A DNA stretch of 64,000 nucleotides, taken from the NCBI RefSeq assembly GCF_018139145.2, contig NC_059478.1:1364001-1428000 (forward strand), given 5' to 3'. This stretch comes from Gymnogyps californianus. Lineage: Eukaryota; Chordata; Aves; Accipitriformes; Cathartidae. Below are positions 1-64,000 of the stretch, piece by piece (positions within the stretch are counted from its first letter, which is position 1; each line of letters begins with the position of its first letter). The notes below the pieces were generated by a model. That model was not told the origin of the DNA. It made no database searches and worked only from the letters and a program-made list of their open reading frames with translations. The translations under genes and the position numbers were made by a program.

Positions 1-936
1 CACATCACTCAGTAACATAAAATCTAAAAATTATGTAGTAAGTGGGATAGCAATTTATATTCTATGACACACACATTCATGCATGACACAGCAACCAAGG
101 CCCTACCCCTCTGGTCCAGTTTAGACCAGCACCACAGACCCAGAAAACACTTGTCTGGGACACTCGTGTCCCACCTGTAAATGTGTCAAGCCCTGGCTAG
201 TGGCTCCACCATTTTGCACAGTGCTTCCACCTCGAGTACAAACATCTAAACAGTTTCACAGGCCCACGGATGTGTTATTTCCACCACCCTCTAGCCCAAG
301 GGGCTATTGTTTTCAATATTTCTTACTTTCTGTATTAGATTGTCAGCACAAGCAACCAATGGCTTTGCTCATCCCATAGCTGATCCAATCTCTTTGACTT
401 TCTCCATATTTAAATCCAATTATTAATTGTTTCAGAGGTTTCTCCTACCCTCTGGTTTCCTCCCTGAAGGTGTTACAAAAAGTGCAAAGTTTGTCCACTG
501 CTGATATGAGCTCCAAACCAGAATAATCTAGTCAGCTAGGGATGGACAGGTGTTATCAAGGTCTTATCTGAATGATATCTTGATAGCAGATATGTCCTTT
601 TGTCTGCCTCACATCTAAAAAGCTACTACACTGTTGAGGGCTTAGTCTTTTCTGAGCTCAATTCTGGACTTTGGCTTCAGAGACAATCAATTTAGAGACA
701 CTCTGCCAGAAAGTGCATGGAAATAAAAAAGCTGGAGAAGCTTATTTTGTAATCTCAGTTTTTCTACGTAACCAAACTGCTAAGCAAATTGTCTTTTAGA
801 GACCTGTACCTTGACAGTGGATCAGCATTTTGTTCCAAAACGAGTCTAGCCAATGGCTATTGAAAAGCACATACAGCAAGAAACCAAGAAATTCAAAGGA
901 ACAAAGATGTGGCAACGGATTAGTGTTATTACTTAC

Positions 937-1007
937 CTTGCAAAGGTTTTTTCGTGTTCAGTTGGGTATCTGAAGTTCACAAAGACCTGTGATACCGCAC
1001 CAGTGTG
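937..1007 (-). other. Candidate internal coding exon (71 bp, minus strand)
   Basis: On the minus strand a consensus donor (GCAAG/gtaagt, donor bases at 931-936) follows a 71-bp segment that begins after a CAG acceptor (1008-1010) with a T-rich run upstream. One frame is open across all 23 full codons, starting in phase 0 and leaving two bases. The peptide looks protein-like and includes VFVNFRYPTEHEKTF. I do not recognise the family. No adjoining exon of matching phase is visible nearby, so this could be a chance arrangement or a pseudo-exon. Confidence 0.3.
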
Positions 1008-3197
1008 CTGCAGCAATCAGCTAGAAGCACAACAAGAATTTCAGGAGCGTATCTGAAATATGCTGAAAAATGCTTGGACTAGCCATCATGCCTGATATCT
1101 TGCTTATTTAGCATATGCTATATAACAGCCTAAAGTAAATGAAACTTCATTTGTTTTTATACTTACTGACTGAGCATACTACTAGCAAATAACTCTCATG
1201 CTTAAATTATTCTGTGACTGAAAAGTAGTTCTGCCTAATAGTTCATCACCACTGTAGCCACATTAGTATTTTTTGTTTCCATCTGTTGCAATAAAGTTAT
1301 ACCAGTTATGAGCTACTGAGTATAGAACAAATACAATTTTCTTTAACTTTTACTGGCTCAATTTTGAGGTAGTTCTGTACCAATCCAAAACTTCTAGTAG
1401 AAGTTGTCTAAGTTTTATGATAGACTGACTTATATCTGCACCTTATCTGACTTGTTTTACACTTCCTCCATTGCTTTACACTTACTTACACTGCTTTCAA
1501 CCAGTTGCTCACCTTAAATATGATGTTTACACTTACATCTTCAGGGAAAGCGGTGCTTCAACAGACAGATGAATCCAGTTATTTGAGAAAAGATATTGAA
1601 ACAATGCTCAAAAACAACAAGAAGGTGAAAATTTCTGCATGTCTATGTATTCTAACTAAAAATTTAGCTGAAGTCCACTTCAGCTGGTATGTCAGCCAAA
1701 GACAATTCTCACTACCCTTTCAATGACTACTTAATATTTTAAAAAATATGCCCCTGAAGGTATCGTCAATTCTAAATTACAATTGAGTTATGATGATTTG
1801 CCAAGTTACTGGTTTTGTGCAATCATACACCTCCCCTTCCCCAAAAGTGAAATGTTTTGCTTTATCCTCAGTGGTAGGTATTTAAACTAAAACATTTTAA
1901 CTAACAATTTCTAGCTAAGGGCTTTTTCATCAGTTTCCATAGCTGACCTGACATATATTGCAGGCGTCTGACTGTACCTGGGCGTTGGACTAGACAAGAA
2001 TTCCCTATTCTTTATAAATCACACAATAGTAAAGAAACAGTAATTACAGTTTTATTTCCACTCTATTTCTGCATAACACAGGGTATCTTCACATTTTATT
2101 GTTATCAGACTAACTCTGATGTCTCAGTTTAACAACAAGCTTAATCCTTGCCACATAGCAAGTTTAGAATTATCTAGACTTTGGAAATAGGCTTGGTGTT
2201 TGAAGCAGGAGTCTGAACTCAGGATACCTAGATTTATTTTCAGCTTTTGTTGCATAAATTTAAATAGTCGTTTCCAGTGTCTCTCAGTTTCCCTTCAGTG
2301 CCCTGATGATAGTGAACATCCCAAACTTTTAAAGTGGATTTGAGATCCCTACACAATGCAAGCTCTATAAACATGAAATACTATTAATAATGCACTCATT
2401 TAATATGCAAAATAAATGTTTCACAATCCTGACATTGGCTCACACTCATCTCGCGTTTAATTGGCACACAAAGTAAAATCACAGCACCAATTCATTAGGT
2501 GTAACAGTGGCTGATGATGGCACAGTCCCTTTTATCAGAACTAAATTGAAGTAAACAATTTAAAATACACCGCAAGTCCCTCCTGGACACTCGATTAGCA
2601 GGGAGACACTAAGTATCATCTGTCCATCATGAAAACCCAGGCAGCTGTGCACAATTAAGCTTTCAAACAAACTGAAGTGAAATCACATTGCAGTGTAAAC
2701 ACATTATGCAGTCATTAGCACACTTACTCCACAGAAATGTAATAAAGCAGCTCTGATTAGCATGCTTTGATGCATTAAAAATCTTCTTTTTCTTTAATAC
2801 TCTTTCACAGAGTAATGAGCAATTGTACAAAAAGTCACAGAACAACACATTCAGCTTAGCATGCCATTGGGAGCAAGGGATGCGCATAAAGTGAGTTTCC
2901 AAAAAGTGCATAACCTAGTATCCAACTGTTAGTGACCATTTTAGACACTTAAAAGACCAGCATTTTTCAAAAGGACTGAGCTCCAAGGGAGATTAGTTGA
3001 AACTCTTTAATTGGTTTTGCTCCATAAACATGATAGATGATTTCTGTTTACATTTGCAGAAGATTTTGATTTACAAATTATGTTTTGTGTCTTCCTCCTC
3101 AAGGAATTAGCACATTTTTAGCCTCCATGGAAATAATCTTCCTGAAGTAAATGAGATGTGCCAAATATTTACTGAATTATATACAAAATGTCCAGCT

Positions 3198-3412
3198 TTT
3201 ATTCAACTGTTCCTTAAGTAAAATTCCATTTCCTTAAGAAAAATTCTAAAGCCTTCAATCTTATCCATGCAAGATGGTGGACAAAACAATGGTTACAGAA
3301 TTAAGAAAGCACAGGAATCCAACTCTTCAAATAGTACAATGCAGAGTGGCACAAGCAGTTAATAGAAAGATCCAGAATACTAGCTGTTGGAATAGCAGCT
3401 AGAAGAAATTGT
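3198..3412 (-). other. Candidate terminal exon with polyadenylation signal (minus strand)
   Basis: A strong acceptor lies on the minus strand just above 3412: a long T/C run ending in CAG (AG at 3413-3414). After one base that would complete a split codon, 36 codons are open to a TAA at 3301-3303. An AATAAA follows about 100 bp later (3198-3203). The peptide is hydrophobic and ends in SWIPVLS. The one-base leading phase would fit an upstream exon ending with two spare bases, as the candidate at 42326-42479 does, but the 39-kb gap makes that link speculative. T-rich acceptor-like runs arise by chance in AT-rich DNA, so confidence is low. Confidence 0.25.
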
Positions 3413-6400
3413 CTGAAAAAAAAAGAAAAAGGAAGTATTATGCAACTAAATTTGTTGCATTTCATGAAGGACAAAATGGACCTTTTTCCTTTGTGTTTCC
3501 TAAGTGCTGAAAACAGAATTTGCTAAAATGTGACTGCTCCCTGTCACCTAGCTATAATAGTTGGGAAATTCTAAAGGCTATACTCTAAAAGAGTATCAAA
3601 ATCAGTTATAAAGCACATTACGTGAAGCAATGGTGGAGTAAGACTCTCAGCTTTCAAAAAGGTAGATAAACTATGGTATGGTGGCAGGTGTTACTTAGGT
3701 GAAGGCTGGAAAGCATTTGCACTACCACAAGTCTCACAGCAGTCCTATGAGCTTCACCAGTTTACAAGTTTCACTGTCTGAAATTAGGTGCTGTATCTGT
3801 CTTTTTAATCATCAAATCAGTGCAAAACATATTAAATGAACATAATCATTTTTATTTGCTTTAAGGTTGTGTTCAATTATCTACTGTGAAGAACAAATGG
3901 TCTCCATTGAACTGTATTGGCTTTTAAGTACTTAAGCTCCAAAGTGATAATTTTCCAGTGCTAATTAAATGCAGTTGGAAACAATTACAGAAATAAACAA
4001 TATAAACATGCTCTATAGAAAAGAGTTTGAACTGGAAGACAGTTTCTTTCCATCAGTATTGGCTGCAGACAGTTCTTAGATGCCAATATGCTCCATGAAC
4101 AGGGCTAAAAGTCTTTTCAAGAAAAAGTTGTTTTTAAATACGCACTCTGTTGTTCTGCTGAGCTTCTCATGCTTATTAGGAGCATTAATTATCATGTGTT
4201 CTAGAAATTGAAACTTACACAGATGTGATTATCTCTGAAGTATACAACCTGTTGATCTCTGTTCTGCAGAGACATTAATTATCAGGAACTGTCACAACAA
4301 GTCCAACTGGTGATATAGCTTATGCAGATTTCCTTCACGCACTCTCCGAAGGACAGAAAATTCCCTTCCTCTTACATGGTTTGCTATGTTAGTTAACAGC
4401 ACTACAGAAAGAGAGAGCTTAAGAACGAAGCTTTTACTAGAAGGGTTTATTTTGTAAACCCAAACATAAACCAAAGCAAACAAAAAAAGCTTCCTTTTTT
4501 GGCCTCTTTCATGTACCACAGTGCGCCTAAAGATACTGAGATCATGAAAACAACAGAAGCTGTAAAACCATTTTAAAAGAGAGAATGCAGGTTCCTCTGA
4601 GTAAGGAGCAATGTTTATCTACTGTGTTGACACAACATATTGCCTGAAGTAATTTACTGTCTTATAGTACATATAAATGGGGGTTTAGGGCTTCCTCTTT
4701 TCAAGGACATTAATTACCTTGTTAGAAAACGCATTCAGTCTTTAAAAAATTGCACTATTGTGCATGGTGCTATTCTCAAAGTATCATCCTTCTAATCAGT
4801 TTAAAGAAAAGACCCCAAGGAGTTTATGACATTTACCACTTTGCAAATATGACCCACTTAAGGCTCAAATCTGTTCCTGTTTAAGACACCTAAGAAGTAC
4901 TGTTGATGTCTATGTAATCAGGTCAGATCCTACAAGACTTTTTTTCTGTAGCTGTTTTCAGAAGATACATGAGGACAGACTTGGTTGAAAGATAGCGTTC
5001 CAGTTCATGGAAAGGCATCCGTTTTTTAAATTTCATTTGGGGCCAGACTTTTAATTTATCAAATAAAAATATTTCAAGGCAGGAGAAAATCCTGTAGAAA
5101 TCCTGGGGAAATGGGCATTATTGTTGGTTTAATCTTAATTACTTTCTTCTCAAGTCACTCCTGCTCATGGAGACCACCTCTGGGGATTTTAAGATTTACT
5201 GATTCCTAAGTCCTGACAAGTCTAAAGACTTCCTAATTTCAGACCATCTCTACAGTGAGCACTGCAAAAACTTGACATTTCCAGAGCTTTTAGACACCAG
5301 GTTCTCCATAAGGCTCCAGAAACACTGGGACCTATGTTCTGATGCTAGCCCCTTTATGTCATGGACCTAGGTGCTTCCTATATCTAACTTGAAGTCAAAC
5401 TCAGAGTCTGACCCAGGACTTCCAAACTTCAGTACTTTGTTCATCACCACAAGCCTAGAAAGCTCACCATCATGACTGTTCCAGAATCCCGGATCAGAAG
5501 ACATCAGAGTCCTGCAGCAATCCACTTCAGTTTAGTAGTGTTTCTATGAAAATCCTGTCTTTGATTCAGGGAAATCTTGGGATGTTTGATATATATTTCC
5601 ATTTGCAAATAATTATAAAATGTTTTAAAAGTAAAAGTAAATTTGGCTTGCTGAAAACTTTCCTTTGGCGATAGTTTGACACCAATGCTGCTTTAAACTG
5701 AGTTTCTCTACCTCTTTTAAAGCTTAACACACACGTAAAGGAGGAAAATTAGAAGTACAGTAAGGGATCTGTTTTAGATAAGGGAAGGGCGTAAGGCTAC
5801 AAAAAAAGTCACTACAGTATTAAAGCAAATGGTAAATTTCACTTCATACTGTTCTCTTAAATGGAGTTTTTATAACAGTGCCAAGATAATCTTGTTAAAA
5901 ATATATAGCAAGTCCTTCAGTATTTTAAAAATCAAATACCTCTGTTGCTATGTTGAGTGTGATTCCAGTAAAAACTCATTACAAATGGTTACAATTAGAA
6001 GAATCTATTTTTCCTGATGCTCATACATAGTAATTTTACTCCATGCTTATCATTCTTTGACCTGGTTTCCAAATAACCATGTTATCTGTTCCACATCAGT
6101 TTCACCAGAACAGGTTCTCTTCCCCTCCAGATCATCCTCATTTTGATTTACAATGTGTCCTTCCATTCTTAGTGATGGGGAAAATTAGCAGAGTCGTATT
6201 CTCTCAGTAGGAACTACCTGTTTTGTATGCGCATGCATTAGTCAAAGCTGTCTTTCATTTTTCCTCCTTTCATTTTTTTTATTTGTCCTCTCTGAAAAAA
6301 AATCTGTAGACTTTGTAAATATTTGGAAAGTGTGTGCCAATTTAGCCGTGGAATACTCATGTTATGACCAGTAAGACATAATGACGAAGTTGCTGTAGCC

Positions 6401-9400
6401 ATTGTATTTTAATAGATTGCAATTCACACTCAGACTTTAATATCACACTTCTAACAATAGATTTGTGAAGTAAACATCATATTTAACCTTATTCTTTACA
6501 GAATGTAGATTCATGTCTGAAAACCTGGTCTTTATAATTTCAGTTTAAATGAGATTTCTGAATGCATCAAGTTTTCCGAGCTGAATCAATGCCAACAGAA
6601 CTGTAATTTTTCTCCAGAAAAACAATTCCTTCAAAATACCAATTTCTACCTTTTGCGAGTTAACGTAGAATGACTTTTTTTACCCTGTAGTAGCCAAATT
6701 TTGCTGAACAGTATAGTTTGTTTTAATATATTATATACTGTAATTTAATTTTTTTTTTTATCCCAAATATCTATTCAAACCACAAGAGTGGAAAAACATC
6801 AGAGCTCTAATTCAGATTGTTCAGATAACATTGGATGAAAATTATTCAAGGAAATTCAAGTGTGCTATAAGAACTTGGAAAAAACCCTCCACTTTGGAGT
6901 GGAAGGAATGTACAGAAACCACTTCTAATACTGAACATACAGACTTGTTTGAACAAATATACAATAAATAAATGAAAGGAAAATAAGCACACAATTAATA
7001 AACAAAACAAGCTGCCTCTCTGCTTCAGTACAGCAACATACACAGTCCTTTGCCTAAAGTATTTCTAGTTACAAATACAAAGATGTTTTTCCTAGATATT
7101 TACGCAGCACTGCATCCACTATGCAGTCTCTGCAACAGCACTGGAGCTGCAGCTGCCTTATGAATTCACCACTATAAAACTGTGTATCTTCCATTCTTCT
7201 GAACCAGATATTGTTAATGCAGAGGCCAAATCCTGAAATGAGGTTACATATTCCACACTTGAAATCTTTTTAGAGGATTTTCAGTTCTTTCCTGCATAGG
7301 TCATCTGTGAACTCTGAACTGTGTAGCTTATTTCAACTGAACTGTAAAGATAGAAGAGAAATAATTCCTATATAAATATGGTTTAAATTGAAAAGTAATA
7401 ATGGTGTGATGGATATATAGCAATGAGAAACGGTCATTGATTATATTAATGCTTACAGCAAGCCAGTGTGACTTCTAATCTACTGTAAAGTCTCATCAAG
7501 AGACCTCTGAATGTCACGATTGCTCAGATCAAATTAACTTGCATTTTATTTCCTGTTGAGTTCTTTTTTCCCAGCAGCTAATTTAAAAAACTGTCTTGCT
7601 TTCCTGTTTCCATTAGGCACACACATACTTAACTTCTGGAATAGCAGGAATTCCACCAATACAGTGAGATTGTGAGCAGAAGTAAAGGACTTTGACAACT
7701 AGACCTGATTTTATTCTCTTTCCTTGTGTCAAGTCATTTCAGAAAGTTCTGTTTTGCATATTCATTGGAAGTATAGGGTCTACATCTAACATTTCTGAGG
7801 GTGAATATCAAGTGTGTATGAAACCACAGAGTGGAAATACATGATTGATGTTTTGCTGCTGTGCCAGTGTGACCTGAAGTACATATGCTACACTGAGTTG
7901 TACTAATGGGGATCAAGCAGGTAGCAGTTCTCTGCCAGAGGTGATGTAGATCTGCAGTAAATTGAATCTCCTTTATTTGGACTAAAAAGAGTGTTTTGTA
8001 TGTTTTTTAAAAAAGAAAAAGCCCAGCTGGGCTTAAAGTCCTTTAATGGAATTAGAAAGACATACTAGCAAATTTAACAGATAGCTTCACTCAATTATAG
8101 AAATTAGGACAAGACTTTGAAAACAACAATGATCACTACAATAATGATATCTTTATTATTATAAATAATAATAATACTATATAGTTTTAAAATATTTTCA
8201 TAGAATTCCACGGCCTTTTCCCTTTCAAATTACCAGTTTCAAGGTTTATTGTATTGTGAAGTCAAGGACAATGTTAAAATTCAGCAACTTACTACTTTGA
8301 TAAGCACTATCCAACAGTATATGTTTACCTGAAACACATATGTACAAAATTAATAGGGTGAAAGATTCTGCTAATCTTCTTGAAATGTTCTAAAGTGCTT
8401 TTTAAAAAGCACATAAAAGAGGTCCATCATCAAACCCAGAAGAAAAGTCAGTGAAATGTTTTACAGGAACACAGCTCATATCTGATTGATCTCGCTCAAG
8501 ACTGACGCATCAGCTGAAAAAATGGGATTGTTTGGAACTGTGATACCTATTGCTGTGTTCAAACTGACACAGAAGGAGATTTTTTTTTTTTAACCTCCAT
8601 TGGCAACTGTGCCACCATGTCACTGCAGATCAGCCATGCTGGGATTTAGTTTCATGCCCCTAAGATAAATTTCATCTCTTATATGACAAAACAGTAAAAA
8701 AGATAAATCAGCTGGCGGAATATCTGACCTACATGGCAAGCAGGCTAACTAAACTCCAATCAAGTCTTTACTGAGACTGAATGCCAAGACCTACATTAGC
8801 TCTGCTTGCCCTTGTAGAATTTCTGGTAGCTTGCAGCTGGAATTATGGGACCATACAATTTCTATTTTAGTGTGCTGATAATCCCCAAAGGTGCTAATAA
8901 CTTGTGTATTTTTACAAGTTCTAAAAAAAAAATGTTTTCCCTGAATTTGTCAATGTTGCTTACCTTGCACTCAAGGTAATCCTTTGGCATTCAGAGGAAG
9001 AATAATATTTCATACTTAAACTACTTGATAGCTCACATCATGAAGATCTGCAAAGCGATTCTTTGTTCTGTCATTTAAATAGATAATTTTGTAATGCTTT
9101 CTGAAGTGATAAATGCTCAGTGGAGAAAAAAATCTTTCTTAGTGAGGTCAGGCTATAGCATGTGAGGGATAGAATTATTCATTTTAATAGAGAAGGTTAG
9201 GAAGTGGATATTTGTTCATTTTCCCATGAATAATTTGAAAATGCCCACTAATTGAAGAAGTTATAGAAACAAAGGGAAAAAGCCAAGCAACCTGTTTATG
9301 CAATATTATTCAAACTGTTTCAAAAATGCCTTTTCTGTGTCCTGTTTGCTATCATTTGGGAATGGAGCGGGACATACATTAAGGAAACCGAGATATGAGG

Positions 9401-9760
9401 AGGTCAGATTTTTTTCCTACCAATCTGCAGACCCTGTCCTTGGAGAGAGTGGAGTTAGTCACTGCTTTGGAGATTAATCCTGAAGCTGGTGTGGTAGCAA
9501 TTCGTGCTTTGTTCACTCTTTCAAGCTGAAAATCTCAAAGTGCTTAAAGAAGAGGCATCACCATGATAAAACATTGCAGAAAAAAATTTTATTTTTTTAA
9601 AAACAAAAAAACCTAAAAAAAGCACAGATGTTTATAGATATGCACACATATCTATAAAAGGAAAGAGTAATTTATAGTTTGCAAACATTAAAGTAGACTA
9701 TATTAGGCTTAATTTCTTGAAGATTTCACTTTTTTTTTTATGTTTTTTGATCCCCAGCTG

Positions 9761-11653
9761 TGTTGGGTTGACACTGACCAGCAGCTAAACACTCACCCAC
9801 TTTCTTGTTTACTCCCCTTTCCCACAGGATGGGGAAAAAAATAGAAGGAAAACAAGAAGACTCGTGGATCGAGAGGACAGTTTAAAAGGGAAAGCCAAAG
9901 CTGCTTGTGCAAGCAAAGCAAAAAGAACTTATTCACTACTTCCCATTGGGAGGCAGATGTCCAGCCACTTCCTGGAAAGCACGCATAACAGTTGCTTGAG
10001 AAGACAAGCATAACCACCTCCGTCTTCCTCCTTTCCCTGAACTTTTATTGCTGAGCACAATGTCATATGGTATGGAGTATCGTTTGGTCAGTTCAGGTCA
10101 GCTGTCCTGGCTGTGTCCCCTTTCCACTGGCGAGGTCCCCAGTGACTGTAGAAAACGGAATATCATACCCATTTTAAAAAGAGTAAAAAGGAGGACCCTG
10201 AGAACTACTGACCAGTCAGCCTCACCTCAGTGTCCAGTAACGGCCTAGTGGCCTTCGACAATGGAGTGGCTGTGTCAGTGAATGAGGGAAGCGCAACGGA
10301 TGTCATCTACCTAGACTTCTGTAAGGCCTTTGATGTGGTCCCTGACAACATTTTTACCTCTAAATTGGTGAAATATGGATTTGATGGATGGACTGTTAGA
10401 TGGATAAGGAATTGCCTGAATGGCTGCATCCAAAGACTTACAGCTTGATGTCCAAGTGGAAAACAGAGACAAGTGGTGTCCCTCAAAGCTCCATTCTGGG
10501 ACCAATACTATTTAATATCTTTATTAATGACATAGTGGTATTGAGTGCACCCTCAGCAAGTTTGCAGATGACACCAAGCTGCGTGGTGCCTTCGATATAC
10601 TTGAGGGAAGAGATATCATTCAGAAGGACCTGGACAGGCTGGAAGAGTGGGCCCATGAGAACCTCATGAAGTTCAATAGGCAAAGTGCAAGGTCCTGCAT
10701 CTGGGCAGGGGCAATCCCCAATGTCAATACAGACTGGGGAATGAACGCATTGAGAGCCGCCCTGCAGAGGACGTGGCAGCACTGGTGGGTGGTAAATTGG
10801 ACATGAGCTGCAATGTGTGCTTGCAGCCCAGAAAGCCAGTCATATCCTGGGCTGCATCAAAAGAAGCGCAGCTAATAGGTTGAGGGAGGGGATTCTGCCC
10901 CTCTACTCCACTTTGGTGAGACCCCACCTGGAGTACTGCATGCAGTTCTGGAGTCCTCCGTACAGGAAAGACATGGACCTGTTGGAACGGGTCCAGAGGA
11001 GGGCCACAAAAATGATGAGAGGGATGAAACACCTCTCCTATGGGGAAAGGCTGAGAGAGTTGGGGTTGTTTGGCCTGGAGAAGAGAAGGTTCTGGCAAGA
11101 CCTTATCGCAGCCTTTTGATATATAAAGGAGGCTTATAAGAAAGACAGAGAAAGATTTTTACCTGTAGTGACAGGACAAGGGTCACTGGTTTTAAACTGA
11201 AAGGGTAGATTTAGATTGCATATAAGGAAGAAATGTTTTACGATGAGGGTGGTGAGACACTGGAACAGGTCACTCAGAGAAGCTGTGGATGCCCCATCCC
11301 TGGAAGTGTTCAAGGTGAGGTTGGATGGGGCTTTGAGCAACCTAGTCTAGTGGAAGGTGTCTCCACCCATGGCAGGGGGAGTTGGACTAGGTGATCTTTG
11401 AAGGTCGCTTCCAAGCCAAACCATTCTATGATTCTGTGATTCTATGACTCTATGAACTTCTTGCCTACCCCCAGCCGACTTCCTGGGGGCTCAAAGTGAG
11501 AAACAGAGAAGGCCTTAATGCTGTGAAAGCACTGCTCAGTGATAGACTAAACATTCTTGTGTTGTCAACACTGCTTTAGCCACAAATGCAAAGCACAGCA
11601 CCACAGGGCCTGCTATGAAGGAAGTTAACTCCTTCCCAGCCAGACCCAGTACA
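9761..11653 (-). mobile_element. ERVL-type solo LTR, minus strand, split by a CR1
   Basis: Two blocks (9761-10125 and 11455-11653, about 564 bp together) read as the reverse complement of the LTRs at 12721-13316 and 23734-24313. The left block starts with the LTR 3' end and runs to the promoter region (GTCATATGGTATGGA, then CTGTCCTGGCTGTGTCCCC). The right block resumes exactly where the left stops (AACTTCTTG) and ends with the complement of the LTR start. The intervening 1.33 kb is a CR1 LINE. No internal retroviral genes adjoin, so it is a solo LTR. No clean target duplication is visible, consistent with age. Confidence 0.85.
10126..11454 (+). mobile_element. CR1 LINE, 5'-truncated, inserted in ERVL LTR
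   Basis: This 1.33-kb fragment covers the reverse transcriptase to the 3' end of a CR1 retrotransposon. Visible pieces are GEVPSD at the start, the RT segment [17 protein letters not shown] (10299-10350), an FADDTKL-type active-site motif near 10560 and the C-terminal LVRPHLEYCMQFWSP region (10914-10955). Frames shift several times and stops are present. Relative to the usual CR1 protein order, a stretch between the first RT block and the segment at about 10230 is missing, which indicates an internal deletion. The 3' tail is four imperfect octamers of the ATTCTATG type ending at 11454, the CR1 hallmark. It is non-functional. Confidence 0.9.
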
Positions 11654-12720
11654 CTGACTTAGTTGTGCATCTAGATCTACAGTCATCAAAGACCTTAAGA
11701 CCACCAGTAGAAAGATCTAAGACTGTTTGACCTATGATTGTTTGATATTCTTCCATTTAGAAGAAAGAACTCTCACTAATATATATATGAATATGAGAAA
11801 CATTACATATTGATAGCAAAGCTAAAAGTCCAGAATTCTGGTGGCAGCCTATTTTATAAACCAAAATGTAAAAAAAAATAAACCCAACCCAAACCCAACA
11901 TACAACAATGAAACAAACTCTTCCTCCCAGAAAAATGAATGAACTACTATGGTCTTTGTAAATTCAGTAGGGTTAGAATATAATCTCTGAAGTTGCAAAC
12001 CAACAGTTTTCAATAGATTTCTATTAAAATTAATGAATACACAAGATACTATTACCGTAAGTTGCCTAGAGGAGTGGGAGTGGGTGAGTTGTTTGGTTTG
12101 TATTTTTTCCTTTTCAGCAATTGGGAATAAGATTTTCTATGTCTGCATAAAATATAAATGAACTGTAACATTCTTATAAATAACAAAGTTCTCAAAGGTC
12201 TCTCAAGAAATTGCCTACAAAATGCAATTCTTAGAAACCAGTAGATTAGTAATATATGCCTAGGTCCTATGGGCTTTTCTGTTTGGTGGTTAGTTTCAAA
12301 GTTTTGTCCCCCCAAGAAAAAAAAAAGGAAAAAAAAGGAAAAAAAAAGAAAAAAAGTGCCTAATATATCTCTGTTGTGCCTGGAAAATAGCTCTGCAAAG
12401 TTTGGAAACAACCTGATAAAGAAAAACACTTGGCTTGGACAGGGGCATCATATAATCAAGATTACATTAATGCAAGTGAGAAATATAATACTTGCATAAC
12501 AAGCTTTGGCCAAAAGTGGTATTTATCAGGACAGCATGTTACCAAAAAAATTGGGAGGAACACATCTACGGTAGCAAAGTCTTTTGTTCAGAAAGGAAGG
12601 AAGGAAGGAAGGAAAGAAGGAAGGAGGGAAGACATCTAAGGAGATATTACTTGGAAGTCCCTTACAGCAGCCCTGAAGCAGTTAGAGAAGGAGGAGTAGA
12701 GGAAGAAAAACCTTTACTGG
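11654..12720. other. Non-coding stretch with purine tracts
   Basis: No gene is seen. The stretch contains an A-rich homopurine tract at about 12315-12356 and a GGAA-type microsatellite at about 12591-12629. Confidence 0.5.
12591..12629. repeat. (GGAA)n microsatellite
   Basis: About nine imperfect GGAA/GAAG tetranucleotides in tandem, with one GAAA and one GGAG interruption. Confidence 0.85.
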
Positions 12721-13316
12721 TGTGCTGGTTTTGGCTGGGATAGAGTTAATTTTCTTCGTAGTAGCTGGTATGGGGCTATGTTTTGGATTTGTGCTGAAAA
12801 CAGTGTTGATAACACAGAGATGTTGTTGTTACTGCTGAGCAGTGCTTACACAGAGTCAAGGCCGCCTCTGTCTCTCACCCCACCCCACCAGCGAGTAGGC
12901 TGGGGGTGCACAAGAAGTTGGGAGGGGACACAGCCGGGACAGCTGACCCCCACTGACCAAAGGGATATTCCATGCCATATGACGTCATGCTCAGCATATA
13001 AAGCTGGGGGAAGAAGAAGGAAGGGGGGGAGGTTTGAAGTGATGACGTTTTGTCTTCCCAAGTAACCATCACGTGTGATGGAGCCCTGCTTCCCTGGAGA
13101 TGGCTGAACACCTGCCTGCCCATGGGAAGTGGTGAAGGAATTCCTTGTTTTGCTTTGCTTATGTGTGCGGCTTTTGCTTTACCTATTAAACTGTCTTTAT
13201 CTCAACCCACAAGTTTTCTCTTTTTTACTCTTCTGATTCTCTCCCCCATCCCACCAGGGGGGAGTGAGCGAGCAGCTGTGTGGGGCTTAGTTGCCAGCTG
13301 GGGTTAAACCATGACA
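12721..13316 (+). mobile_element. Solo ERVL-type LTR with 5-bp target duplication
   Basis: The LTR begins TGTGCTGGTTTTGGCTGGG and ends CCATGACA, and is flanked on both sides by ACTGG (12716-12720 and 13317-13321), a perfect 5-bp target-site duplication. It is colinear with the 3' LTR of the provirus at 23734-24313. A palindromic TGACGTCA (12980-12987) lies about 10 bp before TATAAA (12997-13002), and an ATTAAA polyadenylation-type signal is at 13185-13190. No internal region is present, so it arose by recombination between the two LTRs of a former provirus. Its promoter elements look less decayed than those of the other two copies. Confidence 0.9.
12980..13002 (+). promoter_or_regulatory. LTR core promoter: CRE-like palindrome plus TATA box
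   Basis: The full 8-bp TGACGTCA consensus for CREB/ATF factors sits at 12980-12987 and TATAAA at 12997-13002, a normal promoter arrangement inside an LTR. The equivalent site in the 3' LTR of the provirus reads TGACATCA. Activity is inferred only. Confidence 0.5.
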
Positions 13317-16300
13317 ACTGGCTATAAGAATAACAATTATGCACTCCCCCCCTCTCTATCCTCCCCAAAAGAAGGGGGAAAAAGGCAATAAGAAGAAATA
13401 GCTGATTAAGTGGGAGTATCACTTTACACACAGTTGTACCTAAATATGTCAAGAACCATGGACCAAAGAAGCCAATTATAATTAATTACACTGTAAGGCA
13501 TATAATTTCAAAAGACCCTCAGCATTAGTCATGTTCTATTCTGTGTTGTTTTGAAATTACTTCAGCAGATGTGTACTTACACCAAAAGTTGAATGATTTT
13601 TTAAAATTTCTATGTACAGTTAATTCTAGAATGATGATGTGAATATAATATATTGTTAATTTACATCAGCATTTTTATTTTTCAGTTAAACAGGCAGGAG
13701 GAAATTGTGCACTAGGAAATGAAGCCAGTAAAAGAAAGTTTTATCTGGTAATTAAGACTCCATATTTTTTCACGCTTAATAACCATATTGTTCCTGCTGT
13801 TTTACCACCAAAATTAATTCCATATTGATGCAATGTTTCCTAAAAGGGACACCTCACACAAGATACCCTTTTTCAGAGCCATTCTAATACAAAATAGAAC
13901 AGGGTTGGTAGATCACATATCTGTAAAGAAAGTAAAAAATTATGACTCTCATCCATGTCATCAGCAGTACTTTGGGCACAGGCCACTATAAACAACACCT
14001 GACCCCCCCAAAAAGTAACAGCCACAATCTTATCAGTTTCATTTGCTGTACATGTACATTTTATAAAAAGGAAAAATCTACACAAACATTCTCAGTTCAT
14101 TCAAAAGATGCTTTTCTACAGATTTTTAAAGTTAACAACTAGTTTGTCATAATTTCCTTATTAATGCAGAGATAAAAAATTATTGCTTCAGTTGGCAAAA
14201 ATAATTAGACCTGAGTGTTCTCTCTTAAGTTTTGGGCAAGATTTCCCTACCAAAATTAAGCCCAATAGAGTAAGCAGTGCATTTGAAATGGAAAACATCA
14301 GATTCAAATGACCATTTTGCCCTTTTCTTCTTTATGTAACATGTGAGTAAGCTGGTTTTCTAAAGGACTACATGCAGAACTGATGAATAAAAATGCCACT
14401 GTTTTAGAGAAAATGGTGGCTGCAATGTGACTATGATATCCCATAGGATATCAAGAGAAGGACGGGAGCTCAACAGAGAAATTCACCTGACTCACAACCT
14501 GCTCTTTGCCCCTGTCTGCATGGGTCTCGGAAAGATCGTGACCTGAAGGAGGCTAAGTAAACTGCTTTGCACGTGCCTAGCCTTTTTCTGAGGGCAACAA
14601 GGAAGCATTTAAGGAGTTGTATTTTTGCAGGCAACTATGCAGGACAAACTCAGTTCCTCCAGGATGCCACCTGGCATCACGTGGCAGGTCCTTTAACAGG
14701 AAAAAGATTGACACTGCTGTGTAACACAGCTGTGCCTTGGGTACCAGCTCACAAAATGAAGTCCGCAGAAATGGATTTAAAAATTACTCTGTCCCATGCA
14801 GAAAGAAACATTGGTTACACGTTAAAAAAGCCAATAGGACTACTGCTAGGTTGATGTGATCACCAAAGAGCATTCCTGCCTGCCCAAAGGAAGATAGAGA
14901 AGGGTTTCTTTTTCAATCTAGAGACTTCGGCATACTGAGTGCTACTGCCTGTGAGGCTTGCCTGGGGCTGGCAGGACACAAGCCCATCCATAGCCTCAGT
15001 ATACTGCAGGGTCAGACCAGCCCTGGCACATGACTCTGCTGCCTCAGGACCAAGTTTCCTCCCCTCCTCACCCCAAGCATCTTCATCCTCCTTGGTTGCA
15101 CAGTCTTTATATTGATGCTTAAACAAATTGTCACATAGGAGACCTAATTAGAAAGGAAACTCAGCTTGGTCTCTATAATTTACAGACTGCTTTGCTAAAG
15201 GAACATAAACATATATCTTTATATTATGCTCATCCCCAGTGAATCTGAGGGCTATACTGTGCTTTTTGTGCTCCTTTGGAATATTAGGCCATTGCTATTC
15301 AAAGTAGCTCAAACCCATGCATCCATTATTAAGGGATAATTCCTATTTCTTTCTGTGCAGTCAATCAGGAGTTCATCTCTACTGTGAAAGTTAAGGTGTA
15401 AGACTTTGAAATGCTCCTTTTGAGGACTGGGTCCTGCTTTTCATGGGTACCCTTCTAGGTTTCTGTGTTTAGATAGCTGATACAGTTATTCTTGACAATA
15501 GTGTAAAATGAAGATGTCCCTTTGATTCATAAATCATTAAGTTCAGAAATATGATGAAGTCAATGCTCACCTGATCTTACACTTCCAATGAAGTAAAAGG
15601 AAGGGACCACAATGCATCATACATATATGTACTAACTAATAATAAGCTTTATAGTTTTCCAGTGTTGCAAATTCAGCAGTGCTTGAGTAAACAAAGGCAA
15701 GATTTGTTATTGAACTTGTTTCTGGATTAAAAATTTTGACAGAAGAACAATAGAGTACTTTACAAAAATTAAAATGAAATACAGAAAAACAGAGTAGCTA
15801 ATATATTTCTTCTCCAGCTGAATTACAAGAAAGCACATGAGTGAAACAGATGAACCACTGATATTGTGTTCTAATAATACCATAGAATTGTCTGGGGGAG
15901 ACAGAAATAGACATATTCATAAATATGTTCATTACAGAGTTAGTTAAATATCATCTGATATATCAGATACAGTATTCAATATGTTATAGTAAATGCTACA
16001 AAAGCTGAAAATGTTGATAATTCCTACAAGTTAAATAAGATTGGCTTATGAACAATTTAGCCAAAATGGGAATGAACCTTAAATAAGTATTCAATATTTG
16101 TCTGAACATATTCAGCCTAAAAGAAAAACATGACCTGCAGTGTTTGGGTTTGCTGTGCAAACTGGAAAGACAAAAATATGAAAGCTTCACTTATTCTTAG
16201 GTGAGAACACAACCGGGCAGATGTTTGAAGCAAATGGATAACTCACTGTATGTATGCTGCTAACGAAGTATTGAGTAAGGCCAGCATGAAAGAAAAAAAA

Positions 16301-18164
16301 AATTGAAGTCAGAGATCCTGATTCTGGGATTCTAAGCACATTTAAGTATGAACTTTACTTTAGGAATATTTCATTATGTGCCTAGCTGCCTTACTAAGTC
16401 AGCAACATAAATTTGGCCTATAAGAGTAATAAACCAAATGCAAGGAGCCAAATGCTGCTGGCTTTATTCTGGCAAGAAAACGTGTTAACTTCATTGGGAG
16501 TTACTTAAAGAAACCAGGTGGAATTCATAACCTAAAGTTAATTTTGAATATCCAAGGGGTAACCCAGTTATTATATGACACTGTAATTGCAGCACTGGAC
16601 TCCAGACGATACTAGAATGTAAACAAAGATAAAGTCTTACACTGCCAAAAAAAGTACAGAATGTATCTACAAAATCTGAAGATGGAGAACTGTAAATAGG
16701 AAATGTGGGAGGTGGGTTTTTTTGCCAAGAATAGCTGTAAAGATAGAAAGGCCTCTGATTTTATTTGACATATGTCAGTAGTATAAAAATGCTCAAATAA
16801 AACAGACAATCATCATTCATGAAATGTCAGTCTGCTCTAGGCATACTCTGTGAAAGGACTCATTCACACGGGCTAGGAGTGAGTATTTACTTGTGGCGAA
16901 ATTCAGCTTAAAATATTTTCAAATTACTTGAATACCAAAAAAATGTATTTAAATTCTCTCAAAAACTATCTTGCAAAATGTCTTGTGCCCCAAAAAAGTA
17001 GTTAAACAGTATAAAAAGAAAACAATTACACAGTAATAAAGCTAAATATCTGAATAAATGAACTCTAGCTTATGAAAAAGGCTGGAAGAAATCATATAGC
17101 TGATAATCTCATTAAAGATATTACTATAGTTATGAAGAGTATAACATAATGTCTAGAAGTGTCTAAAAACCAAATTAATCCTCCAAATTTCAGTGTATAC
17201 TCAGTGAGCCATTAACTAGTTGAACTTCATCTGCTGTATTAAATCAACTACGAACTCCACAGCACTCTACAAAAATCTACAAAATCTGGATTCCTTTTAG
17301 CAAAAAACACTCGCTGTCAAACAGTGACACTTCTTATCACTATGTTGGTGTTTAGATTCCATACACTTCATGAGCTCACAGACTTGCAACTACCTTCAAA
17401 ATTTGAATTAACTACTTAACTCATTCAGGTTGGTGGTGGTTACTACTTCCTTTCTCAAGGACACACATGGGACTAAGAGATAGACAATTTTTTATTCTGT
17501 CAAAAATTTAGATAAGAGAAATAATATAAAATGGTAGATAAATTCTTTCACCCATGAACCTAGCCTGTACATTGCATGTATGCCAGGTCTATTTCTGTCT
17601 TGTGAAATCTGTGATATGTTCTACTGCATAGAGAGTAAAAACCTACAAGTTCATCAATGTGAAAGATTTAAATTAACTTTTAATTTGTTCAATTAGTCCT
17701 GCAGATCTCAATAATGGTAATGTGGTAAATTGAGGAAAATGTTGGGGGTGATTTATCTTTTACCTATGTTGGGTTGCTCCCTTTGGTCATCACAATGAAA
17801 ATAGATTTTTGCTGCCACTGAAAATTAATGTATCAAATTGACAATTCCACAGATTGTATAATTTCTTACAGTCACTTTCTATTGCATAGAAATGTAAACA
17901 TATTAAGATATTATTTCTACAGATTATTGTAAAGCAAGAACCCATTCTGACATCTAAAAGGATGTCAAGGAGCCTTAAATCCAAAGTGATCAAAAAATTA
18001 AGAGATTTTTTTTAATTGAAGTGTCAGTTGTTCTTACTATAATTTATGACAAGATAGGTGAAATCATGATTTGATTAATGAATCTTATTGGGACAAGTGT
18101 ACAGAAAGATGTGAGGAATGTCAAAGCTGCATAAATGTTTTGTATATGCAAATCCAACCAATTT
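13317..18164. other. AT-rich non-coding stretch
   Basis: No gene or recognisable young repeat is seen. A moderately GC-richer patch at about 14450-15110 has open frames of 88-95 codons on both strands but no splice or homology signal that I can support. Confidence 0.5.
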
Positions 18165-18307
18165 TCTTAGGGACTACGTATTTGCTCATGCCATTGTGAG
18201 GCCTCTTGCTATCATCTCTGAAAGGCTGTGGTAACTAGGGAAGATTCCTTATGATTTGAAGTTTCCAAAGGTAAAAATGACAATCTGAGTCTCCTGGTTT
18301 CAGCTGA

Positions 18308-20037
18308 GGAGACACTGAGGAGGCTGAGACTCCTCCTATAGAGGAGACATCTTCCCACGTCTTCCCCTTCTCTGCCAGGCTAATTACAATAGTGTTTGAG
18401 GAGTTTGTAAATTTTGAATATCCTTGGGATGTTGAAACCAGCATGGGCCTGTTGCTAGGAATCCTGAATGAGGTTCAAGTCTTTTTTAGGGTTAAAAACT
18501 ATTTAAGAATACCACCCAAAGACCAACCCCTGTGACAGGTACTGCCATTTCTCAGACCCTGGTGACAGGTACTGTGGCTACTCTAACCCGTGCAACAAGC
18601 ACTGTGGCTACTCTAACCCCTGCAACAAGCACTGCAGCTACTCAAACACCCGGCGACAAGCACTGCAGCTACTCAAACCCTCGTGACAAGCACTGTGGCT
18701 GCTCAAACCCTGGCGACAGGCACTGTGGCTTCTCTAACCCTGATGACAAGCACTGTGGCTACTCAGACCCCAGCGATAGGCACTGTAGCTACTCCAGCCC
18801 CAGTGACTGTGGCTACTCAAACTGCAGTGACAAGCATTGCAGCTACTCAGACCTCGGTGACAGGCACTGTGGCTTCTCAAATGCCGGCAATGGGTGATGG
18901 AGCTGCACCAGACAATCAACCAGTGCCAGTATACCAGTTGCCCCTATACAGAAGAAGAAATACACAAAAAAATCAGTTCACTTAGTAAGGGATGAAGATG
19001 AACCAGGGTCATCACGAGAACAGGAGGAAGAGGCAGAACCAGAGATAATCACCTGATGCCTATCCCTGAGTGAGCTGTGAGATATGTGAAAAGATCTCAG
19101 CCATTGTCCAAGCAAGCACATTATCACCTGGCTGCTCCAATGCTGGGATAACAGGGCCAGTAGCTTGGAATTAGAGGGTAGGGAAGCCAAGCAGCTGGGA
19201 TCCCTGTCTAGGGAAGGGGGCATTAACAAAGCGATTGGAAAAAAGACACAAGCCCTCAGCCTTTGGAGCAGACTTCTGTCAGGTGTGAGGGCAAGGTACC
19301 CCTTCAAGGAAGATGTTGTATGTTATCCAGGCAAGTGGACTACCATGGAGAGAGGTATCCAGTACTTGAGGGAATTAGCCACGTGGGAGATGGTTTATTA
19401 TGACCCAGATAATGCGCAGTTGCCCACAGATGCAGATGAAGTCCAGTGCACACGACCCATGTGGCGGAAGTTTGTACGGAGTGCACCATCGTCGCAAGCC
19501 AACGCATTGGCAGTAATGGACTGGAAAGACGAAGAGGGACCAACGGTGGAAGAATTGGCTGGCTGACTCCAGCAATACAAAGAAAGTCTTTCTTCCTCCC
19601 TCATTGTGGCTGTGGAGAAATTGCCAGACATACTGGCTGAGAAACTGTCCTGAATGTTCCAGCAATTCAAAGAGGATATGTCCTACTCCCCACCTGTATG
19701 GACCAGTATCTCAGCTATTAGGAGTAAGCATTCCCCTGCTCAAGAGAGAGAATATAGAAGGCACACACCACAGGGTACCCTGTGGTTTTATCTGTGGGAC
19801 CACAGAGAGGACATGAGAAAGTGGGATGGAAAACCTACCTCGACCCTAGAGGCACAGGTACCTGAATTGCAAGGAAAAACAATCACAAGTGGGGTTTCTT
19901 CCAGGAAAATTGCTGCTCCAGTCTCCAGTGGGCAGTTTCCCAGACAGAGTGAAAGGGCTGATTTTACTCCTGATCATATGGAAAGGAATTCTAATGCATT
20001 CTTCCAAGAAGTGAGTGGAGAATCCTATGACCTGTAA
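18308..20037 (+). pseudogene. ERVL gag remnant
   Basis: Reading starts in frame with GDTEEAETPPIEE at 18308, passes a possible ATG at 18443 (MGLLLGILNEVQVFF) and enters a tandem repeat (18534-18890) of alternating threonine/valine/alanine peptides. The frame changes near 18530, near 18650 and near 18975. The C-terminal half (from 18982) then runs in another frame to a TAA at 20035-20037, with TGA stops at 19054, 19078, 19087, 19564 and 19651. Each of these TGA codons is one C-to-T change from CGA. The product would be the structural polyprotein of the virus-like particle. The order gag then pro-pol and the adjacent ERVL LTR support the assignment. Confidence 0.8.
18534..18890 (+). repeat. 30-bp minisatellite inside gag
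   Basis: About twelve tandem units of 30 bp with the pattern GACAAGCACTGTGGCTACTC plus ten bases (typically AAACCCTGGC). In the gag frame each unit encodes ten residues such as STVATLTPAT. An extra base near 18650 shifts the frame between the first four units and the rest, and one unit near 18800 is shortened. Units differ by scattered substitutions, so the array is not very recent. Confidence 0.85.
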
Positions 20038-20039
20038 TA

Positions 20040-23000
20040 GAGGGGCCCTGCCTCCAGCCAGGTGGAGAAGGACAACTGAGTTTACTGGACTGTGTGGATT
20101 CGATGGCCTGGCACATCAGACCCACAGGAGTAATAAGGCTCTAGTGGACACCGGTGCACAGTGTACCCTAATGCCATCAAGCTATAAAGGGGCAGAACCC
20201 ATCTGTATTTCTGGGGTGAGAGGGGGTTCCCAACAGCTAATTCTATTGGAGGCTGAAATAAGCCTAACTGGGAATGAGTGGCAAAAACACCCCATTGTGA
20301 CTGGCCCAGAGGCTTCGTGCATCCTTGGCATAGACTATCTCAGGAGAGGGTGTTTCAAGGACCCAAAAGGGAACTGCTGGGCCTTTGGTATAGCTGCCTT
20401 GGAGATGGAGGAAACTGAACAGTTGTCCACCTTGCCCGGTCTCTCTGAGGACCCTTTGGTTGTGGGGTTGCTGAGAGTCAAAGAACAACAGGTGCCAATC
20501 GCTACCACAGTGGTGCACTGGCGGCAATATCGCACCAACCAAGACTCCCTGATTCCCATCCATACGCTGATTCGTTGACTAGAGAGTCAAGGGGTGATCA
20601 GCAGGACTCGCTCACCCTTTAACAGCCCCATATGGCCAGTGCAAAAGTCTAATGGAGAATGGAGACGAACAGTGGACTATCGTGGCCTGAATGAAGTCAC
20701 ACCACTGCTGAGTGCTGCCATGCCAGACATGCTAGAACTTCAATACGAACTGGAGTCGAAGGCAGCCAAGTGGTACGCCACAATTGATATCGCTAATGCA
20801 TTTTTCTCAATCCCTTTGGCAGCAGAGTGCCGGCCACAGTTTGCTTTCACTTGGAGGTGTATCCAGTACACCTGGAATTGACTACTCCAGGGGTGGAAAC
20901 ACAGCCCCACCATTTGCCATGGACTAATCCAGAATGCACTGGAACAGGGTGAAGCTCCAGAACACCTGCAGTACATTGACGACATCATTGTATGGGGCAA
21001 CACAGCAGAAGTTTTTGAGAAAGGGGAGAAAATAATCCAAATCCTTCTGAAAGCCAGTTTTGCCGTAAAACAAAGTAAGGTGAAGGGACCCGCACAAGAG
21101 ATCCAGTTTTTAGGAATAAAATGGCAAGATGGATGTCGTCAGATCCCAATGGATGTGATCAACAAAATAGCAGCTATGTCTCCACCAACTAGTAAACAGG
21201 AAACCCAAGCTTTCTTAGGCATTGTGGGTTTTTGGAGAATGCATATTCCAAATTACAGTCTGATTGTAAGCCCTCTCTATCAAGTGACCCGGAAGAAGAA
21301 CAATTTTAAATGGGGCCCTGAGCAACAACAAGCCTTTGAACAAATTAAACGGGAGATTATTGAGGCAGTAGCCCTTGGGCGAGTCTGGGCAACACCAGAT
21401 GTTAAAAATGTGCTCTACACCGCAGCCGGGGAGAATGGCCCTACCTGGAGCCTCTGGCAGAAAGCACCTGGGGAGACCCGAGGTCGACCCCTAGGGTTTT
21501 GGTGTCGGGGATATCGAGGATCCGAGGCCCACTATACTCCAACTGAAAAGGAGATATTAGCAGCATATGAAGGAGTTCAAGCTGCCTCGGAAGTGGTTGG
21601 TACTGAAACACAGCTCCTATCAGCACCCCGACTGCCGGTGCTGGGCTGGATGTTCAAAGGGAGGGTGTCCTCTACACATCATGCAACTGATGCTACATGG
21701 AGTAAGTGGGTCACACTGATCACACAACGAACTCGAACAGGAAACACCAGTCGCCCAGGAATTTTGGAAGTGATGATGGACTGGCCAGAAGGCAAAGATT
21801 TTGGAGTGTCACCAGAGGAGGAGGTAATGTGTGCTGAAGAGGTCCCACTGTATAATAAACTGCCAGAAAATGAGAGGCAATATGCCCTGTTCACTGATGG
21901 GTCCTGTCGCATTGTAGGAAAGCATCGGAGGTGGAAGGAGGCTGTATGGAGTCCTATGCGACAAGTTGCAGAAACTGCTAAAGGAGAGGGTGAATCGAGT
22001 CAGTTTGCAGAGGTGAAAGCCATCCAGCTGGCTTTAGACATTGCTGAACGAGAAAAATGGCCAATACTTTATCTCTATACTGACTCATGGATGGTGGCAA
22101 ATGCTCTGTGGGGGTGGTTGCAGCAGTGGAAGCGGAGTAACTGGCAACGCAGAGGTAAACCCATCTGGGCTGCCGCATTGTGGCAAGATATTGCTGCCCG
22201 GATAGAGAAACTGGTTGTGAAAGTACGTCACGTAGATGCTCATGTACCCAAGAGTTGGGCACTGAATAATATCAAAACAACCAACAGGTAGACAAGGCTG
22301 CTAAGACTGAAGCAGCTCAGGTCGATCTGGACTGGCAACATAAGGGTGAATTATTTATGGCTTGGTGGGCCCATGACACCTCAGGCCATCAGGGAAGAGA
22401 TGCAACATACAGATGGGCTTGTGATCGAGGGGTGGACCTGACCATGGACACTATCGCACAGGTTATCCATGAATGTGAAACATGCACTGCAATCAAGGAA
22501 GCCAAGCGGTTAAAGCCTCTTTGGTATGGAGGACAATGGCTGAAATAGAAATATGGGGAGGCCTGGCAAATTGACTACATCACACTCCCACAAACTCGCC
22601 AAGGCAAGTGCCATGTGCTTACAATGGTGGAAGCAACAACCGGCTGGCTGGAAACATATCCCGTGCCCCATGCCACCGCCCGGAACACTATCCTGGGCCT
22701 TGAGAAGCAAATCTTATGGCGACATGGCACCCCAGAAAGAATTGAGTCAGACAACGGGACTCATTTCCGAAACAATCTCATAGACACCTGGGCCGAAGAG
22801 CACTGCAGTGAGTGGGTGTATCACATCCCCTATCATGCACCAGCCTCTGGGAAAATCAAGTGATACAATGGATTATTAAAGACCACATTGAGAGCAATGG
22901 GTGGTGGGACCTTCGAACATTGGGATGCACATTTAGCAAAGGGCACCTGGTTAGTTAACACCAGCGGATCTGTCAATCGAGCTGGCCCTGTCCAATCAAA

Positions 23001-23175
23001 ACTTCCACGTATTGTAGAAGGGGATAAAGTCTCCGTAGTGCACATGAAGAATATGTTAGGGAAGACAGTCCGGGTTAGTCCTGCCTTGAGCAAGGGCAAA
23101 CCCATTCGTGGGATTGCTTTTGCTCAAGGACCTGGGTGCACTTGGTGGGTGATGCGGAAGGATGGGGAAGTCTGA
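20040..23175 (+). pseudogene. ERVL pro-pol remnant (protease, RT, RNase H, integrase)
   Basis: Domains occur in order. Aspartic protease has DTGA at 20147-20158. Reverse transcriptase has YATIDIANAFFSIPL near 20775-20820 and YIDD at 20972-20983. RNase H has TDGS near 21893, the AEVKAIQLAL glutamate near 22010, YTDSW near 22077 and HVDAHV near 22230, so all four acidic residues survive. Integrase has an H-H-C-C zinc module (22370-22490) and a catalytic core with its first aspartate in QIDYITLP and second in ESDNGTHF. The frame is broken by TGA at 20576, TGA at 20879 (between the two RT motifs), a frameshift near 22260-22282, TAG at 22546 and TGA at 22861. The third integrase catalytic position, 36 residues after the second aspartate, is lysine instead of glutamate. 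No env follows. Confidence 0.9.
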
Positions 23176-23733
23176 TGTGTGCCTCAAGGGTATTTGATTT
23201 TAGGTGAGAATAGCCAATAGATTAAATCGTATGTTGTTGATTGCTATATAATCCTGCCACTGTATGTCATCAATATTATAATTGTTATATGCTCTATCAA
23301 TGGTATTACAGTAAGAATCACTTAGATTAATGAAGAATGAACTTTGATAAAACCACGCGAAGTGCAGTAGTGATGGAACCAGGACTGACTTCAGCATGCA
23401 ACAATCCAACACTACACACCATCCTCCTGCTGCGCCCAATGTCACCCACCTGCTGCACTGCACCGAAGCCCAATCCTGCTCTGCCAACTGAGTGGACTTC
23501 GCACCATCCCTCCTGCCCAGAAAGACTGTTATAATAGATGGAGCCCAAAGTCATGGACTGAATGAACTCAACAGACATTTTATACGGATGGCCCATAGAC
23601 TAAGGGAATGATATCTGTGTGTATATATATATAGATATCAAAAGACAGGAAAGGTGATAGTGATTAACTGAGTTGTATTGGAGAGTGTGGCACCTGGGCA
23701 TGATGTAAATGGTATAGAATAAGGGGTGGATAC
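23176..23733 (+). other. Provirus 3' non-coding region and polypurine tract
   Basis: No env-like frame is present. The stretch ends in AATAAGGGGTGGATAC (about 23718-23733) directly before the 3' LTR. Its purine run is the expected polypurine tract for plus-strand priming. A short TA repeat is at about 23620-23634. Confidence 0.6.
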
Positions 23734-24313
23734 TATCCTGGTTTCGGCTGGGATAGAGTTAATTTTCTTCCTAGTAGCTGGTATAATGTTGTGTTTTGGA
23801 TTTAATAATGTTGATAACACACTGATGTTTTAGTTGTTGCTAAGTAGTGTTTATACTAAGTCAAGGATTTTTCAGCTTCTCATGCCCAGCCAGCAAGAAG
23901 GCTGGAGGGGCACAAGAAGTTGGGAGGGGACACAGCCAGGACAGCTGACCCAAACTGGCCAAAGGGCTATTCCATACCATATGACATCATGTCCAGTATA
24001 TAAACTGGGGGGAGCTGGCCAGGAGGGGTGGATCGCTGCTTGGGCATTGGTCAGCAGGTGGTGAGCAACCAAATTGTGCATCACTTGTCTTTCTTGGGTT
24101 ATATTTCACTCTCTTTTTGTTATCTTCCTTTTCATTACTATTATTATTATTATTATATTTTATTTTTTATTTCAATAATTAAACTGTTCTTATCTCCACC
24201 CACGAGTTTTACTTGTTTTCGATTCTCCTCCCCATCCCACTGGCGGGGGGGGAGGAGTGAGTGAGCGGCTGCGTGGTGCTTAACTTAGTCGCTCACTGGG
24301 GTAAACCACAGCA
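23734..24313 (+). mobile_element. 3' LTR of the ERVL provirus
   Basis: The LTR starts TATCCTGGTTTCGGCTGGG (the canonical TG has become TA) and ends CCACAGCA. It has TATATAAA at 23997-24004, a decayed CRE-like TGACATCA upstream, an ATTAAA polyadenylation-type signal at 24178-24183 and a TTA/ATT microsatellite at about 24137-24160. It is followed by the target duplication CTGAG. Confidence 0.9.
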
Positions 24314-24543
24314 CTGAGGAACTGCAAGTCAGTCAGACTCACCACCTGCAGCAGATGACACATGAGGAGAGGTTGAGGGAACTGACTTTGTTTGATCTTG
24401 AGATAAGACTAAGAGACATCTTATTATTTCTTCAGCTACCAAATGGAAAGATACAGAGAAGATGGAGCTAGATTCCTCTTGGAAGTGCACAGTGGTGGGA
24501 TAAGGGGCAACAGACACAGGCTGGAACACAGGAAATTCACATT

Positions 24544-24564
24544 AGAGAGAGAGAGAGAGAGAGA
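24544..24564. repeat. (GA)n microsatellite
   Basis: About ten GA dinucleotides within the right CR1 block. Confidence 0.8.
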
Positions 24565-24775
24565 TAAAGTTCACAATAAGATTGATCAAACATTGGAACA
24601 GGTTGCTTAGAGAAGTTTTGGAAACTTTGTCCTTGGAGATACTTCAAACTTGATGGGAAAGGCCCTGAGCTACCTGACCTAAATTGTCCCTGCTTTTAGT
24701 GGCAGTCTGAGCCAGACAACCAGCAAAGGTCCTTCCAGCTTGAGTTATCACAGACTGCACCTAGTCTATGATACA

Positions 24776-27700
24776 AACTGGCTTACAGTTCTAATAATGT
24801 AATTGGATATCTGGTGAAGACTTTCTGCATTTAATCAGTTTAATTCTCTGTTTTAAAATGTTAAATATAAACAATGGAACATTCAGTCAGTTTTCTAGAA
24901 AAGATTGGTTTGTGTCATTTTAGAAATTTGGTACATTTTCTTTATATTTATTGAATGACAACTATCAGTGAAACAGTTAACCGCAGCTGAAATACACTTA
25001 AGGTGTCCTCCCAGATTGAGTCACTATATAGCTGTGGCAAAACATTTTTAGAGAGGGACACATTTTGTCAATGGTGTTATGTCATTTATTGTTATAGATA
25101 AAACAGTCATGAGCAGCACAGGAATGATCCAAAACTTACTGAAACTCAGGATCTTTCAGACTTCATTGATGTCAGTTGATCTGTTAAGTCTTAAAACTAC
25201 AATATATTCAAAATCTTGAATACCTTGAGCTTGGTGGTCCATGTGATTCAATGTAGAACTCAATCTACTTTTTTTTTTTTGTCAGCAAATGCAGCCAGTG
25301 AATGTCATAAAACATTTATTGCTAAATTAGCTATTGATATTTTTCCTAAAAAGCATAATTAATTGTAATTGATTGATGTGTTGTAAATCAATGCATAGGC
25401 AGATATTGTTAAATGAAGAAAAAAATAACCGTGATTTAAAGGCTGTTACTTAATTGGGAAAAAAAGGCAAAAGCCCTTGAAGCCATAAACTACATTTGTT
25501 CATAATGTCTATTACCTCTTCAATGTATTTCTTATTCAAGAAGAGAAAATTAGTTTACCAGTCCTTGAACTGATTTTGTTCCCTGTAGGTTCCTGTACAT
25601 GTGTAGGTGAATTGACTTAACTGGTTCTTAGCCTGAAAATCCAGATTGCTGCAAGGTTATGACTACAGACCAAGATTAACTGTGGACCTTTTATTTCTGT
25701 AACACTCTTGGTCCAGCAATCAGGCACCAATCCCTGGTCTATCAAGGAGAAAAAAAATTGTGAATATTCTCACATTTAGACCAGGTCTAAATAAGCAAGC
25801 AATTAAAAATTCAGTTTGAACAGAGCTGACAACTAAAATTCTTTCCTCTGGATGTTTGTCTCCAGTGGAATATACAGGAAACCAATAAATAAATGTACTA
25901 TTTAACAAGGGGGACACCACATTTTGAGAGAGAGAGTTCTAGAGTATGCAGTCATTTTACTTAAGGCTTCTAAGTACAGAAGGTAGTCAAGGAAGCCCTG
26001 AGATCATCAAGCAAGTCTCTACTTGAGCTGTTACTGTCCTTTTCTCTTTTGCGATCCAGGCTTTTCCTGATGATATTGTCTTTTGTTAATAACCCTTAAG
26101 TGTCTGCAGATGGTATGTTATTTGTAGTCCTTCTGTTCTTTTCTCACTTTGTTTTCCATAAATCCCCCATTAGATTAAACCAATGTAATTATACGATAAA
26201 CTACCGAATAACCTTTTCTACATTATTCACACACTTTTATAGAACAGATCTGTTTCTGCCACATCCAGTACCTCTCTGGAAGTTACTAGGAGGAGGCTAA
26301 GTTTATATTACTGCCATTAAAGGACAGTGGGGGGTTAAAAAAAGAGTATAAGGAGAACAAGATAAAAGCAAGAACAAAAGAAAACGCTTCATGGCAGACA
26401 GCACACTGTTTTGGTATTTTAAGAGGCTAGCCTGGAGGTCCTATTTCAATGTAGTGACTGTAGTGCAATTCCCAGCAATATCTTTTAGGTCAGATATTCC
26501 AGACACAGAAAATAGGACAGGCTTTGCAGATCACAAAGTGTCAGGTAGGACAGTTGTTTCTCTGAGTGACTTCTCCTGCAGGCGAGAAAACCCGAAGAAA
26601 ATAAAATCCCACAACTTAGTACAGGTTAGCAAGAAGTGACTCTAGTGAATACCAATGACACTTCTGCATTATTATTTCAAAGCACATGTAAAATTCCACT
26701 CCAGGAAGAATACTGCAGAAGTCCTGGTGCATGCAAACAGTGCTGTCTGTGATTGCTTGCACTGAACATTGAGTTAGAGGAGCAGGAATGAAACAAGCTG
26801 AGGAGTGAAAGTAACTCACTGGAAAAATGAAAGCTACTACTCCTGGTAGTTTAATTGTACTGTGTTTGCTTCAGAAACTAAAATATCTCTTGCCTGCAGC
26901 ACAATCACTGAAGATATCTAAATTCCTGCCAGAATAGCTCAGACATTACAGTCTGCAGGTTTGGTACCTAAATCTAGAAAGATCTGCCTACGGTTTAATT
27001 GATTATTCTGACTCATCAATATAATACAGCTTGACTGCCTCAGCACAAAGGAGAAAACAATATAAACAACCTCAGTACTGAAGATGAGAGGTGATAAAAG
27101 CAGCGATATAAAAGATCATGTTTCCTAACTGATCTGAGGAGGAGGAAAGGAATGTAAGCTCACTGATTTTGGATGGAATTTGATGATCCAATGATATGCA
27201 CAGGATGCCCTTGTGCCCTTAACACCTTGTCCATGCTTCTTCTTCTGCATATGAAATTAACAGAGTGATATAAAATTCTGCATATGTTGCTCATCATTGC
27301 AATATAAAAGTTTTTTCCAATAGTGCGACAGTTTGGGTCACTGCCAAGCCTTTATAATTAATATTTTGATATGTTTTCCTGGTTTTCAGGACTTACATGG
27401 TACAGATCTTCTGTACTGGCCCTTTCATCCGTTATGCACACTTGAAAAAAATATAATTTAGAGTTGGAAAATGTTATACTTGAAAACTGATTATTGGCAA
27501 AAAGGGAAAACAATCCTGGATATAAATCTAAGAATTTACTGTTTGTTCAAGCAATGTTTTAACAGTCAAGTTAAATTGACAGTCCCTCTGTGACTTAAAG
27601 TTTCAGCCTTCCTCAAGCAGAACGGATAGAATGAGATAGGTTGTGAAAAGCCATCAGCATCCTGAGATCTTTGCTGCAAGGATATTCACGGTAGGGTTCC

Positions 27701-28404
27701 TTTCCTTTTCAGTCTTGAGTGGGCTTGGAGTTATTCTGGTGCAAGTCTTTCTCCCAGTCTGCTTCCTGGTACCCAGCTGAAGCTTGAAAGTTGGACATTG
27801 GCCTCCCCCAGGCTCAGCTGGGGAGTTGTGACAGTTGTGATAGTCAACGCAGTGACTCCATGATTTTGTCACTATGGTCATACATGTATATTCATATATT
27901 CATAGAGACAAAATGTGTTAGGTAATAAGCACTTTATCACTAGAAAATTGTTACAGCAAGCAAAAACCAGAAGAGGTCAAGGTATGCCAAAAAAATTCTG
28001 AGACTGTCAGGTTAGTACAAAGATTAATGATAGCAGTAATAGCAAAAGTCATATTTACTGAGCTACAAAGAAAACGTATGAAATTCATACTTCTTTTTGT
28101 AATTTTTTTCATGAAAAATCATGAACGGGGAAAGAAGAAATAAAGTATAAGTTATTTATCTAGTCCATAAGATAATTCTAGAGATTCATTATTCAGATAT
28201 GTTAGGCAGGATATAAATGAATATTTAAAATGGCTGTGTTTAAGATGTCTCAGATTACAAATGACTGACAGCCATATGTTTTAAAACTATAGGATGATCA
28301 TGGGGATTAGGTTTTGTATGAGGACAAGTATTCAGAATTTAATGAGAATAAATTAAGTCACAATTTACAGTTGATGTGAAGATATCATGAAGCTAGATAT
28401 TGTT
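24776..28404. other. AT-rich non-coding stretch
   Basis: No gene, RNA gene or clear transposon is seen. Confidence 0.5.
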
Positions 28405-29611
28405 TTAGAGGGGAAGTCAAAGCAGCTTTTCTGGATTTTAGTAAGGCTTTTGATACTGTCCTTCACAGCATCCTTCTGGACAAGTTGTCCAACTGTGAGA
28501 TGAGAGGGTTCACAGTGTGCTGGGTGAAGAACTGAACAGCAGGGCTCAAAGGGTTGCAGTGAATGGGGCTACATCTGGCTGGTGACTGGTCACCAGCGGT
28601 GTTCCTCAGGGCTCAATCCTAGGGCCAGTTCTGTTCAATATATTTATCAATGATCTGGATGCAGGAGTTGAATGCACCATTAGCGAGTTTGCTGATACCA
28701 AACTGGGAGGTGCTGTTGACTCTCTTGAGGGACCAGAGGCCTTGCAGGGGGATCCAGATAGACTGGAGCACTGGGCAATCATTAGTGGCATGAAATTTAA
28801 CAAGACCAAATGCCAGATTCTGCACCTGGGATGGAGTAACATCAGGCACAAGTATAGGCTGGGAGAGGAGTGGCTGGAGAGCAGCCCTGCAGAAAGGGAC
28901 CTGGGCGTGCTGGTCGGCAGCAGGCTCAGCAGGAGCCAGCAGTGTGCCCTGGCAGCCAAGGGGGCAAACCGCGTCCTGGGGGGCATCAAACACAGCATGA
29001 CCAGCCGGTCAAGAGAGGGGATTGTCCCGCTGTCTTCAGCGTTGGTGCGGCCTCACCTTCAGCGCTGTGCGCAGTTCTGGGCCCCACCATTTAAGAAGGC
29101 TGTGAAGGTCCTTGAATGTGTCCAGAGGAGGGCAACAAAGCTGGTGAGAGGGCTGGAAGGCATGTCCTGGGAGGAGCGGCTGAGGACTTAGGGCTTGTCT
29201 AGTTTGGAGCAAGGGAGGCTGAGGGGCAACCTCATTGCTCTCTGCAGCTTCCTGAGGAGGGGACGTGGAGAGGGAGGTGCTGATCTCTTCTCCCTGGGAT
29301 CCAGGGACAGGACGTGTGGGAATGGCTCAAAGCTGCACCAGGGGAGGTTCAGACTGGACATTAGGAAGCATTTCTTTACCAAGAGGGTGGTCAAACCCTG
29401 GAACAGGCTTCCTAGAGAGGTGGTCGATACCCTAAGCCTGTCAGTGTTTAAGAGGTATTCAGAAAATGCCCTTAATAACATGCTTTAACTTGGTCAGCCC
29501 TGAAGTGGTCAGGCAGGTGGACTAGATGACTGTTGTAGGTCCCTTCTGACTGAAATAGTCTATTCTATTCTATTCTATTCTATTCTATTCTGTTCTGTTC
29601 TGTTCTATTCA
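28405..29611 (+). mobile_element. CR1 LINE, 5'-truncated, with ATTCT tail
   Basis: This 1.2-kb fragment starts inside the reverse transcriptase (AAFLDFSKAFDTVLHS, about 28422-28470), includes a region near 28690 where the FADDTK motif is expected but reads FADTK, and continues in one open frame from 28742 to 29191 with the usual CR1 blocks [13 protein letters not shown] and [16 protein letters not shown] second frame (29195-29488) carries the C-terminal FRLDIRKHFFTKRVVKPWNR. Stops and frame changes make it non-coding. The tail at about 29560-29611 is a pentanucleotide ATTCT/GTTCT run of about ten units. It belongs to a different CR1 lineage from the copy at 10126. Confidence 0.9.
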
Positions 29612-29734
29612 AATGCATTACATTGTTTTGTATGAGGAGTCCTATTTCCATGCATTTGAAAACTGCAAAGTGAAGACTCAAATAAAGTATAAGGAAACAA
29701 AAGTATGGAAGACCTATGTTAAAGGGGGGCAAGA

Positions 29735-30582
29735 TGTGGTTTTACTGGGTGTGGGTGGCAAGGTTTTGACAGTGGGAAGCTGTAGGGGGGCTTCCATGAG
29801 GAGGGGCCAGAAGCTGCCCCGTGCCAGACACAGCTGGTCCCAGCCATCTTCGCAACAGCCCCACTACAAGACATCTGAGCCCATCAGCAACACTGGTAGC
29901 ACCTCAGGGAAAACATATTTAAGAAAGGACAAAACATTGCACAGCACTGAGGAGTGAGGAAAAAAGCGTGAGAAAGAGCTCTGCAGACACCAAGGTCAGA
30001 GGAGGAGGAGGGGGAGGAGATGGTCCAGGTGCCAGAGCAGAGATTCCCCTGCAGCCCATGGAGAAGACCATGATGGAGCTGATATCCACACCGCAGTCCA
30101 TGCAGGACCCCACATCAGAGCAGGCGGATATGCCCTGAAGGAAACTGCAGCCTGTGGAGAGCCCACACAGGAGCAGGCTTATCCTGAAGGAAGCTGCAGC
30201 CCATGGGAAGCTGGAGCAGGGGAAAAATGTGAGGAGGAAAGTTTGGCAGAGAGGAACTGTTATGGACTGACCACAACCCCCATTCCCCATCCCCCTGTGC
30301 TGCTCAGAGCAGGGAGGGATGTAGAGGAGCTGGGAATGAAGGAGTGAAGTCGAGGCTGAGCAACAGGGGGGAGAGAAAAATTTGTTTTAATTTGTCTTTG
30401 TTTCTCAATATCCAAACCTAATATAAGTGTCAATAGTTTCAATTAATTTTTCCCAAGTTGCATCTGTTTTGCCCATGACAGTAATTGGTAAGCGATCTCC
30501 CTGTCTTCATCTCAACCCATGAGCTTTTTCATCTTATTTTCTCCCCCTGTCCTGTTGAGGAAAGGGGAGTGGCAGAGAATTG
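29735..30582 (+). mobile_element. ERVK-like LTR, 3'-truncated
   Basis: The segment starts TGTGGTTTTACTGGGTGTGG and contains the features of avian ERVK-type LTRs: several imperfect GCAGCCCATGGAGA/GCTGCAGCC modules (30040-30215), the block CTGTTATGGACTGACC (about 30258), a T-rich region and a terminal block ending near GTCCTGTTGAGGAAAGGGGAG. The last 50 or so bases expected before the ...CACAACA end are missing and no target duplication is seen. The 3' part is homologous to the reverse complement of the LTR fragment in each macrosatellite unit (for example 45023-45340). Confidence 0.75.
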
Positions 30583-33500
30583 TCAGGGAAAAAAGTGATT
30601 AGAGATAGCAATATAAGTGTGTTATTTGGAGCACAAAAAGACCTTTTTAAAATGGAAGAATATAGCAAATAATTCACCAGTTTTCATGGGGCTTGGAGAG
30701 CTTTTCATTAAAAAACAGTATTAACGATACGAGTGCCCTGGAACATGATTTGAAAACAATTTTACCATAATGTTATCAACAAAAACAAATTTAAATATTC
30801 CCATTAAAATGGACACCAGTCACAGTCTGACTGGCAAAGGCACCAAGAGGCTGGGGGACAGTCAGATTGCAGCTTTTAGGAACGATTGGGAATGCCGGGA
30901 ATACAATGCAGCCGGCTGCATCCTGCTGGTGGCAGCAGCACAGGAGCAGGCGGTGCAGCCAAAAGGATTGTCTAATTACAAAGGTTAGATTATTTATTGT
31001 AAATCTAGTAAATAAAGAGCGAATGAACAGCAAAATACTGATGGAATATAATGGGTAGAGCAACATTCCAAACTAGGTAGCCAAAAAATACGAGAAATGG
31101 TAAACAAATTAAGTCTTAGAGGAATGGTAGGAATAGGAATAATAAAAACAGGTCTGGCTTTTATCCACTACATTATATCTACGACAGGTAAGTCCTCCTA
31201 CCCACTGACTAACAGCTACTATGGTATCCTCTTACAGGAAAGTTTGAGCAGTTTAGCATCATTATCATAATAACTTGCAACATGATGGGCATTCTTTTTA
31301 AGAATTAGACCTTTTTATTACTTCACATTTGTGAACTTACTTTTCTTTCCTGTGATACACTCATTACTGTTTCAGAAAGGATAAAAACAGCATTCAGAAA
31401 GTCCCATATACAGTGTTTTTTAGCTCTGCTTCTCATTTCAAAAATCTAGGTTCAATTTATATTAGGTAAGATTTTGGAAAAAAAGTTATGTCATTGTCTT
31501 CTACAGTGGCTTATGCTGGAGAAAAGAAAAAGGAAAAATAAAACAAACTAAATCTTTCCTGGAATGTTTTTTTTTTTCCATTTTCTGCAAATTGCTGAAT
31601 AAAGGACTCATTGATCCAGAATCATATCCATATTTTTGTGTTAAATAATCTCAGTGAACCTTTCTTCTATAAATTTCACTAATTATTGTATTGTCCTGGG
31701 TATTTTGTTGGTATCCAAGGCACCTATGATAATGAAATCCAAAATGTATTCAAATATTATTTCCTTTTTATTGGTTCTAGAACTTGTGTGCTGTAGTTTC
31801 ATTGGATGCTTCCTATTTCTTTCATTATAAGAAATACTGAAAAATGGGTCCCTTTTGACCTTTTATTTGAGATTTGAGATTTTTTTAATGTCTTCATCAT
31901 AGTCTTCTTGATATCTTTTCCAAGCAGAAGAATCTCAGTTTATTTAATGTATCCATTTGCAGAATGAAATAGATTAAATTTTATACTTGCAGTCATATTT
32001 GTTCCTCTTCTACATTCATTATTTTTAGTTCTTTTATGATGCTGTGGTTTTACACAGTGGTACAGTGGTATCTTCTGTCTTGTTCTCTATTCTTTTCCTA
32101 ATTTTTAACATAATACTTGCTTTCTGAACCACCACTAAGCACTAGAACCGATATTTTCATATAATTATTCGCAATGATTTCAAGAGCACTTTTCTGAGTG
32201 CTGACACTAGTTTAGAACCTACCATGTGCACAGGCAGAGCTGTTTTTCAACAAATACCTTATCAGCACCTGTAAGTGCTGAAGCTCATTTGCCACATTTT
32301 TGTTCAATCACACAGCATTGTAGAAGCCTTCTGAAACAATTCACTGATGTATTCATTCTTCTTTGCATTAACAAAATTTGTATCACTCAACCTTTGCCGC
32401 TTCTATTGTCCGCAGTAACTTCTGTTCTTCTGTGCGGAGGCCAATGCAAGAAGCGGATTAAACAACAGATTTCTATCGGTGAATTACCATTTCAGACCTT
32501 CTAGGACTCCTCTTTGGACACTGTAAGGTATAGTGACTTGCTCAGATGTACTTCGGCAGTTTATTCTGAAACGAAAGTTCAGCTTTAACTAAATCTTCTA
32601 TCTAGTGCTCTGTCAAGAAGGGTCCAATGTAAAAGACAAGACTTGCATATTTTGAAGCACATGTTTTTACTTTTAATACACTGCTATTTCACTATACCAA
32701 GTTTATGCATATGTATCCATTTATATTTTACATTATTATTGATAAATGAATTGTTACTGTATTTTTCCTTATCATCACAAAAGAAAAGTACTGCTATTCT
32801 GGCTGCTTTCTTTTTTTCTTTTCCAATACTACAAACAAAGGAAATTTACCCTAAAATCTGAAAGCAGACTTGGGGGTTTCATCCTATATTATCACTTTTT
32901 AAACTGATATTTCTGTCCTTGTAGAAAGTGACAGATTATAAAGTCATCTCATTGCCATTTTGCACCAGTCAGTAGCCTAGAAGTGCTGTAGTACATTTGC
33001 AAATATAGAATGAGATTACCCCAATGTTATAAACTCCTGGCTGACAGAAGTATAATAATGCCAGCTCCCGCATGGGTAACTGGACATCTGACGTTGTGCT
33101 CTGCCATCTGGACTCACTGTCGCTAGCACTGCCTGCAGCAGTGCCCTGGAGCCAGGGGCTGCACTGACTCCTCCTCCTTGCCTTCTGCATCAAAAGAAGA
33201 TCTACTACAGGAGGGAGTTGTAATGGTGCGTTAGATAACAACAGAATTAGCACAGCTACACATTGCAGTTGAAATAAGAGAATAAGTTTTTACTTTCCCT
33301 GTAATCTTTAAGAGACCATCCACATAGCAGCAGTACCTATGCAGAACCGTTCCAGTCTCTACTGCAACTTGCTGCATATTTTCAAAACACAACCACAGAC
33401 GTATTTAAAAATAGCATTTCTTGAATGGAAGATCAATTATTTTTCTTGTATTTCATATTCATTATTTTAAAACAGATGAGTTTCTAATGAGATCTTCCTT

Positions 33501-34739
33501 TTTTCTTGTCTCTCTGTCTTCATCTTGCATGATTTTACTTTTCACACCTGCTGTTTATTTGGTATTTATATTTCTCATTTTCACCTTTACACAGACTACG
33601 GTAGCATTTTTTTTCTTACTTAATAGTAGTTCATTGGCCTAGGACTTGAAGAATGTGATTGTATTCACTTTTCAGCAACATCATTAGCTATCATCTGTAT
33701 TATGTTTTCTCTTTGGTTTACTTGGATACTACTGAGTTATTTCTCTGGTACTTCGAATTTCCATTTCTGGCAGCTTTAATGCTAGCTCGTACTATTGCTC
33801 CCTATTTCCTAAGGTGAAAGTCATTAATAATTATGACAATTATTTGATCCTCTACTTGCTGTGTGTGGCAGTGACAAATTCACGAGCTGTGTGACCCGTG
33901 CTCAGGAGGCCTTCAGGGAATTTGCAGTCTTGTGAGAAGGGACCTGCCAGGGATGGAAATCTTGCACAGGAGTGCTAGATGCCTGTGCCTACCTTCTATT
34001 TATTATTTAACTGGCCCTCAGGGATCACAGCGACCTGGAACACTGCAGTGAGGGGCTGCAGACAGGGGCTGAGACCGGTCACGCAGAGGGTCCCCAGGGT
34101 GCTGATCAGGCTGCTGCTCATGGCTGGTGCTTGCAGTCTGTGCAGCAGTTCTCATTTCTGCTTCTCGATCTTCTGGGAACTTCTCCCGGGATGTTCAGAG
34201 CCAGGCTACTGCTGGGAAAGTCTGACTCCTGGTCAAGGAAAGACAAGAGTCCTTTAAGCTAACGCTAGAGAGAGAGGGGGAGGGGATGGAAAGAGAGAAC
34301 TGCCCAGTCCTGAGCACTGCTCTCAGGAGCAGAAGTTTGCAGGGCAGGTTGTACAGAAGGGCACACAAAAGGCAGCTGCAAACTACTGAAGACACTGTGG
34401 GATTGGGCAACATCGGTGGTGATATGAAACGGGGCATGGTCCCCAGCACTGCTGGAAGCAACTACCCCAGCAAATCAGAGGCTTTTATTCAGCCCAGTTT
34501 CCTGATGGAGGATGCTCTTGGATCACTACAAATGATGGGGTTGGGGGACACTACAGCCTGCAGCTGAGTGAGGTAGCAAGTCAACAAGGGTCAAAAGCAA
34601 AGAGTACAGAGTGATGAGAAGAAAGAGGAATGGGAACAATCAAATTGGGCAAAGATGCATCCACCTCAAGTGTGCTCATGTGACTGGAGTGCTGCAATGG
34701 ACAAGCTCTTCAGGAAAGACAGGCAGGGATGACAAGGAA
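30583..34739. other. AT-rich non-coding stretch
   Basis: No gene is seen. A GC-richer patch at about 33900-34600 has no supported feature. Confidence 0.5.
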
Positions 34740-35408
34740 TCAGCAATGAGGCCCTCTTGTGTGGTTGGTAAACAGCAAGCTGAACACGAGCCAGCAGCGT
34801 GCCCTGGCGAGGGCAGCAGCATTGTGGGTGGCATGAACAGGGGCAAGAACAGGAGATCAAGAGGAGCATTATTATTCCCCTCTGCTCAGCACTGTTAACA
34901 CACATCCAGATACTGCACCCAGTTTTAGGCCCCCCAGTACAGCAAAGGCATTGACAAACTGGAATGAGGTCCACGAGGCCCGCAGGGTGGTCAGGGCTGG
35001 AGCACCTGCCCTTGGAAGAGAGGTCACAGGAGGGGGGCTTGGTCACCTTGGGGCAGGGAGGGCTTCAGGAGGACCCACAGCAACTGCCCTGCCTGCGGGG
35101 AGGGGACGGGGAAGATGGAACCAGGCTCTTCACAGAGGTACATGGAGGGAGGATGGGACACGATGGGCAAAATTTGAAACGGAAGAGGTTTAGATTGGAT
35201 GTAAGGAGAAACTTTTTCTCTGTGAGGACAGTGGATCAATGGAAGAGGCTGCCCAGTGAGATTGTGCCATCTCCATCCTCAGAGGTTTTCAAGCTCCAGC
35301 TGGGTCAAGCCCTGAGCAACCTGGTCTGACCCCAGTGCTGTGAGCAGAGGTTGGACAGAGACCTCCTGAGGCCACTTCCAGCCCGAATTATCCTATGAGT
35401 CTGTGACA
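34740..35408 (+). mobile_element. CR1 LINE 3' fragment
   Basis: From about 34740 the sequence follows the C-terminal part of a CR1 protein with many indels (ASRACPG-like start around 34780, HIQILHPVLGPP-like segment around 34900). It ends with an open C-terminus containing FRLDVRRNFFSVRTVDQWKR (about 35190-35250) and a stop at 35327-35329. The 3' end reads CCTATGAGTCTGTGAC at about 35392-35407, a degraded octamer tail. It is an old copy. Confidence 0.8.
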
Positions 35409-38400
35409 TCTTTCATCTTAAAGCACACTGCAGCTATTAGAGAAATCTTACCACACCCCTATAGACAAGAAAAAGAAAGAAAGAGAGAATGTTGAAAGTA
35501 TTAAGCATAATGTATTTCAGTTTCAAGCAGAGATGTCTTTTTCCAGCTGATAAGAGATGGGTAAGGATAAAGACATACACACACACACACACACTAATTC
35601 CTTCTGGAAGGAAACTAGAAATTACAGATGTAGAAAATAAATTACTTTTTTAGCAAATCATTCATCAGCAGGAAGCCCAGAATACCAAGTTTTGGTATTA
35701 TAAAACAAATTTGTAAATTTGTTCATCAAATTAAACATCATGCCTAGTTTGATTTTTTGGCTCTGATAAATTTTGAACATGATGTTGAATATTGTTTTCT
35801 ATTTTCTGAACATTTCTGTCCCTGTTATAAATAAACCAACACAAGAAAAAGAGTCCAGGACATGAAAGATTATTCCCATCTCACCCACTCTCACCAGGAG
35901 CATTTTTTGATAAATTAATTTCCTTGAGCCAACAAAACTTTGCCCCTTCCCATAAATTGTATTGGAAGTTATCTGTAATCATGGGTTATGTGTCCAGCCA
36001 GCTCTGATCTCCTTTCAAATACCGAATCCCTCAATAAAATTTATTCACATCAGACTGCTTATGTTTAATGATGACACCAATGGTGATATCATTCATCAGA
36101 ATTATTTTTCACATTGTGATAAAATCAAGATCAAAGCACTGGTGACCTGTACTTTAACAGCTTATGGAAGAGACCAAGATTTGTAAAAGTCACAATAAAC
36201 ACGTTCATACAAAATAATACAAAATACAGAATACTCATTAAATTCCTTCAAACTCTTACTGTATTGATTAGTAATCAGACTGTCAGGGATCTGATCTATT
36301 TGCTCTCCCATTTAGCATTCTTCTGACATTTACTGTAAGACGGAGGAATGTGGCTACTCCTCCAGTACTACCTTGATAGCAAATGAGGAAAGTAAGCGCA
36401 GGACCAAAGAAAGTTGGAAACTGGGAGGAGTGACAGACATATTCTGGTTTGCTCTTTTGCTCATTTAAAATAATGATAAATTATTAAACACACACACTAG
36501 CTATTCTTTTATTTATTCTTTGGACCATGGAAATAAGAAATGAGAGAGTCACACTTCCATCTTTTGTTTTCTTTGAGTGGTTACACAGCAGGTAATACTT
36601 CACAAATGCATTCAAAGACTTCACCTGAAATCATAACACAAGTGGATCTACATGGGTGAAGAATTGTTAATGTAAGCTAGTATCTATTTTATGTAAAACA
36701 GGCAGGTACTGGCTTCTGTTTCTGTCTTAACAGAATAGAAGAGTATGATAGCATTCATATTCGTTATGAATGACAGTTTAGGGAATATAAAGACATAGAA
36801 AGCAATTGTTCTTCAGATAAAGCATTTTTCCCTCGCACTGCATTTCTCAGTGTGGTGACCAGAGGGATGCATCTGGTTCTGTGCAGCATACAATACCGAA
36901 CAGTTTAACTGTACATTTTCTTCTCTGTCAGGTCAGATATTTTTGCCCCAGCAAGGATGAGGCATAAAGGAAAAGCAGTGGGATTTCAGGTAACAGAGCA
37001 CCCTCTCAATTGCACTATTCACTTTAAACAAGCACACCAATTGATGCAAAAGAACTGGCTAAGACCAATGAGTCATGCACTCCTGGGTATGGCATGAAAT
37101 TGTTCTATCGGTATCAGAGACCGGAGTGTTCTCTCTGTACTGTACATGTAAAAGTACATTAAATTGGGACTATTGTACTGTGACATTTCTATTCTAGACA
37201 ATTGCAAGTTAAATCAATGCACATTTTATCATGTCTTTGAATGTCTAGAAATAGTTTGCTGCACAGTACCTTGTCAAACACTTAGACTGCGGTAAAAAAA
37301 AAATTGTCCGCTTCAGAAACAATGATGTCGTTCGTATACTACTCCCGCTCCAGCATGAGAGTAATGTAGTAACCCTCTTCAAGTCCTAGCAGCAAACAGA
37401 AAAGTGAAGTAAAGCTCTTCCCAGTCCTTAACTGTCACTGAATCACACATGGCCTAGAAGGAGGTCTGCAGAAGACAGCATGAACTTCTGACAGCAGAAC
37501 TGGATTCAAAATCTGAGTGGAATGAACAGGCATCTTGGACTTCACCATCCATTCATCTCAGTAAAATGCAGAAGCAGGGCAGCACTGAATTCCTTATCCT
37601 CATCTCTACTAAGGCCTTAATCAGAATGAAAAATACAACAAAGAAAATAAAATCATGTTTCTCAAGTAAAGCCAAAACACTGAAATTACAGACAATGCCA
37701 AGCCCAAGATACCTGCAAAATGTGCAGTTTATGGTAGTTCTTACATTAATGCGTTTTCTGTCAGAATTTAAAAACACTATCTAAACACATACCTAAAATC
37801 TAACCCATAACAGCTAAATGACAGTGACAAGTTTGGAAGTAGGCTGTAAAAAAGAAAAATAACTGACTGACTAGCTGTCTGACTAACAATAATCATGTAG
37901 GTAACCCAGGATTAAATAGAACCGGCTCTTGTTTTCCAATTTAACATTTCTTCGCCTATTTGATATCGTAGGAGTAAATATAGCTTTTAGAAGTCAAATA
38001 CAACTCATTTATCAATGTATTCTTAGCACTTTAAGAATCATTAATGGTAATTTTCTAGTTTTATGTTGCCAGTGTTTAATAGACAGCTATTAGAAAATCA
38101 GTGCATAATGATACTACTAAAGTATTAGCTGTTCTAATAGCAACAGACACTGGAGAGAAAGATTCATCAGAATTTGTTCACATGTAGCAATTAGCTATGA
38201 AAGTTGTTAGTGAAATAGCCAGATTCTTTTTCTTTTCAAATAAATGGAAATAATATTTTGGGAGGAATATATTTGCTTTTTGAAACTACAGACATTCTCA
38301 CATAATCCATAATGGTGGGAAATTCATATAAATGTGAATTAATTGTAGTTAGAGACTACAACAAAGCATCCAAAGCTCTTAGATGCTCCTTCAATATTAA

Positions 38401-41400
38401 CAACTTTTAATAAACAATAGAATGAAAAGACACTAGATCTTACTGCCAGTCACTCATGTTATCCATCAACTATTTATGTGTATGATAATTGAGAAACTTC
38501 CTTTCTTCTCCCCAGAAATTCTAACAAACAGCCCCCAAACACTACTTTGTAAGATTTAAGTAACCACCTGTCTCAAAGCTGTTTCTTGGTCTCAGCGCAG
38601 TATTAAGAATACCACAAAATTACACTAGCGCAGTGGGATTCCAAGTACTCCTCTTCATTAACTTTGCACAAATACATAAGAGCTAATAATGGATAGTGAA
38701 TCACTACTTCGGTAGTTTCTAGTAACGGAAGACAGTAACTTTTTTCAAAGTTTGGTCAGTCATCTGTTAACATAATAATGCTGATGGAGGGCAGGCCAAG
38801 ACTTGTGGCAAGTGTTTTGCTAAGACTTATCACAAATGGAACACAGAAAAGTTCCTTTAGTGGTTAATTCAGAAAGAAACATCATTTGACATTGTGCATA
38901 AAGAAAAATAGAACTTCTTTTTACTTGCAGTTTTGAGCACATCCAAGTTACATCAGTCAGTGAAGAACGACAAAGAGTATGAGAAATGCTGCAAGCTCGG
39001 AAAATAAGCCTTGATTTACCCTTAAAGATACTTAAACAGAAATAATTCGTGTCATGAGTGCAGAATGGGGAGCAGCTAACTGAAACCAGTCCTTTAGGAA
39101 GGGACCTTTGGGTAATAAGAATATTTATATGAGTCCATTACAAAGTGTCCTTGCTCAAAAATTAAATAAAATAAAAAATTAGGACATGGAACAGATTTAT
39201 ATAGATTTCTTTGGGCTTCCTTTCCTGAGGTCTTCTTAATGGCTTTGTGGGTTGTCAGTCAAAATTAAAATAAATCAATCACAAACAGGACAGGAAACAA
39301 TAATGTCATTGTAGTGGAAAGGCAGCCATCATACAGGAAATATAAAGATGAATACTAAATGCGCATGAAACAGTTCTTCTCCACTCAGCCAGCATAAAGC
39401 CACAGCTAAAAAACTGTAAAATATCTTGAGAAAATACAGCAGAGGACAACAGTAATGATCGGAGGTCTGGAAACCATGACTCAAGAGAAATGACTGAAGA
39501 AAACAGGAAATTTAAGGAAGTGGCTGACATGATTTTTAACAGTCCTTAGCTACATTTGATGGAGGAAGGAGAATTCATTTTTCTATATCTACGTAGCCAG
39601 AACAAAAAGTAATCTAGAATGAGAAAGATACACATGAGACATTAAGGAAAAAAAAGCCCACAATTATTCATTAGAGAAGGTCATTAGCAAGGAAATGTTA
39701 CCTAATAATTGTGGACTCTCCCTTACTACAGATATTAAAAGAATCTGTCCTGAATCACACACATATTACTGATCCCAGTTTAGAGGAAAGGAATGAACTT
39801 GGTAACATCTTGAGATCCTTTCCAGCCTTGCTTTTTCATGACTCTATTAGCAGAAAAATTATAGAATAGAAAAAGTATTAGCATGTTTACTGGAAAGCTG
39901 ATTTGAAAATCATATATATTCTGATTTTCCTTGTGAACCGGCACACCTCATTTTACTGGGATTAGTACAGATCAATTAAAAGTGCACAGATTGCCCCACT
40001 TGAAAACACACATGCTCTCTCTTTCCAAATGTGTGTATTTGTATAAGATGGTATTTTCTTTGTCTCTTTTCTCAAGATATATTTGCACGTGCGTGTGACT
40101 ATGTATGCTGTGTTGGCATTACTATAAAAAAATGGCAAGACCAACTACATAGTCAAAGAGCAATTTAAGAAGAGTGAGACTGTATTTTCACTGGTCTGAT
40201 TAATTAGACTTAATTAGATTTGACCACTGTAAACGTGGTCAAAGATTATTTAGGTCAAATGGACAGAAATTAACTCTGACTTCATAAGCACAAAGTCATT
40301 CTTCATCTTTATTCAGGAATAGAAAGAAACTGCAGGGAACAGACAGAAACTGCAATGATCAGGAAGCAAAGAGGAGAGAGTGAGTCAAAGTCCACTTTGA
40401 GGATGGTCTGGTTTATGTGGTTCTTAGAGCATAGACCACCTTTCCGTTGTGTACTTCTACAGTGCCCAGCACAATGAATTCTTAATTGAAGAAACCATTT
40501 AGTAAATAAATGCAAATACAATTAGGGAGAAAACTAATATGCTACTGTTGGATGTGTTTATTCTAGAGGCTGACAAATTGCAGTATGAATAATGTATTTT
40601 CTCTTAATATTTATTGGTCAGAAAGGACAAAATTTGCTATAATGCTTATTTTCCTCAGCTGAATAACAGAAAAATCCTGATAATAGCCTGCCAAAGTATT
40701 TCAAGTCTCATTTAGCACTTGTCTACTGCAATCAACTGTCGTCTTTACCTATTGCCACTAAAAAGTGACACTTCCGGACACTGGATATTCTAAATCAAGA
40801 ATGAAATGCTACGACTATTTAATATGGAATAGATTTTTACACCCTTGACTTCTGAATGATGGCAGTAACTTTGAATTGTGATTCTCCTATTCCTTGTAAA
40901 GGGTAGAAATGTACAAATATAAATGTTTGAATAGTCAGTAGGATGGCAGTATTCTCGTTGCTTTACATTTACTTTCTATCCATATATATAAACTCTGGTT
41001 TTTCACTCCCCCATTGAAGCATTTCAACCATTTTCCATCAGAGGAACAAAACCATAATTTCCACTGAAGAAATTATAGTAATTCAATGGAGAGTATCAAT
41101 AGTTAAAAAGATATACTATCTGTCAGCATCTGCATCTTTGATCATTGTAAAGCTTAAAACAGCTTAGGGAACTTGCCAGAAATCTTTCCTTAGACCTCAG
41201 TGATGTGTGAACAAAGTATGTATAATGATTGGCTAGCATAGCTATGAACATAGACACATTTATAACTTGCAGCAGCAAAGCAAAATACCTAACAAAAGCC
41301 TCCTGAGTATTCTAAAAGACACTTTTAAAGAAGTTGATCATCAGCACTAAAGTATCCTCTCCAGTAACAATGAAGAAAAAATTGCATTTGAGGGAGCAAC

Positions 41401-42325
41401 TTACAGTATTACAACAATGAACATAATATAATCTCTCTCTCCCTCTTTCTCCACAAAAGGAAAAAAAAATAGCGAGCTACACAGAATAATTGTAAGCTAC
41501 ACAGAATAATTGTAGATTTTCTATTCTTTGTGGCAAAATACATGCCACTTTATAAGTTACAGTGACAGTTTGAAATTTTCTTTTTATGCTAGACATGATC
41601 ATTTATAATATGTGATCCATAGGTCAAGCACCTGTGATTTTATGTTATTCCTAGTTCAAATCATACCCAACTGAAACACCTGCACATTTTTATGGTTATA
41701 AGCCTTGATAACAGTCTTTTTTGCAATGAAGGAAAATTCTGAGATTCACTTCTAAAAATCTCTACACATAGAAACCTTTGCAGGAAAACAACAACAACAA
41801 CAACTGGTTCATTGATGAAAACCACCTCCTTTCTTGCACATCCTTAATAGCCTAATACAATATTCCTGCCCCACTGAAAACCTTCACTAAAGTCACTGGG
41901 AGTTTAAATGCCTGCAGACTGGTGGATTGAGCCTTCATTGCATTCTTGGTTTTACAGCCTTTTTAAAATTTTTATTTCTTTGTGCTAGACCCTCACAGAG
42001 CCTTTCTCTACTGTTTGAAATGTTAATTTCCTTAATAAATGTTGGATGATATACATGTGCAGTACATGACATACGTAGAATATTGGTGATTGTTAAAAAT
42101 AATTTTAAGACATGGTAGTTGAAAACAAATAGCTTAGTTATCATTCTAATGAACCTAATCCATTACTAGCTAGGGTATAACTTCTATCCATGACTGCTTT
42201 CAATTAGCAGTCTGCTGAAGGAAAAAAAAGACAAAAAGAGATCTGCTGGTGTTCATCTTCATATATAGTTAAACAGCCGAACTCTTTTCCAGTTAATGCC
42301 TATCACATTGTCAAACACACCTTAC
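35409..42325. other. AT-rich non-coding stretch
   Basis: No gene is seen. The stretch contains a CA microsatellite (about 35574-35595) and a CAA run near 41800-41815. Confidence 0.5.
35574..35595. repeat. (CA)n microsatellite
   Basis: About ten CA dinucleotides. Confidence 0.8.
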
Positions 42326-42479
42326 CTGAGAGTGATGGCCAGAACCCCTGCGAAGTGTATGCTTGCTCTCAGTTTTCCTGTCTTAATCAGGAAATCGTGA
42401 TCAGCGCATTCTTTGTCTGGAGACAGGTTGAAGGCTAATACTACACAGCCATGGGCAAGCTCTTCCCTCTCAGACAGTA
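42326..42479 (-). other. Candidate internal coding exon (154 bp, minus strand)
   Basis: The segment is bounded by an acceptor (TTGACATTTTACAG, AG at 42480-42481) and a good donor (CTCAG/gtaagg, GT at 42324-42325). One frame is open for 50 codons with two leading and two trailing bases, while the other two frames contain stops. The peptide is protein-like (for example SEREELAHGCVVLAFNLSPD, then a segment ending HFAGVLAITL) with a sensible mix of residues. I do not recognise the family. It lies about 0.9 kb downstream, on the minus strand, of a TATA-like site in the GC-rich block at 43.2-44.1 kb. It is the best single-copy exon candidate in the window but remains unproven. Confidence 0.45.
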
Positions 42480-43199
42480 CTGTAAAATGTCAACATATCT
42501 TGGTTCTGGCCATCTTGTTAAAATACTCAAAGGTGGTGGCTTTAATTCATTACTAGTAAGAAAGTATGGAACATTATTTTGCTTTAACAGCCTGTTTAAA
42601 GGCTGGTTTAAAAATCCTTTCCATTGATTGTTTGTAATTTCTGAGGCATAAAAATGCTAAAAATGATTTTAAAAGCCCTGGTTACTTCAGAAACCGGTTT
42701 GCCCTTTAGCCCATGCCTGGGTATGTTTGTACAGTATGCCTAGAACCATAAAAATGGGCTTAACAACATCATTGTTTTTGGAAAAAATATTGCCTAGCCA
42801 CCAAATCTGCTGCCATTGAGCACCCCCATCTTCCACAATAATCTTTAATGTCCTTTATCAGAAGCTGTGCCGTACACATACCTACTAACACATGGCTACC
42901 ACAGATAGATCAGAAATAAATGTAACTCAAAGTCAAAGAAACTTCAGTAGTCAGATATCTGGGGTGACAGCTGGCAGTCTGGCATCTCCAGACTTTTTTC
43001 GTTTTGTCCTTGAATGCTGCTATATCTATAAAAGAATACCTACACATATTTAAATAAACACACATATATTATGATGTTCCATACTTTTCTACAGTCTTTT
43101 TTTTATATTGATGCACAAAAGAGGCGTTCCTCATGCTAAGGAAATGGGCAACGAAGAACATGGCATTCAGAGATGATGTGGGATATAGTGGTCACTTTT

Positions 43200-44100
43200 A
43201 GAGGAGAAGAGCTCCAGCCGGATCCAACAGCCCGAGAGCAGCGAGGCTGCTGCCGCTGTGCATCCTCTGGTCTAAGGAGTCACAAGGCTGATGAAGAGTG
43301 ACCAGCAGACAGATACACAAAGCACAAATACAAACTACTTATATACAGAGATACAAACACCACCAATGGCCTTATCCTGCTCCCCTCTCTGGCTGAAGAG
43401 GATGGAAGTCCATGAGTGAGACTGAACGTACACACTGGGGAAGGTGGAGCCCTCCGGCTGCTGGGCTCAGGCACTCAGCCTGCCGAGGAGCTGGCCCCTG
43501 CCTCCCAGTCTCCCCAGTTGCTGGCCCCTGCATGTAGGAGCCCCGGAGGCCGCAGCCCTTCTCCAGCTGTGGTACACACCGTCCCACACCCCCCGAGCCG
43601 CACGGGGCTCCCCAGGTCCCATAGCCGACCCACTGTGCTCTCACCACTGGAGACACCCAGGGTCTCTCACACCCAGGGCTGGCCGTCAGAGACCTGCTCA
43701 CCCCCTTGCTCCCAGGCCACGTCACCTGCTCACCGACTGCTGCGGCTTCATCTTCGCTGGTGCTCACACGCTCTCTGGCACACCCGCACTCGCTCCAGTC
43801 GCTGCCCCAAGGACACGGGGGCCCTCCGCCCCGTGGTCTGACCCCAGCTGCTGCGCTCACAGCCGCGCACACGCCCGAGCACACAGGACGGAGAGCCCTC
43901 CGCCAGGACAGAGCCAGGAAGAATTGAATAGGGAGACAGGACAGACTGAGCTGGTCAGGCGCAGGGCATGGCCAGGCAAGCACACTGTCCAGCCAACTGT
44001 CGACACGCGACTGGCCCTTCTTGGCCCCTTGCCTCTCTGTTTGCCCTACTCTTGTTCCTCCCCAAGTCACCTGCACCTCTCTCTTGTCCTGCCTTTGGCT
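43200..44100 (-). other. GC-rich block with minus-strand TATA-like site; possible LTR or promoter
   Basis: Composition changes abruptly from AT-rich to GC-rich at about 43200 and continues to the left edge of the macrosatellite at 44101. On the minus strand TATATAAG lies near 43336-43343, followed by a T-rich leader and a short frame starting MHSGSSLAALGLLD (ATG at about 43263). The upstream GC-rich part has an open frame of 234 codons on the minus strand with no recognisable domain. The layout, GC-rich upstream sequence then TATA then a short leader, would fit an LTR read on the minus strand or a host promoter. I cannot assign either. Confidence 0.35.
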
Positions 44101-45022
44101 CCTCCCCTAAACATCCCAAAAGAAGCCCTGTGCCATCCCAAACTGCTTTTCCTGTGCAGCCCAGAACGCGTCCCACCCCTTGGCAGCAACTCCCTCAGGC
44201 TGAGGTGATCCGGAGAGCTGCTCCCCATGGCTCATGGTGGCGGGTGTGCCGCCTGGACCCCGGGGCTGATGCCTCTGCCGGGACAGCCCTGGGAGGAGCC
44301 CGAACAAGGTGCTCTTTCCTCGGGAGGCCTTGCTTTGGGTCCCCACCTCCACTGTGCATCCCTTCGTGCTCTGCCGGCTTGTGCAGATGGATGGGCCTTT
44401 GATGGGCTGATGGCCACTTGATGGGCTGATGGCCCCTGGGGCAGGTTAGGCTAGGATTGGGGCTCCTCCTCCTCCTGCCATCGTCTCTTGGAGCTCCTTG
44501 GTGGGCGTGCAGAGGAGCTTTCTCCCAAGAGCCCCCTGGCAGCTACCAAACAGGGGCTCTTCCCTTCCCAGCTCTTGCTGGGGCAGTACCGGCAGAGGCA
44601 AAGATTGCTCTTAATGCTGGGCTGAGTCAGGGGAGTGGGAGATGCTGCTTCTCCTGGGAAGCCCAGCAAGGTTCCCTTGAGCCATGCCCTTAGAAGCCCC
44701 ACGCACAGCAGGATCATCAGGAGCTAAGAGCTCCTCCGAGCATGCGCTCTCGGTGCTGGGAGTCATTTGTCGGGGTGCCCTGCACTCAGGTGCCTTCTCC
44801 ATCCTCTCTTCAAGGCAAGGAGCCCTGGATCTCCCTGCCTCATGGAAAGAGCATCTGCCTGACCATGGCTGAAGAGAGAGACGAGAGACTGGTCGCCAAA
44901 CAGAGCTGGGGGTAAAGTGCAGCTTGGGCCAACCGCCATCCTTTCTGTTTGTGAATCAACCCGCTCACCGGCTCAGGCAGTGGCAAACTCCGCATTGGAG
45001 GGATCATTCAGCCCTGGCCATG

Positions 45023-45340
45023 TGTTGTGGTTTAGGCCCAGCCGGCAACAAAGCACCACGCAGCCGCTCGCTCACTCCTCGCCCCTCACTGGGATGGGAG
45101 GAGAAAATACAACGAAAGGCTCGTGAGTCGAGACAAGGGCAGGGAGGGATCACTCACCAATTATGGTCACAGGCAAAACAGATTCGACTTGGGGAAAAAG
45201 AAATCGATTTAACTGGTTATCAATCAAATCAGAGTAGGATAATGAGAAACAGAACCATATCTTAAAAACACACCTTCCCGCCACCCCTCCCTTCTTCCCA
45301 GGCTCGGCTTTGCTCCTGATTCCTCTACCTCCTCCCAGTG
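45023..45340 (-). mobile_element. ERVK-like LTR fragment embedded in unit 1
   Basis: On the minus strand this is the 3' third of an ERVK-like LTR: GGTGTG and TTAAGATATGG, then AATCTGTTTTGCCTGTGACC, AATTGGTGAGTGATC, GTCTCGACTCACGAGC and the terminal GGCCTAAACCACAACA at 45023. It is homologous to the end of the LTR at 29735-30582. The LTR 5' part is absent. Confidence 0.7.
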
Positions 45341-45505
45341 TGCGTGGGCAGCAAGGGCAGTCCCGCAGCCCGGGCTGTGCTTGCAAGGGTGCAGGCGGCA
45401 CCGCAGGGAGGGCATTCCTCCCCGCCACTGGGCCTGGGAGAGACTGCGCCCGGGCACAGTGTCCGGGCTTGGGCTGGCGGGGTCCAGGCCGACACGGGCC
45501 ACCGA

Positions 45506-45569
45506 GAGCGTATTAAAGGGGGTTCTTTGCCGACCCACAGCGTATTAACGTGGGTTCTTTGCCGACCGA
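45506..45569. repeat. 32-bp tandem duplication, unit 1
   Basis: Two units of 32 bp starting GAGCGTATTAA and containing GGGTTCTTTGCCGACC. The second unit begins CAGCG in this copy only. Confidence 0.85.
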
Positions 45570-45642
45570 GGAGAGAGACAAGGACGCTTAGCACAGAATT
45601 GGACTGGCACAGATAGGCATTGGGGAAAAAGCTTCCCAAGTT

Positions 45643-45648
45643 TTTATT
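45643..45648 (-). terminator. Polyadenylation signal AATAAA, unit 1 gene
   Basis: AATAAA on the minus strand, about 130 bp after the stop at 45777. It is the canonical hexamer and is conserved in every unit. Confidence 0.6.
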
Positions 45649-45776
45649 TAGAGCAGAGAGCGGCCACAGACGGGCTGAGGCTGGCAGCGGGACGTCCTTG
45701 GGGCAGCTGACTGCCTTGGGCACCGTCCATCCATCGCGTGCCTGCCCGTGCCGCTCCCGCTGGGAAATGCGCAGCC

Positions 45777-48537
45777 TCAGGGCCAGCAGCCACCTTCGGA
45801 GACCCGCCTGGAGCTGTCAGCTGGGTGCCGCTGCTCTCCCTGTGCCGTGAGGCAGCTCCAGGAGAAAGCCCAGCGCAGAGCCCGACGGGCCGTCCTGACG
45901 ACGGAGTGCCATCGCCGGCGAGCTGGGGGGCGCGGGAGGGCAGCGATGCCTGGCGGGGAAGGAGAGCTGGAGGCGAGGGGCTGGGCAGGCACCGGGCAAG
46001 CCCCCACCGGCCCCCCAGCCAAGAAGGGCTTTTCCTGGGGAGTGGTGGCCTGGGCATGGCTAGCCTCCGTGCGTGCTGCCTCGGCCTCCTCCACGGCGGC
46101 TACAGGCAAGGCAGAAGCCGACGGCTTTGCATCTTCTGGCACTGCTGCGGGGACAGGTGCTCTGCACCCCTCCTCCCAGGGATCTCCGGCCAGGGGAGAA
46201 GCTGCTGGCTCTGCCTCTTCGTCTTTTAGCGCAGCAAGAGGCACGCTCTGTTGGTCGCTGTCTCCCTGTCCTGCAGCCCCTCTCTCAGGGACCTCTTCCT
46301 CTTCCGACTCTTCCAGCAGCTCCTCCAGAAGAGTATACCAGGCCATGGGGCCGTCAGAGGCAGAGCCCTGCCCTTCAGCCCTTGCTGCAAAGTCCTGGTC
46401 ATTCAGGATGCCCCGAGCAGCCCCCACAGTTTCGGCACCATCGTCTCCGCCTGGGGCACGGCCGCAGGCAAGGGAGACGCCGACGGCTGTGCATCTTGAG
46501 GCGCTGATGCAGGGAGAGTCGCACTTGGACTCTCCTCACAGGAGCCTCCAGGCGATGGCAGAAGTTGAGCAGACCGGTGTCCTCAGGCGCTGACGTGGGG
46601 AGAGGCTCGCTGTGCCCCTGGTCCCTGGGACCTCTGGCCAGGGGAGAATCTGCTGGCTCTGCCTCGGACTCTTCTGACAGGGCAGGAGACGCACGCTCTG
46701 AGTAGCCATCTGCCTCTCCTGCGGCCTCTCTGGCCATGCTGCTGGGGGAGCCGGGCACCTGCTGGGGGCCTGCATCTGGCTCCTGGCTGAGACTTGAGAG
46801 GCTGGGGCTGACACAGATGGTGTGGATGGAGGTGTCTTCCTCCAGGTAGGAGGGGACCTCTCCTGACAGGTCTTCGTACATTTCATCATCCTCCTCTTCC
46901 TCCAGCTCCTCCAGCTCCTCCAGCTCAGCCATCTTGAGGCGCACAACCAGAAGACGCTTCGGAGCATCCATAGGCCCTGTGCGCAGCGGCATGCCATGCA
47001 CACGTCGCAAGGGTGGCAGACGATGGCCCTGCCTTGCCATCGACCGTTCCCAGAGCCCTTCGGTGCACCTGCCCGGGGCAACTGGTTCACAGGCCTCCCC
47101 AGTAGCCCCGGTGCCCCTTTGAGCATGGGGATCAGGCCCTGGCTGAGCTGCAGGGGTCTTGCAACCCCACGCGGCCTCCACCTGGGCTGTTCTTGCCGGT
47201 GACGCCAGAGCAGTGGTGTGCGCAAGGTGCCCCTGGACCACCACCTGCTGGCTGGGTTCCCAGCTTCCAGCTACAGCGTGACCCGGTACCCCTGACAGAA
47301 ACGCCTGGACTGAGGACTCCAGAGCAACGTCAGGGCTTGTGGGGCTGTGTGGGGCAGGCCCCCATCTCTCCGCCCTCACTGCCATGCTCCAGTCACCGAG
47401 GATGCCCCGAGCAGGTGGCACAAGCTCTCGGGGGCTGCTGGCCGCGAGGCCCACGGCGTGTGCTCTGCCTCTCCGAGAAGACCCGGAGGCTGCTGCTGGC
47501 AGAGCGGGCAGCTTGGTGACACTTGCAGGCCCTGCTGCTGGAGCTGCACGTGCATGCCAGGGTGCAGCTGCCTGCGTCGCTTCAAGCCTTGGGACAGACG
47601 GCAAGTCTGGCATGGGCACTCTTTCTGGCCGTGTGACCCTGCTGCGGGGCAGTGCCTCCCGGCCCTCCAGCCCATCCGTCTGCAAGAGAAGGTGTGGAGA
47701 AAGGCCGTGGGACTGTGGTCCTTTTCCCCCGCATGCCAGCGGGAAACCCCCTGCACCCAGGCTGTCCTGCCAGCTCTGAAGGCAGTGCTCAGTCCTGCGG
47801 GTGGCTGCTGCCGTGCTCCCAGAGCCGGCTGAGGAGAGGCCTGGAGCCCACGTGGCCCTCACCAGGCCCAGGGAGCACCCCCGACATGCCCGGGCAGCCT
47901 GCCAGGCACGGCACGGGGCTCTCAGCTTGCTGGGGGGCCGGTCCCACCGGTCCCCTCCGGGACCTCCCGCCTTCCCATCGGCACCTCCCGGGGTCGGGAA
48001 GGCCTTGGGCCCCGTCTCCCTCCAGCTCCCTACCTGTGTGCTGAGGCTCCAGGTGCCCTGTGAGCTCCCTGGGTCAGGGAGCAGATTGAGCCTGTCCCCA
48101 TGGAGGGGCGAGATCGTGGTCCAGCTATGCTGCGGGGCTGCCTGGGGCTGCCTGGGGCGCACCTGCGGGGAGAAGGAGAGGCGCGGGATGGAGGCGGCTG
48201 TGTCGGCACAGCGGCCCCCACAGTGCCAGCAAGCCCGGCAAGCCCGGCAGTCCAGGCAGCTCCTGGCCACGACAGCCAGGCGCAGCTCGCTTCCGAGCTG
48301 CTCTCTGCCTCCGGGGCATCGCTGCGGGCCCGCGCGGGCCTCGGCCATCCCAGCGCCGGCTCTGCCCCAGAGAAGCCCCCGGGGACGGGCATGGCTGGCC
48401 ATCTTCCCCCCAGCCCTCCCCCACCTCCCGCTGCCAGCCTCTCCCTCCAGCCCCATCCCTCACCTGGCGGCGCTTGTGCAGCAGCGGCAGCCCTCACGGG
48501 GCTGGGAGTGGGCGTTCGCCCTCTGCTTCGCTGGCAT
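45777..48537 (-). pseudogene. Macrosatellite gene, unit 1 (frame broken)
   Basis: The exon layout matches unit 2: exon 1 48537-48464, exon 2 48162-48034, exon 3 47679-45777, introns of 301 and 354 bp with GT...AG ends. Exon 1 is 74 bp instead of 75 because one C is missing from a C run, which shifts the frame. In exon 3, two extra bases near 46557-46585 and one missing base near 46447 scramble the C-terminal third before the usual frame would resume one base off. The AATAAA is at 45643-45648. The indels lie mostly in short homopolymers, so sequencing error is possible. As written the copy cannot make the full protein. Confidence 0.6.
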
Positions 48538-49706
48538 CTTCGGGTCCTCTGCCGGACACCTGCCACGGGCACCCAGGGGAGATGCTGCCTCCTGATGGAG
48601 CCGCTCTCCTGGGAGTGGCCATCCCAGGGCTCTGGCCCCAGAAGAGCCCCCACCGTGCGGGCCGCCGTGCGGACCCCCTGTCACAATGGCCTCTGGGCAC
48701 GATGCCGGCCCGGGTCACAAAGGCCTGGCGGTCACCGCGGAGACGCCCCTGCCCGTCTGCGGGCAGCCCCCTGGGGACACGGTTCCTCCCCTAAACATCC
48801 CAAAAGAAGCCCTGTGCCATCCCAAACTGCTTTTCCTGTGCAGCCCAGAACGCGTCCCACCCCTTGGCAGCAACTCCCTCAGGCTGAGGTGATCCGGAGA
48901 GCTGCTCCCCATGGCTCATGGTGGCGGGTGTGCCGCCTGGACCCCGGGGCTGATGCCTCTGCCGGGACAGCCCTGGGAGGAGCCCGAACAAGGTGCTCTT
49001 TCCTCGGGAGGCCTTGCTTTGGGTCCCCACCTCCACTGTGCATCCCTTCGTGCTCTGCCGGGCTTGTGCAGATGGATGGGCCTTTGATGGGCTGATGGCC
49101 ACTTGATGGGCTGATGGCCCCTGGGGCAGGTTAGGCTAGGATTGGGCTCCTCCTCCTCCTGCCATCGTCTCTTGGAGCTCCTTGGTGGGCGTGCAGAGGA
49201 GCTTTCTCCCAAGAGCTCCCTGGCAGCTACCAAACAGGGGCTCTTCCCTTCCCAGCTCTTGCTGGGGCAGTACCGGCAGAGGCAAAGATTGCTCTTAATG
49301 CTGGGCTGAGTCAGGGGAGTGGGAGATGCTGCTTCTCCTGGGAAGCCCAGCAAGGTTCCCTTGAGCCATGCCCTTAGAAGCCCCACGCACAGCAGGATCA
49401 TCAGGAGCTAAGAGCTCCTCCGAGCATGCGCTCTCGGTGCTGGGAGTCATTTGTCGGGGTGCCCTGCACTCAGGTGCCTTCTCCATCCTCTCTTCAAGGC
49501 AAGGAGCCCTGGATCTCCCTGCCTCATGGAAAGAGCATCTGCCTGACCATGGCTGAAGAGAGAGACGAGAGACTGGTCGCCAAACAGAGCTGGGGGTAAA
49601 GTGCAGCTTGGGCCAACCGCCATCCTTTCTGTTTGTGAATCAACCCGCTCACCGGCTCAGGCAGTGGCAAACTCCGCATTGGAGGGATCATTCAGCCCTG
49701 GCCATG

Positions 49707-50024
49707 TGTTGTGGTTTAGGCCCAGCCGGCAACAAAGCACCACGCAGCCGCTCGCTCACTCCTCGCCCCTCACTGGGATGGGAGGAGAAAATACAACGAA
49801 AGGCTCGTGAGTCGAGACAAGGGCAGGGAGGGATCACTCACCAATTATGGTCACAGGCAAAACAGATTCGACTTGGGGAAAAAGAAATCGATTTAACTGG
49901 TTATCAATCAAATCAGAGTAGGATAATGAGAAACAGAACCATATCTTAAAACACACCTTCCCGCCACCCCTCCCTTCTTCCCAGGCTCGGCTTTGCTCCT
50001 GATTCCTCTACCTCCTCCCAGTGT
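49707..50024 (-). mobile_element. ERVK-like LTR fragment embedded in unit 2
   Basis: Same fragment as in unit 1, one unit length away. Confidence 0.7.
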
Positions 50025-50188
50025 GCGTGGGCAGCAAGGGCAGTCCCGCAGCCCGGGCTGTGCTTGCAAGGGTGCAGGCGGCACCGCAGGGAGGGCATTC
50101 CTCCCCGCCACTGGGCCTGGGAGAGACTGCGCCCGGGCACAGTGTCCGGGCTTGGGCTGGCGGGGTCCAGGCCGACACGGGCCACCGA

Positions 50189-50252
50189 GAGCGTATTAAA
50201 GGGGGTTCTTTGCCGACCGAGAGCATATTAACGTGGGTTCTTTGCCGACCGA
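50189..50252. repeat. 32-bp tandem duplication, unit 2
   Basis: Same two-unit 32-bp duplication. The second unit reads GAGCATATTAA. Confidence 0.85.
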
Positions 50253-50325
50253 GGAGAGAGACAAGGACGCTTAGCACAGAATTGGGCCTGGCACAGATAG
50301 GCATTGGGAAAAAGCTTCTCAAGTT

Positions 50326-50331
50326 TTTATT
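50326..50331 (-). terminator. Polyadenylation signal AATAAA, unit 2 gene
   Basis: The same hexamer 129 bp beyond the stop of the intact copy. The sequence after it on the minus strand becomes T/G/C-rich (GTCCTTGTCTCTCTCCTCGG), as expected for a downstream element. Confidence 0.65.
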
Positions 50332-50459
50332 TAGAGCAGAGAGCGGCCACAGACGGGCTGAGGCTGGCAGCGGGACGTCCTTGGGGCAGCTGACTGCCTT
50401 GGGCACCGTCCATCCATCGCGTGCCTGCCCGTGCCGCTCCCGCTGGGAAATGCGCAGCC

Positions 50460-53219
50460 TCAGGACCAGCAGCCACCTTCGGAGACCCGCCTGGAGCTGT
50501 CAGCTGGGTGCCGCTGCTCTCCCTGTGCCGTGAGGCAGCTCCAGGAGAAAGCCCAGCGCAGAGCCCGACGGGCCGTCCTGACGACGGAGTGCCATCGCCG
50601 GCGAGCTGGGGGGCGCGGGAGGGCAGCGATGCCTGGCGGGGAAGGAGAGCTGGAGGCGAGGGGCTGGGCAGGCACCGGGCAAGCCCCCACCGGCCCCCCA
50701 GCCAAGAAGGGCTTTTCCTGGGGAGTGGTGGCCTGGGCATGGCTAGCCTCCGTGCGTGCTGCCTCGGCCTCCTCCACGGCGGCTACAGGCAAGGCAGAAG
50801 CCGACGGCTTTGCATCTTCTGGCACCGCTGCGGGGACAGGTGCTCTGCACCCCTCGTCCCAGGGATCTCCGGCCAGGGGAGAAGCTGCTGGCTCTGCCTC
50901 TTCGTCTTTTAGCGCAGCAAGAGGCACGCTCTGTTGGTCGCTGTCTCCCTGTCCTGCAGCCCCTCTCTCAGGGACCTCTTCCTCTTCCTGCTCTTCCAGC
51001 AGCTCCTCCAGAAGAGTATACCAGGCCATGGGGCCGTCAGAGGCAGAGCCCTGCCCTTCAGCCCTTGCTGCAAAGTCCTGGTCATTCAGGATGCCCCGAG
51101 CAGCCCCCACAGTTTCGGCACCATCGTCTGCCGCCTGGGGCACGGCCGCAGGCAAGGGAGACACCGACGGCTGTGCATCTTGAGGCGCTGATGCAGGGAG
51201 AGTCGCACTTGGACTCTCCTCACAGGAGCCTCCAGGCGATGGAGAAGTTGAGCAGACGGTGTCCTCAGGCGCTGACGTGGGGAGAGGCTCGCTGTGCCCC
51301 TGGTCCCTGGGACCTCTGGCCAGGGGAGAATCTGCTGGCTCTGCCTCGGACTCTTCTGACAGGGCAGGAGACGCACGCTCTGAGTAGCCGTCTGCCTCTC
51401 CTGCGGCCTCTCTGGCCATGCTGCTGGGGGAGCCGGGCACCTGCTGGGGGCCTGCATCTGGCTCCTGGCTGAGACTTGAGAGGCTGGGGCTGACACAGAT
51501 GGTGTGGATGGAGGTGTCTTCCTCCAGGTAGGAGGGGACCTCTCCTGACAGGTCTTCGTACATTTCATCATCCTCCTCTTCCTCCAGCTCCTCCAGCTCC
51601 TCCAGCTCAGCCATCTTGAGGCGCACAACCAGAAGACGCTTCGGAGCATCCATGGGCCCTGTGCGCAGCGGCATGCCATGCACACGTCGCAAGGGTGGCA
51701 GACGATGGCCCTGCCTTGCCATCGACCCTTCCCAGAGCCCTTCGGTGCACCTGCCCGGGGCAACTGGTTCACAGGCCTCCCCAGTAGCCCCGGTGCCCCT
51801 TTGAGCATGGGGATCAGGCCCTGGCTGAGCTGCAGGGGTCTTGCAACCCCACGCGGCCTCCACCTGGGCTGTTCTTGCCGGTGACGCCAGAGCAGTGGTG
51901 TGCGCAAGGTGCCCCTGGACCACCACCTGCTGGCTGGGTTCCCAGCTTGCAGCTACAGCGTGACCCGGTACCCCTGACAGAAACGCCTGGACTGAGGACT
52001 CCAGACCAACGTCAGGGCTTGTGGGGCTGTGTGGGGCAGGCCCCCATCTCTCCGCCCTCACTGCCATGCTCCAGTCACCGAGGATGCCCCGAGCAGGTGG
52101 CACAAGCTCTCGAGGGCTGCTGGCCGCGAGGCCCACGGCGTGTGCTCTGCCTCTCCGAGAAGACCCGGAGGCTGCTGCTGGCAGAGCGGGCAGCTTGGTG
52201 ACACTTGCAGGCCCTGCTGCTGGAGCTGCACGTGCATGCCAGGGTGCAGCTGCCTGCGTCGCTTCAAGCCTTGGGACAGACGGCAAGTCTGGCATGGGCA
52301 CTCTTTCTGGCCGTGTGACCCTGCTGCGGGGCAGTGCCTCCCGGCCCTCCAGCCCATCCGTCTGCAAGAGAAGGTGTGGAGAAAGGCCGTGGGACTGTGG
52401 TCCTTTTCCCCCGCATGCCAGCGGGAAACCCCCTGCACCCAGGCTGTCCTGCCAGCTCTGAAGGCAGTGCTCAGTCCTGCGGGTGGCTGCTGCCGTGCTC
52501 CCAGAGCCGGCTGAGGAGAGGCCTGGAGCCCACGTGGCCCTCACCAGGTCCAGGGAGCACCCCCGACATGCCCGGGCAGCCTGCCAGGCACGGCACGGGG
52601 CTCTCAGCTTGCTGGGGGGCCGGTCCCACCGGTCCCCTCCGGGACCTCCCGCCTTCCCATCGGCACCTCCCGGGGTCGGGAAGGCCTTGGGCCCCATCTC
52701 CCTCCAGCTCCCTACCTGTGTGCTGAGGCTCCAGGTGCCCTGTGAGCTCCCTGGGTCAGGGAGCAGATTGAGCCTGTCCCCATGGAGGGGCGAGATCGTG
52801 GTCCAGCTATGCTGCGGGGCTGCCTGGGGCTGCCTGGGGCGCACCTGCGGGGAGAAGGAGAGGCGCGGGATGGAGGCGGCTGTGTCGGCACAGCGGCCCC
52901 CGCAGTGCCGGCAAGCTCGGCAAGCCCGGCAGTCCAGGCAGCTCCTGGCCACGACAGCCAGGCGCAGCTCGCTTCCGAGCTGCTCTCTGCCTCCGGGGCA
53001 TCGCTGCGGGCCCGCGCGGGCCTCGGCCATCCCGGCGCCGGCTCTGCCCCAGAGAAGCCCCCGGGGACGGGCATGGCTGGCCATCTTCCCCCCAGCCCTC
53101 CCCCACCTCCCGCTGCCAGCCTCTCCCTCCAGCCCATCCCTCACCTGGCAGCGCTTGTGCAGCAGCGGCAGCCCCTCACGGGGCTGGGAGTGGGCGTTCG
53201 CCCTCTGCTTCGCTGGCAT
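50460..53219 (-). CDS. Unrecognised macrosatellite protein, three-exon model (unit 2, intact)
   Basis: Exons are 53219-53145, 52844-52716 and 52361-50460, all joined in phase 0, giving about 701 residues. The first ATG (53219, context GAAGATGC) opens MPAKQRANAHSQ. Donors are CAG/gtgagg and CAG/gtaggg. Acceptors are CTTCTCCCCGCAG and CACCTTCTCTTGCAG. The protein is rich in Pro, Ala, Ser and Glu and probably disordered. Features are a basic first exon, an acidic run ELEELEELEEEEDDEMYED at about 319-337, in-frame internal repeats (ARGIL at about 156 and 487; EAEPA.SPLA twice, 149 residues apart) and a basic C-terminus from about 655 (RRRWHSVVRTARRALRWAF). No signal peptide or membrane segment is obvious. 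AATAAA is at 50326-50331, about 130 bp past the stop. No TATA is seen upstream. Function is unknown. Only this copy keeps every exon in frame. Confidence 0.6.
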   Translation of the reverse strand: MPAKQRANAHSQPREGLPLLHKRCQVRDGLEGEAGSGRWGRAGGKMASHARPRGLLWGRAGAGMAEARAGPQRCPGGREQLGSELRLAVVARSCLDCRACRACRHCGGRCADTAASIPRLSFSPQVRPRQPQAAPQHSWTTISPLHGDRLNLLPDPGSSQGTWSLSTQVGSWREMGPKAFPTPGGADGKAGGPGGDRWDRPPSKLRAPCRAWQAARACRGCSLDLVRATWAPGLSSAGSGSTAAATRRTEHCLQSWQDSLGAGGFPLACGGKGPQSHGLSPHLLLQTDGLEGREALPRSRVTRPERVPMPDLPSVPRLEATQAAAPWHARAAPAAGPASVTKLPALPAAASGSSRRGRAHAVGLAASSPRELVPPARGILGDWSMAVRAERWGPAPHSPTSPDVGLESSVQAFLSGVPGHAVAASWEPSQQVVVQGHLAHTTALASPARTAQVEAAWGCKTPAAQPGPDPHAQRGTGATGEACEPVAPGRCTEGLWEGSMARQGHRLPPLRRVHGMPLRTGPMDAPKRLLVVRLKMAELEELEELEEEEDDEMYEDLSGEVPSYLEEDTSIHTICVSPSLSSLSQEPDAGPQQVPGSPSSMAREAAGEADGYSERASPALSEESEAEPADSPLARGPRDQGHSEPLPTSAPEDTVCSTSPSPGGSCEESPSATLPASAPQDAQPSVSPLPAAVPQAADDGAETVGAARGILNDQDFAARAEGQGSASDGPMAWYTLLEELLEEQEEEEVPERGAAGQGDSDQQSVPLAALKDEEAEPAASPLAGDPWDEGCRAPVPAAVPEDAKPSASALPVAAVEEAEAARTEASHAQATTPQEKPFLAGGPVGACPVPAQPLASSSPSPPGIAALPRPPARRRWHSVVRTARRALRWAFSWSCLTAQGEQRHPADSSRRVSEGGCWS

Positions 53220-53473
53220 CTTCGGGGTCCTCTGCCGGACACCTGCCACGGGCACCCAGGGGAGATGCTGCCTCCTGATGGAGCCGCTCTCCTGGGAGTG
53301 GCCACCCCAGGGCTCTGGCCCCAGAAGAGCCCCCACCGTGCGGGCCGCCGTGCGGACCCCCTGTCACAATGGCCTCTGGGCACGATGCCGGCCCGGGTCA
53401 CAAAGGCCTGGCGGTCACCGCGGAGACGCCCCTGCCCGTCTGCGGGCAGCCCCCTGGGGACACGGTTCCTCCC

Positions 53474-53602
53474 CTAAACATCCCAAAAGAAGCCCTGTGC
53501 CATCCCAAACTGCTTTTCCTGTGCAGCCCAGAACGCGTCCCACCCCTTGGCAGCAACTCCCTCAGGCTGAGGTGATCCGGAGAGCTGCTCCCCATGGCTC
53601 AT
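53474..53602 (-). other. Short ORF with near-ideal Kozak context upstream of the macrosatellite gene
   Basis: GCCACCATGA on the minus strand opens a 42-codon frame (MSHGEQLSGSPQPEGVAAKG, ending GFFWDV). It stops 254 bp before the ATG of the unit 2 gene. Identical frames occur at 44107-44235, 48791-48919, 58158-58286 and 62841-62969. It could be an upstream ORF in a long 5' leader, part of an unmodelled first exon, or chance. Its tryptophan/phenylalanine-rich end is unusual for random GC-rich DNA. Confidence 0.3.
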
Positions 53603-54390
53603 GGTGGCGGGTGTGCCGCCTGGACCCCGGGGCTGATGCCTCTGCCGGGACAGCCCTGGGAGGAGCCCGAACAAGGTGCTCTTTCCTCGGGAGGCCTTGC
53701 TTTGGGTCCCCACCTCCACTGTGCATCCCTTCGTGCTCTGCCGGGCTTGTGCAGGTGGATGGGCCTTTGATGGGCTGATGGCCACTTGATGGGCTGATGG
53801 CCCCTGGGGCAGGTTAGGCTAGGATTTGGGCTCCTCCTCCTCCTGCCATCGTCTCTTGGAGCTCCTTGGTGGGCGTGCAGAGGAGCTTTCTCCCAAGAGC
53901 TCCCTGGCAGCTACCAAACAGGGGCTCTTCCCTTCCCAGCTCTTGCTGGGGCAGTACCGGCAGAGGCAAAGATTGCTCTTAATGCTGGGCTGAGTCAGGG
54001 GAGTGGGAGATGCTGCTTCTCCTGGGAAGCCCAGCAAGGTTCCCTTGAGCCATGCCCTTAGAAGCCCCACGCACAGCAGGATCATCAGGAGCTAAGAGCT
54101 CCTCCGAGCATGCGCTCTCGGTGCTGGGAGTCATTTGTCGGGGTGCCCTGCACTCAGGTGCCTTCTCCATCCTCTCTTCAAGGCAAGGAGCCCTGGATCT
54201 CCCTGCCTCATGGAAAGAGCATCTGCCTGACCATGGCTGAAGAGAGAGACGAGAGACTGGTCGCCAAACAGAGCTGGGGGTAAAGTGCAGCTTGGGCCAA
54301 CCGCCATCCTTTCTGTTTGTGAATCAACCCGCTCACCGGCTCAGGCAGTGGCAAACTCCGCATTGGAGGGATCATTCAGCCCTGGCCATG

Positions 54391-54709
54391 TGTTGTGGTT
54401 TAGGCCCAGCCGGCAACAAAGCACCACGCAGCCGCTCGCTCACTCCTCGCCCCTCACTGGGATGGGAGGAGAAAATACAACGAAAGGCTCGTGAGTCGAG
54501 ACAAGGGCAGGGAGGGATCACTCACCAATTATGGTCACAGGCAAAACAGATTCGACTTGGGGAAAAAGAAATCGATTTAACTGGTTATCAATCAAATCAG
54601 AGTAGGATAATGAGAAACAGAACCATATCTTAAAACCACACCTTCCCGCCACCCCTCCCTTCTTCCCGGGCTCGGCTTTGCTCCTGATTCCTCTACCTCC
54701 TCCCAGTGT
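54391..54709 (-). mobile_element. ERVK-like LTR fragment embedded in unit 3
   Basis: Same fragment, with small differences in homopolymers (for example near 54635). Confidence 0.7.
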
Positions 54710-54872
54710 GCGTGGGCAGCAAGGGCAGTCCCGCAGCCCGGGCTGTGCTTGCAAGGGTGCAGGCGGCACCGCAGGGAGGGCATTCCTCCCCGCCACTGGG
54801 CCTGGGAGAGACTGCGCCCGGGCACAGTGTCCGGGCTTGGGCTGGCGGGTCCAGGCCGACACGGGCCACCGA

Positions 54873-54936
54873 GAGCGTATTAAAGGGGGTTCTTTGCCGA
54901 CCGAGAGCGTATTAACGTGGGTTCTTTGCCGACCGA
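54873..54936. repeat. 32-bp tandem duplication, unit 3
   Basis: Same two-unit duplication, with both units starting GAGCGTATTAA. Confidence 0.85.
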
Positions 54937-55010
54937 GGAGAGAGACAAGGACGCTTAGCACAGAATTGGACCTGGCACAGATAGGCATTGGGGAAAAAGC
55001 TTCCCAAGTT

Positions 55011-55016
55011 TTTATT
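55011..55016 (-). terminator. Polyadenylation signal AATAAA, unit 3 gene
   Basis: Conserved canonical hexamer at the corresponding position. Confidence 0.6.
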
Positions 55017-55144
55017 TAGAGCAGAGAGCGGCCACAGACGGGCTGAGGCTGGCAGCGGGACGTCCTTGGGGCAGCTGACTGCCTTGGGCACCGTCCATCC
55101 ATCGCGTGCCTGCCCGTGCCGCTCCCGCTGGGAAATGCGCAGCC

Positions 55145-57903
55145 TCAGGACCAGCAGCCACCTTCGGAGACCCGCCTGGAGCTGTCAGCTGGGTGCCGCT
55201 GCTCTCCCTGTGCCGTGAGGCAGCTCCAGGAGAAAGCCCAGCGCAGAGCCCGACGGGCCGTCCTGACGACGGAGTGCCATCGCCGGCGAGCTGGGGGGCG
55301 CGGGAGGGCAGCGATGCCTGGCGGGGAAGGAGAGCTGGAGGCGAGGGGCTGGGCAGGCACCGGGCAAGCCCCCACCGGCCCCCCAGCCAAGAAGGGCTTT
55401 TCCTGGGGAGTGGTGGCCTGGGCATGGCTAGCCTCCGTGCGTGCTGCCTCGGCCTCCTCCACGGCGGCTACAGGCAAGGCAGAAGCCGACGGCTTTGCAT
55501 CTTCTGGCACCGCTGCGGGGACAGGTGCTCTGCACCCCTCCTCCCAGGGATCTCCGGCCAGGGGAGAAGCTGCTGGCTCTGCCTCTTCGTCTTTTAGCGC
55601 AGCAAGAGGCACGCTCTGTTGGTCGCTGTCTCCCTGTCCTGCAGCCCCTCTCTCAGGGACCTCTTCCTCTTCCTGCTCTTCCAGCAGCTCCTCCAGAAGA
55701 GCATACCAGGCCATGGGGCCGTCAGAGGCAGAGCCCTGCCCTTCAGCCCTTGCTGCAAAGTCCTGGTCATTCAGGATGCCCCGAGCAGCCCCCACAGTTT
55801 CGGCACCATCGTCTGCCGCCTGGGGCACGGCCGCAGGCAAGGGAGACGCCGACGGCTGTGCATCTTGAGGCGCTGATGCAGGGAGAGTCGCACTTGGACT
55901 CTCCTCACAGGAGCCTCCAGGCGATGGAGAAGTTGAGCAGACGGTGTCCTCAGGCGCTGACGTGGGGAGAGGCTCGCTGTGCCCCTGGTCCCTGGGACCT
56001 CTGGCCAGGGGAGAATCTGCTGGCTCTGCCTCGGACTCTTCTGACAGGGCAGGAGACGCACGCTCTGAGTAGCCGTCTGCCTCTCCTGCGGCCTCTCTGG
56101 CCATGCTGCTGGGGAGCCGGGCACCTGCTGGGGGCCTGCATCTGGCTCCTGGCTGAGACTTGAGAGGCTGGGGCTGACACAGATGGTGTGGATGGAGGTG
56201 TCTTCCTCCAGGTAGGAGGGGACCTCTCCTGACAGGTCTTCGTACATTTCATCATCCTCCTCTTCCTCCAGCTCCTCCAGCTCCTCCAGCTCAGCCATCT
56301 TGAGGCGCACAACCAGAAGACGCTTCGGAGCATCCATGGGCCCTGTGCGCAGCGGCATGCCATGCACACGTCGCAAGGGTGGCAGACGATGGCCCTGCCT
56401 TGCCATCGACCGTTCCCAGAGCCCTTCGGTGCACCTGCCCGGGGCAACTGGTTCACAGGCCTCCCCAGTAGCCCCGGTGCCCCTTTGAGCATGGGATCAG
56501 GCCCTGGCTGAGCTGCAGGGGTCTTGCAACCCCACGCGGCCTCCACCTGGGCTGTTCTTGCCGGTGACGCCAGAGCAGTGGTGTGGGCAAGGTGCCCCTG
56601 GACCACCACCTGCTGGCTGGGTTCCCAGCTTGCAGCTACAGCGTGACCCGGTACCCCTGACAGAAACGCCTGGACTGAGGACTCCAGAGCAACGTCAGGG
56701 CTTGTGGGGCTGTGTGGGGCAGGCCCCCATCTCTCCGCCCTCACTGCCATGCTCCAGTCACCGAGGATGCCCCGAGCAGGTGGCACAAGCTCTCGGGGGC
56801 TGCTGGCCGCGAGGCCCACGGCGTGTGCTCTGCCTCTCCGAGAAGACCCGGAGGCTGCTGCTGGCAGAGCGGGCAGCTTGGTGACACTTGCAGGCCCTGC
56901 TGCTGGAGCTGCACGTGCATGCCAGGGTGCAGCTGCCTGCGTCGCTTCAAGCCTTGGGACAGACGGCAAGTTTGGCATGGGCACTCTTTCTGGCCGTGTG
57001 ACCCTGCTGCGGGGCAGTGCCTCCCGGCCCTCCAGCCCATCCGTCTGCAAGAGAAGGTGTGGAGAAAGGCCGTGGGACTGTGGTCCTTTTCCCCCGCATG
57101 CCAGCGGGAAACCCCCTGCACCCAGGCTGTCCTGCCAGCTCTGAAGGCAGTGCTCAGTCCTGCGGGTGGCTGCTGCCGTGCTCCCAGAGCCGGCTGAGGA
57201 GAGGCCTGGAGCCCACGTGGCCCTCACCAGGTCCAGGGAGCACCCCCGACATGCCCGGGCAGCCTGCCAGGCACGGCACGGGGCTCTCAGCTTGCTGGGG
57301 GGCCGGTCCCACCGGTCCCCTCCGGGACCTCCCGCCTTCCCATCGGCACCTCCCGGGGTCGGGAAGGCCTTGGGCCCCGTCTCCCTCCAGCTCCCTACCT
57401 GTGTGCTGAGGCTCCAGGTGCCCTGTGAGCTCCCTGGGTCAGGGAGCAGATTGAGCCTGTCCCCATGGAGGGGCGAGATCGTGGTCCAGCTATGCTGCGG
57501 GGCTGCCTGGGGCTGCCTGGGGCGCACCTGCGGGGAGAAGGAGAGGCGCGGGATGGAGGCGGCTGTGTCGGCACAGCGGCCCCCGCAGTGCCGGCAAGCT
57601 CGGCAAGCCCGGCAGTCCAGGCAGCTCCTGGCCACGACAGCCAGGCGCAGCTCGCTTCCGAGCTGCTCTCTGCCTCCGGGGCATCGCTGCGGGCCCGCGC
57701 GGGCCTCGGCCATCCCGGCGCCGGCTCTGCCCCAGAGAAGCCCCCGGGGACGGGCATGGCTGGCCATCTTCCCCCCAGCCCTCCCCCACCTCCCGCTGCC
57801 AGCCTCTCCCTCCAGCCCCATCCCTCACCTGGCGGCGCTTGTGCAGCAGCGGCAGCCCCTCACGGGGCTGGGAGTGGGCGTTCGCCCTCTGCTTCGCTGG
57901 CAT
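55145..57903 (-). pseudogene. Macrosatellite gene, unit 3 (two frameshifts)
   Basis: Exons are 57903-57829, 57527-57399 and 57044-55145, with introns of 301 and 354 bp and the same splice signals as unit 2. Exons 1 and 2 are intact. Exon 3 is two bases short: one G is missing from the run near 56488 (GCATGGGATC) and one from the run near 56111 (GCTGGGGAGC). The first puts the middle of the protein, including the acidic run, out of frame. The C-terminal 319 codons are open in the original relative frame. AATAAA is at 55011-55016. Both lesions are in G homopolymers, so assembly error cannot be excluded. Confidence 0.6.
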
Positions 57904-59073
57904 CTTCGGGGTCCTCTGCCGGACACCTGCCACGGGCACCCAGGGGAGATGCTGCCTCCTGATGGAGCCGCTCTCCTGGGAGTGGCCACCCCAGGGCTCT
58001 GGCCCCAGAAGAGCCCCCACCGTGCGGGCCGCCGTGCGGACCCCCTGTCACAATGGCCTCTGGGCACGATGCCGGCCCGGGTCACAAAGGCCTGGCGGTC
58101 ACCGCGGAGACGCCCCTGCCCGTCTGCGGGCAGCCCCCTGGGGACACGGTTCCTCCCCTAAACATCCCAAAAGAAGCCCTGTGCCATCCCAAACTGCTTT
58201 TCCTGTGCAGCCCAGAACGCGTCCCACCCCTTGGCAGCAACTCCCTCAGGCTGAGGTGATCCGGAGAGCTGCTCCCCATGGCTCATGGTGGCGGGTGTGC
58301 CGCCTGGACCCCGGGGCTGATGCCTCTGCCGGGACAGCCCTGGGAGGAGCCCGAACAAGGTGCTCTTTCCTCGGGAGGCCTTGCTTTGGGTCCCCACCTC
58401 CACTGTGCATCCCTTCGTGCTCTGCCGGGCTTGTGCAGATGGATGGGCCTTTGATGGGCTGATGGCCACTTGATGGGCTGATGGCCCCTGGGGCAGGTTA
58501 GGCTAGGATTGGGCTCCTCCTCCTCCTGCCATCGTCTCTTGGAGCTCCTTGGTGGGCGTGCAGAGGAGCTTTCTCCCAAGAGCTCCCTGGCAGCTACCAA
58601 ACAGGGGCTCTTCCCTTCCCAGCTCTTGCTGGGGCAGTACCGGCAGAGGCAAAGATTGCTCTTAATGCTGGGCTGAGTCAGGGGAGTGGGAGATGCTGCT
58701 TCTCCTGGGAAGCCCAGCAAGGTTCCCTTGAGCCATGCCCTTAGAAGCCCCACGCACAGCAGGATCATCAGGAGCTAAGAGCTCCTCCGAGCATGCGCTC
58801 TCGGTGCTGGGAGTCATTTGTCGGGGTGCCCTGCACTCAGGTGCCTTCTCCATCCTCTCTTCAAGGCAAGGAGCCCTGGATCTCCCTGCCTCATGGAAAG
58901 AGCATCTGCCTGACCATGGCTGAAGAGAGAGACGAGAGACTGGTCGCCAAACAGAGCTGGGGGTAAAGTGCAGCTTGGGCCAACCGCCATCCTTTCTGTT
59001 TGTGAATCAACCCGCTCACCGGCTCAGGCAGTGGCAAACTCCGCATTGGAGGGATCATTCAGCCCTGGCCATG

Positions 59074-59394
59074 TGTTGTGGTTTAGGCCCAGCCGGCAAC
59101 AAAGCACCACGCAGCCGCTCGCTCACTCCTCGCCCCTCACTGGGATGGGAGGAGAAAATACAACGAAAGGCTCGTGAGTCGAGACAAGGGCAGGGAGGGA
59201 TCACTCACCAATTATGGTCACAGGCAAAACAGATTCGACTTGGGGAAAAAGAAATCGATTTAACTGGTTATCAATCAAATCAGAGTAGGATAATGAGAAA
59301 CAGAACCATATCTTAAAAACACACCTTCCCGCCACCCCTCCCTTCTTCCCAGGCTCGGCTTTGCTCCTGATTCCTCTACCTCCTCCCAGTGTGC
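59074..59394 (-). mobile_element. ERVK-like LTR fragment embedded in unit 4
   Basis: Same fragment, one unit further on. Confidence 0.7.
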
Positions 59395-59556
59395 GTGGGC
59401 AGCAAGGGCAGTCCCGCAGCCCGGGCTGTGCTTGCAAGGGTGCAGGCGGCACCGCAGGGAGGGCATTCCTCCCCGCCACTGGGCCTGGGAGAGACTGCGC
59501 CCGGGCACAGTGTCCGGGCTTGGGCTGGCGGGGTCCAGGCCGACACGGGCCACCGA

Positions 59557-59620
59557 GAGCGTATTAAAGGGGGTTCTTTGCCGACCGAGAGCGTATTAAC
59601 GTGGGTTCTTTGCCGACCGA
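59557..59620. repeat. 32-bp tandem duplication, unit 4
   Basis: Same two-unit duplication, as in unit 3. Confidence 0.85.
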
Positions 59621-59694
59621 GGAGAGAGACAAGGACGCTTAGCACAGAATTGGACCTGGCACAGATAGGCATTGGGGAAAAAGCTTCCCAAGTT

Positions 59695-59700
59695 TTTATT
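59695..59700 (-). terminator. Polyadenylation signal AATAAA, unit 4 gene
   Basis: Conserved canonical hexamer at the corresponding position. Confidence 0.6.
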
Positions 59701-59827
59701 TAGAGCAGAGAGCGGCCACAGACGGGCTGAGGCTGGCAGCGGGACGTCCTTGGGGCAGCTGACTGCCTTGGGCACCGTCCATCCATCGCGTGCCTGCCCG
59801 TGCCGCTCCGCTGGGAAATGCGCAGCC

Positions 59828-62586
59828 TCAGGACCAGCAGCCACCTTCGGAGACCCGCCTGGAGCTGTCAGCTGGGTGCCGCTGCTCTCCCTGTGCCGTG
59901 AGGCAGCTCCAGGAGAAAGCCCAGCGCAGAGCCCGACGGGCCGTCCTGACGACGGAGTGCCATCGCCGGCGAGCTGGGGGGCGCGGGAGGGCAGCGATGC
60001 CTGGCGGGGAAGGAGAGCTGGAGGCGAGGGGCTGGGCAGGCACCGGGCAAGCCCCCACCGGCCCCCAGCCAAGAAGGGCTTTTCCTGGGGAGTGGTGGCC
60101 TGGGCATGGCTAGCCTCCGTGCGTGCTGCCTCGGCCTCCTCCACGGCGGCTACAGGCAAGGCAGAAGCCGACGGCTTTGCATCTTCTGGCACCGCTGCGG
60201 GGACAGGTGCTCTGCACCCCTCGTCCCAGGGATCTCCGGCCAGGGGAGAAGCTGCTGGCTCTGCCTCTTCGTCTTTTAGCGCAGCAAGAGGCACGCTCTG
60301 TTGGTCGCTGTCTCCCTGTCCTGCAGCCCCTCTCTCAGGGACCTCTTCCTCTTCCGACTCTTCCAGCAGCTCCTCCAGAAGAGTATACCAGGCCATGGGG
60401 CCGTCAGAGGCAGAGCCCTGCCCTTCAGCCCTTGCTGCAAAGTCCTGGTCATTCAGGATGCCCCGAGCAGCCCCCACAGTTTCGGCACCATCGTCTGCCG
60501 CCTGGGGCACGGCCGCAGGCAAGGGAGACGCCGACGGCTGTGCATCTTGAGGCGCTGATGCAGGGAGAGTCGCACTTGGACTCTCCTCACAGGAGCCTCC
60601 AGGCGATGGAGAAGTTGAGCAGACGGTGTCCTCAGGCGCTGACGTGGGGAGAGGCTCGCTGTGCCCCTGGTCCCTGGGACCTCTGGCCAGGGGAGAATCT
60701 GCTGGCTCTGCCTCGGACTCTTCTGACAGGGCAGGAGACGCACGCTCTGAGTAGCCGTCTGCCTCTCCTGCGGCCTCTCTGGCCATGCTGCTGGGGGAGC
60801 CGGGCACCTGCTGGGGGCCTGCATCTGGCTCCTGGCTGAGACTTGAGAGGCTGGGGCTGACACAGATGGTGTGGATGGAGGTGTCTTCCTCCAGGTAGGA
60901 GGGGACCTCTCCTGACAGGTCTTCGTACATTTCATCATCCTCCTCTTCCTCCAGCTCCTCCAGCTCCTCCAGCTCAGCCATCTTGAGGCGCACAACCAGA
61001 AGACGCTTCGGAGCATCCATGGGCCCTGTGCGCAGCGGCATGCCATGCACACGTCGCAAGGGTGGCAGACGATGGCCCTGCCTTGCCATCGACCGTTCCC
61101 AGAGCCCTTCGGTGCACCTGCCCGGGGCAACTGGTTCACAGGCCTCCCCAGTAGCCCCGGTGCCCCTTTGAGCATGGGGATCAGGCCCTGGCTGAGCTGC
61201 AGGGGTCTTGCAACCCCACGCGGCCTCCACCTGGGCTGTTCTTGCCGGTGACGCCAGAGCAGTGGTGTGGGCAAGGTGCCCCTGGACCACCACCTGCTGG
61301 CTGGGTTCCCAGCTTGCAGCTACAGCGTGACCCGGTACCCCTGACAGAAACGCCTGGACTGAGGACTCCAGAGCAACGTCAGGGCTTGTGGGGCTGTGTG
61401 GGGCAGGCCCCCATCTCTCCGCCCTCACTGCCATGCTCCAGTCACCGAGGATGCCCCGAGCAGGTGGCACAAGCTCTCGGGGGCTGCTGGCCGCGAGGCC
61501 CACGGCGTGTGCTCTGCCTCTCCGAGAAGACCGGAGGCTGCTGCTGGCAGAGCGGGCAGCTTGGTGACACTTGCAGGCCCTGCTGCTGGAGCTGCACGTG
61601 CATGCCAGGGTGCAGCTGCCTGCGTCGCTTCAAGCCTTGGGACAGACGGCAAGTCTGGCATGGGCACTCTTTCTGGCCGTGTGACCCTGCTGCGGGGCAG
61701 TGCCTCCCGGCCCTCCAGCCCATCCGTCTGCAAGAGAAGGTGTGGAGAAAGGCCGTGGGACTGTGGTCCTTTTCCCCCGCATGCCAGCGGGAAACCCCCT
61801 GCACCCAGGCTGTCCTGCCAGCTCTGAAGGCAGTGCTCAGTCCTGCGGGTGGCTGCTGCCGTGCTCCCAGAGCCGGCTGAGGAGAGGCCTGGAGCCCACG
61901 TGGCCCTCACCAGGTCCAGGGAGCACCCCCGACATGCCCGGGCAGCCTGCCAGGCACGGCACGGGGCTCTCAGCTTGCTGGGGGGCCGGTCCCACCGGTC
62001 CCCTCCGGGACCTCCCGCCTTCCCATCGGCACCTCCCGGGGTCGGGAAGGCCTTGGGCCCCGTCTCCCTCCAGCTCCCTACCTGTGTGCTGAGGCTCCAG
62101 GTGCCCTGTGAGCTCCCTGGGTCAGGGAGCAGATTGAGCCTGTCCCCATGGAGGGGCGAGATCGTGGTCCAGCTATGCTGCGGGGCTGCCTGGGGCTGCC
62201 TGGGGCGCACCTGCGGGGAGAAGGAGAGGCGCGGGATGGAGGCGGCTGTGTCGGCACAGCGGCCCCCGCAGTGCCGGCAAGCTCGGCAAGCCCGGCAGTC
62301 CAGGCAGCTCCTGGCCACGACAGCCAGGCGCAGCTCGCTTCCGAGCTGCTCTCTGCCTCCGGGGCATCGCTGCGGGCCCGCGCGGGCCTCGGCCATCCCG
62401 GCGCCGGCTCTGCCCCAGAGAAGCCCCCGGGGACGGGCATGGCTGGCCATCTTCCCCCCAGCCCTCCCCCACCTCCTGCTGCCAGCCTCTCCCTCCAGCC
62501 CCATCCCTCACCTGGCGGCGCTTGTGCAGCAGCGGCAGCCCCTCACGGGGCTGGGAGTGGGCGTTCGCCCTCTGCTTCGCTGGCAT
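59828..62586 (-). pseudogene. Macrosatellite gene, unit 4 (two frameshifts)
   Basis: Exons are 62586-62512, 62210-62082 and 61727-59828, with introns of 301 and 354 bp and the same splice signals. Exons 1 and 2 are intact. Exon 3 lacks one C near 61530 (AGACCGG), which truncates the normal frame after about 60 residues of that exon, and one C near 60064 (GGCCCCCAGC), which replaces the basic C-terminus with a different tail running to 59596. From 61503 to about 60070 the usual frame is open. AATAAA is at 59695-59700. Homopolymer error is again a possible explanation. Confidence 0.6.
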
Positions 62587-63145
62587 CTTCGGGGTCCTCT
62601 GCCGGACACCTGCCACGGGCACCCAGGGGAGATGCTGCCTCCTGATGGAGCCGCTCTCCTGGGAGTGGCCACCCCAGGGCTCTGGCCCCAGAAGAGCCCC
62701 CACCGTGCGGGCCGCCGTGCGGACCCCCTGTCACAATGGCCTCTGGGCACGATGCCGGCCCGGGTCACAAAGGCCTGGCGGTCACCGCGGAGACGCCCCT
62801 GCCCGTCTGCGGGCAGCCCCCTGGGGACACGGTTCCTCCCCTAAACATCCCAAAAGAAGCCCTGTGCCATCCCAAACTGCTTTTCCTGTGCAGCCCAGAA
62901 CGCGTCCCACCCCTTGGCAGCAACTCCCTCAGGCTGAGGTGATCCGGAGAGCTGCTCCCCATGGCTCATGGTGGCGGGTGTGCCGCCTGGACCCCGGGGC
63001 TGATGCCTCTGCCGGGACAGCCCTGGGAGGAGCCCGAACAAGGTGCTCTTTCCTCGGGAGGCCTTGCTTTGGGTCCCCACCTCCACTGTGCATCCCTTCG
63101 TGCTCTGCCGGGCTTGTGCAGATGGATGGGCCTTTGATGGGCTGA

Positions 63146-63255
63146 TAGACCTTGTGATGGGCTTTGGAGTAGCCAGATAGCCTACTATTTGAGTTCCCCC
63201 TCCTGCCATTGTCTCTTGGAGCTCCATGGTGCATGTGTAGAGGAGCTTTGTCACA
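63146..63255. repeat. Diverged continuation of the partial fifth macrosatellite unit
   Basis: At about 63146 identity to the other units falls abruptly, but similarity continues: CTCCTGCCATTGTCTCTTGGAGCTCC aligns to the segment near 44473-44498 with few changes. It ends near GAGGAGCTTTGTCAC. Beyond about 63255 the DNA is AT-rich and unrelated. Confidence 0.7.
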
Positions 63256-63560
63256 AAAACTAACAGTTGCTTTTAATTCAGCATAAACAAATTGAGAATT
63301 CTGAAAATGTAACTGTAATTTCTGCAGTCCTCAGTTGAAAGATTCTCTTTCAGTTGAAAGGAATCTTTGAGATTTAGGAGAAATTAGTAACTCATTAAGG
63401 AGAAATTAGTAAATAGCAGGAGAAACAAAATATAAAGTGTTGATCAAGACTAAAATTCTTGTTAGAGAGTAAAAGCAGAGAGATATCAGCAGAGGTATAA
63501 AGGCCAAAATATTGAATTCTTTTTTAAATCACTCTTTCCTAAGATACCTACTACTGTTAC
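63256..63560. other. AT-rich non-coding stretch
   Basis: No gene is seen. Two short local duplications occur: TTTCAGTTGAAAG (near 63335 and 63350) and GGAGAAATTAGTAA (near 63377 and 63399). Confidence 0.5.
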
Positions 63561-64000
63561 TGTAAATTCGGCCACAAAAGAACCCTCTAAGACTTAGTTT
63601 GAAGTTTTAGAAGGCGGGCATTCTTTATTACAGCGCCGGATGCACGGGGGATCACTCCGCCCAACGTGCATGCCGTGTGTTTCATCAGCTAAAGCTTATA
63701 TTACCCTATCACATACATAAACATAACTGATTACCATATTTACATAGTCATTATGTGTGCATGTTGGGTTGGTAAGGGTCTCCTTCGGTTGTCTCTGGGG
63801 GTCATGGAGACCCCTGCCAGCACTTTCATGGTTGTCCTCTGGGCGAGTTCTTGGTCTTTTATTCCTTATTTAGTAATCCTTGTACATGCTTGCCAAATCT
63901 TGAGCAACTTCTTGTAGGTCGAGGTAACCTAATCACTCGTGCTTCAGGTTTCACATCGTTCCTATCTTAGTAGCCTCATTGTTTCTAGCATTTCATTGTT
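63561..64000 (-). mobile_element. Probable ERV LTR, minus strand, cut by window end
   Basis: The segment starts TGTAAATTCGGCCAC. On the minus strand AATAAA (63624-63629) is followed by GAATGCCCGCC, giving a layout of polyadenylation signal then U5-like sequence that I recognise from avian retroviral LTRs. The GC-richer part (CGCCGGATGCACGGGGGATC) would be the R region. The promoter end lies outside or near the window edge, so the call cannot be completed. Confidence 0.5.

What the first reader, a model, noticed from the sequence alone, without database searches (positions are those of the whole stretch)
44101..63145. A 4.68-kb GC-rich macrosatellite that appears to carry a gene in every unit
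Four full head-to-tail units (lengths 4684, 4683, 4684, 4683) and a partial fifth, nearly identical, sit in AT-rich DNA. Coding macrosatellites of similar size exist in mammals (D4Z4/DUX4, RS447/USP17, CT47) and tend to be germline-expressed and epigenetically silenced. I know of no described avian counterpart with this content. High CpG content despite being repetitive suggests recent amplification or protection from methylation decay.
Basis: partly seen in the sequence, partly recalled or inferred. Interest (0 to 1): 0.88.

Follow-up and report, generated by a model that had tools for sequence, protein, structure and literature searches.

The report
FSIP2-related gene in bird macrosatellite arrays
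This genome, evidently a bird's, holds three head-to-tail arrays of one gene family, one of them the four-copy array in this window; the gene is related by sequence to bird proteins that carry a sperm-tail (FSIP2) domain, lacks that domain itself, and likely makes a fast-changing testis protein, although only one of the four copies here is unbroken.

Summary
The macrosatellite is real: window 44097-63256, four units of 4684/4683/4684/4683 bp, 99.2-99.7% identical, plus 426 bp. Each unit holds a predicted three-exon gene on the minus strand; start codon, splice sites and poly(A) signal are the same in all ten copies compared (4 here, 6 in a second array). Only one of the four window copies is open end to end (701 aa). 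The genome has two more arrays of the family: one 0.8 Mb away (6.81-kb unit, 6 genes) and one on contig C14 (14-15 copies, about 80% DNA identity). Relatives occur in crane, bald eagle, owl, ibis, shearwater, shag, manakin, whydah and zebra finch, mostly as 'uncharacterized protein'. Kiwi, rhea, emu and ostrich relatives carry the Pfam FSIP2 domain (sperm fibrous sheath-interacting protein 2); the window family aligns on both sides of that domain and lacks it. I read it as an FSIP2-domain-gene derivative, likely testis-expressed, amplified and homogenised as coding macrosatellites. Expression and function are untested. dN/dS of 0.73-0.85 and frameshifts in most copies keep a decaying-array reading alive.

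The parts
44097..63256 (.). Array A: 4.09 head-to-tail copies of a 4683/4684-bp unit
53145..53219 (-). Exon 1 (75 nt, 25 codons, ATG) of the one unbroken copy (A3); donor CAG|GTGA
52716..52844 (-). Exon 2 (129 nt) of copy A3; acceptor CCGCAG, donor CAG|GTAGG
50460..52361 (-). Exon 3 of copy A3 with stop codon; predicted protein of 701 aa
   Evidence: holds an internal repeat, 50832-50966 against 51279-51413, 77%
50326..50331 (-). AATAAA, 128 nt past the stop codon of copy A3
45777..48537 (-). Gene copy A2 (exons projected: 48464-48537, 48034-48162, 45777-47679); frameshifts, first stop at codon 169
55145..57903 (-). Gene copy A4 (57829-57903, 57399-57527, 55145-57044); frameshifts, first stop at codon 433
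59828..62586 (-). Gene copy A5 (62512-62586, 62082-62210, 59828-61727); frameshifts, first stop at codon 169
49703..50019 (.). High-copy dispersed element inside the array A unit (unit positions 923-1239), absent from the array B unit
   Evidence: shown for one unit, its place repeats in each
43300..44096 (.). Dispersed GC-rich element abutting the left end of the array; copies of part of it lie just downstream of the gene in the C14 units (14 C14 places) and in the right flank of array B

Best explanation
The array is a macrosatellite whose every unit carries a predicted three-exon gene, apparently derived from a bird gene with an FSIP2 domain, and it likely grew by unequal exchange and supplies many copies of a fast-evolving, probably testis-expressed protein. 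Shown: the tandem units, the same gene anatomy in every unit, two further arrays of the family in this genome, homologues in many birds, and sequence similarity on both sides of a domain that is FSIP2 in kiwi, rhea, emu and ostrich and is missing here. Inferred: arrays A and B share a founding junction, each array is homogenised on its own, and the FSIP2 region was deleted from an ancestor of this family. Untested: transcription, a role in sperm, and any effect of copy number.
For: Units 99.2-99.7% identical. ATG, four splice sites and AATAAA identical in 10 of 10 copies of arrays A and B; exon 1 and 2 lengths and splice sites also found in 2 of 2 C14 copies. Crane protein 72% identical over 97% of the query in this frame; bald eagle protein, annotated independently, runs through the same three exons. 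Second array C8:2202420-2241436 with 6 genes, third on C14 with 14 gene places. Units group by array, support A 70/92, B 93/93, C14 100/100. Array A begins at core 3447 and array B ends at core 3446, and the longer C14 matches begin at the same point. PF15783 in kiwi, rhea, emu, ostrich proteins (1e-27 to 4e-41) and, weaker, in an ibis relative (1.3e-10). Profile comparison of the window family with the palaeognath proteins scores 197.9 against a maximum of 28.8 in 30 local-composition shuffles and jumps over the FSIP2 core. Exons 1-2 against the ostrich N-terminus: 0 of 1000 shuffles as good.
Against: 3 of 4 window copies and 2 of 6 array B copies are broken, and 2 more B copies are open only with a locally shifted frame. 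Single-base indels are not clearly avoided in coding sequence: 15 distinct positions inside, 20 outside, about equal lengths (my count). dN/dS 0.73 (A3-B1) and 0.85 (A3-C14); the first 249 codons of exon 3 give 1.07 against C14. No AATAAA was found in the two C14 slices. The window protein itself has no Pfam match. Kiwi exons 1-2 fail the shuffle test, 66 of 1000 as good. Four of the five palaeognath proteins were fetched with a query that held the FSIP2 region, so that all carry it is partly by construction. No expression data.
Confidence: 0.66

Rival explanations
1. A decaying array: a former gene that was amplified as passive satellite DNA, now largely pseudogenes without function. The frames left open are recent survivors.
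For: Half of the copies of arrays A and B (5 of 10) have a truncated frame; dN/dS near 1 in parts; indels spread over coding and noncoding sequence; CpG decay.
Against: Start, splice sites and poly(A) signal unchanged in 10 of 10 copies; the only indel fixed between A and B inside the coding sequence is 3 bp, the two fixed outside are 9 and 32 bp; the frame is kept in crane and bald eagle; exons 1 and 2 have dN/dS 0.44 and 0.39 against C14, on few sites; 29 of 46 single-base indel cells lie in homopolymers of 3 or more, where read errors are common.
Confidence: 0.26
2. The tandem repetition or its copy number is an assembly error.
For: Near-identical units are a known hazard; no reads were available.
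Against: Units differ from one another by 9-27 mismatches, no N in the window or the array B region, and two other arrays with other unit lengths exist.
Confidence: 0.04
3. A noncoding macrosatellite whose long frames are chance in GC-rich DNA.
For: Many other frames of 120 codons or more are open on both strands.
Against: Bird proteins match one frame of the minus strand, with matching splice junctions in the bald eagle protein.
Confidence: 0.02
4. The similarity to FSIP2-domain proteins is shared low complexity, not descent, so that the sperm link is empty.
For: The proteins are rich in A, P, E and S; predicted models are low-confidence; the kiwi N-terminus fails the shuffle test.
Against: Shuffles that keep local composition reach at most 28.8 against 197.9; ostrich and emu N-termini beat 1000 of 1000 shuffles; the ibis protein holds both the exon 1-2 sequence (score 157, 0 of 1000) and an FSIP2 match.
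Confidence: 0.07

Closest known systems
Palaeognath FSIP2-domain proteins (kiwi, rhea, emu LOC135329235, ostrich)
   Same: Profile similarity over 282 columns, N-terminal exon 1-2 similarity for ostrich and emu
   Different: They carry PF15783; the window family lacks it. Their copy number was not examined.
Mammalian FSIP2
   Same: Shares PF15783 with the palaeognath relatives, not with the window gene
   Different: 6907 aa in human (PMC11276731, passages); the window protein is 701 aa and has no PF15783 match
D4Z4/DUX4 macrosatellite
   Same: A gene inside each unit of a kb-sized tandem array (PMC5849414, abstract start in listing)
   Different: DUX4 is a retrogene there; here each unit has a gene with two introns and no sequence relation was sought
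Chicken Z-macrosatellite
   Same: An avian macrosatellite, with transcription units on lampbrush loops (PMC7397634, passages)
   Different: Reported at GGAZq and chromosome ends; array A lies 1.4 Mb inside a 37-Mb contig and the C14 array near mid-contig. Sequences not compared.
C5 array of this genome (unit about 4656 bp)
   Same: Another kb-sized tandem array whose unit holds a Mab-21_C coding stretch
   Different: Shares only the ~320-bp dispersed element with array A

Membership tests
Coding macrosatellite | kb-sized, nearly identical units head to tail | tested here: met
Coding macrosatellite | A gene in each unit | tested here: met
   Anatomy in 4 of 4 window copies; unbroken in 1 of 4
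Coding macrosatellite | Copy number varies between individuals | not testable with these tools
   one assembly only
Coding macrosatellite | Germline expression, silencing elsewhere | not testable with these tools
   no expression or methylation data; CpG decay only hints at germline methylation
FSIP2 (PF15783) | Match to the FSIP2 profile over its cut-off | tested here: not met
   0 families in 7 window frames at E up to 1
FSIP2-domain gene lineage of birds | Homology to FSIP2-domain proteins outside the domain | tested here: met
   hhalign 197.9 against a shuffled maximum of 28.8; ostrich N-terminus 0 of 1000 shuffles; kiwi N-terminus fails, 66 of 1000. Hence 'FSIP2-derived', not 'FSIP2'
FSIP2-domain gene lineage of birds | Shared synteny with the palaeognath gene | not testable with these tools
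FSIP2-domain gene lineage of birds | Testis expression, sperm-tail location | not testable with these tools
   none

The most novel reading that the evidence does not exclude
When neognath birds lost the ribs and columns of the sperm fibrous sheath, an FSIP2-domain gene shed its structural domain and became a dose-amplified, fast-evolving sperm gene that repeatedly builds macrosatellites on different chromosomes, driven by sperm competition or meiotic conflict.
Probability: 0.17. Interest if true: 0.82.

Novelty: new member of a known kind. Interest (0 to 1): 0.6.

Why it matters
It adds a bird example, with three arrays in one genome, to the gene-bearing macrosatellites known from mammals, and links it by sequence to a sperm-tail domain. 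The ribs and longitudinal columns of the sheath are reported for emu and tinamou and absent in Neognathae (PMC11276731, passages); a gene family whose FSIP2 domain is present in palaeognath members and missing in most others examined makes that loss open to test at gene level. Three arrays of one gene in one genome also allow a direct study of how arrays are homogenised.

Tried and rejected
Pfam on seven window frames gave nothing at E up to 1. Structure prediction of relative P0010 (13 sequences) and of rhea P0029 (6 sequences) gave mean pLDDT 37.8 and 39.0, so I ran no fold search. No solved structure matches ostrich P0031 at E up to 1. PF15783 in the own genome gave one match, C9:10062198-10062578, with 8 stops; ostrich P0031 also matches C9:11566868-11567179 without stops in its FSIP2 region, so I do not claim that this genome lost the domain. 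A review counts FSIP2 as widely present in vertebrates (PMC11276731, section 16). An internal start of the protein (as annotated for the crane) was considered: the corresponding Met of A3 is Thr in array B copies, and the bald eagle annotation starts at exon 1, so I keep the three-exon model, although exon 3 before that point shows no constraint against C14. The C5 array shares only a dispersed element with array A. Sex-chromosome or germline-restricted origin and the species were not tested.

Paper searches (this library only): FSIP2+birds+tandem, 0 papers; macrosatellite+bird, 78, 15 listed; fibrous sheath+ostrich+spermatozoa, 7; FSIP2+chicken, 19, 15 listed; a four-term search, 0; two of FSIP2/avian/gene duplication, 2,261, 10 listed, none of the 10 holding FSIP2; macrosatellite+avian genome, 5; five gene accessions, 0; fibrous sheath interacting protein+birds, 3; ampliconic and related terms, 52, 12 listed. 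By title and abstract start none of those listed describes this family.
Full report
Observation. The array exists as described. Self-matching gives 4683/4684-bp offsets and one diagonal covering 44097-63256. The units are 4684, 4683, 4684 and 4683 bp and 99.19-99.66% identical, followed by 426 bp of a fifth. GC is 0.57-0.72 per kb in the array and 0.396 in window 1-43000.

Genome context. The window is C8:1364001-1428000 of a genome of 1.24 Gb in 542 contigs. The same search found a second array on C8 with a 6.81-kb unit; it spans C8:2202420-2241436, about 5.7 units, and shares a 4.25-kb core with array A. Core copies are 98.9-99.7% identical within an array and 96.5-97.2% between arrays over ungapped columns, nine copies compared. 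The crane protein led to a third array with 14 gene places between C14:11.283 and 11.406 Mb (only best candidates are scored there). The dispersed element that abuts array A occurs at 14 places in the same C14 stretch; the two lists together give 15 positions, 8.3-9.6 kb apart. In 20 kb read there, the unit is about 8.35 kb and matches the array A core at about 79-80%. Array A units hold a high-copy element that array B units lack; B units hold other sequence, part of it CR1-like by eye; C14 units hold frames that look retroviral by eye. Each array thus seems to have grown with its own insertions.

Breakpoints. Array A begins at core position 3447 and array B ends at 3446; the longer C14 matches begin at the corresponding point. 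A shared founding junction is the simplest reading, and is an inference. In a tree of 22 rows (4 A, 6 B, 11 of the 14 C14 places, 1 C294) each array forms one group, with support 70/92 (A, weak), 93/93 (B) and 100/100 (C14).

The gene. Bird proteins match one frame of the minus strand; the crane protein GRJ2_001734300 is 72% identical over 97% of the query. Splice signals give exon 1 (75 nt), exon 2 (129 nt) and a long exon 3. The bald eagle protein LOC104840059 runs through the same three pieces. In 10 of 10 copies of arrays A and B the ATG, both donors, both acceptors and AATAAA are the same. Exons 1 and 2 are also found in 2 of 2 C14 copies, but no AATAAA was found in those slices. Frames as assembled: A3, B1 and B2 open and colinear; B4 and B5 open with a locally shifted frame; A2, A4, A5, B3 and B6 truncated. 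In the window that is 1 of 4 unbroken. Of 46 single-base indel cells, 29 lie in homopolymers of at least 3, so read error is possible but not shown. By distinct position they number 15 in coding and 20 in noncoding sequence (my count), which gives no clear sign of frame protection inside the arrays. The one indel fixed between A and B inside the coding sequence is 3 bp; outside they are 9 and 32 bp.

Selection. dN/dS is 0.73 for A3-B1 (23.5 synonymous, 49.5 replacement changes) and 0.85 for A3 against a composite C14 sequence. Exons 1 and 2 give 0.44 and 0.39 against C14 on few sites; the first 249 codons of exon 3 give 1.07. This is weak constraint or fast mixed evolution and speaks against a confident functional claim.

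Relatives. The full protein finds 19 proteins at E up to 0.001, only the best 7,992 candidates being scored. Named ones are from bald eagle, manakin, whydah, shearwater, owl, shag, ibis, zebra finch and kiwi; crane came. The ibis protein has a Pfam FSIP2 match at 1.3e-10 and the kiwi protein at 4.3e-41. A search with kiwi residues 400-800, which include the FSIP2 region, gave a second kiwi protein, rhea, emu and ostrich, all with FSIP2 (1.3e-27 to 3.7e-41). Because of that query, 5 of 5 is partly by construction. The shearwater, owl and shag proteins have no FSIP2 match, nor have 11 of 11 other relatives scanned. I did not scan eleven further hits.

Descent from an FSIP2-domain gene. Profile comparison of the window family (9 sequences) with four palaeognath proteins gives probability 99.6 and score 197.9 and jumps over the FSIP2 core; 30 shuffles that keep local composition reach at most 28.8. 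The middle group (shearwater, owl, shag, ibis) matches both. Exons 1-2 of A3 against N-termini: ostrich 90, emu 51 and 61, ibis 157, in each case 0 of 1000 shuffles as good; kiwi 34, 66 of 1000, not significant. The C-terminus of the rhea protein resembles that of the window protein by eye. I infer an internal deletion of the FSIP2 region.

Biology. Mutations of FSIP2 impair the sperm flagellum and its sheath in mammals; ribs and longitudinal columns of the sheath are reported in emu and tinamou and absent in Neognathae (PMC11276731, passages). Testis expression is predicted from the FSIP2 link alone.

CpG. Observed/expected is 0.48 in the unit and 0.20 in the flank. CpG columns hold 94 of 205 variable columns, 74 of them transitions, while 224 CpGs make up about a tenth of the bases of the 4253-bp core. 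The CpGs are decaying as in methylated DNA; their retention fits youth rather than protection.

Verdict. A real, young macrosatellite carrying a gene of an FSIP2-derived bird family, with at least three arrays in this genome: a new member of a known kind, with function untested.

Noticed in passing
L015-L018 (C5:65668001-65708000): A further kb-sized tandem array, unit about 4656 bp, about 5.7 regular units plus rearranged copies; a frame in the unit matches Mab-21_C (4.6e-8), as in ITPRIP-like genes (recalled). Another gene-bearing macrosatellite in this genome.
   Followed up: partly
P0010 and P0016: These clusters stand for 26 and 20 sequences, and their contigs (6804 and 8837 bp) are close to the array B and C14 unit lengths; perhaps single-unit contigs of arrays in other assemblies.
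   Followed up: no
P0012 (ENA contig of 4438 bp): A protein that is array-B-like in its first part and C14-like in the rest: gene conversion between arrays or a chimeric contig.
   Followed up: no
C9:10062198-10062578 and C9:11566868-11567179: A degenerate FSIP2 match with 8 stops, and 1.5 Mb away an open stretch like the ostrich FSIP2 region; perhaps the ancestral neighbourhood.
   Followed up: partly
window 18551-18888: A minisatellite with 30/60/84-bp periods.
   Followed up: no
window 19090-22291 and 28586-29191: Frames that look by eye like an endogenous retrovirus and a CR1 retrotransposon.
   Followed up: no
window 43300-44096: A dispersed GC-rich element found at many places, several on unplaced contigs (41 matches among the scored candidates), of unknown kind.
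   Followed up: partly
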